DNA of 64,000 nt from positions 1 through 64,000 of the forward strand of contig NZ_JAGGJF010000003.1 in the NCBI RefSeq assembly GCF_030466405.1, in the 5' to 3' direction. The stretch's first letter is position 1. Each line of letters starts with the position of its first letter. The position numbers were made by a program, and so were the translations under genes. Under the pieces are notes generated by a model, which worked only from the letters and a program-made list of their open reading frames with translations, made no database searches and had not been told where the DNA came from. Source of the DNA: Pseudidiomarina terrestris (GTDB taxonomy: Bacteria > Pseudomonadota > Gammaproteobacteria > Enterobacterales > Alteromonadaceae). Of the stretch, positions 1 through 64,000 are shown in pieces.

Positions 1-58
1 GTGGAAGCGTAGTAATGCGTTGAGCTAACCCGTACTAATTGCCCGTGAGGCTTAACCA
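1..58 (+). rRNA. rrl: 23S ribosomal RNA, 3' end (partial)
   Basis: The first ~58 bases match the conserved 3' terminus of bacterial 23S rRNA, including the stretch GTTGAGCTAACC and the closing GTGAGGCTTAACC. The 5' part lies outside the window. The following ~150 bases to the 5S gene are spacer that should hold the processing stem, and I see no tRNA in it. Confidence 0.92.
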
Positions 59-211
59 TACAACACCGAAGGTGTTTAGGGTTGTCTTGAACTGCATAAG
101 TTCGAAAACCTTTACCGAAATAGTGACACGTTGCCAGGTGCAACGTGCGATAAGCAGAGTGGCACCAAAGCTCTAGTACAATCAGCTTAGTTTATGTTGT
201 TTAACAGTTTA

Positions 212-329
212 TGCCTGGCGGCAATAGCGAAGTGGAACCACCTGATCCATTCCGAACTCAGTAGTGAAACGCTTCAGCGCCGATGGTAGTGTGGGGCTTC
301 CCCATGTGAGAGTAGGACACCGCCAGGCT
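212..329 (+). rRNA. rrf: 5S ribosomal RNA
   Basis: About 118 nt. It begins TGCCTGGCGGC and ends CGCCAGGCT, which pair as helix I. Internal conserved blocks CCGAACTCAG, AGTGAAACG and CGATGGTAGTGTGGG are all present. It lies 150 bases after the 23S end in the usual rRNA operon order. The exact ends are estimated from helix I pairing. Confidence 0.95.
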
Positions 330-340
330 TTAATTATCGA

Positions 341-371
341 AAAGCCCTCAGCTAACGCTGGGGGCTTTTTT
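341..371 (+). terminator. Rho-independent terminator of the rRNA operon
   Basis: The stem AAAGCCCTCAGC / GCTGGGGGCTTT has a TAAC loop and runs into a T tract, 12 bases after the 5S gene. It closes the rRNA operon. The minus-strand lipoprotein gene ends 26 bases further on. Confidence 0.9.
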
Positions 372-396
372 TATGCCCGCCGGTTCGGACTTGGTC

Positions 397-1083
397 TTAC
401 TGAATATTCACCCGGCCGGAGCCGCTTTCAATAATTCTTAAACTCCCGACCGTGCCTACTTTTATATCGCCCGAGCCGTCGTCAATAGTGACTGCGCCGG
501 CGATCCGGTCAATTTCCATACTGCCAGAACCGTCTTCGATGTCGAGATTACCGCTTAGATCGCGCACGGTAATACCACCTGAGCCGTCGTCAATCCGCAC
601 GTTGCGACCACCGACGATGGTCATGCTTCCGGATCCATCTTCGATCCGCATATCCGCTCTAACTCCCTGAATATCGATGCTGCCCGAACCATCATCAACG
701 TTTAGATGAAAGGATTCAGGAACACGAACTGTGGCATCAATACGGGCATTATTATTGCCATAGGAGGATGAGTCAAAATCGGCCACGAAGACACCTTGCT
801 CACCATTTCTATGCAACGTGAGACGAATGCTTTCGGCCTCGTGGTAATAGACTTCCGCCGTGACCGCGATCTCGGTACGCCCTGCTTCACCGATGATCTC
901 CAAACTTCCTGCTCCCGTATCAACACTAAGTTCGGTAAGATCCGCGCCACTTAAGGTGAGGGTTCGCGTTTCATGGCTTAAGTCACGTTCGCCCCAGCCC
1001 ACATCACCCCTGGCGCTATCAACATAGATCACGCAGCCACCTAAAAATGAGGCCATGGTGAGTACTAGCACGCTTCGTTTCAT
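397..1083 (-). CDS. Putative lipoprotein with DGSG beta-strand repeats (DUF4097-like)
   Basis: Predicted 228-residue exported protein. The start is set at 1083 because it gives a signal peptide (MKRSVLVLTMASFLGGC) ending in a lipobox-like LGGC and has an AAGG ribosome site 8 bases upstream; an in-frame start at 1116 adds 11 residues. The second half holds about six ~17-residue repeats centred on (E/D)DGSG(S/G/D)(M/I), expected to stack as short beta strands as in DUF4097/GIN-type putative adhesin domains. The function is unknown. It is convergent with the rRNA operon and has no operon partner. Confidence 0.7.
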   Translation of the reverse strand: MKRSVLVLTMASFLGGCVIYVDSARGDVGWGERDLSHETRTLTLSGADLTELSVDTGAGSLEIIGEAGRTEIAVTAEVYYHEAESIRLTLHRNGEQGVFVADFDSSSYGNNNARIDATVRVPESFHLNVDDGSGSIDIQGVRADMRIEDGSGSMTIVGGRNVRIDDGSGGITVRDLSGNLDIEDGSGSMEIDRIAGAVTIDDGSGDIKVGTVGSLRIIESGSGRVNIQ

Positions 1084-1236
1084 TGTTATCGCCTTATTCT
1101 CATTGATTGCGAACATAGTAGCTCATCTTGCATGAATGTAACCATTCTATCAAATCGAACGTTCGCTGCGATTTTTAGCACTATTCATTTTATTAAATTG
1201 AATTAAACTGACCGCCTGTTAACTCAGGAAAGGCTT

Positions 1237-1779
1237 ATGTTGAAAAATACTTCGTCAAGTTATGGCTGGTTAGCTATCGCCATCCATTGGCTTTCAGCCA
1301 TCGCGGTTATTGGCTTGTTTGCTTTAGGTTATTGGATGCTAACCCTGAGCTATTACGATCCCTGGTACCGCTTAGGGCCATGGTGGCACAAGTCGATTGG
1401 CTTGAGCTTGTTGGCCCTGACACTGCTTCGCATGGGTTGGCGCTGGATGACCGTCCGGCCTGAACTGATAGGTAGCCGCTTCGAGAAGTTTGGGGCTCGG
1501 GTCGGGCACGCCCTACTGTATGCGTTGTTGCTGGTGACTATGGTGAGTGGTTATCTGATTTCGACTGCGGATGGCAGCGCGATATCGGTGTTTGATTGGT
1601 TCGAAGTACCTGCGGTGATCACGACCCTACCTGAACAAGAGGAAATCGCTGGCGACATCCATTGGTATGCAGCATTAAGTTTAGTCATTTTGGCCGGCGT
1701 ACATGCGCTGGCAGCGATACGACATCATTTCTGGAATAAGGATGCGACCTTAAAGCGCATGCTTAAACCGCAAAAGTAA
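1237..1779 (+). CDS. cybB: Cytochrome b561 family protein
   Basis: 180 residues with four predicted membrane helices. Histidines sit where the family places its two haem b ligand pairs: IHW near residue 17, WHK near 50, GHALLYALLL near 91, and VHALAAIRHH near the C terminus. Such proteins move electrons from quinol or act as superoxide:quinone oxidoreductase in the inner membrane. The start has an AGGAAAGG upstream. It lies 18 bases before a yceI gene, a frequent pairing in proteobacteria (cytochrome b561 plus YceI), so the two are probably cotranscribed. Confidence 0.85.
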   Translation: MLKNTSSSYGWLAIAIHWLSAIAVIGLFALGYWMLTLSYYDPWYRLGPWWHKSIGLSLLALTLLRMGWRWMTVRPELIGSRFEKFGARVGHALLYALLLVTMVSGYLISTADGSAISVFDWFEVPAVITTLPEQEEIAGDIHWYAALSLVILAGVHALAAIRHHFWNKDATLKRMLKPQK

Positions 1780-1797
1780 AACCTTAAGGAGGTAAAC

Positions 1798-2376
1798 ATG
1801 AAAAAATTACTACTCGCAGCGGCCGTTAGCGCAGCATTAAGCGGTGCCTTAGGCCAGGCCCAGGCAGCGGACTACGCCATTGATATTGAAGGTCAGCACG
1901 CTTTTATACAGTTTAAGATCAGCCATTTAGGTTACAGCTACCTGTTGGGAGAGTTCACTGATTTTGATGGCAGCTTTAGCTACGATGAAAGCAACCCAGG
2001 CGCAGCTTCTGTGCAAGTGACTATCGACACCAGTAGCATCGATAGCAACCATGCAGAGCGCGATAAACACTTACGCAGCGACGACTTCCTGGCAGTGGAC
2101 GAGTATCCGCAGGCACGCTTTGTGTCGACCAGTTATACGCCAAATGGCGACGGCACAGGGACACTGGCGGGTGACTTAACCTTGCGTGGCGTGACTCAGC
2201 CGATTGAAATTGCAGTGAACGAAATTGGCGCGGGCCCGGATCCATGGGGCGGTTTCCGTCGTGGTTTCGAAGGTAAAGTCACGCTGACGCCTGCGAACTT
2301 TGGCTTCGACTATGATCTTGGCCCTGCTGCCGAGACCCTGGATATGTACTTGTCCATCGAAGGGATACGTCAGTAA
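1798..2376 (+). CDS. yceI: YceI family periplasmic protein
   Basis: 192 residues with a signal peptide cut after AQA (residues ~22-24), then a YceI lipocalin-like beta-barrel: YAIDIEGQHAFIQFKISHLGYS opening, ERDKHLRSDDFL in the middle, and LTLRGVTQPI near residue 125. The family binds polyisoprenoid or amphiphilic ligands in the periplasm. A strong AAGGAGG lies before the start. It probably forms one unit with the cytochrome b561 gene. The ligand cannot be told from the sequence. Confidence 0.88.
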   Translation: MKKLLLAAAVSAALSGALGQAQAADYAIDIEGQHAFIQFKISHLGYSYLLGEFTDFDGSFSYDESNPGAASVQVTIDTSSIDSNHAERDKHLRSDDFLAVDEYPQARFVSTSYTPNGDGTGTLAGDLTLRGVTQPIEIAVNEIGAGPDPWGGFRRGFEGKVTLTPANFGFDYDLGPAAETLDMYLSIEGIRQ

Positions 2377-2392
2377 CGGTATTGGCGAAACG

Positions 2393-2421
2393 GCGCTGCG
2401 GTTAATCCCGCAGCGCTTTTT
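2393..2421 (+). terminator. Terminator after yceI
   Basis: The stem GCGCTGCGG / CCGCAGCGC (2393-2401 / 2408-2416) is followed by TTTTT. The 6-base loop contains the stop codon of the convergent hemY gene, so the hairpin doubles as the 3' end of both transcription units. Confidence 0.8.
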
Positions 2422-3556
2422 CGTAGGCTTCAAGCGCCGCCTGCGAGTTACCTTGCGCCGCGTAAACATGGGCTAAATCAAGCCAGACGCGACGAGACGG
2501 TACCAACTCGGCGGAACGGCGTAACGCACGCTCGGCCAGGGACCACTCTTTGGTCAGTAATGCAATTTGCCCCATCGCCTGTAACAACAGGCCATCTTCG
2601 GGCTGTTTCTTTAACTGGCTTTGCAGGTAATCACGTAACTCGGGACCTGGCACCAGTAATTGCTTCTCTAACAAATGAGCAAGTTTGATGTCGCCGCGTT
2701 TTAATCCGCGTGCGGCAACTTTGTCTGCTGCATCTAACTGTTGGTAAATCTTAAGTACCGCTAGGTAGGCCCGGCGGATAGGTGCGGTGCGTCGATTATC
2801 ACGGGTCAGATTGCGCCAGTGCGTTGCCAGGCTTGCCTGACCCTCGCGACCCGCGGCGAGGAAGCGCTCGCGGTAGGCTTTTTCCAGCAGCTCGCTACGC
2901 TCGGTTTCGCTGAGCAACTGCAAGCGGTCAGCGTCATTCAGACAGGCGATGACATCATCCCAGCGGTGCAGGTTCTGATATGCACTTAATGCGAGACGAA
3001 GTAATTGCGGGTGACGCGGGTAATCGCGACGCAACTGCTGGATGTCACTCATGCGGTTAGCAGCCTGTTGCGGATCCTGCTGCAACGTGAAGAGTGTCTC
3101 AGCAAGAGCCAGCTCGCCTGGTCGGGGCGCATGCTGCAACCACTCCCGTGCCTGCGCAAAGTCCTCGTTACGCGCTGCTGCGTAGCTTGCAAACAGTGCG
3201 ACTGTGCCGTCGTGGCGTAATTGCCAGCTGCGATTAAAAGCACTGGATGCAGTATGTAGATCGCCATTAACGAGAGCCTCAGCACCTTCAGTTAAGGCCG
3301 TCTTAGCTTTGCTGGTACGACGCTCACCGAACCACTTAAGGCCCCAACTGGTGCCACGGACCAGGCGCATGACAAAACCGACAAGCACGCGTAACAGGAT
3401 GATGGCAACCGCCAGCATAATCACCGCGGCCACCAGACTGGTTTCTACGGTGTAGTTACCCAGTGCAATCAGCATGTAACCTGTATTGCCTTCCCACAAA
3501 GGGCCGATAAAGAGACCTGCGATCAACAGTAGTACAATAATCCAGGCATATTTCAT
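2402..3556 (-). CDS. hemY: HemY, TPR-containing membrane protein of the hem operon
   Basis: 384 residues. Two N-terminal membrane helices (about 3-22 and 38-65) are followed by TPR-like helical repeats to the C terminus (e.g. residues 338-383, ending ALEAYEKALRD). This is the enterobacterial-type HemY, not protoporphyrinogen oxidase; it is linked to late porphyrin synthesis but its biochemical role is unsettled. Its start overlaps the hemX stop by 4 bases (ATGA), showing translational coupling. It is the last gene of the cyaY-hemC-hemD-hemX-hemY row. Confidence 0.88.
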   Translation of the reverse strand: MKYAWIIVLLLIAGLFIGPLWEGNTGYMLIALGNYTVETSLVAAVIMLAVAIILLRVLVGFVMRLVRGTSWGLKWFGERRTSKAKTALTEGAEALVNGDLHTASSAFNRSWQLRHDGTVALFASYAAARNEDFAQAREWLQHAPRPGELALAETLFTLQQDPQQAANRMSDIQQLRRDYPRHPQLLRLALSAYQNLHRWDDVIACLNDADRLQLLSETERSELLEKAYRERFLAAGREGQASLATHWRNLTRDNRRTAPIRRAYLAVLKIYQQLDAADKVAARGLKRGDIKLAHLLEKQLLVPGPELRDYLQSQLKKQPEDGLLLQAMGQIALLTKEWSLAERALRRSAELVPSRRVWLDLAHVYAAQGNSQAALEAYEKALRD

Positions 3557-4692
3557 TGAGAAACTCCCGCGGTGAGTGCACGTGCCAGGCGATTTAACAC
3601 TGGCAGGCTGCGCAATTGTGCAGGTAAGTCGGGTTCTAAGCTTTGCGTGGCCAGCTCATCAAGTTCGGACTTCAGCGCGGTAAGGTCAAGGTCGCTTTGT
3701 GTCTGAACCTCGCTGATAAGGCGCTGTGCCTCGCTGACACTGGCCTGATAGAGCGCGTCCGACTGACTTAGAGCCGCCTGTTGGGCGAGCTGCAGTTGCA
3801 GTAACACACGTTGCTTACTGAGCTCAACGAAGGCCATGGACAGCTGTGGCTCAATCGGCTTTTCCCGGTGTTGCACCCGGATCAGCTGGTCAAACAAGGT
3901 TTTAGCACTTGCCTGTAAACGCTCGTACCAGGGTGCGTCAGCGCTGACCGTATTACCGGTCAGCGTGCGCGTAGGTGCGCTCAGCTGCCACTGCTGCTCA
4001 GCCAGCTGAGTGCGCAAACTACTCAATTCCATAGCCACCTGAACATGGGCATCAGTAGTGAGTGAACGCAGCACTACTTTGTCGTCATTAATTGCCTGCC
4101 GTGCGGCTTGATAGGCTGGATTGTTCAGCGCCGCCAGATGGGAATCAGCTAACTCCAGCAGTTGCAGCGCCAATTTAGGTTGTTGGTCGATATAAAGCTT
4201 ATTACTCGCTTGCTCGACCAGATGACGCGCTTCTAAAACCCGCCATGCGGTCGCCTGCGACACGTCTAACGCAGCGAACTCTGCCTGCACGGATCGCACA
4301 CTGCGCTGCAAGTCGCCAAGCTCCTGGGCTTGATCGCTGACATTCCGGCGCAAATTATCTGCGACCTGATCCAGTTGCTGGCTGACTTGTTGCGGAAGTT
4401 TTTGCTGCTGCTGACTAAGCTGCTGTAACTCGTTTTGCACTTGTTCGAGTTGCTTTTGCTGCTGACCGGCTTGGTGTTCCAACTGTTGATTGGTGCTCAG
4501 CAACTCCTGATAAACATAGCGGTAGCCAACCCAACCTGCAGCCGCGATAAGTAGCAACAGAATCAGCACCAGCACCCATGCGAAAGTCCCTTTCGTACGA
4601 GACTTTTCAGCGATCGCTTCGTCTGCGTCAGTTTGCTCTGAAGCATCGTTCGGTTGCTCGTTTTCGGGTTCCTGTTTCAAGTCATTCGACAT
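3553..4692 (-). CDS. hemX: HemX, membrane-anchored coiled-coil protein
   Basis: 379 residues. An acidic cytoplasmic N tail (1-33) precedes one membrane helix (~35-58), then a Gln-rich coiled coil (~65-130) and a mainly helical C domain. It is often annotated as uroporphyrinogen-III C-methyltransferase, but no SAM-binding methyltransferase motif is visible, so that label is not supported here. It sits between hemD (3-base gap) and hemY (4-base overlap), consistent with a scaffold role in tetrapyrrole synthesis (inference). Confidence 0.88.
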   Translation of the reverse strand: MSNDLKQEPENEQPNDASEQTDADEAIAEKSRTKGTFAWVLVLILLLLIAAAGWVGYRYVYQELLSTNQQLEHQAGQQQKQLEQVQNELQQLSQQQQKLPQQVSQQLDQVADNLRRNVSDQAQELGDLQRSVRSVQAEFAALDVSQATAWRVLEARHLVEQASNKLYIDQQPKLALQLLELADSHLAALNNPAYQAARQAINDDKVVLRSLTTDAHVQVAMELSSLRTQLAEQQWQLSAPTRTLTGNTVSADAPWYERLQASAKTLFDQLIRVQHREKPIEPQLSMAFVELSKQRVLLQLQLAQQAALSQSDALYQASVSEAQRLISEVQTQSDLDLTALKSELDELATQSLEPDLPAQLRSLPVLNRLARALTAGVSQ

Positions 4693-4695
4693 GGT

Positions 4696-5475
4696 TTAAA
4701 CTTCCTTCGTTAGTTGAATCGCCTGCTGCCATGCATCTACCATAGCAAAACTTGCGGCACTATCGGCAACTACCACACGCCGACTTAGCCCACTGGGCAG
4801 TAATTGCTGTAAGCGAGCGCTTGCTACCACCCAGATACACTCCGCTAGCCAGTCCTTAGAATCATTGGGGACCGCGGCGAGAAATGCGCCCAGCTGCTCG
4901 GCGCTGGTGACCATAATTGTATCAATCCCCTGCTGCCATTCACTAAGCTGCGAAGCGGTCGGCGGCTGTGACTGGCGCTGGTAAACTTCCAGATAGGTCA
5001 CCTCTGCGCCGCGCGCGCGCAAGGTATCAGCGAACAGTTCGCGGCCACCGTGGCCGCGAATGATCAACCAGCGCTGTCCTTCGACCTGCTGCAATTCGGG
5101 TAACGCCAGTAACGCATCACTGTTGTGTTGGCGCCAGGGGCAACAGACCGGCCGCTGCACCACGTCCGAGATAGCTTTGGCACTGACCGGGCCTACCGCA
5201 AACCAGCGACAGCGCGGCATAGCGGCTTGCGGCGCCCATGCTCGCGCTTGTTTGGCAAAATAATGGGCCGCATTCACACTGACCATCATGGCACCATGCC
5301 ACTGTTCGGCCAGTATGTTCGCTAAGCTGTAATTGGGGTCGTCGTACTCACTGATCCTCAACATGCTGGCACTTTGCGAGGTAACAGGCACCTGCAACTG
5401 CTCAGCACGCTGAGCAAGCAGCTGCTGTAACTCGGCCGCTTGCGCCTGGGGTCGGAGGATCAGGATGTTGTTCAT
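4696..5475 (-). CDS. hemD: Uroporphyrinogen-III synthase
   Basis: 259 residues. It closes hydroxymethylbilane with inversion of ring D to uroporphyrinogen III. The family is poorly conserved. Recognisable parts are the N-terminal [17 protein letters not shown], the [32 protein letters not shown] block near residues 142-172, and [13 protein letters not shown] near 193. Its start overlaps the hemC stop by 4 bases. The call rests on the motifs and on hemC/hemX as neighbours. Confidence 0.88.
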
Positions 5476-6413
5476 GAGTGTAATTCGTTCTCCGCATACA
5501 CATCGTTCAGTATGGTACCAGCGCCCCGGGCCAACAGGTACTCAGCGAGCTCGGTGCCAAGTGCTTCAGCATGGTCGCGGTGGCCTTTGATATCACCTTC
5601 TATAATCTCACTACCGTCGGGGCGACCGACTAAGCCACGCAGATGAAGTTGGTCACCATGCAGCTCCGCATAGGCGCCGATAGGCACTTGACAGCCCCCT
5701 TGTAAGCGGCGGTTCATGGCGCGTTCGGCCAATACACAGCTACTGGTGTCAGGGCACGTCAGTGGTGCCAACAAGGCCTTAGTGGCGGTGTCGTCGGTGC
5801 GGCATTCAATCCCCAGCACACCCTGGCCATTTGCCGGTAAACAGATATCCGCTGGCAGCCGCTGGCGAATCCGCTCGCCAAGGTCGAGGCGAATTAAGCC
5901 GGACGCCGCCAGAATAATAGCGTCAAACTGGCCATCATCGAGTTTGCCCAGACGCGTTTGCACGTTGCCGCGTAGATCACGGATTTGCACGTGCGGGTAG
6001 CGCGCCAGGATCTGGCATTTGCGACGTAAGCTACAGGTACCGACGATGGCGCCTTCCGGTAATTCATCCAAATTATGATACTGGTTGGAAACAAAGGCAT
6101 CGCGCGGGTCTTCGCGCTCGCAGATGCCAAATAACTCGAGTCCGGGGGGAAACTCCACCGGTAGATCTTTCATTGAATGCACAGCCAAATCGGCACGTTC
6201 TTCCAACATCGCGACTTCGAGCTCTTTTACAAACAGGCCTTTACCGCCAATTTTCGCCAGCGGCGTGTCCAGAATGATGTCGCCCTTGGTGCTCATGGGC
6301 ACCAGTTCGACAGTCACATGCTCATGTAAGGCCTCAAGACGAGCCTTAATATGCTCGGCTTGCCAAAGCGCCAGGAGACTTTTTCGTGTCGCGATGCGTA
6401 ATGTGGTCGTCAT
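5472..6413 (-). CDS. hemC: Porphobilinogen deaminase (hydroxymethylbilane synthase)
   Basis: 313 residues from the start at 6413 ([12 protein letters not shown], the family's usual N terminus); a longer in-frame reading to 6482 would run into cyaY. It polymerises four porphobilinogens on a dipyrromethane cofactor. Visible landmarks are [40 protein letters not shown] and the cofactor Cys in [13 protein letters not shown]. It starts 2 bases after the cyaY stop. In E. coli cyaA lies between hemC and cyaY on the opposite strand; here nothing does. Confidence 0.95.
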
Positions 6414-6415
6414 GC

Positions 6416-6736
6416 TTACTCCGCTTTCAGCGTGATCGGTTGTCCAGCCTGTTTGCTGCCAGCTTCTGATAATAAGCTCCACAGCTCGGCACCGGTGCGG
6501 TTATCAATCCATTCACCATCCCGGTATTCAAAATGGTGACCATTAAACTTGGTCGCCACCCATAACTGCTGTAATGGTGGCTGTTTGTTAATCACCATCT
6601 TGGTGTCGTTGGGGAAGGTCAACTCAAGAATGTCGCCGCCTGACTCGCAATCAATATCGATTCCGGTCTTTTCGAAAGCTTCTTCTATTGCCAAAATGGT
6701 TGCTTCGGCTAGCTCATGATAATCGTGGTCTTGCAT
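6416..6736 (-). CDS. cyaY: CyaY, bacterial frataxin
   Basis: 106 residues, the same length as E. coli CyaY. The start at 6736 follows AGGAG. Frataxin binds iron through the acidic first helix and tunes the IscS/IscU Fe-S machinery. Visible motifs are [15 protein letters not shown] (acidic ridge and strand 1), [16 protein letters not shown] and [11 protein letters not shown]. It is divergent from lptM-lysA as in E. coli, but runs straight into hemC, so frataxin and the haem genes may share a transcript. Confidence 0.92.
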
Positions 6737-6822
6737 GTCGACTCCTGATAATGACATTTGCGCGCTGCAATGCGATGATAAGCGCACGGTTAATTTGCAA
6801 TTCACAAGGGTACAGTTTACCG

Positions 6823-6987
6823 ATGTTTAAGCTGAAAGTAATGCGTCCAATCATTGTAGCAGCAACCTTGGGCTTGGTCGCCTGTGGCCAGAAGGGACCA
6901 CTGGAGATGCCACCGCCTGCGGAAAAGAATCAGCCATCGACAAGCGTAGCCTCTGCGCCAGTACAGGAAACTAAAAAAGTATTATGA
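6823..6987 (+). CDS. lptM: LptM (YifL) small lipoprotein
   Basis: 54 residues. A short signal sequence leads to the lipobox LVAC followed by GQKGPLEMPPP, the signature of LptM/YifL, which helps LptD mature in the outer membrane. The start may be 6823 (AAGGG 13 bases upstream) or 6841 (GAAAG). Its stop overlaps the lysA start (ATGA). The order lptM-lysA-dapF is typical of gammaproteobacteria outside the enterics. Confidence 0.85.
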   Translation: MFKLKVMRPIIVAATLGLVACGQKGPLEMPPPAEKNQPSTSVASAPVQETKKVL

Positions 6988-8237
6988 GCTTTACATACCA
7001 AGGAAACGAATTTTTTGCTGAAGATTGCTCGGTCGCAGACCTCGCAGCAAAGCACGGGACGCCATTGTTCGTCTACTCTAAGGCGGCGATCACTGCCAAC
7101 TGGCAGCAGTTTGCCCGGCACTGGCCGGCACCGCATAAACTTTGCTACGCGGTAAAAGCCAACTCCAATCTGGCGGTTCTTAACCTGTTAGCGCGGCTGG
7201 GTGCTGGCTTTGATATCGTCTCTGGCGGTGAGCTTGCACGGGTGCTGGCAGCAGGCGGTAAAGCACAGGACGTGGTGTTCTCTGGTGTTGGTAAAAGCCA
7301 TGACGAAATTGCCTATGCGTTGGATCAGAATATCGGCTGCTTTAATGTGGAATCCGCTGCCGAGCTTGAACGGATCCAGCAAATTGCCAGTGACAAAGGT
7401 GTTATCGCACCGATTTCCCTGCGGGTGAACCCGGATGTTGATGCCCAGACCCACCCTTATATTGCTACGGGGCTGAAGGCGAATAAATTTGGTATTGCAA
7501 TGAGCGAGGCGCTGGCAGTCTTCCGGCGTGGCGCAACGTTGTCGAATCTGGATATGCGCGGTATCGATTGCCATATTGGCTCGCAAATCCTCAGTCCACA
7601 GCCATTTCTTGATGCCTCTGAGCGGATGTTCAGTTTAATTGAAACGCTTCGCGCGGAAGGCATTCATATTACCCATCTGGATATGGGGGGCGGCTTCGGC
7701 ATTCCTTACCAGCATGAAGAAAAGCTGGAAGTGAGTGGTTACTTACAAACCCTGCAGAGGAAAGCTGAAGCGATCGGAGATCTGACCTTAATGCTGGAGC
7801 CAGGTCGTGCCATTGTCGGCAACGCCGGCATCATGGTCACCAAAGTGGAGTACTACAAACCAGGCAGTGAAAAGAACTTCCTGCTGGTCGATGCTGGTAT
7901 GAATGACCTGCTGCGACCATCACTTTACAATGCCTATCATGCCATCGTGCCGGTGAACCGCCACGAAGGGCTGGATGAGCAGTTAGTGGACGTTGTGGGT
8001 CCGGTTTGTGAGACTGGCGACTTTTTTGGCCATGCGCGTCACCTGGCAGCACAGGAAGGTGATTTATTGGCGGTAATGAACGCAGGGGCCTACGGTTTCA
8101 CTATGGCGTCAAATTACAATACCCGTCCGCGGGCCGCAGAAGTGATGGTACATGGTGATAGTGCCACTTTAATTCGTGAGCGCGAACCGCTTGCCAGTTT
8201 GTGGCAGGGTGAACACTTGCTCGGAGATGACGCGTGA
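6984..8237 (+). CDS. lysA: Diaminopimelate decarboxylase
   Basis: 417 residues, full length. A PLP enzyme that makes L-lysine from meso-DAP. The PLP lysine is in CYAVKANSN near residue 57, and further motifs are HIGSQI, the GGGFG phosphate loop and [11 protein letters not shown]; the partner-subunit Cys is in [10 protein letters not shown]. It is coupled to lptM (4-base overlap) and to dapF (GTGA overlap), which makes its substrate. Confidence 0.95.
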
Positions 8238-9055
8238 ACTTCAGCAAGATGCACGGCCTGGGTAACGATTTCATGGTGATTGATAACGTGACCCAGACCA
8301 TTTTTGTTAACCCGGAGCAAATCCGTCAGTGGGCGGATCGGCATCGGGGGATTGGCTTCGATCAGCTGTTGCTGGTCGAGCCACCGTATGACCCGGATCT
8401 CGATTTTCATTACCGTATTTTTAATGCAGATGGTAGCGAGGTCGCTCAGTGTGGTAATGGCGCGCGCTGTTTTGCCCTATTTGTAAAACAACGTGGGCTG
8501 AGTAACAAAAATCACCTGCGGGTGAGTACAAAAGCTGGCAATATGGTCTTGCATCATGAGCGTGATGGGCGTATCACAGTAGAGATGGGCGAGCCACGAT
8601 TTGCGCCTGGCGCGGTGCCTTTTAAAGCAAATAAAGAAGAATTGACCTATGTTCTTAGAGTACAGGAACAGACCGTACTCTGTGGCGTCATGGGGTTGGG
8701 TAATCCGCACTGTGTCACCGAAGTAGACGCGATTGAGCAGGCTCCGCTCGCCACACTTGGACAGGCTTTGGCCACGCATGAGCGGTTTCCAGAAGGCGTG
8801 AATGCAGGCTTTATGCAAATCATTGATCGCAATCACATCAAGCTGCGCGTCTTCGAGCGCGGCGCTGGTGAAACCCAGGCTTGTGGCAGTGGCGCATGCG
8901 CCGCCGCTGTCATCGGTATGCGGTTAGGTAAACTAGATGACACCGTATTGGTTGACTTGCCAGGCGGACAATTAACGATTCGCTGGCAACCGGGGCAAAC
9001 CGTGCGCATGACCGGGCCCGCACAACATGTTTATGACGGACACATGAAACTATGA
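8234..9055 (+). CDS. dapF: Diaminopimelate epimerase
   Basis: 273 residues with a GTG start overlapping the lysA stop. It interconverts LL- and meso-DAP for lysine and peptidoglycan. The N terminus [14 protein letters not shown] is the family's, the first catalytic Cys is in QCGNGARCF and the second in [14 protein letters not shown]. Cofactor-free epimerase, cytosolic. The stop overlaps the next gene by 4 bases. Confidence 0.96.
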
Positions 9056-9750
9056 GCACCGAAGCAAAAAAACAAGCTCAACAAACACGCGTCGATGACA
9101 CTTTGATTGCCGCTTATCTTGAAGAAAACCCGGACTTTTTCGATCGGCACCCCGAGCTGTTGCAGCAACTCAGTGTGCGTCATCAGACCAAGGGCGCAGT
9201 ATCGCTGGTCGAACGCCAGCAGCAGGTACTTCGTCAGCGAGTGCAGCACCTGGAAGAAGAAATTACCGAACTGATGGTGACGGCGCGCCGTAATGAGGAG
9301 CTGTTTCGTTACTTTAGCGAGCTTTACCTGAAGCTACTGCAAAGTCAGAGCATTGAGGAAGTCATGGACAGTCTGCAGCAGACGTTCTCAGAACAGTTGC
9401 AGATGCCGGCGTTAACTCTGAAGTTTTTTGATAGCCCGCTGGAGCTTGAAACTCAGTTCACGTTCGCCGCAGACACCCATAAACAGTTGTTGAGCAAACG
9501 CTTTCGCGACGACAGTATTTACCTGGGCCGCTTGACCACCGATGAACAAAAATTGCTGTTCCCGGATGAATCTATCGCCTCGGTGGTGCTGCTGTTACTC
9601 GGTGATAAAGGTGAGTTAGGAATGCTGGCCATTGGCAACCATGATGCCGGGCATTTTGAGCCAGCGATGGATACGCTGCTGGTCAAGCAACTGCAGGTGT
9701 TGTTAAGCCAGATCCTGCCACCCCTTTTAAAACACCATGAAGCTCGCTGA
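9052..9750 (+). CDS. DUF484 family protein
   Basis: 232 residues. The N-terminal ~45 residues carry the DUF484 signature ([19 protein letters not shown]), then a coiled-coil helix (~48-85) and a GAF-like fold. It sits between dapF and xerC, the usual place for this family in gammaproteobacteria. The function is unknown; the GAF-like part suggests ligand sensing (inference). It overlaps xerC by 14 bases. Confidence 0.85.
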
Positions 9751-10636
9751 GGTCAGACAGAAATTCCTGAACCACCTGGCTGGCGAGCGCGGGCTTGCCG
9801 AGCATACCTTATCGAATTACGGCCGCGTATTACGGCATGATATCGACTTCTTTGACAGCGAGGGCATCGATGAGGTCAAAGGCATTGGCGTCAGTCAGTT
9901 TGAACGCCTGTTTATGCAATGGCGGCGCCAGGGCCTTGGTGATGCCTCGTTAGCCTTGCGACTGGCAGCGTGGCGGAGTTGTTTCGATTACTGTATACGG
10001 CAGGGCTGGCGCGACGATAATCCGGCCCGGCAGACCAAGGCCCCGAAAAGCGCCAAGCGCTTGCCTAAGAATCTCGATGTCGACAGCATCAGTCAATTAT
10101 TAAAGCTCCCCGAAGATGATGAGCTGGCCATCCGCGACGCCGCTATCATGGAGTTACTTTATGGCAGCGGCCTGCGCTTGGCTGAACTGGTGGCCCTTGA
10201 TATTGACGCCATTAATCCACGTCACCAGGAGTTACGCGTGCTGGGTAAAGGTGGCAAAACTCGCATCGTACCTTACGGCCGGTGTGCTGCAGAAGCCTTA
10301 CGTAAATGGTTACCGGTGCGGAATAAATGGTTACACGGTCATTTGACCGAAGTCGCGTTGTTTATCAGTCAGCGGCAGCGGCGGATCAGTCCGCGAACGG
10401 TGCAGCAGCGGCTCAACCACTGGGGGCGTCAGCAAGGTCTGAATGGCAGTCTGCACCCACATAAACTGCGCCATTCCTTTGCCTCACATATGTTAGAATC
10501 CAGTGGTGATTTACGTGCGGTACAGGAGCTGCTGGGACATGCCAATTTAAGTACCACCCAGGTTTATACCCACCTGGATTTCCAGCACCTGTCAAAAGTC
10601 TACGATGCCGCGCACCCGCGCGCACGTAAGAAATAA
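9737..10636 (+). CDS. xerC: Tyrosine recombinase XerC
   Basis: 299 residues. With XerD it resolves chromosome dimers at dif. A SAM-like DNA-binding N domain (~1-90) is followed by a catalytic domain with Arg in YGSGLRLAEL, Lys in LGKGGKTRIVP, HKLRHSFASHML (His-x-x-Arg), the His in LLGHANLSTTQ and the nucleophile Tyr in VYTHLDF. All catalytic residues are present. It is coupled to the DUF484 gene. Confidence 0.95.
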   Translation: MKLAEVRQKFLNHLAGERGLAEHTLSNYGRVLRHDIDFFDSEGIDEVKGIGVSQFERLFMQWRRQGLGDASLALRLAAWRSCFDYCIRQGWRDDNPARQTKAPKSAKRLPKNLDVDSISQLLKLPEDDELAIRDAAIMELLYGSGLRLAELVALDIDAINPRHQELRVLGKGGKTRIVPYGRCAAEALRKWLPVRNKWLHGHLTEVALFISQRQRRISPRTVQQRLNHWGRQQGLNGSLHPHKLRHSFASHMLESSGDLRAVQELLGHANLSTTQVYTHLDFQHLSKVYDAAHPRARKK

Positions 10637-10659
10637 CAACCTCAAGTAAAAAGGACGCT

Positions 10660-11376
10660 ATGCAGTTTTTTCGTCGCTTGCAACCTGTTCAGGCCCTCAG
10701 CTTTGACCTCGATGACACCTTGTACGATAACGTGCCGGTCATGCAAAAGGCCGAGGCGGAAAGTTATCGTGCGCTGTGTCAGCGGTATCCGGAAGCAGCT
10801 CGCTGGAGCGTGCAGCAATGGGCGCAGCGGCGTTGGCAGTTAATGCAAAATGAACCTGATCTGGCGAGCGATATGACCGCCTTGCGTCTGGCTACGCTCA
10901 GCCGCGGCCTGCAGGAACTCGGTGTGGCAGAGGCTGCCGCCCGGCAAGGTGCCGACGATATTTTCGCGACCTTTTTGCACTTTCGCAATCAGGTGCAAAT
11001 TGCGCCAGATACGCATCAGTTGTTGCAAGCTCTCGCCGAGCGCTATCCGTTAGTGGCGCTCAGCAATGGCAACGTGGATACTGCGGCGATTGGTCTGCGT
11101 GATTACTTCAGCGCGGTGGTGCAGCCGGGCAGCGGCCTGCGGGGCAAACCGCATAGCGATATGTTTGCCAAAATCGGGCCACTGTTCCCGCAGATTGCAC
11201 CCCAGGGCTGGTTGCATGTGGGCGACAGTCCTTATGCCGACATCCTCGGCGCACAGCGCATGGGCTGGCAGACCGCCTGGTACCGCAGCGGTATCTATGT
11301 TGCTGATCAGCTGCATGTTCTGCCAGTGTTCGCCTTCGACGAGCTGCGCCAGTTGCAGCAGCTACTGCTGAAATAA
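10660..11376 (+). CDS. yigB: HAD-family phosphatase, YigB type
   Basis: 238 residues. HAD motif I is in SFDLDDTLYDN (the first Asp is the nucleophile), motif II in LVALSNGN, and motif III/IV in HVGDSPYADILGA. E. coli YigB dephosphorylates FMN (5-amino-6-(5-phosphoribitylamino)uracil phosphate is a suggested substrate). AAAAGGA precedes the start. It lies 23 bases after xerC, as in E. coli. Confidence 0.88.
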   Translation: MQFFRRLQPVQALSFDLDDTLYDNVPVMQKAEAESYRALCQRYPEAARWSVQQWAQRRWQLMQNEPDLASDMTALRLATLSRGLQELGVAEAAARQGADDIFATFLHFRNQVQIAPDTHQLLQALAERYPLVALSNGNVDTAAIGLRDYFSAVVQPGSGLRGKPHSDMFAKIGPLFPQIAPQGWLHVGDSPYADILGAQRMGWQTAWYRSGIYVADQLHVLPVFAFDELRQLQQLLLK

Positions 11377-11401
11377 ACTCAGACCCCGCCTACGGCGCAG
11401 T

Positions 11402-11421
11402 AACTGGTTGCATATACAGTA
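11402..11421 (+). promoter_or_regulatory. Putative LexA (SOS) box before uvrD
   Basis: CTGGTTGCATATACAG at 11404-11419 matches the gammaproteobacterial LexA palindrome CTG-N10-CAG (full consensus CTGTATATATATACAG) in the outer bases and in ATATACAG. It is ~50 bases upstream of uvrD, an SOS gene in E. coli. Only the left inner G departs from the consensus quartet. Confidence 0.65.
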
Positions 11422-11466
11422 GTGCGCCTTTAAACTGACCACAGCTTTCAACGAATGGATTTTGCT

Positions 11467-13668
11467 ATGACCTCGCATCCCTTGCTCGAGCAACTTAACG
11501 ACAAGCAGCGCGCCGCTGTAGGTGCACCAGAACGACACATGCTGGTGCTGGCCGGCGCCGGTAGTGGTAAAACCCGAGTGCTGGTGCATCGGATTGCCTG
11601 GCTCATGCAGGAACTTCGGTTATCGCCCTACAGTATTATGGCGGTGACCTTTACCAACAAAGCAGCCGCGGAAATGCGCGGGCGCGTCGAAGAACTTATG
11701 GGCAGTTCAACTCGTGCAATGTGGATTGGCACCTTCCATGGGCTGGCGCATCGTTTGTTGCGCGCGCATTACATGGATGTGGACTTACCCCAGAATTTTC
11801 AGATCCTCGATAGTGATGATCAGCAGCGCATGCTCAAGCGCATCATGCGCAGCTTGAATCTGGACGAGAAGCGCTGGTCGCCAAAACAGGCGCAGTGGTT
11901 TATTAACGCCAAAAAAGACGAAGGTTTACGGCCGCATCATCTGGATGGGCTGGATTTTAACGAGCGCACCTACAAAGAGATCTACGACGCCTATCAGGTC
12001 GCCTGTGATCGCGCTGGTTTAGTTGATTTCGCTGAGTTACTGCTACGGGCGCATGAATTATTGCGCGATAACCGCATTGTCCGGGAGCATTATCAGCGCC
12101 GGTTTCGCCATATTCTGGTTGATGAGTTTCAGGATACCAACGCAATTCAGTATGCTTGGGTCAAGCTGCTCTCCGGTGCCGGTAGCGATAAAGAGCACGA
12201 GAACTTCGTGACCATCGTCGGCGATGATGATCAGTCTATTTATGGCTGGCGCGGTGCGAAAATTGAAAACATTCACCAGTTTACTTTGGATTTTCCTGCG
12301 GTTGAGACCATCCGTTTAGAACAGAACTATCGTTCCACAAATACCATTTTAAGCGCTGCCAACAGTGTTATCGCTAACAACAGCGACCGGCTGGGTAAAG
12401 AGCTCTGGACCGAGGGCGGCATGGGCGAGCCTATCGACTTGTACGCCGCCTACAACGAGCTGGACGAGGCGCGCTATATTTCCAGTCAGATAGAAGCCTG
12501 GCATGAGCAAGGCAATGCCTTACAGGATGTGGCACTGCTGTACCGCAGTAATGCGCAGTCGCGGGTACTCGAAGAAGCCTTGCTACATAGCCGCATCCCC
12601 TACCGCATCTACGGTGGCTTACGCTTCTTTGATCGACAAGAAGTCAAAGACGCGCTGGCTTATCTGCGCTTGCTTGCTAACCGTGACGATGACGCGGCAT
12701 TGGAGCGTGTGATCAATACGCCGACCCGGGGTATCGGTGCGCGGACCCTGGATACCGTGCGCGAAGGCGCGCGCCAGCGCGGCACCTCTTTGTGGCAGGC
12801 CGCCAGGCAATTGGCCACGGAAAAAGTACTTACCGGGCGGGCCGCCAATGCGGTGCTGGCGTTTATCGATCTGATTGAACAGCTGGAAGACGAAACCGGT
12901 GAATACAGCCTTGGCCGGCAAGTCGACACCGTCATCAAAAGCAGCGGCTTGATGGCCATGTATCAGGCGGAAAAAGGTGAGAAAGCCGAAACCCGCGTGG
13001 AAAACTTAAAAGAGCTGGTAAACGCCTGCGATAACTTTGATCAGCTCGAACGGGTTGAGGAAGAAGAGCTGTCGCCGTTGAATGGATTTCTTGCTCATGC
13101 CGCACTGGAGTCGGGTGATGAGCAAGCCGATGAACATCAGGATGCGGTCCAGCTGATGACCTTGCACAGCGCAAAAGGTCTGGAGTTTCCACTGGTTTTC
13201 ATGTGCGGCGTGGAAGAAGGATTGTTCCCTTCCCAGCAATCACTGGATGAGGCTGGCCGGCTCGCAGAAGAGCGGCGGCTGTGCTACGTCGGCATGACGC
13301 GGGCGATGCAGAAGCTGGTGATCAGCTATGCCGAGCAGCGCCGGGTGTATGGCCAGGAGAAGCTGCATACGCCGAGTCGCTTCATCGCTGAGATCCCCTC
13401 TGAAAATGTGCACCATGTGCGCATGCAAAGTCGTCGTAGCTTTTCCACGGAAACACCGAGTTACGGGCGTTTCCATACTGGCGCCAGTCATGAAGCTTTT
13501 GAGGAGAGCGGTTTTCAGCTGGGACAGCGGGTTCGTCATGTGAAATTTGGCGAGGGTACCGTCCTCAACTATGAGGGCTCTGGTCCGCAGAGCCGCATCC
13601 AAGTGAACTTTGATGACCTTGGCAGCAAATGGCTGGTGGTTGCTTACGCGCGTCTCGAACGCTGCTGA
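11467..13668 (+). CDS. uvrD: DNA helicase II, UvrD
   Basis: 733 residues from 11467; 11455 in frame is also possible, neither having a clear ribosome site. SF1A 3'-5' helicase for nucleotide-excision and mismatch repair. Motifs: Walker A AGAGSGKTRVL, motif Ia TFTNKAAAEMR, DEFQDTN, GDDDQSIYGWRGA, LEQNYRST, TLHSAKGLEFP and VGMTRAM, with a Tudor-like C tail (residues ~675-733). It ends inside the 3' end of the convergent rarD gene (25-base overlap). Confidence 0.95.
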   Translation: MTSHPLLEQLNDKQRAAVGAPERHMLVLAGAGSGKTRVLVHRIAWLMQELRLSPYSIMAVTFTNKAAAEMRGRVEELMGSSTRAMWIGTFHGLAHRLLRAHYMDVDLPQNFQILDSDDQQRMLKRIMRSLNLDEKRWSPKQAQWFINAKKDEGLRPHHLDGLDFNERTYKEIYDAYQVACDRAGLVDFAELLLRAHELLRDNRIVREHYQRRFRHILVDEFQDTNAIQYAWVKLLSGAGSDKEHENFVTIVGDDDQSIYGWRGAKIENIHQFTLDFPAVETIRLEQNYRSTNTILSAANSVIANNSDRLGKELWTEGGMGEPIDLYAAYNELDEARYISSQIEAWHEQGNALQDVALLYRSNAQSRVLEEALLHSRIPYRIYGGLRFFDRQEVKDALAYLRLLANRDDDAALERVINTPTRGIGARTLDTVREGARQRGTSLWQAARQLATEKVLTGRAANAVLAFIDLIEQLEDETGEYSLGRQVDTVIKSSGLMAMYQAEKGEKAETRVENLKELVNACDNFDQLERVEEEELSPLNGFLAHAALESGDEQADEHQDAVQLMTLHSAKGLEFPLVFMCGVEEGLFPSQQSLDEAGRLAEERRLCYVGMTRAMQKLVISYAEQRRVYGQEKLHTPSRFIAEIPSENVHHVRMQSRRSFSTETPSYGRFHTGASHEAFEESGFQLGQRVRHVKFGEGTVLNYEGSGPQSRIQVNFDDLGSKWLVVAYARLERC

Positions 13669-14543
13669 TGCAACAAGGTATCAATGCTGTAAAGGGCTAA
13701 TGCAGCCCAGATAATCGCAAACGTGACCAGCTTATCGGCCGCCAGTGGCTCGCCGTAAATCCAGACTGCAAGAATAAACATCAGGCTGGGCCCAATGTAC
13801 TGAAAGAAACCTAAAGTGGCATAGCGAATGCGCTGTGCTGCCGCGGTGAAACAAAGCAGCGGTGCAGTCGTCACTATGCCGGCAGCCATCAGCAACAGAT
13901 TAAGCTGCCAGGTATTCTGGGTCATGTCACTTGCCGCTGAGTCGGCAAAGAAGAACAGATAGATCAGCATCAAAGGTAACAGAATGGTGGTTTCCAGCCA
14001 CAGACCCGTCATCGAATCCACCGGTAACCGCTTGCGAATTGCGCCATAAGTCGCAAAGCTGAAGGCCAGCGCCAACGCCACCCAGGGTACCGAGCCAAAG
14101 GAAATCACCTGAATTAAGACGCCGGTGACCGCCAGCGCAATGGCGATGAGCTGAAACCGTCGCATCCGCTCGGCAAAAAACACCATGCCAATGGCAACAT
14201 TCAACAAAGGGTTGATGTAATAGCCCAGGCTGGCATCCAGAATATGATTGTTATTAATCGCCCAGATAAACAGAAACCAGTTTCCGCCGAGCAGGAAGGT
14301 TGCCAGAGTCAGCCGCAGCATGTGCGAGCGATTTTTTACCACCGGTTTGATGCGGTGCAGGCGGCGCAGGCCAATAATCAGCACCAATACCAGTACAAAT
14401 GACCAAACAATACGATGACCCAGAATTTCAAGTGCAGGCACCTGTTGTAGAAACTTGAAGTAAATGGGCGCGATGCCCCACATAGTGTAAGCGGCAATAG
14501 CAAAAAGAACGCCGTGGCGACTGCGGGTTGCATCATCGGTCAT
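13644..14543 (-). CDS. rarD: RarD-type EamA family transporter
   Basis: 299 residues with ten predicted membrane helices (two EamA halves). The opening GVLFAIAAYTMWGIAPIYFKFL and the block FLLGGNWFLFIWAINNNHILDASLGYYINPLL are typical of RarD. It is annotated as chloramphenicol-sensitive protein in E. coli, but the natural substrate is unknown. Its 3' end overlaps uvrD by 25 bases. Confidence 0.88.
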   Translation of the reverse strand: MTDDATRSRHGVLFAIAAYTMWGIAPIYFKFLQQVPALEILGHRIVWSFVLVLVLIIGLRRLHRIKPVVKNRSHMLRLTLATFLLGGNWFLFIWAINNNHILDASLGYYINPLLNVAIGMVFFAERMRRFQLIAIALAVTGVLIQVISFGSVPWVALALAFSFATYGAIRKRLPVDSMTGLWLETTILLPLMLIYLFFFADSAASDMTQNTWQLNLLLMAAGIVTTAPLLCFTAAAQRIRYATLGFFQYIGPSLMFILAVWIYGEPLAADKLVTFAIIWAALALYSIDTLLHQQRSRRA

Positions 14544-14716
14544 GAGGTTAAGTTCCGGTGCTCTGGTTGAACTTCTGGCTCGGGTGCTGAAGTTGTACGA
14601 AAACTATGCAGTTACCACCAGGTTTCGTCCGAAATGATCGTTTGGCGGTGGTGATGCGTGCTTGGGATGCATACAATAGAGCCTATTGCCTATGAGCGTC
14701 AATCGGAGCTGTTGAA

Positions 14717-16534
14717 ATGACTGCGCAACCGCTGTCAAAAGTCCTTGCCGAAGTTTTTGGTTACGCCGAATTCCGGCAGGGCCAGGAGCAAGTGATCGAG
14801 GCTGTTCAGCAAGGCCGTGACGCACTGGTGCTGATGCCCACAGGCGGCGGCAAGTCGCTCTGTTATCAGTTACCTGCGATCATGGGCGCAGGAGTGACGC
14901 TGGTCATTTCGCCATTGATTTCCCTTATGCAGGATCAGGTGGAAAGCCTGCAGGCGATGGGCGTAGCTGCCGGCGCCTTGCATAACGGGCTGGAGCAGAG
15001 CGAGCAGCAACAGCTGTTGCAACAAGCGGCCAGCGGTGAGCTGCGGCTGCTGTACGTCAGCCCTGAACGCGCCATGCAGGGCTATTTTATTCGTCAGCTG
15101 CAGCAATGGCAGGTGACCTTAATCGCCATCGATGAAGCGCACTGTATCTCACAATGGGGCCATGATTTCCGGCCTGAGTACGGCCAATTAGGGCAATTGC
15201 GTGAAGCTCTGCCCCAACTGCCCTTTATGGCGTTGACCGCCACCGCCGATGCTGCAACGGAAGCGGATATCGTGCAACGCCTGCACCTGCATCAGCCGGT
15301 CATCTACAAGAGCTCTTTTGATCGACCTAATATCCGCTACATCGTTGAAGAAAAATTCAAGCCACAGAAGCAATTGCGCGATTATGTCGTCAAGCAAAAA
15401 GGCGCGTCAGGCATCGTTTACTGCGGCAGCCGTAAACGTGTCGATGAACTGTCGGAACGGCTGCGGCAGGATGGTATCCGTGCGGCCGGCTATCATGCGG
15501 GCATGGACCATGACGAACGCAATCACGTGCTGCGCGGTTTTGTCCGCGATGATATTGACGTCGTAGTGGCGACCGTTGCTTTTGGCATGGGCATTAATAA
15601 GCCCAATGTGCGCTTCGTGGTGCATTTTGACATTCCCCGCAGTATCGAAGCTTATTATCAGGAAACCGGCCGGGCAGGCCGCGACGGGCTGCCGGCGGAA
15701 GCGGTGTTGCTTTATGACCCAAGCGATGCCGGCTGGATCCGCAGCACCATCAATGATCATCCGGATGAGCAACGGCGCCAGGTCGAGCTGCAAAAATTCA
15801 ACTCCATGCAGGCCTTAGGTGAGGCGCAAACCTGCCGCCGCCTGGTGCTTTTGAACTACTTCAACGAGTTCCGGGATAAAGCCTGTGGCAACTGTGATAT
15901 CTGTCTTGATCCGCCGCGTCAGTACGATGGTACGGTGGATGCGCAAAAGGTCTTAAGCTGTATTTATCGGGTGGGCCAACGTTTTGGCGCCAACCATGTC
16001 ATCGATGTGCTACGCGGCAGCCAGTCGCAGCGTTTAACTGCGCTCGGTCACGAGCAGCTTTCAACCTTTGGCCTTGGCGCTGATAAAAGCCAAACGCACT
16101 GGCTGGGCGTGATCCGCCAGCTCATACATCGAGGCCTGGTGGTGCAGAACATTCAGCATTATGGCACCTTGCAGTTGACCGAAGCGGCGCGTCCGGTGTT
16201 ACGCGGTGAAGTGGCCTTGTCGCTGGCTGAACCGCGGGTCAACCTGGCAGTAAGTAAGCCCAAAGTGACCGACCGCGGCGATTACGACAAGCTGTTATTC
16301 CGGCGCTTACGGGCATTGCGAAAAAGCATTGCTGATGCGGAAGAAAAACCACCTTTTGTGGTGTTTAACGACAGCACTCTGGTCGAGATGGCGGTGCACT
16401 ATCCCATTGATGAGGCCAGTATGCTGCAGATTTCCGGAGTCGGCCAGACCAAGCTCGAGCGTTATGGCGCCGCTTTTATCGATGCCATCAGTGCCTATCT
16501 GGATGCCGATGACGAACCTTTATTGCAGCGTTAA
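14717..16534 (+). CDS. recQ: ATP-dependent DNA helicase RecQ
   Basis: 605 residues, full length. SF2 3'-5' helicase: motif 0 FGYAEFRQGQ, Walker A MPTGGGKSLCYQ, DEAHCISQWGHDFRPEY, motif VI QETGRAGRDG. Then come the RQC zinc site (Cys in AQTCRRL, KACGNCDIC) and an HRDC domain at ~530-600. It is monocistronic with its own 170-base upstream region facing rarD; I see no LexA box there. Confidence 0.95.
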   Translation: MTAQPLSKVLAEVFGYAEFRQGQEQVIEAVQQGRDALVLMPTGGGKSLCYQLPAIMGAGVTLVISPLISLMQDQVESLQAMGVAAGALHNGLEQSEQQQLLQQAASGELRLLYVSPERAMQGYFIRQLQQWQVTLIAIDEAHCISQWGHDFRPEYGQLGQLREALPQLPFMALTATADAATEADIVQRLHLHQPVIYKSSFDRPNIRYIVEEKFKPQKQLRDYVVKQKGASGIVYCGSRKRVDELSERLRQDGIRAAGYHAGMDHDERNHVLRGFVRDDIDVVVATVAFGMGINKPNVRFVVHFDIPRSIEAYYQETGRAGRDGLPAEAVLLYDPSDAGWIRSTINDHPDEQRRQVELQKFNSMQALGEAQTCRRLVLLNYFNEFRDKACGNCDICLDPPRQYDGTVDAQKVLSCIYRVGQRFGANHVIDVLRGSQSQRLTALGHEQLSTFGLGADKSQTHWLGVIRQLIHRGLVVQNIQHYGTLQLTEAARPVLRGEVALSLAEPRVNLAVSKPKVTDRGDYDKLLFRRLRALRKSIADAEEKPPFVVFNDSTLVEMAVHYPIDEASMLQISGVGQTKLERYGAAFIDAISAYLDADDEPLLQR

Positions 16535-16633
16535 GCGCTGGCGCTGAATCGCCTATAGCCATCCAATTTCGTTTCAGGTCTGTATACTAAGGTAAGTGTG
16601 CCTTGAGCATAGTCCTAGAAACAAGGAGTTGGA

Positions 16634-17731
16634 ATGAAAATTCAGTTGCGCAAGTTACTCGTGCTCACCCTATTGCTGTTTTCACCCTTCACGCTGGCGC
16701 AGATCGCAGCGCCTGAACAGGCGGGTGTCACCACCGGAGAAATCACGGTTGCGGTACGTGTGAGTCCGCCGTTTGTCATGAAAGATGCGAACGGTGACTA
16801 CCATGGCCTGACGATTGAGCTATGGGAGCATATTGCTGAAGTCAATAATTACAACTTTAGTTACCGGGAAACCGGCCTTGAGCAGTTGATTGACGGTGTC
16901 GCCAATGGCGACTTTGCCGTAGGTCTTGGCGCCATCTCGGTAACTGCCGAGCGCGAGCGACGCATTGATTTTACCTTACCCTTTTACAATGCCGGGCTGG
17001 GAATCGCCGTACCAGCGGCCGCTGAGCCGGGTTGGTGGACCGTAACCAAGCGCTTTTTCAGCTTTGAATTTTTAACGGTAATGGCGGCGCTAACCTTGAT
17101 TTTACTGGGCGCCGGTGTGCTGGTGTGGCTGGCTGAGCGCCGCCATAACCCTGAGGAATTCAGTGACAGCAAGGTCAAAGGGCTCGGCGCGGGCTTCTGG
17201 TGGGCTGCGGTCACCATGACCACTGTCGGCTACGGTGATAAATCCCCCCGCACGTTGATGGGTCGTGGCGTTGCACTGATCTGGATGTTTACCAGCGTCA
17301 TTATTATTTCAAGCTTTACCGCTTCAATCACTTCCGCCCTAACCGTGAATAAGCTCTCTACCCGGGTGCAAGGCAAAGACGATCTGGCCAATGTCCGCGT
17401 CGCCAGTGTGCCCGCGTCCTACAGTGCGTATTGGCTGGACCGTGAAAATATCGGCTACCAGCATTACAGTGATCTCACTACTGCATTAGAGAATGTGCAA
17501 GCTGGTAAAGCAGATGCGGTGGTGTACGATGCGCCGTTGCTTAAATATCAGTTACGCAAAGACTTTTCCGGGCTGACGGTACTCAAGGATGTGTTCGCGC
17601 CGCAGGATTATGCATTAGTGTTGCCGCCGCAGGCGAGCGAACGTGAGGTGATCAACCGTACCTTGCTGCGCTACATTCGCAGTTCTGAGTGGCGGCAGTC
17701 GATCCAGCGTTATTTAGGTGATGTTCTATAA
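16634..17731 (+). CDS. GluR0-type ligand-gated potassium channel
   Basis: 365 residues with the topology of prokaryotic ionotropic glutamate receptors: signal peptide (1-22), ligand-binding lobe S1 (~33-125, SBP_bac_3 type), helix M1 (~142-166), a pore loop with the K+ filter TVGYGD (~198-203), helix M2 (~211-240), then lobe S2 to the C terminus. The end of M2 has SSFTASITSALT, resembling the SYTANLAAFL gate motif of animal iGluRs. It should be an inner-membrane K+ channel opened by a periplasmic amino acid. The ligand cannot be read off. AAGGAG precedes the start. Confidence 0.88.
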   Translation: MKIQLRKLLVLTLLLFSPFTLAQIAAPEQAGVTTGEITVAVRVSPPFVMKDANGDYHGLTIELWEHIAEVNNYNFSYRETGLEQLIDGVANGDFAVGLGAISVTAERERRIDFTLPFYNAGLGIAVPAAAEPGWWTVTKRFFSFEFLTVMAALTLILLGAGVLVWLAERRHNPEEFSDSKVKGLGAGFWWAAVTMTTVGYGDKSPRTLMGRGVALIWMFTSVIIISSFTASITSALTVNKLSTRVQGKDDLANVRVASVPASYSAYWLDRENIGYQHYSDLTTALENVQAGKADAVVYDAPLLKYQLRKDFSGLTVLKDVFAPQDYALVLPPQASEREVINRTLLRYIRSSEWRQSIQRYLGDVL

Positions 17732-17760
17732 TCAGACAACACTTAATGGTTGGAGGTCTT

Positions 17761-18729
17761 ATGTTAGGTCTTACTTTGGGTTTGTTGCTAAGTGCCAGTG
17801 CGGCACCCGCCACTGTCACTATCAATGAGTGGCAGGTTCCCTGGCCGGACTCGCGGCCGCGTGACCCCTATGTGCAGTCAGACGATAAGGTCTGGTTTGT
17901 CGGCCAACGTTCCGATTATGCGGCTATTTTAAACCCGCAAACGGGCGATTTTAAACGTATCGATTTGCCCGATGGTGCCGGGCCTCACAACATTATCGTT
18001 GATGAGCGCGGGGCCTGGTACGCAGGCAATAAGGCGGCGCATATTGGTAAGATTTCCCATGCTGACTATTCTATTACCCAATACCCCTTACCGGGCGATG
18101 GCCGCCGCGACGTGCACACGATGCAGTTTACCAGTGATGGCAATATCTGGTTTACCGCCCAGGGCGCGAATAAGTTTGGCTATTTTGATGTTGCTGAAAA
18201 CAACATCGAACTCTACTCGATCGAAACCCCGCGGGCGCGGCCCTATGGCCTGATTGTCGTAAACGATCAGCCCTGGCTGACGCTATTTGGTTCGCATAAG
18301 TTAGTGACCTATGAAGACGGTCAGGTCCAGGAGATTGAACTGCCGCGACCCGATGCCAACCGACCGCGCCGGATCGCTTTAGGCAGTGATGGTGGCATTT
18401 GGTATGTAGACTATGCCGGTGGCTATCTGGGTCGCTACGATCGCGCCACCGAACAGGTCAACGAATGGGCTATGCCGGCAGGTGGAGGTTCACTGCCTTA
18501 TGGCATGGCTGCCGACAACAAGGGTTATGTCTGGTTCGCGGAAACCGGGCCACAGCCAAACCGTATCGTCGGCTTCCATATTGCCTCGGAAACCTTTACC
18601 GACCCGGTTGCGGTGCCAAGCGGTGGCGGTACCATCCGCCATATGGTATTTGATGAAGCGCGGCAGAGCTTATGGTTCGGTACTGACGCCAACACCGTTG
18701 GCCAAGCGAAAATCAGTTACAGCGATTAG
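17761..18729 (+). CDS. Vgb-like (virginiamycin B lyase family) beta-propeller protein
   Basis: 322 residues, starting at 17761 behind GGAGG (an upstream ATG at 17746 has no ribosome site). The signal peptide ends about ASAAPA. The body is a row of propeller blades each with a G-x-(I/V)-W-(F/Y) strand: GNIWFTAQG, GGIWYVDYAG, GYVWFAETG. This is the Vgb streptogramin-lyase fold, but export and chromosomal setting argue against antibiotic resistance as its job. It is 29 bases after the channel gene, so possibly cotranscribed. Substrate unknown. Confidence 0.72.
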   Translation: MLGLTLGLLLSASAAPATVTINEWQVPWPDSRPRDPYVQSDDKVWFVGQRSDYAAILNPQTGDFKRIDLPDGAGPHNIIVDERGAWYAGNKAAHIGKISHADYSITQYPLPGDGRRDVHTMQFTSDGNIWFTAQGANKFGYFDVAENNIELYSIETPRARPYGLIVVNDQPWLTLFGSHKLVTYEDGQVQEIELPRPDANRPRRIALGSDGGIWYVDYAGGYLGRYDRATEQVNEWAMPAGGGSLPYGMAADNKGYVWFAETGPQPNRIVGFHIASETFTDPVAVPSGGGTIRHMVFDEARQSLWFGTDANTVGQAKISYSD

Positions 18730-19085
18730 TTCAACAGCACCAGTAACCAGGTTACTGCAATCGTGATCAAGGAGAACATGACAGCGGTGGAAGCGATGTC
18801 CTTCGCTTTGCCGCTGAGTTCATGTAGATCGGGACTAATGCGATCGATGGTGGCCTCGATGGCGGAGTTCAGGAATTCCACAATCAGTAATATCAGCACC
18901 GGCAGAATCAGGAGCGCTCGCTCAACCCCGCTCTGACCCAGCCACAAGGCCAGCGGGATGAGCACCAATGCCAGTAAGCAATCCTGCCGCACGGCAGCTT
19001 CAGATTGCAGCGCGAAGCGAAAGCCGCGCAGTGAGTTGCGGGTGGCGCGAACAATGCGCATCAGTCCGTGCTGGGGTGGTTTCAT
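18726..19085 (-). CDS. dgkA: Diacylglycerol kinase (prokaryotic DgkA)
   Basis: 119 residues; the start at 19085 follows AAGAG and gives the family length. Three membrane helices. Catalytic/nucleotide motif EFLNSAIEATIDRI and the preceding Glu in LQSEAAVRQD are present. It phosphorylates diacylglycerol left by membrane-derived oligosaccharide or LPS modification. Its stop shares bases with the convergent Vgb-like gene (TTAG). Confidence 0.93.
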   Translation of the reverse strand: MKPPQHGLMRIVRATRNSLRGFRFALQSEAAVRQDCLLALVLIPLALWLGQSGVERALLILPVLILLIVEFLNSAIEATIDRISPDLHELSGKAKDIASTAVMFSLITIAVTWLLVLLN

Positions 19086-19158
19086 TTGTTGCTCTTTTCG
19101 TTTCAGCCAGATGGTGTAGAGTGTAGTACAGGACACGATTTAAGGATGGCTTAACTGT

Positions 19159-20136
19159 ATGGCCGAAAGCAATCATTGGCAACTGATTCCACTCGACACC
19201 TTTGAGCGCCCGTCGGCGCCCGCGACCACCGCGATTCAGCAGGCCTGGTCACAGCTTCGCAAGCTGTTTATTGCGGAAGAAGATGACGATGTGAACCCTG
19301 ATGAACAGGACTTCCCGCACTATCGTGAATTCGACCTGGCGCCGGCAGTCGCGGCCATAGATACCTGTTGGGATGCCGACGAGCCTCCGTCCGTGCGGTT
19401 CGTGATTAGTGCGCCATTTAGCGGTAGCGGCGCTATTTTCCGTGAGTGGGCCAAACAAAACGGCTATCAGCAGCTCGAGCCGCCCAGCCTGGAACAGTTA
19501 GGGCAAGCGGACACAGACGCTTGGTGGCAACAACAGGCAAGCGAACGTTGGCTTATTGACGAATTTTCATCCTTCTGGTTACGCACCACCGAACATATGC
19601 AGTTTATGCGAGCCCTGTTGCCACGGTTATTGCGCGGCGAACTGGGGACCGGTGTGGTGGTGATCGATAGCTGGACCTTTGCATTTTTGCACCGCGCCTG
19701 GCCATTGAGCTTACCCCACTGTTATTGCTTTGCCGCGGCTACGCCTGAGTTGCTGAAGGACAGCGGGGTCATCGCCAGTGATAAGCGCCTGCGTAACCTT
19801 GCCGCCAAAGCGCGCGGCAACTTAGGCGTTGCGCTGGCGCTGTGGGCGGTCGAGCAGGATGAGGAGCGCAGCTTACCGCGCTTGCCCAGCGAAGCGGATG
19901 ACTCCACAGCGTTCATTTTGTACAGCCTGCTCTTACATCACGGTCTTAAAGGCGAATATTTACAGATGGTGCTGCCACTGATGGCGGCAAATCAGCTGGA
20001 TGTGCAGCTGTTAAGACTGCAGCAAAATGGCATTATTGATCTGGATGAAAATAAGGTTTGGCGGATCAACGTTTACGCTTACCCTGATGTACGCGAATTT
20101 TTGGCGGCGCGTGGCTTTTGGCTTGATGGATTTTAA
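19159..20136 (+). CDS. Uncharacterised protein upstream of an MscS channel gene
   Basis: 325 residues, soluble, acidic; not recognised. An acidic stretch EEDDDVNPDEQDF lies near residue 40. Residues ~85-95 (FVISAPFSGSGAIF) look like a beta strand plus a glycine loop in Walker A position but without the Lys-Thr; ~165-171 (TGVVVIDSW) look like a Walker B strand. The C-terminal ~90 residues have a helical winged-helix look ending in DVREFLAARGFWLDGF. This could be a degenerate P-loop protein. It ends 12 bases before the mscS start, so coexpression is likely. Confidence 0.6.
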   Translation: MAESNHWQLIPLDTFERPSAPATTAIQQAWSQLRKLFIAEEDDDVNPDEQDFPHYREFDLAPAVAAIDTCWDADEPPSVRFVISAPFSGSGAIFREWAKQNGYQQLEPPSLEQLGQADTDAWWQQQASERWLIDEFSSFWLRTTEHMQFMRALLPRLLRGELGTGVVVIDSWTFAFLHRAWPLSLPHCYCFAAATPELLKDSGVIASDKRLRNLAAKARGNLGVALALWAVEQDEERSLPRLPSEADDSTAFILYSLLLHHGLKGEYLQMVLPLMAANQLDVQLLRLQQNGIIDLDENKVWRINVYAYPDVREFLAARGFWLDGF

Positions 20137-20148
20137 TGAGGACCGAAG

Positions 20149-20967
20149 GTGGATACGGAAAAGATACTAGGTTTATTTAAAGAGATCACCAGTGCGGTAT
20201 TGATTGAAATCGGCGTGGTATTCGCTGTTGCGACCTTGATAGTGCTCGCCAGCCAGCGCGTGCTGCCGTGGCTGGCGGGCCATTTGCATGGCAAGCAGCG
20301 GTTGTTCGCACTGGCCCTGATCCCGACCATTCGTGTGCTGGTGTTCATTGTCGCCTTCGTCTGGGTTGTGCCGTTGGTGATTGAGCCAAGCATGCAGAAC
20401 ATGGTCGCCATTCTCGGTGCTGCAGGTCTGGCGATTGGGTTTGCCCTGAAAGACTACATCAGCAGTATGGCCGCGGGGATGGTCGCGGTTTATGAACTGC
20501 CTTACCGACCCGGGGACTGGATTGAGGTTGAGGGAACCTACGGCGAAGTGAAGCACATCGGCATGCGGGCGGTGGAGATGGTGACTCCTGATGACACCGT
20601 GGTGTTTATCCCGCACCTGAAGTTATGGACAAAACTCATTTTTAACGCCAACAATGGCGGGCCGAGTTTAATGTGTGTGGCCGATTTCTATCTGCATCCG
20701 GAGCATGATGCCAATGTGGTGAAACACCTATTGGAAGATGTCGGTTTGACCAGCCCTTATGTACAGCTGTCCAAGCCTATAGTGGTGGTTGCTAAAGAGG
20801 AGCCCTGGGGAACGCATTACCGGCTGAAAGCCTATCCGATTGACCCTCGTCAGCAATTTCAGTTCATGACCGATTTGACCGCGCGCGGCAAAAATTGCCT
20901 GCGCGCGTTACCCGTTAAGTTTGCCCAGCTGTCACCAGAGCACGCTGCTCAGGCAGGCCCATACTAA
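20149..20967 (+). CDS. mscS: MscS-family mechanosensitive ion channel
   Basis: 272 residues, GTG start behind GAGGA. Three membrane helices; the pore-lining TM3 is LGAAGLAIGFALKDYISSMAAGM, followed by the beta domain (PGDWIEVEGTYGEVKHIGMRAV) and the alpha/beta cytosolic domain. It releases solutes on hypo-osmotic shock. It follows the unknown gene above by 12 bases. Its last 53 bases overlap the end of the convergent FabD-like gene. Confidence 0.9.
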   Translation: MDTEKILGLFKEITSAVLIEIGVVFAVATLIVLASQRVLPWLAGHLHGKQRLFALALIPTIRVLVFIVAFVWVVPLVIEPSMQNMVAILGAAGLAIGFALKDYISSMAAGMVAVYELPYRPGDWIEVEGTYGEVKHIGMRAVEMVTPDDTVVFIPHLKLWTKLIFNANNGGPSLMCVADFYLHPEHDANVVKHLLEDVGLTSPYVQLSKPIVVVAKEEPWGTHYRLKAYPIDPRQQFQFMTDLTARGKNCLRALPVKFAQLSPEHAAQAGPY

Positions 20968-21973
20968 GCACGTAGGGATGCGCAGCTTTTTGCTGTGCAG
21001 TGAAGCTGGCTTTGTCGGTGAGTCCTTGCCAACCTATCGCGATCAATGCTTGTGCAACGGCCCCGCCGAGACCGCTACCAGGACCGAGCAGAATAATATG
21101 ATCCGGTGCGTAGTCTTTCACCGCCACCTGTACGGCTTTGCTGAAATCGTAGGTTTCGGTGACTTGATGGCCAAGGGTATAACGCTGCAGTGCGCGCATG
21201 TCCGCTGTGGGCGTAAGCCACTGAAAACCACGACCATCCACCAGCGGAGTTTGTGGTGGGTGAAACGCAGCCACCGGCCAGGTCTCCAGCGCCTCGGTTG
21301 CGGCATCGCTCATCATCCGGGTGTGGAACGCCGCATGGCCTGGTAGCAACATAGGAAAGCGTTCATCGGCTGTGGGTAAGGCCTGGATTGCCGCGTTACA
21401 GGCAGCTTCGGTACCTGCCAGAACGGCGTAGCCCCCATAGTTAATGGAGTGCATCAATTCATCAGGATGCGCTGCAACTTGCGCTTCAACCAAAGCAATA
21501 CGTTTCGCGTCCGGGCGCCACTCACTATCAATGATCGGATAAATAAACTGCGCTCCGGCGCCACCCGCGGTTAACTGCGCCATACTGGTGACCAGCTTGG
21601 TGCTGGTGCTCAACGACCAGGCGTCAGCACAGGCCATTGCCGTATACCATCCCATCGAGTTGCCCGTCAGTGCCACCACCTCGTACTGCTCGCGATCGAT
21701 GCTGAGAAAGTCCAGATAGCCAGCAGCGTAGATAAGGGCAGCCGCATTTTCCGGGCGCTGGTGTAGGGAAGTTTTAAACAACTTCGCCTGATCCAGCTCC
21801 GTCACTGTTGGCAGGCCCAGCGCTTCGCGTTCGGCGTCGATGGCATCCAGTTTATCTTGCAAAGTTTCCCTTAACTTCGGCGAAGATGCTGCTATGTTCG
21901 CGTAGATCGAGCCAAGTTCTGGTTTATTATAGGTCCCCCGCCCGGGACAGATGACCAGTGCTGTTTTCTTCAT
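20915..21973 (-). CDS. FabD-like acyltransferase
   Basis: 352 residues of malonyl-CoA:ACP transacylase fold. The nucleophile motif is GNSMGWY (~111-117) and the catalytic His is in AAFHTRMM. Departures from FabD: the N-terminal GQGSQ loop is GRGTY, and the Arg that holds the malonyl carboxylate appears replaced (KLVTSMAQL aligns with KLVRLRGQL), so a substrate other than malonyl-CoA is likely. GGAGG lies before the start, which overlaps the stop of the E1 gene by 4 bases. Function beyond acyl transfer is not known. Confidence 0.72.
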   Translation of the reverse strand: MKKTALVICPGRGTYNKPELGSIYANIAASSPKLRETLQDKLDAIDAEREALGLPTVTELDQAKLFKTSLHQRPENAAALIYAAGYLDFLSIDREQYEVVALTGNSMGWYTAMACADAWSLSTSTKLVTSMAQLTAGGAGAQFIYPIIDSEWRPDAKRIALVEAQVAAHPDELMHSINYGGYAVLAGTEAACNAAIQALPTADERFPMLLPGHAAFHTRMMSDAATEALETWPVAAFHPPQTPLVDGRGFQWLTPTADMRALQRYTLGHQVTETYDFSKAVQVAVKDYAPDHIILLGPGSGLGGAVAQALIAIGWQGLTDKASFTAQQKAAHPYVLSMGLPEQRALVTAGQT

Positions 21974-24174
21974 GATTGACCTCCACGAAGCATCATCATA
22001 GCCTTTTCGGTAATGCCATCGCGCGATGGCAGGACCGTGTAAGCGGCTTTACCCAAAGGAATAAAACTATCCTCTGCGGTCAGTCGCTGAATGCTAAAGT
22101 GTCCGGGGTAGTCTTCGTGCAATGCCGTGATCAGCTCTTCACTTAATGAGCCGCGGCGACGGCATTCATCGACAATTAGCAGTTTCTTACTGTTACCCAG
22201 GGCGGCGACAATTTTGTCCACGTGCAGTGGCACCAGACAACGAATGTCCAGCACGCGCACCCGATGGCCGGCGTCAGCAAGTTGCTTTTCGGCCTGACGG
22301 CTCAGGTAATAGCCATTACCGTATGAAATAATCGCCAACTCTTCGCCATCGCCATACACTGCAGGTTCACCCAGCTCGGGTAACGGGGTCGTGACATCCG
22401 GGTAGTGACTCAGCCAGCCGGCATCGCCTTCCTGGTGCAGATCCCGTGCCATATAGAGTGCTATAGGTTCCAGCATAATCACCACTCGCTGTTCCGCCGC
22501 AGCCAGTTGTACTGCTTGGCGCATCAACAGAGCGCCGTCTGCGCCATTCGAGGGGCAGAGGACAATGACGCCAGGGATGTCTCGGAACACCGCGAATGAG
22601 TTGTCGTTGTGAAAGTGGCCCCCGAAGCCCCGCTGGTAGGCAAGCCCGGCAATGCGGATCACCATCGGGTTGGTGTACTGACCATCCGAAAAGAAAGATA
22701 GCGTGGCAGCTTCGCCACGGATCTGATCTTCGGCATTATGCACATACGCCAGGAACTGGATCTCTGGCATGGCAATAAACCCTTGTTGTGCCATTCCTAT
22801 GGCAAGCCCAAGAATACTTTGTTCATCGAGTACAGTATTGAGTACCCGATTCGGACCAAAGGCCTCCATCAGATGTTGAGTGACGTGGTAAACCCCACCT
22901 TTTTTCGCAATATCTTCACCGCACATGACAATCGAGCCATACTGCGCCATCAGATCATGCAACGCCCAGTTCAGTAATTTTGCCAGATGCTGTGGCTTGC
23001 CAACATTGTGCTTGTCCCACTTAAAGAGACCTTCACGGCGCGTTGCATCAGGCACTGCCGGTAGTGTGGACGGGTCTTTTTTCGGTGGTACGATGGAACG
23101 CATAACATCCGTTGCCGAGGTCAGCTTAGGCTGCTGTGCGGCCTGATTTGCGATGCGTACCATGCGTTGCTGCTGCCGTCTGATGTGCGTCACCAGTGAC
23201 TCAGAATCAAACAGGCCGCGGGCGATAACTGCTGCACAGCTATGCAATAGCGGGTCGCGCTCGGCATCAAGGGCAATTTCCTGTTTGCTCCGATACGCCA
23301 CTTCAGCATCGGCGCCGGCGTGACCGAATAAGCGGATGGTGCGCAGATGCAGGATGGCAGGTTTACGTTTCTGGCGGACGTAGTCCGCTGCTTGCTGCGC
23401 AACCAGGTAGGTTTCAGCCAGGTTGCTGCCATCGGCAAAGAAGTACTTCAGTGCAGGGCGCTGACTGAGTTGCTGCTGAATCCAGCCTTGCGGCGTGTGC
23501 GTCGAAATTCCCAGGCCATTGTCCTCACAAACGAACAGCAAAGGCATCGGGATCTGTTGATAAGCGGCCCAGCTGGCGGAGTTAATCGCACCTAAGGCGG
23601 TGGAGTGATTGGCCGAGGCATCGCCAAAGCTGCACATGGCAATGGCATCGTGCGGCCAGGTGCCTTGGTGCTGCAAGCGCTTTGACAAACCAATGGCAAA
23701 CGCGGTGCCCATAGCTTTTGGTACATGCGAGGCGATGGTACTGGTTTGCGGGGGGATATGTAGCTCAAGGCTACCAAGCACTTTATGACGGCCACCCGAG
23801 ATGGGGTCGTCGCTCGAGGCAGCAAAGCTCAGCAACATATCGTAAAGCGGCGTGGTGCCGGGTTTCTGTTTCGCCCGCTGCAAAAAGAATGCGCCACTGC
23901 GGTAGTGCAGAAACGCAGGGTCGCTGACCCGCATGGCTTTGGCAACGGCGGCGTTGGCCTCATGGCCGGAGCTACCTATGGTGTAAAAACTCTGCCCCGC
24001 GGCCTGCATCAGTCGTGATTGCAGGTCGAGCAGACGACTGGCCAACTGTGAGTCAAACAGTTCAACCAGGTCGGCGTCGCTAAGGACGCCGCCTGCGGCC
24101 TGCGCATGGGGCAGTTCTTGTCGTTCTATACGCTGGATAAAGTCGCCCAGCCATGGGTGCATTGCTGCAGCCAT
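21970..24174 (-). CDS. 2-oxoacid dehydrogenase E1, fused alpha and beta subunits
   Basis: 734 residues. The N half is an E1-alpha TPP domain (SFGDASANHSTALGA ... FVCEDNGLG), and the C half an E1-beta domain (ALHDLMAQYGSIVMCGEDIAKKGGVY, LDEQSILGLAIGMA). In most bacteria these are two proteins. E1 decarboxylates a 2-oxoacid and passes the acyl group to a lipoyl-E2, but no E2 or E3 gene is in the window. It lies 33 bases after gcdH and overlaps the FabD-like gene. The oxoacid is unknown; 2-oxoadipate or branched-chain oxoacids are possibilities. Confidence 0.82.
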   Translation of the reverse strand: MAAAMHPWLGDFIQRIERQELPHAQAAGGVLSDADLVELFDSQLASRLLDLQSRLMQAAGQSFYTIGSSGHEANAAVAKAMRVSDPAFLHYRSGAFFLQRAKQKPGTTPLYDMLLSFAASSDDPISGGRHKVLGSLELHIPPQTSTIASHVPKAMGTAFAIGLSKRLQHQGTWPHDAIAMCSFGDASANHSTALGAINSASWAAYQQIPMPLLFVCEDNGLGISTHTPQGWIQQQLSQRPALKYFFADGSNLAETYLVAQQAADYVRQKRKPAILHLRTIRLFGHAGADAEVAYRSKQEIALDAERDPLLHSCAAVIARGLFDSESLVTHIRRQQQRMVRIANQAAQQPKLTSATDVMRSIVPPKKDPSTLPAVPDATRREGLFKWDKHNVGKPQHLAKLLNWALHDLMAQYGSIVMCGEDIAKKGGVYHVTQHLMEAFGPNRVLNTVLDEQSILGLAIGMAQQGFIAMPEIQFLAYVHNAEDQIRGEAATLSFFSDGQYTNPMVIRIAGLAYQRGFGGHFHNDNSFAVFRDIPGVIVLCPSNGADGALLMRQAVQLAAAEQRVVIMLEPIALYMARDLHQEGDAGWLSHYPDVTTPLPELGEPAVYGDGEELAIISYGNGYYLSRQAEKQLADAGHRVRVLDIRCLVPLHVDKIVAALGNSKKLLIVDECRRRGSLSEELITALHEDYPGHFSIQRLTAEDSFIPLGKAAYTVLPSRDGITEKAMMMLRGGQS

Positions 24175-24207
24175 AAACGCCTCCGTGGATTCGCGTTGCT
24201 GGAAAAA

Positions 24208-25386
24208 TTAACAGCTAAAAGCCTGGATACCCGTTTGTGCACGGCCCAGAATCAACGCATGTACATCATGCGTGCCTTCGTATGTGTTCACCGCTTCCAG
24301 GTTCATGACATGACGGATGACATGGTATTCATCGGCAATACCGTTACCGCCATGCATGTCACGCGCCAGGCGGGCAATGTCCAACGCCTTGCCACACGAG
24401 TTACGTTTGATCAGTGAGATGGTCTCCGGGGGTAACTGATTGGCATCCATCAGGCGACCCGCCTGCAGACAGGCCAACAGACCAATGCTGATTTCTGTTT
24501 GCATATCGGCCAGTTTCTTTTGTACCAGCTGCGTCGCGGCCAGCGGGCGATCAAACTGTTTCCGATCCAGCGTGTACTGACGTGCCGCGTGCCAGCAGAA
24601 TTCTGCCGCGCCAAGTGCGCCCCAGCCGATGCCATAGCGGGCTTTATTCAAACAGCCAAACGGACCCTTAAGACCGCTGACATTAGGCAGTAAGGCGGAT
24701 TCAGGAACCTCAACGTTATCCATCACGATTTCGCCGGTGATCGAAGCCCGCAACGAGAATTTACCGTCGATTTTCGGGGCCGACAGGCCGGCCATGCCTT
24801 TTTCCAGGATAAAACCGCGGATTTCGCCGTCGAGCTTACCCCAGACCACAAATACGTCCGCAATGGGGGAATTGGTGATCCACATTTTGGTGCCTTTGAT
24901 GACATAGCCACCATCGACTTTTTTCGCTGTGGTGCGCATCGCCGCTGGATCCGAGCCGGCGTCTGGTTCGGTTAAGCCAAAGCAACCGACCCATTCGCCG
25001 CTGGCCAGTTTCGGCAGGTACTTTTGCCGTTGCTCTTCGCTGCCATAGGCATGAATCGGATGCATGACCAACGAGGATTGCACGCTCATGGCACTACGAT
25101 AACCGCTGTCGACGCGTTCGACTTCGCGGGCAATGAGTCCGTAGCAGACATGGTTTACTTCGGCACAACCGTATTTTTCTGGCAGGGTTGCGCCAAGCAG
25201 GCCTAATTCACCCAGCTCGTTCATGATTTCACGATCAAAACGCTCTTCGCGGTTGGCGGTCAGTACCCGCGGCATCAGTTTCTCCTGACAGTACTGATGA
25301 GCGGTGTCGCGGATCATGCGCTCTTCTTCGGTAAGCATGTCGCTGAGTTGAAAAGGGTCTTGCCAGTCAAAGGGAACGCGTGCCAT
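24208..25386 (-). CDS. gcdH: Glutaryl-CoA dehydrogenase
   Basis: 392 residues. FAD enzyme that oxidises and decarboxylates glutaryl-CoA to crotonyl-CoA in lysine/tryptophan breakdown. Typical markers: [17 protein letters not shown] at the N terminus, [28 protein letters not shown], the [17 protein letters not shown] stretch, and the catalytic Glu in [17 protein letters not shown]. Divergent from the LysR gene at 25528, its usual neighbour. First gene of the row with E1 and the FabD-like gene. Confidence 0.93.
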
Positions 25387-25527
25387 TTAAAACCTCATGA
25401 TTCATTGTTTGTAACTTGCGTTGATCAAAGCACATGAATTGACCAGCGCACATGTTTTATTCCACTTTACGCTGAAATGACATAAAGTTAAATTATATAA
25501 AAATTAGAACAGGTATAGTTTTTAGCT

Positions 25528-26379
25528 ATGGATTTACGCCAGCTTCAGTATTTTGTTGCCGTTTATGAGCAAGGCAGTATCAGTGGTGCGGCACGTGCCT
25601 GTGCAGTGGCGCAGCCAAGTCTCTCCAAAGCCCTGCAGCAACTCGAAGATGAGCTGCGGGTGCGATTATTCGTGCGCCAGTCAAGAGGGGTAACCCCAAC
25701 GGAGGATGGCGAGCGTCTGTATGGCCACGCCGGACGAATGCTGAGTCAGATGCAGTCATTAAAAGCATCGTTCCGGCATAGCGTTACCCGGGTGCAGTTT
25801 CGCCTGGGTCTGATTCGGGCGCTGGGTGTGGAGCGCATGAGTCAGTTGCTACGGGATTTTACTGCGGGAGTCGACGGCCTGGAGTTACACCTGGTGGAGC
25901 CTGATGAAGAAGCGGACGCGCGCATTATCTCGCCACGCATGCTAAGAGCTGGCGAGCAGTTTTTACCCATCTGGCATGACCGCTTTGTGCTGGCGCTGCC
26001 AGCCGGACACCCGCTGGCATTGCAGAACGAGCTGGGATTATCGCAAATGCAGGGGCAGGCGCTGATTAAGCGCACCCCTTGTGAAGCCTGGTCGACGTTT
26101 TACCCTGAGCTCATCCGGCAAGGCATTCAGCCCGATATTCGGGCTGACATTCATACCATTGAGTATGCCCTGGGGCTGGTCTCAGCTGGCGTAGGCTGCG
26201 CCCTGGTGCCGGATTTAGAGTCGTTACGTGAACGTCAGGATGTGGTGTTACGTCCCCTTGCTGAGCTTACCCTGGAGCGGACCATCGGCATGGCTTATCC
26301 GCGCAGTCATAGTGAAGATACACCACTGCGCTGGCTGCAACAGGTGTGCCGCCAAACGGCTGCCCAAAGTGCGGGCTAG
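25528..26379 (+). CDS. LysR-family transcriptional regulator
   Basis: 283 residues. Winged HTH at 1-60 (MDLRQLQYFVAVYEQGSISGAA ... QPSLSKALQQLEDELRVRLF), then a substrate-binding fold (~90-280). Divergent from gcdH across 141 bases, so it very likely controls gcdH and the genes behind it, with a CoA ester or organic acid as inducer (inference). Its stop overlaps the convergent ferredoxin gene by 4 bases. Confidence 0.9.
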   Translation: MDLRQLQYFVAVYEQGSISGAARACAVAQPSLSKALQQLEDELRVRLFVRQSRGVTPTEDGERLYGHAGRMLSQMQSLKASFRHSVTRVQFRLGLIRALGVERMSQLLRDFTAGVDGLELHLVEPDEEADARIISPRMLRAGEQFLPIWHDRFVLALPAGHPLALQNELGLSQMQGQALIKRTPCEAWSTFYPELIRQGIQPDIRADIHTIEYALGLVSAGVGCALVPDLESLRERQDVVLRPLAELTLERTIGMAYPRSHSEDTPLRWLQQVCRQTAAQSAG

Positions 26380-26579
26380 TTGCTGACGTCGGCGACCAGA
26401 GTCATGCAGTCGACCGGACACACCGGGATACAGGCCGGTTCGTCGTAGTACCCCTCACATTCGGTGCACTTGTCTGCATCCACCACATAGTGTGCTGAGC
26501 CCATCACAATAGCTTCATTAGGGCATTCCGGGACACACATATCACAATTAATACAATCGCTATCAATGACCACTGGCAT
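26376..26579 (-). CDS. yfhL: YfhL-type 2[4Fe-4S] ferredoxin
   Basis: 67 residues from the ATG at 26579, which has AAGGAGG upstream inside the end of trhP. The first cluster motif is CINCDMCVPECP; the second is the YfhL variant CTECEGYYDEPACIPVCPVDC with an insert between the second and third Cys. The 17-base overlap with trhP suggests it supplies electrons or works with this U32 enzyme. From memory, E. coli YfhL is connected with TrhP-dependent tRNA hydroxylation. Confidence 0.87.
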   Translation of the reverse strand: MPVVIDSDCINCDMCVPECPNEAIVMGSAHYVVDADKCTECEGYYDEPACIPVCPVDCMTLVADVSN

Positions 26580-27903
26580 AGCTGACCTCCTTAATGGCAA
26601 TGGCGGCCGGTGGCGGCGGCAATTCTTTTACCAGCAGGGCAACACTCTGCTCTGCGCGTGCCAGGCCACAGGGCAGCTGCAGGCTGACCTGATGACCGGA
26701 GCCAGGTGCACGCGCGACCTGCTCGCCGGCGCGGTTGAACAGCTGTCCGGCACGAAACCGGATATTTCCTGAGGGCTTCATCAGGATCAGGTTATCGTCG
26801 CTGGCGAAACTATTTTTGACATCGATGAGGGCGGTAGTGCCGTCGCTGTCCAGCACCGCACCCACCAGCACTTGCTCACCCTGGCTGTGACTGGTTTGAT
26901 AATTCTGCAATTCACTTGGTACATGGCGGCGCAGGAAGCCTTCGGTAAACCCACGATTGGCCATGCCATCAAGATCAGCCAGTAATTGTGGATCGAACGG
27001 CCGTCCGGCGCAGGCATCAGCAATGGCCTGACGGTAGACTTGCGCCGTACGCGCGACGTAATAGGGCGATTTGGTCCGGCCTTCAATTTTTAACGAGTGA
27101 ATACCCAGCTCGGCTAAGGCCTGAACGTGCTGCACACCGCGCAGGTCTTTCGAGTTCATGATGTAGGTGCCGTGAATATCTTCGTCCATCAGCATCAGCT
27201 CGCCCGGTCGTTGTGGCTCTTCCAGAAGTACCGGCCGGTCAATGGGCTGGAACTGGCCGACCGCATCTTCTGCGGCGTCATGTACCTGGTAAGGCCAGCG
27301 GCAGGCATTCGTGCAAGCGCCCTGATTCGGATCACGCTTGTTAATGTAACCCGACAACAGGCAGCGACCGGAGTAGGCCATACACAGCGCGCCATGCACG
27401 AAAACTTCCAGTTCCATATCCGGACACTGGTGCCGGATTTCAGCGATTTCTTTCACCTCCAGCTCGCGAGACAGAATCACCCGACTGACTCCTTGCTGCT
27501 GCCAAAACTTGACCGCCGCCCAGTTCACGGTGTTCGCTTGTACCGACAGGTGCAAAGCTTGTTCGGGGTAGTGCTCACGCAACAGCATGACAATTCCCGG
27601 ATCTGAGACAATCAGCGCATCTGGCTGAAGCGCAATCACCGGCGCCATGTCAGCGACAAAGGTTTTCAGCTTGGCGTTATGAGGCGCAATATTGACCACC
27701 ACATAAAACTTTTTACCCTGGGCGTGGGCTTCGGCAATGCCAATCGCTAAGTTGGCAAGATCGAAACTGTTATTACGGACCCGCAGACTGTAGCGCGGCT
27801 GACCGGCATAAACGGCGTCTGCGCCATAGGCGAATGCCATACGCATGGCTTCCAGGCTGCCAGCAGGAGAGAGTAATTCGGGGCTAAAAGTAGGTTTTGA
27901 CAT
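26563..27903 (-). CDS. trhP: tRNA 5-hydroxyuridine synthesis protein TrhP (YegQ), peptidase U32 family
   Basis: 446 residues from 27903 (MSKPTFSPELLSPAGSLEAM). It takes part in O2-independent, prephenate-dependent formation of 5-hydroxyuridine at tRNA position 34, the first step to cmo5U. U32 signature: ELEVFVHGALCMAYSGRCLLSGY followed by Cys in GACTNACRW, which with the GRC Cys would bind an Fe-S cluster. The oxygen-dependent counterpart (TrhO) is not in the window. An FNR-like box at 27974-27987 lies ~75 bases upstream. Confidence 0.9.
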   Translation of the reverse strand: MSKPTFSPELLSPAGSLEAMRMAFAYGADAVYAGQPRYSLRVRNNSFDLANLAIGIAEAHAQGKKFYVVVNIAPHNAKLKTFVADMAPVIALQPDALIVSDPGIVMLLREHYPEQALHLSVQANTVNWAAVKFWQQQGVSRVILSRELEVKEIAEIRHQCPDMELEVFVHGALCMAYSGRCLLSGYINKRDPNQGACTNACRWPYQVHDAAEDAVGQFQPIDRPVLLEEPQRPGELMLMDEDIHGTYIMNSKDLRGVQHVQALAELGIHSLKIEGRTKSPYYVARTAQVYRQAIADACAGRPFDPQLLADLDGMANRGFTEGFLRRHVPSELQNYQTSHSQGEQVLVGAVLDSDGTTALIDVKNSFASDDNLILMKPSGNIRFRAGQLFNRAGEQVARAPGSGHQVSLQLPCGLARAEQSVALLVKELPPPPAAIAIKEVSYASGH

Positions 27904-27973
27904 AGGGCTATTGGGTAAACTTGATCCAGCGCAATAAAGTCTGGAAAGTCTACCTGTATGGTCGATAAAAACC

Positions 27974-27987
27974 CTGATCCGGATCAA
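27974..27987 (-). promoter_or_regulatory. FNR-like box before trhP
   Basis: CTGATCCGGATCAA matches TTGAT-N4-ATCAA with one mismatch. Its centre (27980.5) is ~40 bases upstream of a plausible start site near 27940 on the minus strand, where TAGACT (27952-27947) can serve as -10: the class II FNR layout. Confidence 0.55.
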
Positions 27988-28015
27988 TAAATGCGGCACG
28001 CCGGTTACCTTGAAC

Positions 28016-28031
28016 TAACCCTTATGGGGTA
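28016..28031 (+). promoter_or_regulatory. NarL/NarP-like 7-2-7 site before moaA
   Basis: TAACCCT-TA-TGGGGTA is an inverted pair of TACYNMT-type heptamers 2 bases apart, each with one mismatch. It lies in the 309-base gap between trhP and moaA, ~195 bases before the moaA start and just upstream of the riboswitch. It could make the Mo-cofactor operon nitrate-responsive. Confidence 0.42.
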
Positions 28032-28089
28032 GTTCCGCCCCCTCTTCATGGCAATTACATTGCGACCTTGCCACCACTACCATAGTCAG

Positions 28090-28206
28090 CACATTCACGC
28101 CGAGCGACTGGCTCTAAAGCATGCTTGCATGTCATGACCAGTGTGCCGTGGCTTCGGCCACCGGGTTGTTTTGGAAACGAGATAACCTCCCGACTTGGAA
28201 AGGTGT
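28090..28206 (+). ncRNA. Moco riboswitch (molybdenum cofactor RNA motif) in the moaA leader
   Basis: The leader ends AACCTCCCGAC then TTGGAAAGGTGTT just before the moaA ATG, matching as recalled the CCTCCC...TGGAAAGGTGT end of the E. coli moaA Moco element. Upstream are a GTGGC-TTCG-GCCAC hairpin and a GGTT/AACC stem closing the conserved GGAAAC internal part (28164-28187). Moco binding would mask the ribosome site AAGG inside the element, shutting off moaA when cofactor is plentiful. The 5' boundary is approximate. Confidence 0.82.
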
Positions 28207-28212
28207 TGACCC

Positions 28213-29184
28213 ATGTTAATGGACCGCTTTGCCCGCCGCTTTACCTATTTGCGGCTCTCCGTAACGGAAAACTGCAATTTCCGTTGCGACTACTGCTTAC
28301 CCGACGGCCCGGACTGCACTTCGCGACAGGCCGAGCTGAGTGTGCCTGAGATTCGACGCCTGGTAACAGCGTTTGCCGAGCTGGGTACCCGTAAGGTCCG
28401 CATTACCGGCGGTGAACCCTGCCTACGCAAAGACTTACTCGAGATTATCAAAACCATTAAAGCAGTTCCTGGCATTGAAGAAGTCGCCATCACCACCAAT
28501 GGCTATCGTTTGCAGCGCGATCTCCCTGCCTGGCGAGAGGCCGGCGTTGATGCCATTAACGTCAGTGTCGATAGTCTGGATCCCAGCACTTTCCACCTGG
28601 TTACCGGACAAAACCGCTTGCCCGCTATTCTTGCCGGCATCGATCAGGCCATCGCGCTGGGAATACCTAAGGTTAAGGTGAACACCGTTTTATTGCGCGG
28701 CTATAACGGCGGCGCCGTCGCCGATTTCCTGGAGTTTATACGCCATCGCCAACTGAGCCTGCGCTTTATCGAGCTAATGCGCACCAATGACAACGTATCG
28801 TATTACCAGCGCCATCACGTGAGTGGGCAAAACATTAAAGAGCAGCTGTTAGGCGATGCCTGGAAACTCTGTTCCAAGAGCACCACTGCGGGCCCCGCGC
28901 AGGAATTTGAGCATCCCGATTATCAGGGCAAACTTGGCCTGATTATGCCCTACAGCCGTGATTTTTGTGACGACTGCAATCGCTTGCGGGTGTCCAGTCT
29001 CGGTCAGCTGTTTTTGTGCTTGTTCACCGAGCATCACCAGGACATTCGTGCTTATTTACAAAACGATGATTCTACTGACCTTAAACATGCTTTGCAGAGT
29101 TTTGTGCTGGACAAAAAAGCCAGTCACGCTCTGCACGAAAATCTGAGCGGTTCCACGCGTCATCTGGCGATGATTGGAGGTTAA
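28213..29184 (+). CDS. moaA: GTP 3',8-cyclase MoaA
   Basis: 323 residues. Radical SAM enzyme; the first [4Fe-4S] is bound by CNFRCDYC (~18-25), the SAM part has RITGGEPCLRKDL, and the second cluster is bound by FCDDCNRLRVSS...C (~252-270). The C-terminal Gly-Gly needed for catalysis is present. With MoaC it makes cyclic pyranopterin monophosphate. First gene of the moaA-mobA-moaB-moaC-moaD-moaE-modABC row, behind the riboswitch. Confidence 0.95.
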   Translation: MLMDRFARRFTYLRLSVTENCNFRCDYCLPDGPDCTSRQAELSVPEIRRLVTAFAELGTRKVRITGGEPCLRKDLLEIIKTIKAVPGIEEVAITTNGYRLQRDLPAWREAGVDAINVSVDSLDPSTFHLVTGQNRLPAILAGIDQAIALGIPKVKVNTVLLRGYNGGAVADFLEFIRHRQLSLRFIELMRTNDNVSYYQRHHVSGQNIKEQLLGDAWKLCSKSTTAGPAQEFEHPDYQGKLGLIMPYSRDFCDDCNRLRVSSLGQLFLCLFTEHHQDIRAYLQNDDSTDLKHALQSFVLDKKASHALHENLSGSTRHLAMIGG

Positions 29185-29189
29185 CAGCT

Positions 29190-29729
29190 ATGGCTATTAC
29201 TGCAGTGATCTTGGCCGGCGGCGCTTCCCGGCGGATGGGACAGGATAAAGCGTTGATGCAGGTTGCCGGACGCACACAACTGGACCGGATGAGCGCTTTA
29301 GCCCATGAGGCAGGCTGCGAGCAAGTTCTAATCAGCCGCAATGGCGAAGGTTTTATTGCCGATGAAATTGCCGATAGAGGGCCGCTGGGTGGTGTATTGA
29401 GTGCCTTACCTCACTGTTTGTATGAAACCCTGTTGCTGCTTCCGGTCGATATGCCGCTACTAAGTGCTGACGCATTGCAGCTGTTAGTGGAGCAAGCAGG
29501 TCCAGCGTACTTCATCAACAGTGCTATGCCTTGTGTGTTGAAAAACGAACCCGCGCTGAGAGTGTATCTGACCGAACAACTCTGCGATGACGCCGGCGAT
29601 CGGTCGGTGCGGGGCGTCTTAAACTGGTCAGGTGCGGCGGCGATAGCCTGGCCTTACGACTATCAGTTACAAAATACCAATACCCCGCAGCAATGGCAGC
29701 GGGCACTTACGTTTTTAGGAGAGCAGTGA
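29190..29729 (+). CDS. mobA: Molybdenum cofactor guanylyltransferase MobA
   Basis: 179 residues, GGAGG upstream. Nucleotidyltransferase signature LAGGASRRMGQDKAL (7-21), LLLPVDMPLLS (metal-binding Asp, ~88-98) and the C-terminal LQNTNTPQQW. It joins GMP to Mo-molybdopterin to form the bis-MGD cofactor that NarG uses. The stop overlaps the next start (TGATG). Confidence 0.92.
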   Translation: MAITAVILAGGASRRMGQDKALMQVAGRTQLDRMSALAHEAGCEQVLISRNGEGFIADEIADRGPLGGVLSALPHCLYETLLLLPVDMPLLSADALQLLVEQAGPAYFINSAMPCVLKNEPALRVYLTEQLCDDAGDRSVRGVLNWSGAAAIAWPYDYQLQNTNTPQQWQRALTFLGEQ

Positions 29730-30241
29730 TGAAGTCATCCAGTCATCAGGCCTTGCATATCGCACTTGCAACGGTTTCCGATCGGCATACCCCAACCAGC
29801 GACAGCACGGGTGACTGGCTCGCCGATGCTATAGTTAAAGCGGGCCATCACATGTATCAGCGGCAGATTATCGGCACCAACAAATACCTGCTGCGCGCCG
29901 TTGTCTCGCGCTGGATCGCTGAGCCGCAACTGAGCGTGGTGCTGCTCAACGGCAGCACCGGCTTTGCTGAGCATAACGCTGTACCTGAAGCCCTCGCCCC
30001 GTTGCTTGAGCAACAGGTTGAAGGGTTTGGTGAATTGTTTCGGCAGTTGAGCTGGCAGCAGATCGGCAGCTCTGCAATGCAGTCCCGGGCCTTTGCGGGC
30101 CTGGCCAATAATACTTTGGTGATCGCCGTACCTGGCGCAGAGTCTGCCGCACAGCTGGCATGGGAACAATTGATCCAGCCACAACTGAACAGCGAGCAAG
30201 GTCCCTGTAACTTTGTCGGACGGTTGACGCGACACGGCTAA
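29729..30241 (+). CDS. moaB: MoaB-family molybdopterin-binding protein, active site diverged
   Basis: 170 residues, start at 29729 in TGATG after mobA. The fold and many segments match E. coli MoaB (ALATVSDRHTP, VEGFGELFRQLSW, the AFAGLANNTLVIAVPGAESA stretch). But the loop that reads TGGTGLTEGDQAPEA in MoaB reads NGSTGFAEHNAVPEA here: one Gly and the conserved Asp are lost. MoaB/MogA proteins adenylylate molybdopterin. E. coli MoaB is itself reported inactive, and a canonical MogA is encoded at 60256, so this copy may be structural, regulatory or dying. Confidence 0.82.
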   Translation: MKSSSHQALHIALATVSDRHTPTSDSTGDWLADAIVKAGHHMYQRQIIGTNKYLLRAVVSRWIAEPQLSVVLLNGSTGFAEHNAVPEALAPLLEQQVEGFGELFRQLSWQQIGSSAMQSRAFAGLANNTLVIAVPGAESAAQLAWEQLIQPQLNSEQGPCNFVGRLTRHG

Positions 30242-30255
30242 TTTGAGGAGTGACT

Positions 30256-30753
30256 ATGACTGACCAGAAGTTTACCCATTTAGATGCAGAGGGTTCGGCT
30301 CACATGGTGGATGTGGGCGGCAAATCTTCTTCGGCACGGCAAGCCATCGCTGTTGCGAGCGTACAGACCACACCTGAGGTCGTCGCCAAAATCAGTGCCC
30401 AGGCAGTCGCCAAAGGTGACGTGCTTGCGGTAGCGCGGGTGGCGGGGATTATGGCCGCCAAACGCACCAGTGATTTATTGCCATTATGCCACCCCTTAGC
30501 ACTGACCAAGGTGAGTGTAGACTTTACCTTGCTGCCCGAGCAGGGCCAGATTGAAATTCGTGCGCTCTGCGCTGTGCAGGGGGTTACTGGAGTGGAAATG
30601 GAGGCCCTTACTGCGGTTAGTGTGGCGGCGCTGACGATTCATGACATGTGCAAGGCCATCGACCCCAGCCTACAAATTAATGGCATACAGCTGCAGGAAA
30701 AAACCGGTGGTAAACACGGGCATTGGCAAAGGAAACATGCAACTCATGGTTAA
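30256..30753 (+). CDS. moaC: Cyclic pyranopterin monophosphate synthase MoaC
   Basis: 165 residues; the ATG at 30256 follows GAGGAG (an in-frame GTG 6 bases earlier is inside that site). Motifs: FTHLDAEGSAHMVDVGGK, AGIMAAKRTSDLLPLCHPLALTKV (catalytic Lys and Cys-His), GVTGVEMEALTAVSVAALTIHDMCK. It completes cPMP formation after MoaA. It overlaps moaD by 17 bases. Confidence 0.95.
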   Translation: MTDQKFTHLDAEGSAHMVDVGGKSSSARQAIAVASVQTTPEVVAKISAQAVAKGDVLAVARVAGIMAAKRTSDLLPLCHPLALTKVSVDFTLLPEQGQIEIRALCAVQGVTGVEMEALTAVSVAALTIHDMCKAIDPSLQINGIQLQEKTGGKHGHWQRKHATHG

Positions 30754-30994
30754 GGTTAAATTTTTCGCCGCGCTGCGTGAACGCCTGCAATGCGCTGAAA
30801 TGCAGATTGCCTCGCAACCAGATGACTCAGTTGCTGCGGTGCGGGCACGCTTAATTGAACAGCATCCACATTGGCAACGGGAGCTATTGGACAACGATGT
30901 GCTGTGCGCCAAAAACTTCGCCTTCGTGGGGCATCAGGAACCGGTCCGATCCGGTGACGAGTTAGCCTTTTTTCCACCGGTGACGGGAGGTTGA
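30737..30994 (+). CDS. moaD: Molybdopterin synthase small subunit MoaD
   Basis: 85 residues from 30737 (AAAGGA just upstream), or 82 from the ATG at 30746. Ubiquitin-like sulfur carrier: KVKFFAALRERL at the start and FFPPVTGG at the end, whose Gly-Gly is thiocarboxylated. Starts within moaC and ends 1 base before moaE, its partner. Confidence 0.93.
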   Translation: MQLMVKVKFFAALRERLQCAEMQIASQPDDSVAAVRARLIEQHPHWQRELLDNDVLCAKNFAFVGHQEPVRSGDELAFFPPVTGG

Positions 30995-30995
30995 G

Positions 30996-31451
30996 ATGAG
31001 CCAGCGCATTCGGGTTCAAACCGCGGACTTCGACGTCGCAGCTGAGTACCAGCGTCTGGCACAAACCAGCAGTTGCGGAGCCGTCGTTACTTTTTCCGGG
31101 TTGGTTCGTGAGCTGGTCGACGCCGAACTTGAGGCGTTGACGCTCGAGCACTATCCCGGCATGACTGAACGCGTACTCGAGCAGCTGGTTGAGCAGGCCT
31201 GCAAGCGCTGGCAGTTGGGCGAGGTGACTTTGATCCACCGGGTTGGGCAACTGGCGCTCAATGAACAAATTGTTTTTGTGGGCGTGGCTGCGGCGCACCG
31301 TAAAGCGGCTTTTGCTGCTGCGATGTTCATCATGGACTTTTTAAAAACTCAGGCACCGTTCTGGAAGCAGGAGCATAGCAGTACAGGTTCCTACTGGGTG
31401 GCGGCAAAAGCGACGGACAAGCAGGCCGCCGAGGCATGGCAGGAAAACTGA
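30996..31451 (+). CDS. moaE: Molybdopterin synthase catalytic subunit MoaE
   Basis: 151 residues. Motifs SCGAVVTFSGLVRE, LEHYPGMTE, LIHRVGQLALNEQIVFVGVAAAHR and the catalytic Lys region FLKTQAPFWKQEHS. It inserts two sulfurs into cPMP with MoaD. The stop overlaps the modA start (TGATG). Confidence 0.95.
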   Translation: MSQRIRVQTADFDVAAEYQRLAQTSSCGAVVTFSGLVRELVDAELEALTLEHYPGMTERVLEQLVEQACKRWQLGEVTLIHRVGQLALNEQIVFVGVAAAHRKAAFAAAMFIMDFLKTQAPFWKQEHSSTGSYWVAAKATDKQAAEAWQEN

Positions 31452-32188
31452 TGATGCGTCTTGTCATGTTCACGCTGATGCTGTTGATGGGGTCGGCTGC
31501 GGCCAGAGAGACGATTCACGTCGCCGCTGCGTCATCGCTGCGCCCGCCTCTTGAAGTTATCGTTAAGGATTTCGAACACCACCATCCTCAGTATCAGGTG
31601 CATGTCAGTTATGCGGCTTCAGGAAAGTTAGTTGCGCAAGTCCAGCATGGTGCGCCTTATGCGTTGCTGCTAGTGGCAGAACCAGCCTACTTAACGGAGC
31701 TTTGGCAACGTCAGTTATTGCTTTCCGAGCCGCAGCACTTTAGCTATGGCCAACTGGTGTTATGGCATCCGCAGCAGCAAGGGACGACGGTAGATCTCAT
31801 TCGTAATGCCGAACGCATTGCGGTTGCTCAGCCGCGACATGCTCCATACGGCAAGGCTGCGCAGACGTATCTGAATAATCAATTTCCGGCGACGGACTTT
31901 TCTGGCCAGCTGGTGTTTGGGGAGAATGTCGCTCAGGCCGCGCATCGAGTTTACGCTGGTGCTGTGCCCATTGGCTTTGTCGCGCTGAGTCAGCTGCTGC
32001 AACTGCAGGTGCCAGCGACAGACTATACCCTGTTGCCCGAGGTCGAACCGTTGCCCCAGGCGATGGCGTTAACCCTAAAGGCTGAAACACTAAGCGGTGC
32101 CCGCTTGCTGCAGTCATTCCTGCTGGCGCAACCCGCGCAGGCCGCCTTCAACCAATACGGGTACCTGAGCCATGCTGCAAGCGAGTGA
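31451..32188 (+). CDS. modA: Molybdate ABC transporter substrate-binding protein ModA
   Basis: 245 residues; the start at 31451 has AGGA upstream and is coupled to moaE. Signal peptide to about SAAARE. The body opens IHVAAASSLRPPLEVI, the ModA oxyanion loop, and has SYAASGKLVAQVQHGAPYALLL. Binds molybdate in the periplasm. Its 3' end overlaps modB by 17 bases. Confidence 0.92.
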   Translation: MMRLVMFTLMLLMGSAAARETIHVAAASSLRPPLEVIVKDFEHHHPQYQVHVSYAASGKLVAQVQHGAPYALLLVAEPAYLTELWQRQLLLSEPQHFSYGQLVLWHPQQQGTTVDLIRNAERIAVAQPRHAPYGKAAQTYLNNQFPATDFSGQLVFGENVAQAAHRVYAGAVPIGFVALSQLLQLQVPATDYTLLPEVEPLPQAMALTLKAETLSGARLLQSFLLAQPAQAAFNQYGYLSHAASE

Positions 32189-32819
32189 TTGGCAAGCCAT
32201 CTGGGTAACCCTGCAGTTAGCCGCAGTGACGACTGCGGTACTGCTAGTGCTGGCGACCCCGCTGGCCTGGTGGCTGGCATTTAGCCGGTCGCGCTGGCGC
32301 GCGGTCGTTCAGGCACTGGTGGCGATGCCTCTAGTGCTACCGCCAACGGTGCTGGGGTTCTATTTACTGCTGATTTTGAGTAACAACTTCGCTTTTACGT
32401 TCACCGGAATCGTGATTGGCAGCGTGATTTACTCATTGCCTTTTGCGGTGCAGCCGCTGAGCGAAGCATTCCGTGCTATGGGCCGGCGACCTTTAGACAT
32501 TGCCGCCAGTCTTGGGGCGGACCGCTGGGATCAGTTCAAAACCGTGGTGGTGCCGCTATGTCGCGGTGGCTTTGTGGTAGCTGCGACCTTGGTGTTTGCC
32601 CATACGCTTGGCGAGTTTGGTGTCATTCTCATGATAGGTGGCAGCATCCCCGGTGAGACCCAGGTGCTGTCCGTTCTCATCTACGACCATACCGAAGCCT
32701 TGAACTATCAGACAGCCCATACCCTGTCTCTGGGCATGATTATTGTCTCACTGTTGGTACTGATTGTTATTTACGGACGCTGGTCAAAATCACCGCTCGC
32801 ACGAGGCAGCAACCTATGA
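32172..32819 (+). CDS. modB: Molybdate ABC transporter permease ModB
   Basis: 215 residues, five or six membrane helices. The EAA coupling loop is RPLDIAASLGADRWDQFKTVVVP, and VLPPTVLGFYLLL and LGEFGVILMIGGSIPGETQ are typical of ModB. The stop overlaps the modC start by 4 bases. Confidence 0.94.
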   Translation: MLQASDWQAIWVTLQLAAVTTAVLLVLATPLAWWLAFSRSRWRAVVQALVAMPLVLPPTVLGFYLLLILSNNFAFTFTGIVIGSVIYSLPFAVQPLSEAFRAMGRRPLDIAASLGADRWDQFKTVVVPLCRGGFVVAATLVFAHTLGEFGVILMIGGSIPGETQVLSVLIYDHTEALNYQTAHTLSLGMIIVSLLVLIVIYGRWSKSPLARGSNL

Positions 32820-33907
32820 CGTTACGCGTGCGCTGCACTCTCCCACTGCGCCACTTTGCGCTTGCTGTTGATGTAACGATTCCCTCCCAGGGGATTACCG
32901 CAATTGTTGGCCCGTCAGGCAGTGGCAAAACCTCCTTGCTGCAGGTTATCGCTGGGGTGCAGTCCGGTGCTGCTGCCGCGGAAGTCAGCTTCAACGGCAG
33001 CCTATGGCAGGGGCAAAGATGCGAAGTGCCGTTACATCAACGACGACTGGGATTGGTGCTGCAGCATCCAAGTTTATTTCCGCAGCTAACGGTCGCCGAA
33101 AACCTACGCTACGGCTGGCAACGGGCACCAAAACAGCGGCCGCTGCAATGGCACGAAGTGGTGCAAGCTTGCGGCTTACACGACTTATTGCAGCAGTATC
33201 CGGCGCAGCTCTCGGGGGGCCAACAGCAACGCGTTGCATTTGCACGCGCGTTACTGGCACAGCCTCAGTTACTGATCCTCGACGAGCCATTCTCGGCATT
33301 GGACGACGAGGCGCGTCAGTACTTTGTCAATTACTTGCGGAGGGTCAGCGGTCGTTATAATTTGCCGGTGGTCTGGGTCAGTCATCAGCTGACTGATGTG
33401 GCGCAAATAAGCGATACGCTGGTACAACTGCACGAGGGCCAGGTCATTGGTTGCGGTCCACTGGTGACTGAGTTACAGCGCGAACCGCTGCGGTCAAAGT
33501 TGGCGCTTTCGGTACTCGAAGTGCGTCGCAGCAGCTTGCCACAGACTCAGGATCACAGTTGGCAATTGCAGTTGGGCGGGCAACAGCTGGTGGTACCCAG
33601 GCCGCAATGGCAACAAGAGGATGCTGACGCGACAGTGCGATTGCGGGTCTTTGCGCGTGATGTGAGTCTCACCCGGGAATTGGTCGCAGACTCGAGTGTC
33701 CAGAACCAACTTATGGCAGAAGTGATCACCAGTTATCCTGCGCAGCATCCCGCTGAACGGGTAGTTCAGCTGCGCGTCGGCGGGCAGCCACTGCTGGCGT
33801 TGATCACCTCCTCATCCTGGCAACGTCTCGATCTGCGCGAGGGGACTGCGGTGGTCGTCCATCTGAAGGCGGTTGCGCTGCACGAAACCTTCCGCGAACG
33901 CTTGTAA
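32816..33907 (+). CDS. modC: Molybdate ABC transporter ATP-binding protein ModC
   Basis: 363 residues. Walker A VGPSGSGKTSLL, Q-loop LGLVLQHPSLFPQLTV, signature QLSGGQQQRVAFARALL, Walker B LLILDEPFSALD, switch His in VWVSHQ, and a C-terminal MOP (molybdate-sensing) domain at ~290-355. Its last 96 bases lie antisense to the end of the decarboxylase gene on the minus strand, an unusually long convergent overlap. Confidence 0.94.
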   Translation: MTLRVRCTLPLRHFALAVDVTIPSQGITAIVGPSGSGKTSLLQVIAGVQSGAAAAEVSFNGSLWQGQRCEVPLHQRRLGLVLQHPSLFPQLTVAENLRYGWQRAPKQRPLQWHEVVQACGLHDLLQQYPAQLSGGQQQRVAFARALLAQPQLLILDEPFSALDDEARQYFVNYLRRVSGRYNLPVVWVSHQLTDVAQISDTLVQLHEGQVIGCGPLVTELQREPLRSKLALSVLEVRRSSLPQTQDHSWQLQLGGQQLVVPRPQWQQEDADATVRLRVFARDVSLTRELVADSSVQNQLMAEVITSYPAQHPAERVVQLRVGGQPLLALITSSSWQRLDLREGTAVVVHLKAVALHETFRERL

Positions 33908-35503
33908 ACGAGCACTACGGCGCTGCTGTAAGCGAACCTCAATCACCTGCAAACTGGCAGGTTCACGCCAGGCCTGACGGAACGCCTGTAAAAAACCGTC
34001 GACTGAGTTGCTGAAGTGGGTTGTTGCGCCCTGTGCTGCGGCTATGCCAAGCAGATCACAGGCTGGCATTGTCGCGCAAGTTAACCCTGGTGCGAACGCA
34101 TCGATCATATCCCAGGACTGATTGTTCAGTAACACTACAATCGGCATAGCACCCTGTTGTTGCAGGCGGCTGAGTTCCAGACCGGTCATCATAAATGCCC
34201 CATCCCCGACGACGACTACAGCGCGCAATCCGGTACTGACATGAACCCCAAGAGCGGCGGGTATACTGAATCCCATTGAGGCGTAATACGCAGGTGCGAG
34301 CAGATGTCTGGGGTTTGCGTGCAAAGATGCAAACAAACAGTCACCGACATCACTGATAATAGGCACAAGCTCGTCTTGCTGTGCGAGTTCATGGTCGATG
34401 ATTTTCATTACGGTGGTGGTGTCCCAGCCTTCATTGCTCAAGTCTTCCGGTTGGCTGTGCTGGGGTACTGTTAGCTCCGTCCACCAGCTGTGCTGGCGCG
34501 GCAAGTGCCGATCGAGCAACCCTTCGCAAATCGTGCTTAAGTCCACATCATAAAATCGAGAATCAGGGAAATAGCTGGTGCCCTGATGCAGATGCAATAC
34601 TTTGTCGCCATTAGCGAACTCCGGGTAAGCGGCAAAATTGGTATCGTTAACAATCACGCCAAAGTGCACAATAAGGTCACTGTCCTGCAAAAGTTGGTAC
34701 GGTCGCTGTTGGGCCGTATCACCAGGCATGCCTTTATCGATAAAAGTGCCATGAAAACAGGGGTGATCTGGGGCTACAGCTGCTCGCGCAAGCAAGGTTG
34801 TCAGAAGCGGGATGTTGAGCTGTAAAGCGAGATTCTCCAGCGCTCTGCCAGCATCAAATCGTTGCACTTCAATGCCGGCTAAAAATACTGGACGTTGCGC
34901 CTGTTGCAACCGATGCGCCAAAATATTTTGCATCTGTAGTTGCGCTTTTAAAGGCATAGAAGCCTTTTGATAGCGAGGCAGTTGCAAGCAGTCAAAGTCG
35001 ATCGCATCACGGGGTATCTCAATCAGTACTGGACGTGACTGTTCATAACAGCATTGCAGCGCAGCACGAATTTGACCACCGGCGCGCACAGGATCGTCAA
35101 TCCGTACTTGTAGCTCGGTAACCTCGGCGAAAATCCGTCGCTGTGAATCGACAGACTTTGCTTGATGATGGATCGCTTGAGTTCCGGCAAGCTCTGCCTT
35201 GCCTGGAAAGCCAGCGATGATGACCACCGGGACACGCTCAACATAGGCTTGTGCCACAGCATTGACGGCATTGAGTGCACCCGCGCCATAAGTTAACAAG
35301 GCTGCACTGGGCGCGCGCGAAATACGTGCTGCAGCATCGGCTGCATAGACCACGCTGGGCTCGTGGTTCAGGGGATGAAATGGCAGCTGTTGGCGTTGTT
35401 CTAACTCTTGTAGCAACGGCAGAACAAAATCACCGGGGATACCAAACATGGCCTTGCAGCCAAACTGCTCAAGTTCCGCTAATAAAAGATCAACCAAGCG
35501 CAT
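33812..35503 (-). CDS. TPP-dependent 2-oxoacid decarboxylase (indolepyruvate/phenylpyruvate decarboxylase type)
   Basis: 563 residues. Pyruvate-decarboxylase-like domain order. Active-site features: GIPGDFVLP (Asp), NHEPSVVYAADAAAR (Glu for TPP), the His-His pair in TQAIHHQAK that marks non-oxidative 2-oxoacid decarboxylases, and GDGAFMMTGLELSRL...LLNNQSW (Mg/TPP). It should turn an aryl or branched 2-oxoacid into the aldehyde; indolepyruvate or phenylpyruvate is the best guess. It sits between the mod operon and moeA, with a possible FNR box upstream. GGAG lies 8 bases before the start. Confidence 0.8.
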   Translation of the reverse strand: MRLVDLLLAELEQFGCKAMFGIPGDFVLPLLQELEQRQQLPFHPLNHEPSVVYAADAAARISRAPSAALLTYGAGALNAVNAVAQAYVERVPVVIIAGFPGKAELAGTQAIHHQAKSVDSQRRIFAEVTELQVRIDDPVRAGGQIRAALQCCYEQSRPVLIEIPRDAIDFDCLQLPRYQKASMPLKAQLQMQNILAHRLQQAQRPVFLAGIEVQRFDAGRALENLALQLNIPLLTTLLARAAVAPDHPCFHGTFIDKGMPGDTAQQRPYQLLQDSDLIVHFGVIVNDTNFAAYPEFANGDKVLHLHQGTSYFPDSRFYDVDLSTICEGLLDRHLPRQHSWWTELTVPQHSQPEDLSNEGWDTTTVMKIIDHELAQQDELVPIISDVGDCLFASLHANPRHLLAPAYYASMGFSIPAALGVHVSTGLRAVVVVGDGAFMMTGLELSRLQQQGAMPIVVLLNNQSWDMIDAFAPGLTCATMPACDLLGIAAAQGATTHFSNSVDGFLQAFRQAWREPASLQVIEVRLQQRRSARLQAFAEGFVQRNRLQMDDHRSPLAQIETLPG

Positions 35504-35566
35504 TCAACTGACTCCACACCAACTTGCTTAAAGAGCTTAGTGTGGAGCAGTGCGTAGTTAGAAGTG

Positions 35567-35580
35567 TTGATCTAGGTCAG
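35567..35580 (-). promoter_or_regulatory. Possible FNR-like box before the 2-oxoacid decarboxylase gene
   Basis: TTGATCTAGGTCAG matches TTGAT-N4-ATCAA with two mismatches in the second half. It lies over the moeA stop codon, centre ~70 bases upstream of the decarboxylase start. The core TTGATCTAGGTCA is the same as in the hemN box at 57783. Confidence 0.42.
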
Positions 35581-36792
35581 CAAGCAGTCAAAGGGTTGAA
35601 TGGTAATGGATTCGCCAGCAGCAATCGGGCCCCGTTCTTGCTCAAGCACCAGGAAGCAGTTTGCCTGCGCTACCGAAGTGAGGACAGCGGAACTTTGACT
35701 TCCCACAGGTTCGGCCCATAACTCGCCATCACGCTGACTGAAACGACCGCGCTGAAAATCCATGCGACCTGGACGTTTTTTGATTGGCGAGGTGGCTCGC
35801 GCTTGCAATTGCACCGGTGGCGTCACGGACTCACCGGCGAGGTGCCGCAGCATTGGCTGAACGATTTGGTCCATGGTGACCAGGGCGGCGACAGGGTTGC
35901 CGGGAAGACCACAAAACCAGGCCTGTCCCAGCCGACCGAAGGCAAAAGGTTTGCCGGGTTTCATGGCAATTTTCCAAAAGCCAATCTGGCCGAGACTGGC
36001 CATAATATCTTTGGTGTAATCTGCTTCACCGACAGAGACGCCGGCGCTGCTGATAATGATATCGGCACTGCGCATGGCTTGTTGAAAGGCGTTTTCCAGT
36101 GCCTCCCGATCATCGGCGATTAAGCCGAGGTCGAGCACATCGACATTGAGTCGCTGCAGCATCGCATGCAAAGTAAAGCGATTGCTGTCGTAAATCTGGC
36201 TTGGCGAACGTAACGGTTCACCGGGCAGTACCAGCTCATCACCATTGGAAAATAGTGCCACGCGTAACCGCCGCAGAACCCGAACCTGGTCCATACCGAG
36301 CGAGGCGAGCAAACCGATATGGGTCGGCGTTAAGCGCTGTCCTTGCTGCAGGATCATGTCGTTTTGACGAATGTCGCAGCCCTTTAAGCGTACGTTATCG
36401 CCGGTGCCGACCGGTGCCTGACAGCGGATCAAGTCACCTTCGCGTTGCACCTGCTCCTGCATAATCACAGCATCACTGGCGACAGGCATTTGTGCACCTG
36501 TCATGATGCGAACACAGCTTTGTGCCGGCAACTCGCCATTAAAAGGGTGACCTGCAAGTGCAGTGCCTACGACCGTAAGAGGTTTATCGCTGTCAGCCTC
36601 CGCCGCGCGCAAGGCGTAGCCATCCATCGCCGAATTGTCGTAGCCAGGCACATCCATGTTGGCACACACAGGTTCGGCCAGAACGCGGTCGAGAGCGTCT
36701 TGCAGGTGAACCTCTTCAGTCTCCTGAACAGGTTGAATTTGGCCTTGCATCGTTGCCAGTGCATCAGCAACGGAGAGCCAGCTATCACTCAT
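35572..36792 (-). CDS. moeA: Molybdopterin molybdenumtransferase MoeA
   Basis: 406 residues from 36792 (AAGGAGG upstream, inside the end of narL). Motifs VPGYDNSAMDGYAL, RIMTGAQMP, SNGDELV, AGVSVGEADYTKD, KPGKPFAFG and GLPGNPVAALV. It inserts molybdate into adenylylated molybdopterin, working after MogA. An 8-base overlap couples it to narL, tying cofactor completion to nitrate signalling. Confidence 0.94.
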   Translation of the reverse strand: MSDSWLSVADALATMQGQIQPVQETEEVHLQDALDRVLAEPVCANMDVPGYDNSAMDGYALRAAEADSDKPLTVVGTALAGHPFNGELPAQSCVRIMTGAQMPVASDAVIMQEQVQREGDLIRCQAPVGTGDNVRLKGCDIRQNDMILQQGQRLTPTHIGLLASLGMDQVRVLRRLRVALFSNGDELVLPGEPLRSPSQIYDSNRFTLHAMLQRLNVDVLDLGLIADDREALENAFQQAMRSADIIISSAGVSVGEADYTKDIMASLGQIGFWKIAMKPGKPFAFGRLGQAWFCGLPGNPVAALVTMDQIVQPMLRHLAGESVTPPVQLQARATSPIKKRPGRMDFQRGRFSQRDGELWAEPVGSQSSAVLTSVAQANCFLVLEQERGPIAAGESITIQPFDCLLT

Positions 36793-37441
36793 GCTTGCCT
36801 CCTTGCTGATTGACCATCCATACCGCGGCTTCGACACGCGAGCGCAAACCAAGTTTTTTGAGCAGGTGCTTAACATGCACTTTTACTGTGCCGTCGGAAA
36901 TATCAAGTTCGCGAGCGATAACTTTGTTACTCATGCCTTTGGCAATATGTTTCAGGATCTCTCGTTCGCGATTGGTCAGGCTGTCGAGCTTTCCTGCTCC
37001 CTGAGGCGATGGACGCCGCAAGGCGGTGGCCAACACCTCGGTAATGACTTCGCTCAGTACCATCTTGCCTTCAATGGAGCGTTTAATCTGCTCAATCAGC
37101 TGTTCCGGCTCCATATCCTTCAGCAGATAACCGTCGGCACCATTAGTGATGGCAGCCACCACATCTTCATCGGCATCGGAGACCGTCAGCATGACGATAC
37201 GCGAGGTCACGCCTTCGTCACGCATGCGCTTGAGTGTCTCCAGACCGTCCATGCCCTGCATATTCAAATCGAGAATGATGAGATCCGGATCGAGTTCTAC
37301 CGCTTTGGGAATGGCGTCTTTGCCGTTATTAAATTCCGCCACGACCTCTAAATCATCCTCAAGCGAGATCAATTGCTTGAGGCCTTTACGCAGTAACGGG
37401 TGGTCATCGACCAGCATGATGCTCGAGTTCAGTTCAGACAT
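36785..37441 (-). CDS. narL: Nitrate/nitrite response regulator NarL
   Basis: 218 residues from 37441 (GGAGA upstream). Receiver domain: IMLVDDHPLLRKGLKQLI with the acidic pair, phospho-Asp in LIILDLNMQGMDGLETL, Lys in YLLKDM. LuxR/NarL-type HTH at ~150-210: LTNREREILKHIAKGMSNKVIARELDISDGTVKVHVKHLLKKL, close to E. coli NarL. Its partner kinase narX lies ~1.6 kb away beyond an opposite-strand narK-like gene. Confidence 0.93.
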   Translation of the reverse strand: MSELNSSIMLVDDHPLLRKGLKQLISLEDDLEVVAEFNNGKDAIPKAVELDPDLIILDLNMQGMDGLETLKRMRDEGVTSRIVMLTVSDADEDVVAAITNGADGYLLKDMEPEQLIEQIKRSIEGKMVLSEVITEVLATALRRPSPQGAGKLDSLTNREREILKHIAKGMSNKVIARELDISDGTVKVHVKHLLKKLGLRSRVEAAVWMVNQQGGKHE

Positions 37442-37593
37442 TAGAAATCTCCTCATTCATTAGGCCTTTATTTTCGCATAATTCTTGCTGTGCCGCATGG
37501 CTTTGGGGCGGAACAGCTGTGCCTGATGATTGCTTAAACACAACGGCGAATGCCATTTTAAATACGTGAAAACAATAACATAAGAAACTCATC

Positions 37594-37609
37594 TACCTAA
37601 AAGGTGGTA
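37594..37609 (+). promoter_or_regulatory. NarL-like 7-2-7 site before the narK-like gene
   Basis: TACCTAA-AA-GGTGGTA: inverted heptamers TACCTAA and TACCACC (reverse strand) separated by 2 bases, the NarL/NarP arrangement TACYNMT-N2-AKNRGTA. Centre ~113 bases before the narK-like start and 160 before narL, so it may serve both. The same heptamer pair occurs before narG. Confidence 0.6.
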
Positions 37610-37714
37610 GTCGGGGTATCTCTTAATAACCCCTGCTTAACTCTTTCGCAAACTTGCCGACAGGCAGTGGCCTAAACGATTCTATAGACAGTATAGTCAC
37701 GACTCGGGTGTATT

Positions 37715-39064
37715 GTGTCCCATGTGTTAACTACAGAAACCGTCGATAAAATCACTGCACTACATGTGATCGCCAGCACCGCAATCTGGATGTGTTGGAG
37801 CGTGTTGGTGGTGTTACTGTACGCGCTCGATCTCGGCTTTACCATTGCTGAGTTGTTTGGGCTACTGGCATTGACCGGCTTTTCCGCCGCGGGATTTCAA
37901 CTGCTTTGGTTTGGTCTCGGTGAGCGGGCACTGCAACCGCAATTTATTCGCGTTACCACCAGTTTCCTGCTGATACCGGCATTAGGTTTTATTTATTATT
38001 TTGCCCGGGGCGACTACCCATTTTTGTTATTGCAGCTGCTCGCCATAGGTTGCGGACTCGGCGGTGCGCAACTTTATGTCAGGCGCTACCAGCATAGTGC
38101 GGGCAATCAAACCATTGGTTGGGACCTGGCGGTCACCGCAAGTATTGGCGGCATTGGCATCGTTTTAGCCCAGATTGGCACGCCTTTGGTGGCGCTCTGG
38201 CAAGGCCCCTATGCGGATTCCCTGAATGTTACCGAGACCAGTATTAGTATCGGAACCTTGCTGGGCACCGTACGGCCTGAACATCAGCTGTGGCTGGGCA
38301 ATCTGGGCTGGTTTACCATGTTCGTGGTGGTCAGTTTAATACTCATCGGCTGGCGGCGCCGGCCACAAAGGTTGTTATGGCATTCAGAGACCGCCACCCG
38401 GCGGCACCTGCTGCGCAACCCCCACACTTGGATTATGACGCTGCTTTACGTCATGGCCTTTGGCTCTTTTATCGGTTTTGCCTTGGCATTTCCCCTTATT
38501 CTGCAGTTTCTTTTTGGTTTCAGCCGGGAATGGCAGGGCGGAGAACTACTTCGGGTCATGAGTAATGATTATGCGCCCCAGGCGCTGACCTATGCCTGGC
38601 TGGGACCGCTTATTGGTGTTGTCGCCAGGCCTTTAGGTGGATGGCTTGCCGATCAATATGGTGGTGCCCGGGTGACTCTGGTTTGTGCGCTGGCGTTAGC
38701 TTTGACGAGTCTGGCGGCATCGGTGTTGACCGGGAAGGCGTATCATAGCGGCGCGCCCGAGCAGTACTTTTTACTCTTCTTGCTGACATTTTTTGTGCTG
38801 TTTGCGGTGTCTGCATTAGCCAGCAGCGCGATCTACCGCTCCGCCAGCGTTCTCTTTCCAGTGCATCAATTGCCGATTGCGCTACGTTGGCTGGCGGCTT
38901 GTGCGACCGCAGGTGCCGGCTATATTCCGTTGATGTGGGGAGTGCAAAGTTATACCGGAACGCCAGCATTGGCTTTAGTTGCCTTTGCGGTGTTCTATGC
39001 CCTCTGTGCCCTGGTGGTCGCGCTGGTTTACCTGCGCCGCCACAGTGTGTATTTCAATCCTTAA
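37715..39064 (+). CDS. Diverged NarK-family MFS transporter
   Basis: 449 residues, about 12 membrane helices, GTG start with no good ribosome site (no early ATG in frame). TWIMTLLYVMAFGSFIGFALAFPLI and LGPLIGVVARPLGGWLADQYGGARVT are clear NarK/NarU segments, close to the second half of the fused NarK at 60845. Yet both nitrate signatures are gone: GGNFSSSMANISFFYP is replaced by GGAQLYVRRYQHSAGN, and the GNGS motif by ASSAIYRS. It may export nitrite, carry another anion or sense. It lies between narL and narX. Confidence 0.75.
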   Translation: MSHVLTTETVDKITALHVIASTAIWMCWSVLVVLLYALDLGFTIAELFGLLALTGFSAAGFQLLWFGLGERALQPQFIRVTTSFLLIPALGFIYYFARGDYPFLLLQLLAIGCGLGGAQLYVRRYQHSAGNQTIGWDLAVTASIGGIGIVLAQIGTPLVALWQGPYADSLNVTETSISIGTLLGTVRPEHQLWLGNLGWFTMFVVVSLILIGWRRRPQRLLWHSETATRRHLLRNPHTWIMTLLYVMAFGSFIGFALAFPLILQFLFGFSREWQGGELLRVMSNDYAPQALTYAWLGPLIGVVARPLGGWLADQYGGARVTLVCALALALTSLAASVLTGKAYHSGAPEQYFLLFLLTFFVLFAVSALASSAIYRSASVLFPVHQLPIALRWLAACATAGAGYIPLMWGVQSYTGTPALALVAFAVFYALCALVVALVYLRRHSVYFNP

Positions 39065-40875
39065 GCGTCGCTCGACGCCAGCGCCTGACGCTCTTTCAAA
39101 TAGTCGGGCTGGAAAAAGAAGTACACACCCGTGCCGCCTTCCGGCCGGCGGGTGATGGTGATTTCACCGCCTAAATGCTTGCTCCGCTCCTGCATAATTG
39201 CTAACCCATAATGGTTCAGCTTTTCCGCCTGCTCAGGAATGCCCACACCGTCGTCTTCGATGGCCAGACTAATCCCCTGTTCCTTAGTCTCTTGCAAGCG
39301 GATGGTCACTTCTGATCCCTGGCTATGGTGAATCGCGTTCTGACAGGCTTCACGGATGATCTGTAATAAATGGATTTCCTCGTGTGGGGCCAGTGGTGCA
39401 TTCGCTAACTGGTAATCCAGCCGGAACTGCAGCGAAGATTGCTGTTCAAATTGGGCTAAGGTGGTCTGCAAGGCATTCATCAGGCCAGCCCCATCGACTT
39501 TTAAACGGAAGGTTGTCAGCAATTCCCGTAACTGTCGGTAAGCTGAGCTCAAGCCCTCGCGGAGTTCATGTGAGACATCATCAATGATTTCTCTATTGTC
39601 TTTGGCAATCGCCTTGTCCAGGCGCGTGACCTGAATTTTCAAATACGACAATGCCTGTGCCAGCGAGTCATGCAGCTCCCGTGCGATTACCGTGCGCTCC
39701 TGAATCAACGCCAGACGGCGAACCTGCTCTTCTTCCTGTTTCAGACTCAGGGCAATAGCCAGTTGATCGGTGACGGACTGCAGTAATTGCTGTTGCCATT
39801 CATCGAGCTGATCGCCGCGGTCGCAACGCGCCACAAGTACCCCGTAGTAATGGCTTTCGCGTTCGAGTGGGAAGCGGTACACCCGCAGGTTGTCGATCAC
39901 ACTGACACCGCCACCCGCGGTCACACACTCGGCGCAATCAACCCCGGCGCAAGGGTCCTCTTCGGTATCCTCAGGCTGAACCTGAAGATAAGGTTTGTCA
40001 CCTGCTGCGGTGATCAGGCACAGCTCAATATCATCGATTTGTGAGGCGTGCTTAAGGCCATCGATAATATCGGTAAAGTCTTTGTAGCCGGGAGAGCGTT
40101 CGATAATGCTACGCGCCATATCGTAAAGAAACTGAAGCTTGGCATTGCTGCGCTGAATGGCGTGGGTCTGCTCATCGACGCGCTTTTCGAGGTTGCCGTA
40201 CATGTAGCCGATGGCGTCGTTCATTTTATTAAGCGTAGTGGCAAGTACGCCAAGTTCATCTGCCAACGGGTGCTGGACACGGGCCGTAAAATCGCCCTGA
40301 CCGATACGCCGGGCCGTTTGTGTCAGTAGCTGTAAGGGCTGACGCACACGTGACCGCAGCCAGTACGCGATAAAGCCCGCCAGCGCAATGGTACTGAACA
40401 GCGATAAGACCTGAATCAGCCGGATGGCACGGATACGCGATTCAGCTTCGCCTTGCAGGGCACCAACCAGCCGGTCAAGTTCAGCAATTAATGGCGCCAG
40501 TTGCTGCTCCAGTTGCACGGCGTCAACCGCGCCGGATGTCAGCTCGTCGCGGACTTCCAACCAGCTTTGCTGGGCTGCCCGGAACTGTGTACCGAGTTTG
40601 GAATCACCATTATTCAGGCGGTTAAATACCGGATGCTGCCAAGTATCCTGCAGGGTCGCAGCTAACTCCCGGGTGGTGTCACTTTCCGGATTCACCAGAT
40701 ACTGCCAGGCAAAGCGGTAGCTTTGCATACGCAGGGAGCCTGCTTTGTTGATCGCCAGCGCATCCTGATCGGCGCGCTCCGACAACCAATAGGAGGCGAG
40801 CAAGGTACCGACTGTAAGGGCAACCATCAGACTTAGGGCGATCCCGATGCGGGTAACAATAGAAAACTGGCGCAT
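39061..40875 (-). CDS. narX: Nitrate/nitrite sensor histidine kinase, NarX type
   Basis: 604 residues. Two membrane helices (~8-30 and ~150-170) flank a periplasmic sensor with the P-box INKAGSLRMQSYR (~42-54). HAMP follows (RSRVRQPLQLLTQTARRIGQGDF), then a central module with the Cys cluster CAGVDCAEC (~300-308), a GAF-like part, and a HisKA_3 kinase core (ERTVIARELHDSLAQALSYLK, phospho-His) with ATPase box EDDGVGIP. It senses nitrate and phosphorylates NarL. The stop overlaps the narK-like gene by 4 bases. It is divergent from narG. Confidence 0.92.
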   Translation of the reverse strand: MRQFSIVTRIGIALSLMVALTVGTLLASYWLSERADQDALAINKAGSLRMQSYRFAWQYLVNPESDTTRELAATLQDTWQHPVFNRLNNGDSKLGTQFRAAQQSWLEVRDELTSGAVDAVQLEQQLAPLIAELDRLVGALQGEAESRIRAIRLIQVLSLFSTIALAGFIAYWLRSRVRQPLQLLTQTARRIGQGDFTARVQHPLADELGVLATTLNKMNDAIGYMYGNLEKRVDEQTHAIQRSNAKLQFLYDMARSIIERSPGYKDFTDIIDGLKHASQIDDIELCLITAAGDKPYLQVQPEDTEEDPCAGVDCAECVTAGGGVSVIDNLRVYRFPLERESHYYGVLVARCDRGDQLDEWQQQLLQSVTDQLAIALSLKQEEEQVRRLALIQERTVIARELHDSLAQALSYLKIQVTRLDKAIAKDNREIIDDVSHELREGLSSAYRQLRELLTTFRLKVDGAGLMNALQTTLAQFEQQSSLQFRLDYQLANAPLAPHEEIHLLQIIREACQNAIHHSQGSEVTIRLQETKEQGISLAIEDDGVGIPEQAEKLNHYGLAIMQERSKHLGGEITITRRPEGGTGVYFFFQPDYLKERQALASSDA

Positions 40876-41138
40876 AGCAACTCTACTTAAAAAATGTTCA
40901 CCGCATAGTTTAACGGCAATTAGGTTTAATGGGCTACCTCCTTTGTGTTTTCGCTCAACGCTTAAAAATCACTCAAAAATTAAAACATATAAAAATCAGT
41001 GATTTAATTTAAAAACCTGCTACCTAATTGGTGGTAAAAAAACCTATTACCCCCGGTTCTGGCGCGTTTCCGACCTATAGCAAACCCCTCGCGACTTCGC
41101 CACACTTAGCGCGTTCGACATCGACCAGGAGTTTTAGG
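40876..41138 (+). promoter_or_regulatory. narX-narG divergent control region with NarL-like site
   Basis: A 263-base, AT-rich gap. At 41021-41036 is TACCTAA-TT-GGTGGTA, a 7-2-7 inverted heptamer pair with the same half-sites as at 37594. An inverted repeat AAATCACT (40966-40973) / AGTGATTT (40998-41005) of unknown role lies upstream. I could not find a convincing TTGAT-N4-ATCAA FNR box, though FNR control would be expected for a nar operon. Confidence 0.6.
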
Positions 41139-44100
41139 ATGAGTCACCTACTCGAAAAATTGCGTTTCTTCAAAACGCGCAAAGAACCCTTTGCAGATGG
41201 GCACGGGGTAACAACAGATCAGGATCGTAGCTGGGAAAAGGGTTACCGCCAGCGTTGGCAGCATGACAAAGTCGTGCGTTCGACCCATGGCGTCAACTGC
41301 ACTGGCTCATGTAGCTGGAAAATTTATGTGAAAGACGGCTTAGTGACTTGGGAGACCCAACAAACGGATTACCCGCGTACCCGCCCGGATTTACCGAATC
41401 ATGAACCACGTGGTTGTCCACGCGGAGCGAGCTACTCCTGGTATATCTACAGTGCCAACCGCCTGAAGTATCCCAAGATGCGCCAGCAGCTGATGAAACT
41501 CTGGCGTGAGGCCAAAGAGCAGCATACCGATCCGGTTGCCGCCTGGGAATCTATCGTCAGCGATCCGGTTAAAGCGAAAAGCTACAAAGAGCGCCGGGGT
41601 TTAGGTGGTTTTGTGCGCGCCAGCTGGGATGAAGTTAACGAGCTGATCGCTGCAAGTAACGTTTACACCGCGAAAACTTATGGTCCTGACCGTATCAACG
41701 GCTTTTCGCCTATTCCAGCGATGTCGATGGTTTCGTATGCCGCTGGCTCACGTTACCTGTCGCTTATCGGCGGTAACTGCCTGAGTTTCTACGATTGGTA
41801 TTGTGACTTACCGCCAGCGTCACCGCAGGTCTGGGGAGAGCAAACTGACGTGCCGGAATCGGCCGACTGGTACAACTCAAATTACATTATCGTTTGGGGC
41901 TCTAACGTTCCGCAGACGCGTACGCCAGACGCTCACTTCCTCACAGAAGTACGCTACAAAGGCACTAAAACCTGTGTCATTACGTCGGATTATTCAGAAG
42001 CCTCGAAGTTTGGCGACACCTGGTTGTCCCCGCGTCAGGGTACCGATTCCGCGTTAGCGATGGCATTCGGTCACGTTATTCTGAAAGAATTCTATGTCAA
42101 TACGCCAAGCAGCTACTTCAATGATTACGTGCGTCGCTACACCGACATGCCGATGTTAGTCATGCTTGAGCCTGGCGAGAAAGTACTGAATCAGGGCCGC
42201 TTCCTGCGTGCTGCGGATTTGGTAGACAATCTGGGCGAAGATAACAACCCGGACTGGAAAACCATTGCTTTCAATGAAGATGATCAGCGTTTAACCAGTC
42301 CGAACGGTGCTATTGGCTACCGTTGGGGCCAGAAAGGCAAGTGGAACCTTGAGCAAAAAGATGCAAAAGGTGACCTGAACCTGGCCTTAACCCTAAAAGA
42401 CAGCCATGACGAAATCGTTGAGGTTGGCTTCCCATACTTTGGCTCGGCACCACACGAGTACGAGTATTTCCAGCACACTCATCATGACGAAGTGCAAATC
42501 CGCAAAATTCCGGCCAAGCGTATCGAGCTTGCCAATGGCGAAACGGCACTGGTGGCGACGGTATTCGATTTGATGTTGGCGCAGTATGGCGTCGACAACG
42601 GCATGAACGACGAAAACCGCGCGCAAAGCTACGAGGACGACGTGCCTTACACGCCAGCGTGGCAGGAGCAAATTACTGGTGTTAAGCCTGCGGACGTGAT
42701 TCGTATCGCCACTGAATTTGGCCGCAATGCGGACAAAACCAAAGGTCGTTCGATGATTATCGTTGGGGCTGCGATTAACCATTGGTACCACATGGACATG
42801 AGCTACCGTGGCTTGATCAATATGCTGATGATGTGTGGCTGTATCGGCCAAAGCGGTGGCGGCTGGGCGCACTATGTGGGTCAGGAAAAACTGCGTCCAC
42901 AAACGGGTTGGCAGCCGCTGGCATTTGGCCTGGACTGGCAGCGTCCACCACGGCAGATGAACGGTACCTCATTCTTCTACAACCATTCCAGCCAGTGGCG
43001 TTATGAAAAACTGGATATGAGCGAAGTGGTCTCGCCTCTGGCAGACAAGAACAAATGGCAAAGTTCAATTATTGACTACAACACCCGCGCTGAGCGTATG
43101 GGTTGGCTGCCGTCTGCGCCGCAGCTGGGCGTTAACCCGCTGACAGTTGCTGAAAAAGCGAAAGCAGCTGGTAAAGAAGTCAAAGATTACCTCGTTGAGC
43201 AGCTGAAAACTGGCGATATTCCTTTCGCCTGCACGCAGCCAGATGATCCAAAGAACTTCCCGCGTAACATGTTTATCTGGCGTTCCAACCTGCTTGGCTC
43301 ATCAGGTAAAGGCCATGAGTACATGCTCAAGCACTTCCTCGGTACGACCCACAAAACCTTCGGTGAAAACCTTGGTGAAATGGGCGCCAAGAAACCAGAA
43401 GATGTCGAGTGGGTGGATGATGGCGCGGAAGGCAAAGTTGACCTGTGGGTCACGCTTGATTTCCGTATGTCGACCACCTGCCTTTACTCAGACATCGTGC
43501 TGCCAACTGCGACCTGGTATGAAAAAGACGACATGAATACGTCGGACATGCACCCGTTCATTCACCCGCTGACCGCGGCAGTGGATCCGGTCTGGGAAGC
43601 ACGCAGTGACTGGGAAATCTTTAAGGGCATTGCGAAGGAATTCTCCAAGGTCTGTAAAGGTCACCTGGGTGTGGAGCAGGATGTGGTCACCACGCCAATC
43701 ATGCATGACTCTGCCGGTGAGATGGCACAGCCTTATGGCGTCAAAGCCTGGTGGAAAGGTGAGTGTGAAGCCATTCCTGGCGTCACTATGCCGAACATCA
43801 CCGTGGTGGAACGTGACTATCCGAATACTTATCACCGCTTCACCTCGCTTGGGCCAGCATTGGAGAAGTTAGGCAATGGTGGCAAGGGGATCAGTTGGGA
43901 TACGAAGGAAGAAGTCGATTTCCTCGGCAAGCTGAACCGCGTGCACTACGAAGAAGGCGCGAACAAAGGTCGCCCGGTTATCGATAGTGCTATCGATGCC
44001 TGTGAAGTCATCTTGTCACTGGCACCGGAAACCAACGGTCATGTGGCGGTGAAAGCCTGGGCGGCATTAGGCGAGCAAACCGGACGTGATCACACGCACC

Positions 44101-44858
44101 TGGCGAAGCCCAAAGAAGAAGAGAAGATTCGCTTCCGCGATATCGTCGCGCAACCTCGGAAAATTATCTCGTCGCCGACCTGGTCAGGTCTGGAAGATGA
44201 GCATGTTTCCTACAACGCGGGTTACACCAACGTCCATGAGCTGATCCCATGGCGGACCATTACCGGGCGCCAACAGTTCTATCAGGATCACGAATGGATG
44301 CGCGATTTCGGTGAAACCTTATGTGCCTATAAGCCACCGATTAATCTGAAGACCGTGCAGCCGGTGCTGAACAAAAACCAGAACGGCAACAAAGAGATCG
44401 TGTTGAACTGGATTACTCCGCACCAGAAATGGGGGATTCACAGCACCTACTCAGAAAACCTGCTGATGCTGACCTTGTCACGCGGTGGGCCAATTGTCTG
44501 GATGAGTGAAATCGACGCTAAGGCCGCCGGAATTGAAGATAACGACTGGATTGAAATCTTCAACGTAAACGGTTCGATCAGTGCACGGGCCGTGGTCTCC
44601 CAGCGAGTTCCCGAAGGCATGAGCATGATGTATCACGCGCAGGAACGCCTGGTAAATATTCCGGGCTCTGAACTGACCGGTACACGCGGTGGTATCCACA
44701 ACTCAGTCACACGGGCGGTGATGAAACCGACCCATATGATTGGTGGTTATGCACAACAAGCCTATGGCTTTAACTATTACGGCACAGTTGGCTGCAACCG
44801 CGATGAATTCGTGGTTATCCGGAAGATGGATAAAGTCGACTGGCTGGATACTGAATAA
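41139..44858 (+). CDS. narG: Respiratory nitrate reductase alpha subunit NarG
   Basis: 1239 residues from 41139 (AGGAG 8 bases before); E. coli NarG has 1247. Membrane-bound, cytoplasm-facing bis-MGD enzyme reducing nitrate to nitrite. N-terminal HGVNCTGSCSWKIYV binds the FS0 cluster (His plus Cys). The Mo-ligand Asp is in FYDWYCDLPPASPQVWGEQTDVPESADWY. GGGWAHYVGQEKLRPQ and the C-terminal HMIGGYAQQAYGFNYYGTVGCNRDE are typical. No signal peptide. First gene of narGHJI-ppiC; cofactor comes from the moa/moe/mob genes nearby. Confidence 0.97.
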   Translation: MSHLLEKLRFFKTRKEPFADGHGVTTDQDRSWEKGYRQRWQHDKVVRSTHGVNCTGSCSWKIYVKDGLVTWETQQTDYPRTRPDLPNHEPRGCPRGASYSWYIYSANRLKYPKMRQQLMKLWREAKEQHTDPVAAWESIVSDPVKAKSYKERRGLGGFVRASWDEVNELIAASNVYTAKTYGPDRINGFSPIPAMSMVSYAAGSRYLSLIGGNCLSFYDWYCDLPPASPQVWGEQTDVPESADWYNSNYIIVWGSNVPQTRTPDAHFLTEVRYKGTKTCVITSDYSEASKFGDTWLSPRQGTDSALAMAFGHVILKEFYVNTPSSYFNDYVRRYTDMPMLVMLEPGEKVLNQGRFLRAADLVDNLGEDNNPDWKTIAFNEDDQRLTSPNGAIGYRWGQKGKWNLEQKDAKGDLNLALTLKDSHDEIVEVGFPYFGSAPHEYEYFQHTHHDEVQIRKIPAKRIELANGETALVATVFDLMLAQYGVDNGMNDENRAQSYEDDVPYTPAWQEQITGVKPADVIRIATEFGRNADKTKGRSMIIVGAAINHWYHMDMSYRGLINMLMMCGCIGQSGGGWAHYVGQEKLRPQTGWQPLAFGLDWQRPPRQMNGTSFFYNHSSQWRYEKLDMSEVVSPLADKNKWQSSIIDYNTRAERMGWLPSAPQLGVNPLTVAEKAKAAGKEVKDYLVEQLKTGDIPFACTQPDDPKNFPRNMFIWRSNLLGSSGKGHEYMLKHFLGTTHKTFGENLGEMGAKKPEDVEWVDDGAEGKVDLWVTLDFRMSTTCLYSDIVLPTATWYEKDDMNTSDMHPFIHPLTAAVDPVWEARSDWEIFKGIAKEFSKVCKGHLGVEQDVVTTPIMHDSAGEMAQPYGVKAWWKGECEAIPGVTMPNITVVERDYPNTYHRFTSLGPALEKLGNGGKGISWDTKEEVDFLGKLNRVHYEEGANKGRPVIDSAIDACEVILSLAPETNGHVAVKAWAALGEQTGRDHTHLAKPKEEEKIRFRDIVAQPRKIISSPTWSGLEDEHVSYNAGYTNVHELIPWRTITGRQQFYQDHEWMRDFGETLCAYKPPINLKTVQPVLNKNQNGNKEIVLNWITPHQKWGIHSTYSENLLMLTLSRGGPIVWMSEIDAKAAGIEDNDWIEIFNVNGSISARAVVSQRVPEGMSMMYHAQERLVNIPGSELTGTRGGIHNSVTRAVMKPTHMIGGYAQQAYGFNYYGTVGCNRDEFVVIRKMDKVDWLDTE

Positions 44859-44879
44859 CGTTGGAGTGAGGACAATACG

Positions 44880-46415
44880 ATGAAAGTAAGAGCTCAAATT
44901 GGCATGGTGCTGAATTTGGACAAGTGTATTGGTTGTCATACCTGCTCCATCACTTGTAAAAATGTCTGGACCTCACGCGAAGGCGTGGAGTACGCATGGT
45001 TCAACAACGTTGAAACCAAACCCGGTATCGGCTTCCCGAAAGAGTGGGAAAACCAGGACAAGTGGAACGGCGGCTGGGTACGCAATAAAAAGGGCAAACT
45101 GGAACTGAAAATTGGTGCGAAGCGCCGCGTGTTGGCGAATATCTTCGCCAACCCGGATTTGCCTGAAATCGACGACTATTACGAGCCGTTTGATTTTGAT
45201 TACCAACATTTGCACACGGCGAAAGACACCAAGCATCAGCCGATTGCCCGTCCGCGCTCGCTGATCAGCGGTCAGCGCATGGAGAAAATCGAATGGGGTC
45301 CGAACTGGGAAGAAATTCTCGGCACGGAATTCGCTAAGCGGAAGAAAGACAAGAACTTCGACGAAGTGGTGCAAAAAGACATCTACGGTCAGTTTGAAAA
45401 GACCTTCATGATGTATTTGCCGCGCTTGTGCGAGCACTGTCTGAACCCTGCATGTGTGGCTGCCTGCCCATCAGGCGCAATCTATAAGCGTGAAGAAGAC
45501 GGTATCGTGCTGATCGATCAGGACAAGTGTCGTGGCTGGCGCATGTGTGTTTCTGGCTGTCCGTACAAGAAAATTTACTACAACTGGAAAACCGGTAAAT
45601 CAGAAAAATGTACCTTCTGTTACCCGCGTATTGAAGCTGGGCAACCGACCACGTGTTCTGAGACCTGTGTTGGCCGTATTCGTTACCTGGGTGTGCTGCT
45701 TTATGATGCCGACCGTATCGAAGAAGCAGCCAATACCCCGAACGAGCAGGATCTTTACCAGGCTCAGCTTGATATCTTCCTGGATCCGCATGATCCGGAA
45801 GTGCAGGCGGCAGCGCGCGAAGAAGGTATTGCCGAGAACTGGATTCAGGCCGCCCAACGTTCACCGGTGTACATGATGGCAATGCAATGGAAAGTTGCGC
45901 TGCCGCTGCACCCGGAATACCGCACTCTGCCTATGGTTTGGTACGTGCCACCACTGTCGCCAATTCAAAGCGCAGTTGAGGCAGGTCATGTGGGTATGAA
46001 CGGTGAGATTCCAGACCTGAAATCATTACGCATTCCTTTGCGCTATCTGGCAAACATGCTTACCGCCGGCGACGAGTTCCCGATTGTACGGGCGCTGGAA
46101 CGCATGATTGCCATGCGTGCTTACAAACGCAGTCAGCACGTCGATGGTGTGGAAGATCTTGACGTACTCAAGCAGGTCGGTTTGACCCAGCAGCAAGTTG
46201 AAGAAATGTACCGTTATATGGCGTTGGCCAATTACGAAGATCGCTTCGTGATTCCAACCAGCCACCGTGCTTATGCCGAAAATGCTTACGACATGAAAGG
46301 GAGCTGCGGCTTTACCTTTGGCAATGGCTGTAGCGATGGCAACAATGACGTGAACCTGTTTGGTGCGAAGAAACAAAGCGTGCGCCAGGTCATTCCGGTC
46401 ACGGTGAAGGAGTAA
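44880..46415 (+). CDS. narH: Respiratory nitrate reductase beta subunit NarH
   Basis: 511 residues, GAGGA upstream. Carries four Fe-S clusters: CIGCHTCSITCKNVW (16-30), CEHCLNPACVAACP (~184-197), CRGWRMCVSGCP with Trp in place of a Cys, as in the [3Fe-4S] cluster of E. coli NarH, and CTFCYPRIEAGQPTTCSETC. It relays electrons from NarI haem b to NarG. Starts 21 bases after narG. Confidence 0.97.
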   Translation: MKVRAQIGMVLNLDKCIGCHTCSITCKNVWTSREGVEYAWFNNVETKPGIGFPKEWENQDKWNGGWVRNKKGKLELKIGAKRRVLANIFANPDLPEIDDYYEPFDFDYQHLHTAKDTKHQPIARPRSLISGQRMEKIEWGPNWEEILGTEFAKRKKDKNFDEVVQKDIYGQFEKTFMMYLPRLCEHCLNPACVAACPSGAIYKREEDGIVLIDQDKCRGWRMCVSGCPYKKIYYNWKTGKSEKCTFCYPRIEAGQPTTCSETCVGRIRYLGVLLYDADRIEEAANTPNEQDLYQAQLDIFLDPHDPEVQAAAREEGIAENWIQAAQRSPVYMMAMQWKVALPLHPEYRTLPMVWYVPPLSPIQSAVEAGHVGMNGEIPDLKSLRIPLRYLANMLTAGDEFPIVRALERMIAMRAYKRSQHVDGVEDLDVLKQVGLTQQQVEEMYRYMALANYEDRFVIPTSHRAYAENAYDMKGSCGFTFGNGCSDGNNDVNLFGAKKQSVRQVIPVTVKE

Positions 46416-46419
46416 TCTG

Positions 46420-47148
46420 ATGCAAGTTTTACAAGTAATTTCGTTACTACTCGACTACCCGAAAGTAGAGCTGCTCGAAGTCGTGCCCGAGTTACGAGCC
46501 ACGGTGCGTAACTCGGCACTGAGCAGCACCCAACAGCAAGCGCTGGAGGATTTTATTGTGCGTCGCACCAGCGGCGACGTCATGGACTGGCAGTCAGAAT
46601 ACGACAGCTTGTTTGAGCGTGGTCGTGCCTTGTCCTTGTTGTTGTTCGAACACGTTCACGGCGAGTCCCGTGATCGTGGCCAGGCAATGGTCGATTTAAT
46701 GCAGCAATATCAGCAGGCGGGCTTAGATATCGGCGTCAAGGAACTACCTGACTACATTCCGTTGTATCTGGAGTTTCTGGCGACCCAGGGCGATGACAAT
46801 GCCCGTGAAGGTTTGGCTGAAGTCGGTCACATCCTTGCGGTGCTGGCAGTGCGCCTGGAGCAAAGGGAAAGTGATTACGCCGAGTTGTTCCGAAGCTTGC
46901 TGGAGTTGTCGCAAGTCCAGGTCGATCTGGAAGATGTACGCGCTCAGGTTGAAAAAGAAAAGCGCGATGACACCCCGAAAGAGCTGGATAAAGTTTGGGA
47001 AGAAGAAATGGTGACCTTCACCGGAAATGACGCAACCAGTACTTGTCCGACGGCCCAAAGCCGGCCGGGCGAAGGTCAGCGGCGCGATCAGTATATTCCG
47101 TTGAATCTTGACCAGTTAAGTAACGTGAAAAACGCTGCGGATGCCTAA
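46420..47148 (+). CDS. narJ: Nitrate reductase assembly chaperone NarJ
   Basis: 242 residues. TorD/DmsD-type helical chaperone that holds apo-NarG until Mo-cofactor and FS0 insertion. Markers: LLDYPKVELLEVVPEL, LFEHVHGESRDRGQAMVDL and ELPDYIPLYLEFL. An acidic C-terminal tail (~175-242) is longer than the core. Starts 4 bases after narH. Confidence 0.94.
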   Translation: MQVLQVISLLLDYPKVELLEVVPELRATVRNSALSSTQQQALEDFIVRRTSGDVMDWQSEYDSLFERGRALSLLLFEHVHGESRDRGQAMVDLMQQYQQAGLDIGVKELPDYIPLYLEFLATQGDDNAREGLAEVGHILAVLAVRLEQRESDYAELFRSLLELSQVQVDLEDVRAQVEKEKRDDTPKELDKVWEEEMVTFTGNDATSTCPTAQSRPGEGQRRDQYIPLNLDQLSNVKNAADA

Positions 47149-47159
47149 GGAGCATGACC

Positions 47160-47849
47160 ATGAATTATTTAAATACGTTTTTCTTTGGTATCTACCCTTA
47201 CATCGCGCTGGCGGTAATGGTGATCGGTACCTGGATCCGCTATGACCGGGAGCAATTTACCTGGAAAACCAGTTCCAGTCAGATGCTTGAAAAAAAGCAG
47301 CTACGTCGCGGTAGTATCGCTTTCCATATCGGTATTTTGGCGATTTTTGTAGGCCACTTCGTGGGTTTATTGACCCCGTCCGAAGTCTGGTATGTATTGG
47401 GCATTAGTACCTCTGCCAAGCAAATTATTGCGATCGTGGCAGGTGGTATAGCCGGTGTGATTTGTTTTTACGGTCTGACGATCTTAATCGTGCGCCGTTT
47501 GAAGAATCCCCGTATTCGCGCCAACAGCAGCACTATGGATATCGCGATTCTGTTGTTGCTATACGCGCAACTGATCCTGGGCTTACTGTCGATTTTTGTT
47601 TCCCTCGACCACCTCGATGGTTCAACCATGGTGTTGTTGATGAGCTGGGCACAGAATACGCTGACCTTCGACGCGACTACAGCAGCAGCTGCGATGACGG
47701 ATGTACACTGGATCTTTAAGCTCCACGTTACCCTCGGCTTGACGATTTTCCTGGTGTTCCCATTCACCCGCCTGGTGCATATGCTCAGCGTACCTATGCA
47801 GTATCTGCGCCGTCAGCACCAGGTTGTGCGTCAGAAAGCGCCCCGCTAA
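47160..47849 (+). CDS. narI: Respiratory nitrate reductase gamma subunit NarI
   Basis: 229 residues from 47160 (GGAG at the right distance; an ATG 6 bases earlier is too close to it). Five membrane helices; haem b ligands fit the His in FHIGILAIFVGHFVGLL and in FKLHVTLGLTIFLVFPFTRLVHMLSVP. It oxidises quinol and hands electrons to NarH. Confidence 0.96.
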   Translation: MNYLNTFFFGIYPYIALAVMVIGTWIRYDREQFTWKTSSSQMLEKKQLRRGSIAFHIGILAIFVGHFVGLLTPSEVWYVLGISTSAKQIIAIVAGGIAGVICFYGLTILIVRRLKNPRIRANSSTMDIAILLLLYAQLILGLLSIFVSLDHLDGSTMVLLMSWAQNTLTFDATTAAAAMTDVHWIFKLHVTLGLTIFLVFPFTRLVHMLSVPMQYLRRQHQVVRQKAPR

Positions 47850-47859
47850 GGAGTAGAGC

Positions 47860-48627
47860 ATGATTCACGTAAATGACATTGCCATCGACGAAAAAGCGAT
47901 TCTCGCGGAAATGCAGTATCATCCTGCGGATAGTCAGCAAGGAGCGATGCTAAAAGCCGCCGAGTCGTTAGTGATTGGTGAGTTATTTCGCCAGCGTGCA
48001 GCCGAACTTGGGCTGCACGTTAAGGACGAAATGAATGACGCCAGTGACGATGACTTTCTGGCCGCGCTGATCGACCGCGAAGTTGCGATTCCTGAAGCGG
48101 ACGAAGCAGCTTGTGCGACATACTACCAACAGAACCCGGAGCGTTTTACCACCTCGCCGTTGTTGGAAGTACGGCACATTTTGCTCGCTGCCGCGCCTGA
48201 AGACGAATTGGATCGGGTCAATGGCAAGATGATGGCTGAGCAGATTATAAAGCAGTTGCATGAAGGCGATGACTTTGGCCGTCTGGCACAAAAGCATTCA
48301 GCATGCCCTTCAAACGCAACGGCAGGTAGTCTTGGCCAGATTAGCCGTGGCCAAACTGTGGCAGAATTTGAACGTCAGGTATTTACCGCCGAGGTTGGCT
48401 TAATGCCGCATCCGGTAGAGACGCGTTATGGTTTGCATGTAGTTTGGGTCGATCGCAAAATCGAAGGCAAACAATTGCCGTTTGCAGCAGTGAAAGACAA
48501 AATCGCCGCCTACCTGAACGAAAAAGTAGAACGAAAAGCTGTCGCACAGTACATCCATACTTTGATTCAGGATGCCGAGATCAAAGGCTTTGACTTCGCG
48601 GTATCGGATTCACCGTTGTTACAGTAA
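47860..48627 (+). CDS. PpiC-type parvulin peptidyl-prolyl isomerase of the nar operon
   Basis: 255 residues, AAGGAG upstream, 10 bases after narI. Helical N part (~1-100) then a parvulin domain (~105-205): LEVRHILLAAAPED, FGRLAQKHSACPSNATAGSLGQISRGQTVAEFE and GLMPHPVETRYGLHVVWVDRK. No signal peptide, so cytoplasmic, like the NarI-linked PpiC of P. aeruginosa. Probably helps fold NarG or NarH (inference). Confidence 0.9.
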   Translation: MIHVNDIAIDEKAILAEMQYHPADSQQGAMLKAAESLVIGELFRQRAAELGLHVKDEMNDASDDDFLAALIDREVAIPEADEAACATYYQQNPERFTTSPLLEVRHILLAAAPEDELDRVNGKMMAEQIIKQLHEGDDFGRLAQKHSACPSNATAGSLGQISRGQTVAEFERQVFTAEVGLMPHPVETRYGLHVVWVDRKIEGKQLPFAAVKDKIAAYLNEKVERKAVAQYIHTLIQDAEIKGFDFAVSDSPLLQ

Positions 48628-48680
48628 CGCTGGAATAACGCTTTACTGGCTCATGCCTGTACCCTTCGCTCCTGAAGAAC

Positions 48681-48706
48681 ACCGATCAGTGCAATAACTG
48701 GTCGGT
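48681..48706 (+). terminator. Possible hairpin terminator after the nar operon
   Basis: ACCGATCAGT / ACTGGTCGGT with a 6-base loop lies between the ppiC-type gene and the convergent fic gene. The stem is good (one G-T pair), but what follows is GGTTTGGTGG rather than a real T tract, so termination may need Rho. Confidence 0.45.
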
Positions 48707-48724
48707 GGTTTGGTGGTAAATCGT

Positions 48725-49807
48725 TTAAGCTGAGGTCATGAGTCTCATCAGGCGAGGGTTTACAAATAGCTTCTCCTTACCTGAAGTTACTTCTTCTAAT
48801 ATGCCAATTTCAACGAGCTGTTTAAGGTAAACAGAAGCGGTTTGACGCTTGGCAATATCGCGTTCCACCAGGTTACTAATTCGACAGTACGGTTGCTCAA
48901 AAATGACTTGGACAAGCTCATAACTGTATATTTTCGGTAATTGTTCGCGAATAGTGTGAGCAGTCTGCTCCATTAACGATCGAACAGCGGAGATTTTCTC
49001 ACATGTCCAAAGAGAAGTTTGCTCAACACCGCGCAACATGAATACAAGCCAGTCTTGCCAGTTTTGCTGCTGAGTCACTTGGTTCAGTAATCGATAGTAA
49101 TCTTGCTTGTGCGCAACAATGTAGCGGCTAAGGTACAATATCGGCAGTGTTAAAAGCTTTTGCTCAATCAAGTAGAGGACATTTAGGATTCTGCCCGTAC
49201 GCCCGTTGCCATCATAGAAGGGGTGAATTGCTTCAAACTGGTAGTGGCTCACCGCCATTTTTATGAGCGGATCGATAGAATCGTTCTCATGGAGAAACTG
49301 CTCCCAGTTACTTAGTAAATCGCGAATGACCTGTTCGCCTGCCGGTGGTGTATAAATCACCTCGTTCGTTGTTTGATTACCAATAATGGTGCCTGGTAAT
49401 TTCCGCAATTCCATCGCATTATTCTTCAATGTGCTACACACTTCGATGGCCGTTGTGGTACATAGAGGTTTGTGCTCTAGTTGCATGAAGCCTTGATAGA
49501 GCGCTGTTCGATAACGAAGTGCTTCTTTGGTTGCTTGATCAGCGCCACTGTCTTGTTGTGCATATCGAAAGAGCTGATCCGTTGTGGTGACAATATTTTC
49601 AATTTTCGAACTGTCTTTTGCTTCCAGAAGAGGAAGCAAATTGATGAGCATACTTTGATTAGGGAGCAGCGATCCAGCTTGTTTCAATTCGGCAAGCGCA
49701 GCGCGAGCGGAGATGCATGCTTTCAATACATCGTGCGTTTCGATGAGCTCCAATTCTGGTGGTAACTCAGGCAAATTGTTATAGGGTTGGTTAGCTTGCC
49801 AAGTCAT
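48725..49807 (-). CDS. Fic-family protein (class II, self-inhibited AMP transferase type)
   Basis: 360 residues from 49807 (GGAG 9 bases before; a GTG at 49834 is possible). The active site is HPFYDGNGRTGRILN (~207-221) with catalytic His. The N part has the inhibitory motif SSKIEN (~69-74), i.e. (S/T)-x-x-x-E-(G/N), whose Glu blocks ATP. A winged-helix C domain (~290-355, FEQPYCRISNLVERDIAKRQTASVYLKQL) suits DNA binding and autoregulation. It likely AMPylates a protein; target unknown. No adjacent antitoxin gene; the flanking DNA repeats at 49827-49914 look like its operator. Confidence 0.87.
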   Translation of the reverse strand: MTWQANQPYNNLPELPPELELIETHDVLKACISARAALAELKQAGSLLPNQSMLINLLPLLEAKDSSKIENIVTTTDQLFRYAQQDSGADQATKEALRYRTALYQGFMQLEHKPLCTTTAIEVCSTLKNNAMELRKLPGTIIGNQTTNEVIYTPPAGEQVIRDLLSNWEQFLHENDSIDPLIKMAVSHYQFEAIHPFYDGNGRTGRILNVLYLIEQKLLTLPILYLSRYIVAHKQDYYRLLNQVTQQQNWQDWLVFMLRGVEQTSLWTCEKISAVRSLMEQTAHTIREQLPKIYSYELVQVIFEQPYCRISNLVERDIAKRQTASVYLKQLVEIGILEEVTSGKEKLFVNPRLMRLMTSA

Positions 49808-49826
49808 GTTTAAATACTCCCAAAAT

Positions 49827-49914
49827 TTCGACACGTTGTGATATTGGTTGTAGTGTATGTCGATTCTATCGACACGACAAGTTTATGTGTCGATTAAATA
49901 GCTTTTTATCGACA
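49827..49914. repeat. TGTCGAT/ATCGACA inverted-repeat array between fic and tpm
   Basis: Two perfect inverted pairs: TGTCGAT (49858-49864) with ATCGACA (49868-49874), 3-base spacer, and TGTCGAT (49888-49894) with ATCGACA (49908-49914), 13-base spacer. A fifth, one-mismatch copy TTCGACA is at 49827-49833, 20 bases before the fic start. The array fills the divergent promoter gap and is probably an operator, perhaps for the winged-helix domain of Fic itself. Confidence 0.75.
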
Positions 49915-49954
49915 TGAAGGGTGCTGCAGTCGTACCTAGTTACGGAGGTTTTTT

Positions 49955-50593
49955 ATGGAACACAACTTCTGGCATCAACGCTGGCAACAGCAGCAAATTG
50001 GCTTTCACCGCGACGCTTTTCATGAATTATTAACGGCTTACTTTCCCAAAGCATTAGCAAGCGGACGGGTTTTAGTACCCTTATGCGGTAAGTCGAAAGA
50101 CATGCTCTGGTTGCTTGATGAGGGCTATCAAGTTTTTGGTATTGAGCTGAGCGAGCTCGCTGTACAGGCTTTCTTCCAGGAGAACCAGCTGCAGCCAGTA
50201 GTGCAACAGCGTGGCAAATTTACCGAATACGCGATAGATGAACTGGTGATTTGGGTCGGTGATGTCTTCGATCTCTCGGTGGAAGACCTTGCCAATGTCG
50301 ATGGTTGGTACGATCGCGCTGCGCTGGTGGCACTGCCTGAGAGTTTACGGTCGGATTATGTGGAGTTACTAAAACACAAGCTGCCGCGCGGCAGTAAAGG
50401 TCTGCTGATCACGGTGGAGTACCCGCAGGGGTTTCGCCAGGGGCCACCCTTTTCGATACCAGAAGATGAGGTCGTTGCTGGCTTTGAGACCCGTTTCAGG
50501 ATCAAACCTCTGGCGCGGGTACCGGGCATGGTCAATAATGAAACGCCAGCTGATAATCCGGTCACCGAGCAGGCCTATCTACTCTATGACTAG
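49955..50593 (+). CDS. tpm: Thiopurine S-methyltransferase
   Basis: 212 residues, CGGAGG upstream. SAM-binding block RVLVPLCGKSKDMLWLLDEGYQVFGIELSELAV (~38-70) and the N-terminal FWHQRWQQQQIGFH are family signatures; VDGWYDRAALVALP lies near residue 115. In bacteria the enzyme methylates thiopurines and, in some, tellurite or selenite. The stop overlaps the convergent small gene by 4 bases. Confidence 0.92.
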   Translation: MEHNFWHQRWQQQQIGFHRDAFHELLTAYFPKALASGRVLVPLCGKSKDMLWLLDEGYQVFGIELSELAVQAFFQENQLQPVVQQRGKFTEYAIDELVIWVGDVFDLSVEDLANVDGWYDRAALVALPESLRSDYVELLKHKLPRGSKGLLITVEYPQGFRQGPPFSIPEDEVVAGFETRFRIKPLARVPGMVNNETPADNPVTEQAYLLYD

Positions 50594-50889
50594 TCATCTT
50601 TAATCAGGTCATTGCGTTTCAAAACCTTGAGGGTGCGGCGCGCGAGCTTTTCCAGAAAGGCTAAATCGGAAAGGGTTGGCACTGCGGTTTCGTTATCGAG
50701 ATCGACTTGCCATTGGCTGACTTCAGTGTCGAGCATCTCCATCATTTTCTTGGAGCAGCCACGGCAGATACCCTGACACATATCAGCTTCTTTCAGACCG
50801 AAAGGAATGTTGCTGCGGATGGTATCGAGGAGTGTCTGCATTGCGACAAGAGTGTTGGGCTTGCGTTGACCGCGAATGACTTCAGACAT
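50590..50889 (-). CDS. Small CxxxCxxC protein next to norZ, function unknown
   Basis: 99 residues from 50889 behind GGAGG. Not recognised. The centre holds DMCQGICRGCSKKMMEML (~38-55), a C-x3-C-x2-C motif that could bind metal or an Fe-S cluster; the rest is charged and helical, ending LKVLKRNDLIKDD. No signal peptide or membrane helix. It starts only 13 bases past the T run of the norZ terminator, so it is made by readthrough or from a promoter inside norZ. A role in NO or redox handling is a guess from position. Confidence 0.7.
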   Translation of the reverse strand: MSEVIRGQRKPNTLVAMQTLLDTIRSNIPFGLKEADMCQGICRGCSKKMMEMLDTEVSQWQVDLDNETAVPTLSDLAFLEKLARRTLKVLKRNDLIKDD

Positions 50890-50901
50890 ACTTACCTCCA
50901 T

Positions 50902-50938
50902 AAAAAAGGGAGGGCACCTGGAGAACGTGCACCTCCCT
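50902..50938 (-). terminator. Terminator between norZ and the small CxxxCxxC gene
   Basis: Reading the minus strand: GGGAGGTGCAC, a short loop, GTGCCCTCCC, then TTTTTT. A strong Rho-independent terminator with a one-base bulge in the stem, placed 14 bases after the norZ stop. Confidence 0.85.
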
Positions 50939-50951
50939 ACAACGAGAAATC

Positions 50952-53222
50952 TTAGTTTTGTTCGGCAACAACCCCTTCTGGTTGTCCCTGTTTACCCCAT
51001 AGGCCAGCGACAACTTGCCAGCTGATGGACAGCGCCCCCACGATGAAGACCACGTCGCCGACCGTACGCACCCAGCGCAGTCCTTCTAGCAGTGGCTGCT
51101 GCATAAAGGCTTCACTGCGGGCATACCAGAGTCCTTCTGATGCTGCAGCATGAAACTGAATGAAGCCGATGGGGAGCAAGCTGGTAAAGAGCATGAGACC
51201 CAGGCCGATGTTCATCCACCAAAAGGCTGTACTCATCAGTTTGTCGTTGAGTACCAGATGAGGGCGAATGTAGCGCAAGATTAGCATGACGAAACCGAGC
51301 GCAAGGAAGCCATAGACGCCAAACAGTGCTGCATGAGCGTGCGTTGGTGTGGTATTCAGACCTTGCACGTAGTAGAGCGAGATGGGCGGGTTGATCATAA
51401 AGCCAAGTACACCAGCGCCTAACATATTCCAAAAGGCGACCGCGACAAAACACATCAGGGGCCACTTCAGGCGTTGCATCCAAACCGCTTTCTTCTGCAG
51501 GCTCCAGTTTTCCCAGGCTTCATAACCAAGCACGATAAGTGGAACCACTTCCAACGCACTGAAGGTTGCGCCGACGGCCATGACCGGCGTGGTGGTGCCT
51601 GAAAAATACAAGTGGTGGAAAGTACCCGGAACACCACCGAGCATAAACAATGATGCTGAGGCGAGTGCGGCAGCCGTGGCCATGCGCCGGGACACCAGCC
51701 CCATGCTATGGAAAATAAATGCTAGTGCGGCGGTGGCAAAGACCTCAAAGAAACCTTCAACCCAAAGGTGGACAATCCACCAGCGCCAGTATTCCATGAT
51801 GGAGATGTGGGTGCGCTCACCGTACGCGAAGCCGGCCCCATAAAACAAACCAATGGCGACCACAGAGGCAGTAAATAACGCCAGTAAGTTCTTATCACCT
51901 TCTTGTTTAAAGGCGCCTGCGACACAACGCATCATCAGGACCAGCCAGAATACGATGCCAACAAACTTACCAATCTGCCAGAGACGACCAAGGTCGACGT
52001 ATTCGTACCCCTGATGGCCGAGCCAGAAATTTAGATGCTCGGGCATGATTTGGGCGATGGCAAGGAAGCTACCAACGAAGGTACCCGCAACCACTACAAC
52101 CAGGGCCCAAAACAGAATATCGACGCCAAGTTTCTGATATTTTGGATCTTTACCACCGTTGATAATGGGCGCCAGAAACAGGCCGGCGGCCAGGAAGCCT
52201 GTGGCAATCCAGAACAGCGATGCCTGAATATGCCAGGTACGCACCAAGCTGTAAGGGAACCACTTGGAGATTTCGATACCGTAAAATTCTTGTCCCTCAA
52301 CCGTATAATGTGCAGTGACACCACCGAGCAGGACTTGCACGGTGAACAGCGCCACCACGATAAATAGGTACTTGCCGAGCGATTTCTGTGACGGGGTAAG
52401 TTTTACCCGGCTGATCGGATCCTGTTGTGGCACTTCGATGTCTTCCTCATCATGTTGACGAAGGAAGGCCCAGGCCCAAATCAGACCACCAACGCCGGCA
52501 ATCAGCAGGATCACGCTGACAATGGACCAGATAATATTTTCTGGGCTTGGAGTATTGTCAATCAATGGCTCGTGCGGCCAGTTGTTGGTATAGGTGATGT
52601 CAGCTCCGGGACGTTCAGTCGAGGCTGCCCATGCGGTCCAAAAGAAAAACTCGGCCATGCGCTCGCGCCGCTCAAGCTTGGGCAGAGTATTCTCTTTCAT
52701 GGCATAACTTTCGCGGGTACTGCGCAGTTCCGCATCATCGCTGAATAAACGTATGTAATAATCGGCGGTCTGTTGAATCGCTTGCACACGACGGGGATCC
52801 AACACTGCTTCATCCAGCAGCGCATCGTAGGTATTGGTACGATAAGCCTGTTTCAGCTCGAATTGCAGCTGATTCTGCTGCGCGGGAGTTAAGTCGGCAT
52901 AATCAGCGGCAAATACTTCAGCTGCAGCGATATTTAGCCACGCGACAAGTTCACGGTGCAACCAATCTGCAGTCCAGTCTGGTGCCTGATAAGCACCATG
53001 CCCCCAAATTGAGCCTAACTGCATACCACCCACAGATTGCCAGGCCGTTTGCCCATCAAGAATAGAGTCCTCCGTCATTAAGGTCTGTCCGTTCGTGGTA
53101 ACGAACTTCCCTGGAATGGGCGGAGCCTCTCGATACACTTCGTTGCCGAAGTACCCCAAAATACCGAACGTAATGGCAAGCACTGCAATCAGCGTCCACC
53201 ATAGTTTTTTGTAACCGGCCAT
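50952..53222 (-). CDS. norZ: Quinol-dependent nitric oxide reductase (qNOR)
   Basis: 756 residues, the length of single-chain qNOR (NorZ/NorB). It reduces 2 NO to N2O with electrons from quinol in the inner membrane. After one N-terminal helix comes a periplasmic cytochrome-c-like fold without haem (~40-230), then a 12-helix NorB domain. Haem/FeB ligands: VRTWHIQASLFW, HLWVEGFFEVFATA, GTFHHLYFSGTTTPVMAVG. With NarG but no nitrite reductase here, its job is likely clearing NO or completing a pathway coded elsewhere. Confidence 0.95.
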   Translation of the reverse strand: MAGYKKLWWTLIAVLAITFGILGYFGNEVYREAPPIPGKFVTTNGQTLMTEDSILDGQTAWQSVGGMQLGSIWGHGAYQAPDWTADWLHRELVAWLNIAAAEVFAADYADLTPAQQNQLQFELKQAYRTNTYDALLDEAVLDPRRVQAIQQTADYYIRLFSDDAELRSTRESYAMKENTLPKLERRERMAEFFFWTAWAASTERPGADITYTNNWPHEPLIDNTPSPENIIWSIVSVILLIAGVGGLIWAWAFLRQHDEEDIEVPQQDPISRVKLTPSQKSLGKYLFIVVALFTVQVLLGGVTAHYTVEGQEFYGIEISKWFPYSLVRTWHIQASLFWIATGFLAAGLFLAPIINGGKDPKYQKLGVDILFWALVVVVAGTFVGSFLAIAQIMPEHLNFWLGHQGYEYVDLGRLWQIGKFVGIVFWLVLMMRCVAGAFKQEGDKNLLALFTASVVAIGLFYGAGFAYGERTHISIMEYWRWWIVHLWVEGFFEVFATAALAFIFHSMGLVSRRMATAAALASASLFMLGGVPGTFHHLYFSGTTTPVMAVGATFSALEVVPLIVLGYEAWENWSLQKKAVWMQRLKWPLMCFVAVAFWNMLGAGVLGFMINPPISLYYVQGLNTTPTHAHAALFGVYGFLALGFVMLILRYIRPHLVLNDKLMSTAFWWMNIGLGLMLFTSLLPIGFIQFHAAASEGLWYARSEAFMQQPLLEGLRWVRTVGDVVFIVGALSISWQVVAGLWGKQGQPEGVVAEQN

Positions 53223-53391
53223 ACATCACCTATTTGTTATTGAGTCATCACAGGTAATATTGCAATTCCCTTGCCAACTTATTAAGGCACTGTTTTTGCT
53301 CGAATATAGTTGCTGGATGGGTGAAAAAGACCCAGCCTATTTCCGGGTGAATCGGCCCTCCGGGGTCGTAACTACCCAGCCCGCCATTTTA

Positions 53392-53405
53392 TTGATCCTG
53401 ATCAA
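53392..53405 (+). promoter_or_regulatory. FNR box before nrdG
   Basis: TTGATCCTGATCAA is a perfect TTGAT-N4-ATCAA FNR/ANR site in the 264-base norZ-nrdG gap. With the centre at 53398.5, a start near 53440 has TAGGCT (53427-53432) as -10, the class II spacing; nrdG begins at 53487. It is 170 bases from norZ and could also act there. Confidence 0.8.
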
Positions 53406-53486
53406 CGCAAATCCAGTGTCTTGCTCTAGGCTAAAACACAATATCTAGTGCCTTACGTTCATTCATAACACCATATAGGCGATACG

Positions 53487-53960
53487 ATGCGATTCAATGC
53501 GAAAGACATTGTGTTTCAGGAGGTTCCCGGCGAAGTCGCGCTGGCCTATACCATCACCGGTTGTACCGTGGGTTGTAAGGGCTGTCATAGCGTCGATAGC
53601 TGGCCTGCGGAGCGGGGACAGCAGTTAACACTGCAAAGCTTTACGAATGAACTCGATCGCTACGCTGGACTTATCACTGCGGTGTTGTTCTTAGGCGGTG
53701 AATGGCATCAGGACGCCTTAATAGAACTGTTAGATGAGGCAATTAGCAGGGGCCTGCGCACCTGTCTCTACACTGGATTAGAAACCGTACCGGCGCTGGT
53801 GCAACGGCGCCTTACTTATTTGAAAACCGGGCCATGGCGGGCTGAATGTGGCGGTTTAACAAGTGCCACAACGAATCAGAGGTTTTACGACCTGCGCTCG
53901 GGGAAAGTTCTTAACGCTCTATTCTGCCCCGACTTTATTGACTGCGAATTAGTGAACTAA
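53487..53960 (+). CDS. nrdG: Anaerobic ribonucleotide reductase activating protein NrdG
   Basis: 157 residues. Radical SAM activase; the cluster motif is CTVGCKGC (~27-34), shaped C-x3-C-x2-C, followed by HSVDSW as in the NrdG family. It makes the glycyl radical on NrdD. Placed before nrdD with an 18-base gap, the reverse of the E. coli order. Confidence 0.9.
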   Translation: MRFNAKDIVFQEVPGEVALAYTITGCTVGCKGCHSVDSWPAERGQQLTLQSFTNELDRYAGLITAVLFLGGEWHQDALIELLDEAISRGLRTCLYTGLETVPALVQRRLTYLKTGPWRAECGGLTSATTNQRFYDLRSGKVLNALFCPDFIDCELVN

Positions 53961-53978
53961 AACAGAAGGACAACAACA

Positions 53979-55805
53979 ATGCTGCGCTTACAACCTGAAC
54001 AAATCGATCACAAAATGAACTTCATCCAGGAGTATCTGCACGCACAGAATGCCGCGGATGGATCGAAAATGGATGCCAATGCCAATGTCACGCAAAAGAA
54101 CATTGCGACTCTGGAAGCGGAATTGATGAAAGACTTTTTCGTGCAAGTGAATCGCAAGCAAGTCAGTAGCAAGATCGCTGAGTTGTTTGATGAGCAACTC
54201 GCGCAAGAATACGTTCGGCAAATTGAAGACCATGAGATTTACGTGCATGACGAAACCAGTTTAAAGCCCTACTGTGTGTCGGTCACCATGTACCCGTTTC
54301 TGCGTGACGGTCTTACCAAGTTGGGCGGCGAATCGCTGGCGCCAAAGCACCTTGAGAGCTTCTGTGGCTGTTTCGTCAACTTTGTCTTTGCCGTCAGTTC
54401 GCAGTTTGCCGGCGCTGTGGCGACCGTAGAGTTTTTAACCTATTTCGATTACTTTGCGCGAAAAGATTACGGTGATGACTACTTGAACACCCATCGTCAT
54501 CAAATCCAAAACCATCTGCAACACGTCGTTTATGCGTTAAATCAACCGGCTGCTGCGCGTGGTTATCAGAGCGTGTTCTGGAACATTTCAGTGTACGATA
54601 AATTCTATTTCGATAGCATGTTTGGTGAGTTTGTCTTCCCTGACTTCAGTAAACCCGAATGGGGCTCGGTCAGTGCTTTGCAGGACTTCTTCATGCACTG
54701 GTTCAATGAAGAGCGGAAAAAGACCATTCTTACCTTCCCGGTCGTCACTGTGGCCATGCTCACCGAGGACGGTAAGTGTAAAGATCAGGAGTTTGCCGAA
54801 TCCATGGCAAGTGAACTTGCTGATGGCAACTCCTTTTTTGTGTATTTATCCGATAATGCCGACTCATTAGCTTCATGTTGCCGACTACGCAGCGAAATTA
54901 GCGACAATACCTTCTCTTATACTCTGGGGGCGGGAGGCGTTGCAACCGGCTCAATTAATGTTATTACCATCAATATGAATCGGTTGGTACAGGATGGCCG
55001 CGACCTGGCGACGGAAATCGAAAAAATCCAGAAATATCAGGTTGCATACCGGCGGTTAATGGAAGAGTACAAGGCAGCTAGTTTGTTGACCGTGTATGAC
55101 GCCGGCTTTATCTCCTTGGATAAACAGTTTCTGACCATCGGCATCAACGGTATGGTTGAGGCGGCGGAATCACAAGGCATTGAAGCCAGCAATAACCCTG
55201 AGTACATTGCCTTTGTCCGCGACCGCCTGAAAGTGATTTATGATGCGAATAAAGCCGCAAAAGCGGAGTACGGCTACATGTTCAATACGGAGTTTGTGCC
55301 GGCGGAAAACCTCGGCGTAAAAAATGCCAAATGGGATCGGGCAGACGGCTACTTTGTGCCACGCGATTGCTACAACTCCTACTTTTACGTGGTCGAAGAC
55401 CAGCAATCTAATGCGCTGGATAAGTTCGTGTTACACGGTGATGAATTAATTCAATACCTCGATGGCGGTTCGGCGCTGCATTTGAACCTTGATGAGAAGC
55501 TCAACACATCCGGCTATCTGGCGTTGCTCAATACTGCTGCCAAGACCGGCTGCAACTACTTCTGCATCAATGTCAAAATCACCATTTGCAATGCCTGTGA
55601 GCATATCGACAAGCGCACCCTCAGCACATGTTCGTCGTGTGGCTCTGCAGATATCGACTACGGGACCCGGGTGATCGGTTACCTGAAACGGGTTTCGGCC
55701 TTTAGTTCGGGGCGTCAACAAGAACATAACCGGCGTTATTACGAACGTGCTGAATCTGAACATGTTGAGGCGTCAGCGCAGCGCGCCTGGCGCCAGGCCA
55801 GTTAA
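53979..55805 (+). CDS. nrdD: Anaerobic ribonucleoside-triphosphate reductase NrdD (class III)
   Basis: 608 residues. Makes dNTPs without O2. Catalytic Cys in YCVSVTMYPF and SLASCCRLRSE, a zinc site CNACEH...CSSCGS (~529-550), and the glycyl radical in TRVIGYLKRVSAF (~563). About 100 residues shorter than E. coli NrdD: the N terminus begins at the catalytic part, so the ATP-cone allosteric domain seems to be missing. AGAAGGA lies upstream, and the terminator follows at 55820. Confidence 0.93.
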   Translation: MLRLQPEQIDHKMNFIQEYLHAQNAADGSKMDANANVTQKNIATLEAELMKDFFVQVNRKQVSSKIAELFDEQLAQEYVRQIEDHEIYVHDETSLKPYCVSVTMYPFLRDGLTKLGGESLAPKHLESFCGCFVNFVFAVSSQFAGAVATVEFLTYFDYFARKDYGDDYLNTHRHQIQNHLQHVVYALNQPAAARGYQSVFWNISVYDKFYFDSMFGEFVFPDFSKPEWGSVSALQDFFMHWFNEERKKTILTFPVVTVAMLTEDGKCKDQEFAESMASELADGNSFFVYLSDNADSLASCCRLRSEISDNTFSYTLGAGGVATGSINVITINMNRLVQDGRDLATEIEKIQKYQVAYRRLMEEYKAASLLTVYDAGFISLDKQFLTIGINGMVEAAESQGIEASNNPEYIAFVRDRLKVIYDANKAAKAEYGYMFNTEFVPAENLGVKNAKWDRADGYFVPRDCYNSYFYVVEDQQSNALDKFVLHGDELIQYLDGGSALHLNLDEKLNTSGYLALLNTAAKTGCNYFCINVKITICNACEHIDKRTLSTCSSCGSADIDYGTRVIGYLKRVSAFSSGRQQEHNRRYYERAESEHVEASAQRAWRQAS

Positions 55806-55819
55806 GCAAAAACTACTCC

Positions 55820-55847
55820 AAAAGAGGGAGCTCAGCTCCCTTTTTTG
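55820..55847 (+). terminator. Terminator after nrdD
   Basis: GGGAGC-TCA-GCTCCC flanked by AAAAGA and TTTTTT, 15 bases after the nrdD stop. A compact Rho-independent terminator. Confidence 0.9.
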
Positions 55848-55914
55848 TTGTATGGGTAATACTGACCAGACACGTTATGATCTCAGGTCGAATCAACCCA
55901 ACGAGATTGACGCT

Positions 55915-56322
55915 ATGGTAATTGAAAGTTATTCCGACCTTATTCAGGCTGCACAGCAGCAAGACGAGCCACAACGGTTACTGTTTGTGCTGGCAAAGGC
56001 TGAACTCCCCGACGATGCGACGGAAAGTCAGAAATCCCGCTATGCTGAGCAGCAAGGCGGCGCCCTCGACCCGGTTTTATGTGTCGACAAATTACCACAG
56101 GACGTTGCTGAGTTTTCGACCTTGTTAGCTGAATCGGAGCGAACCGGAGTGGATTGGGATATCGCGTTTATTGCGAGCATGTCGGGACGCGCCGGGCAGG
56201 CGCCTTCCAGTGATGAAGCTGATCAGCCGTTAACTTTGATGGTCAATAAAGTCAAAGCCGGCAGCATTGCCGACTTTGTCACGGTAAATAAACAAGGCGA
56301 ACTTATTCAGCTATTCGCCTGA
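55915..56322 (+). CDS. Conserved uncharacterised protein (often mislabelled ribonucleotide reductase subunit)
   Basis: 135 residues from 55915 (GAGA upstream); a longer reading exists but starts inside nrdD, before its terminator. N part: YSDLIQAAQQQDEPQRLLFVLAKAELPDD; middle: GGALDPVLCVDKLP; then IAFIASMSGRAGQAPSSDEADQPL. Homologues in gammaproteobacteria carry the name 'ribonucleotide reductase subunit alpha', but no RNR motif is present. Soluble, function unknown. It is convergent with hemN, 5 bases apart. Confidence 0.75.
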   Translation: MVIESYSDLIQAAQQQDEPQRLLFVLAKAELPDDATESQKSRYAEQQGGALDPVLCVDKLPQDVAEFSTLLAESERTGVDWDIAFIASMSGRAGQAPSSDEADQPLTLMVNKVKAGSIADFVTVNKQGELIQLFA

Positions 56323-56327
56323 GCAGT

Positions 56328-57695
56328 CTAGACCACTTTAGAGTAGCGAGGCGCAGTTGCCTCGCTATCCAGGTAGGCATCAAAGCAGGCACAGATACTG
56401 CGGACCCAGAGACGACCGCGCTCGGTTACCTGAATCACACCCTCACTGATCACCACTAAACCATCCTCAATGAAAGGTTGTAACTTGGCTTGAGCTGCCG
56501 CGAAATAGTGCCAAAAGTCGTCGATCTGCCAGGTCTCGCTGAAGGTTTTGGTATCCAGTTCAAAATGGCAGATCAGCTGCGCAATGAGGGCTGCACGTAA
56601 GCGATCATCTGCACTCAGACTGAAGCCTTTCACGACCGGAAGTTCATCGCCTTCCAAGGCACGATAGTAGTCCGGAAGATCTTTACTGTTCTGCCAGAGG
56701 ACGCCGTTGATTTGGCTGATCGATGAGGCGCCAAGACCCAGCATGCAATCCTGACCGGCGGTGGTATAGCCCTGAAAATTGCGCTGTAAACGGCCCTGTT
56801 GCTGGGCAATGGCCAGCTCATCATCCGCCTTGGCAAAGTGATCCATACCGATAAACTGATAGCCTGCAGCGCTAAAGCGAGTAATCCCAAGTTGCAGAAG
56901 TTCGAGCTTTATCGGCGCAGATGGCAGCGAACTATCCGGAATTTTGCGCTGTCCGGCAAACCGCTGCGGCAAATGTGCGTAGCTAAACAATGAGACGCGA
57001 TCGGGCGCCAATTCAATAACTTGATCAATGGATGCCGCGAAACTGGTCGGTTGTTGATAGGGCAAGCCGTAAATCAAATCCAGATTGATAGAGCTAAAAC
57101 CTAACTCCCGACTGAGTTGCACCTGATGCTTGATTAACTCGGTATCCTGTACGCGATTAATGGCGATTTGTACCTTTTCGTCGAAATCCTGGACACCGTA
57201 ACTGACACGATTAAAGCCCAGTGCGCGCAAATGCCGCAGTTTGTCATCGCTGCAGCTGCGCGGGTCAATCTCAATACTGAGTTCCGCACTTTCAGCGATC
57301 AGGAAATAACGGTTAAGCAAGGTATGCAAACGCGTCAGCTGTACCTCAGTAAGAAAGGTCGGCGTGCCGCCACCAAGATGAATTTGAGTGATAACACGGT
57401 CACCAAGATGCTCAGCATACATGGCCATTTCCTGGGCCAGCATATCCAGATAGCGGTCCGCTTTGTGCTGATGACGGGTGATGACCTTGTTACAGCCGCA
57501 GTAGTAACACAGCTTATGACAAAACGGCAGATGCAGATAGAGACTGAGCTCCTGAGGCGCAGAAGCCAGGGTCTCAAAAACCTTCTGGTGTGGAAAGTTT
57601 GGCTGCAACGCCAATGCGGTCGGGTAGGACGTATAACGCGGCCCATTAATATTGTATTTGTCGATCAATTGCTGATCCCAGGTTACCGCTGTCAT
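56328..57695 (-). CDS. hemN: Oxygen-independent coproporphyrinogen III oxidase HemN
   Basis: 455 residues. Radical SAM enzyme, cluster motif CHKLCYYCGC (~58-67; C-x3-C-x2-C), LHLPFCH before it, GGGTPTFL, and YTSYPTALALQ at the N terminus, all typical of true HemN rather than HemW. Converts coproporphyrinogen III to protoporphyrinogen IX without O2. GGAG upstream. Two FNR-type boxes precede it, fitting anaerobic control. Confidence 0.95.
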   Translation of the reverse strand: MTAVTWDQQLIDKYNINGPRYTSYPTALALQPNFPHQKVFETLASAPQELSLYLHLPFCHKLCYYCGCNKVITRHQHKADRYLDMLAQEMAMYAEHLGDRVITQIHLGGGTPTFLTEVQLTRLHTLLNRYFLIAESAELSIEIDPRSCSDDKLRHLRALGFNRVSYGVQDFDEKVQIAINRVQDTELIKHQVQLSRELGFSSINLDLIYGLPYQQPTSFAASIDQVIELAPDRVSLFSYAHLPQRFAGQRKIPDSSLPSAPIKLELLQLGITRFSAAGYQFIGMDHFAKADDELAIAQQQGRLQRNFQGYTTAGQDCMLGLGASSISQINGVLWQNSKDLPDYYRALEGDELPVVKGFSLSADDRLRAALIAQLICHFELDTKTFSETWQIDDFWHYFAAAQAKLQPFIEDGLVVISEGVIQVTERGRLWVRSICACFDAYLDSEATAPRYSKVV

Positions 57696-57739
57696 TTTTC
57701 TACTCCAAGCCAGACTGCATGTGATGACCTGAATTTTAC

Positions 57740-57753
57740 GTGATTTAGATCAG
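57740..57753 (-). promoter_or_regulatory. Second FNR-like box before hemN
   Basis: GTGATTTAGATCAG matches the inner bases of TTGAT-N4-ATCAA with one mismatch at each outer end. Centre 57746.5, ~50 bases before the hemN start and 43 bases from the stronger upstream box. Confidence 0.45.
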
Positions 57754-57782
57754 AAAATTGATACTCCTGAAGGGTTACTTCT

Positions 57783-57796
57783 TTGATCTAGGTCAA
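57783..57796 (-). promoter_or_regulatory. FNR-like box before hemN
   Basis: TTGATCTAGGTCAA has one mismatch to TTGAT-N4-ATCAA and sits in a wider palindrome CTTTGATCTAGGTCAAAG. It lies ~90 bases before hemN, just past the convergently placed end of ubiT (stop at 57788). Confidence 0.65.
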
Positions 57797-58285
57797 AGAT
57801 TTCACGGTCGCTGTTCGTTCCGCCAGGTTAGCCAGAAGGCGATAACATGGACCTGGCAGGCGTTGTCGTAATTCAATGGTATCCAGCAGGTTCTTAACCT
57901 GCAGTCCGAGCTCAGTGTCGCCGGTGAGCAAAAGCTTGCGGCGGAAAAACAGCGTGTCGGGATCCACTTGCTGAGTACTTAGCTGCAGAAGTGCTGACCA
58001 GTCCACACGCATAAAAACATCCGGGTGCGCGGTGCTGGATACCACCTTAAAGTGCGCACTTTGCGGCAGTTGCTGAACTGAAATAGCGAACTTCAGACCA
58101 ATATCCCGCACCTCAATACGCACCCAGCGGCTGCTCAGAAAGTCGAACGCTCCGGCCGCCAGATCGGCTTTGAAAACCTGCTGGAACAGACGCTCAATGA
58201 GCGCATTGGTGATGGGGGCCGGCGCCCTTGCTAACATTGCTTTCAGAGCCCCTGGAGCAAGCTCTACTACTTTGGTGATAACCAT
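57788..58285 (-). CDS. ubiT: UbiT, SCP2-domain protein of anaerobic ubiquinone synthesis
   Basis: 165 residues. SCP2 lipid-binding fold: RWVRIEVRDIGLKFAISV (~49-66), HPDVFMRVDWSALLQLSTQQVDPDTLFFRRKLLLTGDTELGLQVKNLLD (~84-133). E. coli UbiT (YhbT) binds polyprenyl intermediates for O2-independent ubiquinone synthesis with UbiU and UbiV. Divergent from ubiU-ubiV over 86 bases. Start behind GAGG. Confidence 0.9.
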   Translation of the reverse strand: MVITKVVELAPGALKAMLARAPAPITNALIERLFQQVFKADLAAGAFDFLSSRWVRIEVRDIGLKFAISVQQLPQSAHFKVVSSTAHPDVFMRVDWSALLQLSTQQVDPDTLFFRRKLLLTGDTELGLQVKNLLDTIELRQRLPGPCYRLLANLAERTATVKSLT

Positions 58286-58371
58286 TCATTGCCTCTTTTT
58301 TGCGCGCTATCAAAGATGCCAGCCATTATAATACTCATTATCAATGTATGTTTACGGCAAGGATCAACAAA

Positions 58372-59367
58372 ATGGAACTTCTCTGTCCGGCTGGCAGTAT
58401 GCCCGCTCTTAAAGCTGCCCTGGAAAACGGTGCGGATGCGGTTTATGTGGGATTCAAAGGTGAAACCAACGCGCGTCACTTCGCCGGTTTGAATCTGGAC
58501 GCGGACGGCTTACGTGAGGCTGTCCGTTTGGTGCATAGCTACGGTAAAAAGATTCATGTCGCGATTAATACCTTTGCCCATGTGCGAACCTGGGATCACT
58601 GGCGACAAGCCGTCGATGACGCCGCTGCTGCTGGTGTTGATGTGCTTATCGTCGCAGATATTGCGGTGCTGGCGTATGCCGCTGAGCGCTATCCACGACT
58701 GGAACTTCACCTCAGTGTGCAAGCCTCGGCAACTAACGCTGCGGCGATTGATTTCTACAAGCAATTTCGGGTTAAACGCGTGGTATTGCCACGGGTTTTA
58801 TCTATGCAGCAGGTACGAGCGTTAGCGCGGACCACAGACATTGAGCTGGAGGTCTTCGCATTTGGCAGTCTCTGCATCATGGCCGAAGGCCGTTGCTACC
58901 TTAGTTCATACATGACGGGGCAGTCGCCGAACACCGCGGGCGCCTGCTCACCGGCACAGTTTGTACGCTGGGATGAGACCGACGATGGCGGTCTCGAATC
59001 ACGCCTGAACGGCATTATGATTGATCGCTTTGCGCCTGACGAAACGGCCGGCTATCCAACACTTTGTAAAGGCCGGTTTCAGGTCGGCGATGACACCTAC
59101 CATGCGCTTGAGGAGCCGACCAGCCTGAACACCCTGGACCTGTTGCCAGAGTTATACCGTGAAGGGATAGCCAGTTTAAAAATCGAAGGTCGGCAGCGCA
59201 GCCCCGCGTATGTTGCACAAATCACGCGGGTGTGGCGCCAGGCCATTGATCGGGTCATGGCAGATCCCGAGCAGTTTACCGTGCAAGGTGAGTGGAACAC
59301 TGTCTTGGCGGGCCTTTCAGAAGGCAGCCAAACCACCCTTGGTGCTTATCATCGGAAATGGAAATGA
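58372..59367 (+). CDS. ubiU: UbiU, O2-independent ubiquinone hydroxylase subunit (U32 family)
   Basis: 331 residues from 58372 (AAGGA upstream), the E. coli length. MELLCPAGSMPALKAALENGADAVYVGFKGETNARHF is the family N terminus; LEVFAFGSLCIMAEGRCYLSSYMTGQSPNTAGACSP carries three of the four Cys that bind its [4Fe-4S] cluster. With UbiV it hydroxylates the ubiquinone ring using prephenate. Its stop lies inside the ATGACTATG run at the start of ubiV. Confidence 0.93.
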   Translation: MELLCPAGSMPALKAALENGADAVYVGFKGETNARHFAGLNLDADGLREAVRLVHSYGKKIHVAINTFAHVRTWDHWRQAVDDAAAAGVDVLIVADIAVLAYAAERYPRLELHLSVQASATNAAAIDFYKQFRVKRVVLPRVLSMQQVRALARTTDIELEVFAFGSLCIMAEGRCYLSSYMTGQSPNTAGACSPAQFVRWDETDDGGLESRLNGIMIDRFAPDETAGYPTLCKGRFQVGDDTYHALEEPTSLNTLDLLPELYREGIASLKIEGRQRSPAYVAQITRVWRQAIDRVMADPEQFTVQGEWNTVLAGLSEGSQTTLGAYHRKWK

Positions 59368-59369
59368 CT

Positions 59370-60266
59370 ATGCAATTTTCTTTTGGACCTATTCTTTATT
59401 TCTGGCCGCGTACTGAGGTCGAAGCCTTCTACCGAAAGGTTGCCGATTCCAGGGTGGATTGTGTCTACCTGGGAGAAACCGTTTGCAGTAAGCGGCGTGA
59501 GTTAAAATTCGAGGATTATTTCCGCATCGCACAAGAGTTGCGCGAAGCAGGCAAACAAGTTTGTCTGTCGACCATGACTCTGCTCGAAGCGCCTTCCGAA
59601 CTTCGTGAGCTCCGTAAATATTGTGACAACGGCGATTTCCTGGTCGAAGCCAATGATGTGGGTGCGATTAGCTTGTTACAGGAAAAGAAACTGCCCTTCG
59701 TGGGCGGTGCGGCCCTACAGATCTATAATCAACACAGTCTGCGCCGCTTCATCGGTATGGGAATGAAGCGCTGGGTTGTGCCCGTTGAGCTGTCCCGCGA
59801 CTGGCTCGCCGAACTGCTGGCGGAGCCGATGATCGACAGTGTCCGCGACTGCTTTGAAACAGAGTTGCTGAGCTTCGGTCACCTGCCTTTGGCCTGGTCC
59901 GGGCGTTGCTTTACAGCGCGGTCTGAAAATCGTGCGAAAGACCAGTGTGAGCTGTGCTGTATCAAGTATCCGCAAGGGCGAACGGTGACCAGTCAGGATG
60001 GCACCGAAGTCTTTGTCCTGAACGGTATCCAGACGCAGTCTGGCGCGCGCTATAATCTGATCAACCAACTCAAGGGCATGCATGGTCTGGTGGATATGGT
60101 ACGCTTAAGTCCCGAGCCGGAAGACAGTTTTACCTGGCTGCAACGGTTCCGTATGAACCAGGACGGCCAACGACCCTATGGTTTGGCAAAGAACGAAAGC
60201 AACGGCTATTGGTTGAAGCTTGCAGGAATGACCCAGATGAACGAAGGGATGAATGATGACGGATGA
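59370..60266 (+). CDS. ubiV: UbiV, O2-independent ubiquinone hydroxylase subunit (U32 family)
   Basis: 298 residues from 59370 (MQFSFGPILYFWP, as in E. coli UbiV; an ATG 6 bases earlier overlaps the ubiU stop). Cluster Cys are in LGETVCSKRRE and CFTARSENRAKDQCELCCIKYPQG (~180-197). It acts as a heterodimer with UbiU. Overlaps mogA by 11 bases. Confidence 0.93.
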   Translation: MQFSFGPILYFWPRTEVEAFYRKVADSRVDCVYLGETVCSKRRELKFEDYFRIAQELREAGKQVCLSTMTLLEAPSELRELRKYCDNGDFLVEANDVGAISLLQEKKLPFVGGAALQIYNQHSLRRFIGMGMKRWVVPVELSRDWLAELLAEPMIDSVRDCFETELLSFGHLPLAWSGRCFTARSENRAKDQCELCCIKYPQGRTVTSQDGTEVFVLNGIQTQSGARYNLINQLKGMHGLVDMVRLSPEPEDSFTWLQRFRMNQDGQRPYGLAKNESNGYWLKLAGMTQMNEGMNDDG

Positions 60267-60795
60267 GATGACCGCCCGGATCGGTATTGTCACTGTGAGC
60301 GACCGTGCCAGTGCCGGTGTATACGAAGATATTTCTGGTAAAGCCATTGAGAGCACACTGAATGAGTATCTGAGTTCAGCATGGCAGTCGGTGTATCGGC
60401 TGATTCCCGATGAGCCGGATCAGATCGAGGCCGCCTTGATTGAGTTGGTCGATAAAGAACAATGTTGCCTGGTGGTGACGACTGGCGGTACCGGACCAGC
60501 GAAACGAGATGTTACTCCTGAGGCCACAGAAGCCGTGTGCGACCGCATGATGCCGGGGTTCGGCGAATTGATGCGCATGGAATCACTGAAGTATGTGCCG
60601 ACGGCAATCTTATCGCGGCAAACCGCTGGTCTGCGCGGTAGCAGCTTGATTATCAACTTACCCGGCAAACCTAAGGCTATTCGACAATGTCTGGACGCGG
60701 TTTTCCCTGCGGTACCTTATTGTATTGACCTCATGGAAGGCCCCTTCCTTGAGTGCGACGAAACCGTCATCAAACCTTTCCGACCCAAAAAATAA
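60256..60795 (+). CDS. mogA: Molybdopterin adenylyltransferase MogA
   Basis: 179 residues; of three close ATGs (60253, 60256, 60268) the one at 60256 fits AAGGG best. Canonical active site: TTGGTGPAKRDVTPEAT (~76-92, with the catalytic Asp), LRGSSLIINLPGKPKAI, and the upstream IGIVTVSDRASAG...Y. It adenylylates molybdopterin for MoeA. Coupled to ubiV although the pathways are unrelated; both are needed for nitrate growth. Confidence 0.93.
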   Translation: MTDEMTARIGIVTVSDRASAGVYEDISGKAIESTLNEYLSSAWQSVYRLIPDEPDQIEAALIELVDKEQCCLVVTTGGTGPAKRDVTPEATEAVCDRMMPGFGELMRMESLKYVPTAILSRQTAGLRGSSLIINLPGKPKAIRQCLDAVFPAVPYCIDLMEGPFLECDETVIKPFRPKK

Positions 60796-60817
60796 GCCCG
60801 CGCCAATTGGCGCGGGC
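60786..60817 (-). terminator. Terminator of the narK fusion gene
   Basis: A perfect 22-base palindrome (60796-60817, GCCCGCGCC / GGCGCGGGC arms). On the minus strand it runs into TTATTTTTTG, so it ends narK transcription. Those T's are the last Lys codons and stop of mogA on the other strand. In the plus direction there is no T run. Confidence 0.85.
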
Positions 60818-60844
60818 CATCTTACTCTTTCCTTATTCTATTCT

Positions 60845-63511
60845 TTAGCAGGGGTTTGCTGCGCCCCGGCGTGAGTAGAACCACCAGGTCATTAGCGTAC
60901 AGACCGCGTAGAATCCGATAAAGGCATACAACGCACCTGACACACTACCGGTAAGTGCGATTGACGTGCCGTAGGACTTCGGAATGAAGAAGCCACCATA
61001 GGCTGCAAAGGCTGAGATGAAGCCAATTACCGCAGCAGACTCTTTATTACCTTCTTTGACAGCTTTTTCAGTATCGCCGTGCACGCGTTTGCGCTGGTTC
61101 AGGAAGATAACTGGAACCATACGGAAGGTGGAGCCGTTGCCAATACCTGTTGCAATAAACAGGATTAAGAACGAGACAAAGAAGCCGACAAAACTTCCGG
61201 CGCTCTCACCTAATGGCAGGAAGTAGATGACGCCCATGACGCCAGCGATCATCAGTAAGAAGTTCCAGAAGGTCACTCGGGCGCCACCCAGTTTATCCGC
61301 CAGAATGCCACCGAAGGGACGCGATAGCGCACCGACCAGAGGCCCAAGGAAGGCGTACTTGGTTGGGTCAACGTCGGGGAACAGCATTCCTGAAAGTAAC
61401 GGAAAGCCTGCGGCGAAGCCGATAAAGCTGCCGAAAGTTCCCAGATACAAAATACTCATGATCCAGTTGTGCGAGCGCTTAAAAATGACCGCCTGATCGC
61501 TAAAGGATGCTTTGGCAGACGAAATATCATTCATGCCAAACCATGCAGCAATCGCTGCGATAACGATGAAAGGTACCCAGATGAACGCGGCATTTTGTAA
61601 CCAAAGCTCAGTGCCTGCCTGGGCGCCTTGCTGCACCACCAACGGGTCGCCACCAAGGGGACCAAACACGCTGGCGGCAATGACCAGAGGGGCTAGCAGT
61701 TGCATGCCAGATACACCCAGATTGCCCAGCCCCGCATTCATGCCCAGAGCTGCACCTTTTTCTTTCTGTGGGTAGAAGAAACTGATGTTGGCCATGGAAC
61801 TCGAGAAGTTACCGCCACCGAAGCCACACAACAGTGCCAGTATCAGCATGATGATGTAGGGAGTATCCGGACTTTGCACGGCAAAGCCAATCCAGATACA
61901 AGGTATCAGCAGTGACGCGGTGGACAACGCCGTCCAGCGCCGGCCGCCAAAGATCGGCACCATGAAACTGTAGAAGATCCTCAGCGTGGCGCCCGATAGC
62001 GCCGGTAGTGCCGCCAGCCAAAAGAGCTGATTGGATGAATAGGTAAAGCCAAGTTGCGGCATTTTTACCACCAAAATACTCCAGATGGTCCAGACAGCGA
62101 AGGCCAGGAATAAATTAGGAATCGAAATCCACAAATTACGGCTGGCGATTTTCTTGCCTTTGCTTTCCCAGAAGTCTTTATCTTCGGGACGCCAGTCATC
62201 AAGGGTGTAGTAGTCGGGCGTTGAAAATTCAGGCAAGTCGGTCTGTTCCACATCGCCACGGAATTCGATACGTTCTGCACGGCGTATAGAAAAGTGCATC
62301 CACAGTAGCGAAATAATGGTGATGCCAAACAGCAACATAAACACACTTTGCCAAACGCCAATTACGTCGTTGAGCATACCGAAGGTCAGCGGCAGCAAGA
62401 AACCACCCAGGCCGCCGATCATACCGACAACACCGCCTACCGCACCGACGCTTTTCGGGTAATAAACCGGAATGTGTTTAAACACCGCGGCTTTACCCAG
62501 TGACATAAAAAAGCCCAGCACAAAGGTGAGGAGTACAAAGGCAACCAATGTGACTTCAAACTGGAAGCGGATCGGGCCGTGAACACCTTCGACAATGTAC
62601 TCGGTTGGCGGATAGCTCAGCATAAAGGTACAAATTGCCGAGGCGATAAAGGTCCAGTACATCACCCGGCGAGCGCCGTATTTGTCCGACATCCAACCGC
62701 CAAGTACACGGAAGAGCGAGGCTGGTATGGTGTAGAGGGCAGCGATCAGGCCGGCTTCTGTGATGCTGAGATCGTAGACTTCCATCAAATAATGGGGCAG
62801 CCAAAGAGCCAATGCCACGAAAGCACCAAAAACAAAGAAGTAGTACAGACTAAAGCGCCAGACCCGCAACTCGGCTAGCGGCGCCATTTGCTCCAGGAAG
62901 GTTTTCGGCGCCTGCGCGCGACGTTGCTGAGTCAGCGGATCCTCTTTGGCGAGTACGATAAAGGCTATGCCCATAATACCTATAACGGTGGCATAGACTT
63001 GCGCCGCACCCTGCCAACCCAAGGCCACCAGCAAAAAAGGCGCGCCAAAGTTGGTTACGGCTGAGCCAACGTTACCCGCGCCAAAAATTCCCAGTGCGGT
63101 ACCTTGCTGCTTGCTGTCAAACCAGGCAGAGGTATAGGTGACACCAACGATAAAGGCACCACCGGCCAGGCCGACACCCAGAGCACCCACCAGCAGCATG
63201 GCGTAACTGTTGGCAAAGGTCAGCAAGTAAACACAGAGAGCGGTGGTGAGCATGAGCACACCAAAAACCCAGCGACCGCCGAGTCGATCGGTCCAGATGC
63301 CGAGGAACAGGCGACTAATGGAACCGGTCAGGATGGGCGTTGCCATCAACAGCCCCAGCTGTGTATCCGTAAGAGCAAAATCCTCTTTTATCTGAATACC
63401 GATAATGGAAAAAATGGTCCACACTGCAAAGCACAGGGTGAACGCAAAGGTTGAGAGTCCGAGCGCGCGGTAGCGGTCGAACTTACTCACTTGCGATTGT
63501 GGTGTAGGCAT
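60845..63511 (-). CDS. narK: Fused nitrate/nitrite transporter NarK1-NarK2
   Basis: 888 residues from 63511 (GGAG 7 bases upstream). Two MFS units of 12 helices each joined by a ~50-residue linker with an acidic stretch (~415-465). The N half (NarK1-like, nitrate/proton symport) has the signature GLAGGAFIVGVTYTSAWF; the C half (NarK2-like, nitrate/nitrite antiport) has GGGNFSSSMANISFFYPQKEKG and GIGNGSTFRMVPVIF. Such fusions are known from Paracoccus and other denitrifiers. It is 13 kb from the end of the narGHJI operon. Confidence 0.95.
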   Translation of the reverse strand: MPTPQSQVSKFDRYRALGLSTFAFTLCFAVWTIFSIIGIQIKEDFALTDTQLGLLMATPILTGSISRLFLGIWTDRLGGRWVFGVLMLTTALCVYLLTFANSYAMLLVGALGVGLAGGAFIVGVTYTSAWFDSKQQGTALGIFGAGNVGSAVTNFGAPFLLVALGWQGAAQVYATVIGIMGIAFIVLAKEDPLTQQRRAQAPKTFLEQMAPLAELRVWRFSLYYFFVFGAFVALALWLPHYLMEVYDLSITEAGLIAALYTIPASLFRVLGGWMSDKYGARRVMYWTFIASAICTFMLSYPPTEYIVEGVHGPIRFQFEVTLVAFVLLTFVLGFFMSLGKAAVFKHIPVYYPKSVGAVGGVVGMIGGLGGFLLPLTFGMLNDVIGVWQSVFMLLFGITIISLLWMHFSIRRAERIEFRGDVEQTDLPEFSTPDYYTLDDWRPEDKDFWESKGKKIASRNLWISIPNLFLAFAVWTIWSILVVKMPQLGFTYSSNQLFWLAALPALSGATLRIFYSFMVPIFGGRRWTALSTASLLIPCIWIGFAVQSPDTPYIIMLILALLCGFGGGNFSSSMANISFFYPQKEKGAALGMNAGLGNLGVSGMQLLAPLVIAASVFGPLGGDPLVVQQGAQAGTELWLQNAAFIWVPFIVIAAIAAWFGMNDISSAKASFSDQAVIFKRSHNWIMSILYLGTFGSFIGFAAGFPLLSGMLFPDVDPTKYAFLGPLVGALSRPFGGILADKLGGARVTFWNFLLMIAGVMGVIYFLPLGESAGSFVGFFVSFLILFIATGIGNGSTFRMVPVIFLNQRKRVHGDTEKAVKEGNKESAAVIGFISAFAAYGGFFIPKSYGTSIALTGSVSGALYAFIGFYAVCTLMTWWFYSRRGAANPC

Positions 63512-63517
63512 AATCAT

Positions 63518-63812
63518 GCTCCTTTGGCACGAGATTCATGTTCTGCCTCAAGTCTACTGAAATAATCGGTCACTGATAGCGGTCAAACTGGCTTTGAATC
63601 AGTCGCTTAACTGCCCTCTACCGCTTTGTGGTTAGGTCTTCGCCCGGGCGCAGGGGCGGCAAAATCAAGGCCATTTACCACCAATGCAGTAGTGGCTTTG
63701 CCAGCAGTAAAGTACAGATGTTTTAAAGAGGTATCTCCAGGAAATCCTACTGGAATTTAGTGGTTCCTGTGGTATAAACATAGATACAAAATGTATGTTT
63801 AATGGTGAGCTC
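63518..63812. promoter_or_regulatory. narK-nnrS divergent control region
   Basis: 295 bases without a gene. At 63676-63691 TACCACC-AA-TGCAGTA is a NarL-like 7-2-7 pair (second half with one mismatch). At 63777-63801 the stretch AACATAGATACA-AAA-TGTATGTT is an imperfect dyad; its minus-strand half AACATACATTT fits the NsrR half-site AAGATGCATTT in 9 of 11 bases. No clear FNR box. Confidence 0.45.
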
Positions 63813-64000
63813 ATGCTGCAAATTACCGACCTGCAAGTAGAAGAAAAAATGTGGCCGCTGCTGCGGCAAGCCTTCCGTCCGATGTTCTTACTCGGCGCCA
63901 CCTTTAGTGCTTTGGCGATGATGCTATGGCTATGGGTACTCAGTGGCTCAATTCAGTTGCCGGTATTTGGTGATGTCATGTTCTGGCACAGTCATGAAAT
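63813..64000 (+). CDS. nnrS: NnrS family protein (5' part only)
   Basis: The first 62 codons, cut by the window end. WPLLRQAFRPMFLLGATFSALAMMLWLWVLSG is the first membrane helix with the RPxFLLG opening of NnrS, and FWHSHE near the edge matches the conserved WHxHE haem/copper-ligand motif. NnrS is a membrane protein tied to NO stress and denitrification. The start follows GGTGAG. Confidence 0.82.
   Translation, partial: MLQITDLQVEEKMWPLLRQAFRPMFLLGATFSALAMMLWLWVLSGSIQLPVFGDVMFWHSHE

Follow-up and report, generated by a model that had tools for sequence, protein, structure and literature searches.

A fused E1 and a FabD-fold protein behind gcdH as a candidate bacterial 2-oxoadipate dehydrogenase module in Pseudidiomarina terrestris

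The window, a stretch of 64,000 nucleotides of Pseudidiomarina terrestris DNA, contains a gene pair behind the glutaryl-CoA dehydrogenase gene (gcdH) that may encode a bacterial 2-oxoadipate dehydrogenase module making glutaryl-CoA for GcdH, an explanation that, on sequence and structure modelling, has about an even chance of being right as a whole. Gene context makes it probable that the pair fills the step from 2-oxoadipate to glutaryl-CoA in bacterial lysine breakdown. The first-pass annotation had named no substrate; neighbourhoods in other genomes point to this conversion, feeding the adjoining GcdH. In a first step, a fused E1 of the branched-chain type would decarboxylate 2-oxoadipate on ThDP, as its family and context suggest. 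Secondly, the acyl group would move to lipoyl groups borrowed from housekeeping E2s. Thirdly, and with the least certainty, the FabD-fold partner would load glutaryl from the dihydrolipoyl thioester onto Ser106 and hand it to CoA, or to water, freeing jammed lipoyl groups. Lastly, GcdH would convert glutaryl-CoA into crotonyl-CoA, which is established chemistry for this enzyme. The literature searched held neither a description of such a pair nor a bacterial gene assigned to the conversion of 2-oxoadipate into glutaryl-CoA, for which the pair is a testable candidate.

Gene pair and pathway context

Three genes lie on the reverse strand, namely gcdH (P0003, 392 aa; 24208..25386), the fused alpha-beta E1 of the 2-oxoacid dehydrogenase type (P0002, 734 aa; 21970..24174), proposed as a 2-oxoadipate dehydrogenase E1, and the gene of a FabD-fold acyltransferase-like protein (P0001, 352 aa; 20915..21973), assigned by its ORF, fold model, and profile scores. 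The last two ORFs overlap by 4 bases, as the first-pass annotation had read them. A divergent LysR-type gene (25528..26379, forward strand) is, by position and sequence reading, a candidate regulator of the three. A domain match and solved-chain matches place P0003 among the glutaryl-CoA dehydrogenases, with 619.7 bits (E 1.6e-185) against 1sir, which we take to be the human enzyme, and E 5.4e-180 against 3d6b, a chain named glutaryl-CoA dehydrogenase; its top solved-chain match (4w9u) is named acyl-CoA dehydrogenase. The GYRS motif, of which the Arg is presumably a functional residue in this enzyme, is present.

The search for conserved neighbourhoods that had been proposed earlier found the fused E1 directly upstream of the FabD-like gene in 74 of 76 related loci, the other two ending at contig ends, and the 4-base overlap in 65 of the 74 pair loci. 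The FabD-like gene never occurred without the E1 (74/74 uncut loci and 6/6 sampled genomes). The E1 stands without the FabD-like gene in nine of 15 sampled E1 genomes (G007, G083, G086, G031, G090, G094, G154, G213, and G284), as well as in Legionella and Nonomuraea loci, which shows that the E1 can do without a FabD-like partner; the absence of this partner from the nine genomes counts against an obligatory substitute for E2. On the E1 tree, the presence label of the FabD-like gene changes 6 times, with no fewer than 4 changes being forced. Judged from the sequences, the coupling of the two genes is real and old.

GcdH was found in 39 of the 74 pair loci, the remaining 35 lacking it in the locus DNA examined, and in 7/11 E1-only loci examined likewise. 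One or more of four genes of lysine catabolism occurred in 41/54 pair loci outside the Idiomarinaceae and in 0/20 within this family, to which the window belongs; none of five marker genes was present in the locus DNA examined of 8/74 pair loci. GcdH accompanies the fused E1 in Gammaproteobacteria, Alphaproteobacteria, and Bdellovibrionota, and lysine-catabolism genes do so across the Alphaproteobacteria, with the pair beside such genes in marine Rhodobacteraceae. For example, a Defluviimonas locus (L067) and similar loci have the order LysR, aminotransferase, GcdH, E1, FabD-like protein, piperidine-6-carboxylate dehydrogenase, and a lysine/saccharopine-dehydrogenase-like protein; the aldehyde dehydrogenase of another locus (L056) scores above its curated cut-off (818.9 versus 730 bits). 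Among 299 sampled genomes, piperidine-6-carboxylate dehydrogenase exceeded the cut-off in 9/15 E1 genomes versus 41/284 others (Fisher p=1.2e-4, kinship ignored). Of 15 additional named pair genomes from outside the Idiomarinaceae, 11 have it and four lack it, and it was above the cut-off in none of the eight Idiomarinaceae genomes tested, a family in which a 2-oxoadipate source was looked for and not found. PF07063, the family of HglS, was above the cut-off in 6/18 genomes, as full-length HglS in the E1 genomes G090 and G094 and as short relatives in G000, G007, G126, and G299; the full-length protein is another outlet for 2-oxoadipate, which speaks against the preferred reading, as do the results for the Idiomarinaceae, the four other pair genomes lacking the dehydrogenase, and the pair loci devoid of GcdH or of all five markers.

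Fused E1 and its lipoyl supply

The fused E1, of which relatives carry the public name 'thiamine pyrophosphate-dependent enzyme', contains E1_dh, Transket_pyr, and Transketolase_C domains, all three above the Pfam cut-offs. The alpha-like part (PF00676, residues 43-350; 23125..24048, reverse strand), with the ThDP motif GDASAN...EDNG, was assigned by domain match and invariant residues, and the beta-like part (PF02779 and PF02780, residues 397-706; 22057..22986, reverse strand) by domain match. The fold combines, in one chain, the alpha and beta subunits of ThDP-dependent alpha2beta2 E1 enzymes, with matches to 1umb_C (Z 34.4, 27% identity), 1w85_B (Z 33.4, 27%), and 1um9_B (Z 32.8, 31%). Residues G184, D185, N219, H285, E451, H520, and H522 are invariant across 92 fused E1s and E420 in 21, and they include the ThDP motif and what are presumably the catalytic Glu and His. 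Two His residues presumably serve reductive acylation in branched-chain E1 (1olx/1ols), and this pair appears to be kept as the invariant His285 and His522, a mapping made partly by eye.

The pair may also act on another 2-oxoacid, for instance a branched-chain or aromatic one, its proximity to gcdH being indirect. Indeed, branched-chain and pyruvate E1s are closest to the fused E1 in sequence and fold, and the fruitless search in Idiomarinaceae fits this view too. It is nevertheless improbable, as the window's genome already has, by reading, its own branched-chain E1 alpha/beta-E2, PDH, and OGDH sets, as GcdH and lysine-catabolism genes accompany the E1 over the wide range given above, and as the 124 positions invariant among the 92 fused E1s, with or without a FabD-like partner, argue for a single substrate.

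With the three E2s of the genome as tblastn queries (E<=1e-4), no E2 was found in the window or in 94 related loci; an E3 search (one query, E<=1e-10) gave nothing in the window and one weak match (28%) among the 94 loci, in line with the earlier remark that neither accompanies the genes. The locus thus lacks the lipoyl-E2 and E3 genes of a 2-oxoacid dehydrogenase complex. The E2 nearest to a fused E1 in 18 genomes lies about 10.6 kb away, in the E1-only genome G094, and the E2s number only two in the pair-bearing genomes G115 and G135. As no E2 of its own turned up for the pair, E1 more likely than not hands its acyl group to lipoyl groups borrowed from housekeeping E2s, by analogy with human DHTKD1 and actinobacterial OdhA. 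Since E1 requires an oxidant, E2 and E3 of another locus probably serve it too, which the first-pass annotation had offered as its alternative.

A lipoyl-free route, with the acyl group passing from ThDP to Ser106 and then to CoA or ACP by means of another oxidant, would agree with the 0/94 loci containing E2 and with the strict pairing of the FabD-like gene with E1. It is very improbable, as an oxidant is required and no redox partner besides GcdH recurs in the neighbour clusters, as the FabD-like gene is missing from most sampled E1 genomes, and as the His pair for reductive acylation appears to be kept. Of the two acceptors proposed earlier for transfer by the FabD-like enzyme, CoA survives as a possible one, while the neighbourhoods hold nothing pointing to ACP.

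FabD-like protein and its proposed role

P0001 matched no Pfam family at E<=0.001 and stays far below the NCBIfam cut-offs of MdcH (malonate decarboxylase epsilon, TIGR03131; 46.5 versus 297.9 bits) and of FabD/ACP S-malonyltransferase (TIGR00128; 39.1 versus 260.9 bits). Its predicted structure (pLDDT 94.3) has the FabD fold, matching 3k89 (Z 33.7, 2.5 A, 298 residues) and E. coli FabD 1mla (Z 33.2, 2.3 A, 294 residues, 17% identity), and its Ser-His dyad on this fold places it in the FabD-fold acyltransferase superfamily. From 84 family members, the 75 that were full-length and stop-free were compared, and Arg12, Tyr15, Ser106, Met131, and His217 were invariant (75/75). On the reverse strand, the Arg12 codon (21938..21940) lies in the oxyanion loop (PGRGTY), the nucleophile Ser106 in a GNSMG motif (21650..21664), and the catalytic-type His217 codon (21323..21325) in an FHT motif; the GHSLGE-type motif of FabD reads GNSMGW in the family. 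In a profile alignment, Met131 (codon 21581..21583) falls where E. coli FabD has its malonyl-binding Arg117, a column with Arg in 22/23 mechanically picked FabD ORFs; the Arg12 column has Gln in 19/23, a gap in three, and Lys in one. The loss of the malonyl-binding Arg, the altered oxyanion loop, and the retained Ser and His, all read earlier from one sequence, thus hold for the family. Two results had been named as counting against the earlier reading, and neither clearly arose; related loci regularly carrying E2 and E3 were not seen, whereas an Arg elsewhere in the active-site loop does exist, namely Arg12. Arg12, and not the position of Arg117, is a possible carboxylate contact. These constant residues form a signature of their own, which does not suit malonyltransferases and agrees with PKS acyl hydrolases in the missing Arg but not in the residues usual at the two positions.

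An ordinary second FabD (malonyl-CoA:ACP transacylase), a chance neighbour of a catabolic E1, would explain the shared fold and the name 'ACP S-malonyltransferase' that annotated relatives bear in public records. The invariant Met131, the GNSMGW motif, and the invariant pairing with E1 leave this explanation next to no probability, and genome G000 has a second, weaker match (not shown in full), presumably its own FabD. Together with the public name of the E1 relatives, the malonyltransferase name indicates a recurring misannotation.

That the FabD-like enzyme acts on a glutaryl thioester, a reaction suggested by its setting, has a slightly less than even chance. More tentatively, it may be the stand-alone acyltransferase of a 2-oxoadipate dehydrogenase, carrying glutaryl from a borrowed lipoyl arm to CoA on a fold unrelated to E2 catalytic domains. 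A little less likely still is the alternative that acyl transfer for a 2-oxoadipate E1 is left entirely to a housekeeping E2 and that the FabD-like protein serves solely as an editor, hydrolysing glutaryl or a wrong acyl group off lipoyl, CoA, or ACP and so keeping PDH and OGDH unblocked. This would suit a gene that comes and goes on the E1 tree and never occurs without E1. A missing Arg at this position has been described as diagnostic of the acyl hydrolases with a FabD fold that occur in PKS systems (PMC11775670), and human ABHD11 is a serine hydrolase doing such a job on another fold (PMC12643935). Those acyl hydrolases usually have Gln or His at both positions, whereas the FabD-like protein has Met at the Arg position and Arg at the oxyanion position, and the tight overlap with E1 suits a catalytic partner at least equally well. 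Under the preferred reading, a fold known from fatty-acid synthesis seems to have found a new use in the second enzyme. If this enzyme moves or clears glutaryl thioesters, it would parallel, in bacteria, the lipoyl deglutarylation that was recently described in humans, and would extend the FabD fold to new chemistry; if it is an acyltransferase, E1 plus acyltransferase without an own E2 core would amount to a second way in which evolution has solved the E2 chemistry of 2-oxoacid dehydrogenases.

Relation to described enzymes

Both halves of the fused E1 resemble branched-chain and pyruvate E1 (alpha2beta2; 1umb, 1dtw, 1w85) in fold and sequence, but alpha and beta are on one chain, with no adjoining E2 gene and other neighbours. 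Similarly, the FabD-like protein shares with E. coli FabD the fold, the Ser-His pair, and the Gln270 column (Gln in 23/23 FabD ORFs), but differs by Met131 for Arg117, Arg12 for Gln11, Tyr15 for Gln14, Asn105 for His91, and Trp109 for Glu95, the FabD numbers other than Arg117 being those we take to be correct. Trans-AT PKS acyl hydrolases, such as PksD and PedC, also have the FabD fold without the malonyl Arg, according to PMC11775670 mostly with Gln or His there, other residues being rarer, and with Gln or His at the oxyanion position; they act on ACP, whereas the FabD-like protein has Met131 and Arg12, and the neighbour clusters that were looked at contain no PKS.

OdhA of actinobacteria, which takes lipoyl in trans from the PDH E2 AceF (PMC10415282), is likewise, as is KGD, an E1 coupled to an acyltransferase; in OdhA the latter is a genuine E2o catalytic domain within the E1 polypeptide, whereas the gene pair encodes the FabD-fold protein separately. 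Glutaryl-lipoyl arises on the OGDH E2 and is cleared by a serine hydrolase (PMC12643935); this deglutarylase, ABHD11, removes glutaryl from lipoyl-E2 and is a functional analogy only, being a human alpha/beta hydrolase and not of the FabD fold. HglS (DUF1338) of Pseudomonas putida uses 2-oxoadipate from lysine (PMC7286885), and its route yields 2-hydroxyglutarate, unlike the glutaryl-CoA proposed for the pair. The human 2-oxoadipate dehydrogenase complex (DHTKD1 E1a, DLST, and DLD) is alike in the proposed substrate, the product, and the place before glutaryl-CoA dehydrogenase. Its E1 has no E2 of its own and shares that of OGDH (PMC7340257, PMC12643935), much as is proposed for the fused E1. 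DHTKD1 is of the OGDH type, whereas the fused E1 combines alpha and beta of the branched-chain/PDH type and has a FabD-fold partner.

Organisation and occurrence of the gene pair

The window, bases 1-64000 of contig C8, belongs to a genome of 2.63 Mb. Three consecutive genes on its minus strand code for glutaryl-CoA dehydrogenase (gcdH; 24208-25386), the fused E1 (21970-24174) and the FabD-like protein (20915-21973), in this order, with a LysR-type gene (starting at 25528) divergent from them. As the first-pass annotation had it, the E1 and FabD-like genes overlap by 4 bases behind gcdH. Judged from its sequence, the neighbouring protein is a glutaryl-CoA dehydrogenase (GcdH); it matched 1sir, which we take to be the human enzyme, with 619.7 bits across 388 residues. 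The nearest named locus for the FabD-like protein was that of Pseudidiomarina halophila (88% identical). Promoter and terminator scans gave signals at no more than chance level.

The pairing recurs, as a conserved neighbourhood would. A non-exhaustive pattern scan of genome_contigs with six exact peptide patterns returned 76 loci, in 74 of which E1 was located immediately upstream of the FabD-like gene; the other two (L103 and L109) were truncated by a contig end. The overlap amounted to 4 bases in 65 of the 74 uncut loci. According to the locus titles, the pair occurs in Idiomarinaceae, many Rhodobacteraceae, Sphingomonadales, Bdellovibrionia, a deltaproteobacterium, and others. Phaeobacter inhibens, the subject of published lysine work according to the accessible part of PMC5653290, was absent among the loci of this six-pattern, non-exhaustive scan. 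Among 299 sampled genomes of the phylum, a strong FabD-like match (at least 258 bits) was found in six, the next match (46 bits) being at the level of ordinary FabD, and a strong E1 match in 15. All six were among these 15; no FabD-like protein was thus observed in the absence of E1, while E1 was often present by itself. In a quick E1 tree of 44 of the 92 sequences, which contained four long branches, the FabD-like label switched six times, at least four of these being forced by starred branches, and paired members were present on either side of the midpoint.

Several loci differed in composition. In Legionella adelaidensis (L112; 7968-11340), an E1 of about 48% identity overlapped a GcdH-like gene by 23 bases and had no FabD-like gene beside it; E1 and GcdH thus form a natural unit lacking the partner at this locus. 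A contig titled as a Klebsiella pneumoniae metagenome-assembled genome (L100) carried a divergent pair (43% and 50% identity), whose E1 clustered with Myxococcota and Nonomuraea; the title is probably wrong. As read from translations, the window also contains a denitrification-type island (36785-57695) with NarL/NarX-like regulators, a NarK-like MFS protein, narGHJI-like genes (41028-47849), a 756-aa nitric-oxide-reductase-like protein, an anaerobic ribonucleotide-reductase-like gene, and a HemN-like gene. This nar cluster lies about 12-16 kb away from gcdH-E1-FabD-like, and on a Shewanella aestuarii plasmid (L110) a nar operon and the three genes are separated by one gene (721-7411 and 8325-13257); possibly, this adjacency reflects chance or a common mobile segment. 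Further on, two successive U32-peptidase-like genes (58300-60266, read from translation) resemble the UbiU/UbiV pair of anaerobic ubiquinone synthesis.

Lysine breakdown as the likely context

Genes of lysine breakdown surrounded the pair in many loci. Of the 74 uncut pair loci, 39 contained GcdH (counted at 50% identity or more) and 33 a LysR relative. Of the four lysine genes, piperidine-6-carboxylate dehydrogenase occurred in 24 loci, an aminotransferase of class I/II in 21, and genes resembling lysine/saccharopine dehydrogenase and pipecolate oxidase in 16 each. One or more of these four, or GcdH, was present in 66 loci; the remaining eight, some of them short contigs, showed no marker gene in the locus DNA examined. 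The gene order in Defluviimonas (L067) was LysR, aminotransferase, GcdH, E1, FabD-like and piperidine-6-carboxylate dehydrogenase, with a lysine/saccharopine-dehydrogenase-like gene about 1.5 kb beyond the latter. With 818.9 bits, the aldehyde dehydrogenase of L056 passed its cut-off of 730. Across the 299 sampled genomes, piperidine-6-carboxylate dehydrogenase exceeded its cut-off in 9 of the 15 E1 genomes versus 41 of the 284 others (Fisher p=1.2e-4, kinship ignored). Among 22 named genomes picked from the 76 loci, it did so in 11 of 15 further non-Idiomarinaceae pair genomes. For 2-aminoadipate transaminase (NF049976), none of 12 genomes exceeded the cut-off. Based on this gene context, the pair likely performs the conversion of 2-oxoadipate to glutaryl-CoA in lysine breakdown. 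In Ruegeria pomeroyi, the accessible part of PMC4334477 reports experimental assignment of lysine dehydrogenase and aminoadipate-semialdehyde dehydrogenase, so that the route from lysine to crotonyl-CoA would be covered if the pair catalyses this step.

Loci with E1 only carried GcdH in 7 of 11 cases (L112, L129, L130 and L134-L137) and lacked it in the locus DNA examined in the other four (L113 and L131-L133). Full-length HglS, another outlet for 2-oxoadipate, was also present in two E1-only genomes. Near the lysine genes of Ruegeria-type loci (L073, 12956-16195, and 12 others), a protein of 1079 aa was encoded that combines parts of reductive-dehalogenase, ferredoxin and flavoprotein type. 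The gcdH matches beside E1 in L075 and L106 were fragmentary (residues 90-124 and 253-390), which suggests a decayed or frameshifted gene.

The Idiomarinaceae, to which the window itself belongs, fit the lysine role poorly, as gcdH-E1-FabD-like is kept there without a recognised source of 2-oxoadipate. The three genes were retained in all 20 loci of this family, none of which had any of the four lysine genes, versus 41 of the 54 loci outside it, and piperidine-6-carboxylate dehydrogenase exceeded its cut-off in none of eight Idiomarinaceae genomes. All aldehyde dehydrogenases of the window's genome fell under the NF050084 cut-off; the two searched further best matched succinate-semialdehyde dehydrogenase, again under the cut-off of that family. 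A saccharopine route was rejected for this genome, its sole PF16653 match preceding an NspC-like gene and reading as carboxynorspermidine synthase of polyamine synthesis. As to the tryptophan route, 3-HAO was missing from this genome and that of Idiomarina loihiensis; it was present in 9 of 18 genomes, including two (G083 and G115) without a lysine marker. A short protein of the HGLS/DUF1338 family (269 aa, 96 bits; L170, 6660-7469; contig C7, about 396.66-397.47 kb) was encoded by the window's genome, with no lysine genes beside it by reading, and occurred in G007, G126 and G299 too.

The fused E1 and its possible acyl acceptor

The E1_dh, Transket_pyr and Transketolase_C domains of E1 each exceeded their Pfam cut-offs. 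AlphaFold2 models were made of single chains, one of E1 and one of the FabD-like protein. In the E1 model (pLDDT 84.6), the first half resembled branched-chain E1 alpha (2bff_A; Z 34.9, 2.4 A, 320 residues) and the second half E1 beta (1w85_B; Z 33.4, 1.8 A, 322 residues). Across 92 of 93 relatives, of which 82 adjoined a FabD-like gene and 10 had no such neighbour, 124 residues were invariant, among which R129-H130-K131 is a candidate binder of the distal carboxylate. By reading, the window's genome contains separate gene sets for PDH (E1, E2, E3), OGDH (E1, E2) and a branched-chain complex (E1 alpha, E1 beta, E2); the fused E1 is therefore an additional E1. A further ThDP-dependent decarboxylase, by reading of the pyruvate/indolepyruvate-decarboxylase type (33812-35503), is apparently unrelated to it.

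The reported lack of a lipoyl-E2 nearby held throughout, as tblastn with the three E2 proteins of the genome retrieved no match from the window or any of 94 loci; one E3 query gave a single weak match (28%, L072). A spare E2 elsewhere in the genome was rejected, with two to five PF00198 matches per genome (18 genomes). The pair genomes G115 and G135 had two E2s each and no more, and their strong lipoyl/biotin domain matches had frame sizes as for PDH, OGDH, AccB and carboxylases (assigned by size). With PF00364, each of nine genomes gave one strong small-frame match (154-250 aa), taken as AccB. G214 gave a 92-aa frame in addition. There were also weak, partial matches of about 22-31 bits; some of these lay in 124-203 aa frames and are candidate GcvH, so that a small lipoyl carrier is conceivable. 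Given loci without E2 and pair genomes with two, E1 probably uses a borrowed lipoyl acceptor, or none at all. Borrowing has precedents in the accessible parts of the sources: DHTKD1 shares the E2 of OGDH (PMC12643935, PMC7340257), and OdhA relies on lipoyl-lysine from AceF in trans (PMC10415282).

The FabD-like protein compared with known enzymes

The FabD-like model (pLDDT 94.3, pTM 0.93) adopted the FabD fold. The proposed loss of the malonyl-binding Arg and alteration of the oxyanion loop, with Ser and His retained, applied to all 75 members compared (of 84 matches, nine being dropped for a length of 320 aa or less or a stop within the matched stretch): Ser106 and His217 were kept, the Arg117 position was Met, and the oxyanion-loop Gln was Arg. 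Alignment A1 comprised 47 of 55 representatives, five being left out by the kind of record and three more for brevity. In a residue-column comparison of 17 members with 23 script-picked FabD ORFs (one apparently mispicked, three gapped at the N-terminus), Arg12 and Tyr15 each stood against Gln (19 of the 23), Asn105 against His (23), Trp109 against Glu, Met131 against Arg and Ser176 against Asn (22 each), and Asp276 against Arg (21). Ordinary FabD or MdcH membership was ruled out by family cut-offs and residues.

According to the accessible part of PMC12643935, glutaryl builds up on the lipoyl group of the OGDH E2 and is cleared by the serine hydrolase ABHD11. A serine-type enzyme of FabD fold that is linked to a 2-oxoadipate E1 would be consistent with transfer of glutaryl to CoA as well as with such clearing. 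The E1 genomes without the FabD-like gene speak for an accessory role that is not strictly required.

In public records, E1 is named 'thiamine pyrophosphate-dependent enzyme' or 'alpha-ketoacid dehydrogenase subunit alpha/beta', and its partner 'ACP S-malonyltransferase'. No bacterial 2-oxoadipate dehydrogenase with these features was found in the literature searched, mostly outside subscription papers, and an earlier mention is possible. Within that literature, the pair represents a previously undescribed form of 2-oxoacid dehydrogenase, whose pathway assignment has good support and whose partner enzyme is a putative acyltransferase or hydrolase. The residues of this partner appear to match those of neither malonyltransferases nor typical acyl hydrolases. 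In PKS acyl hydrolases, as far as the accessible part of PMC11775670 describes them, the missing Arg is diagnostic and usually replaced by Gln or His, and the oxyanion residue is strictly Gln/His, whereas the FabD-like protein has Met at the Arg site and Arg at the oxyanion site.
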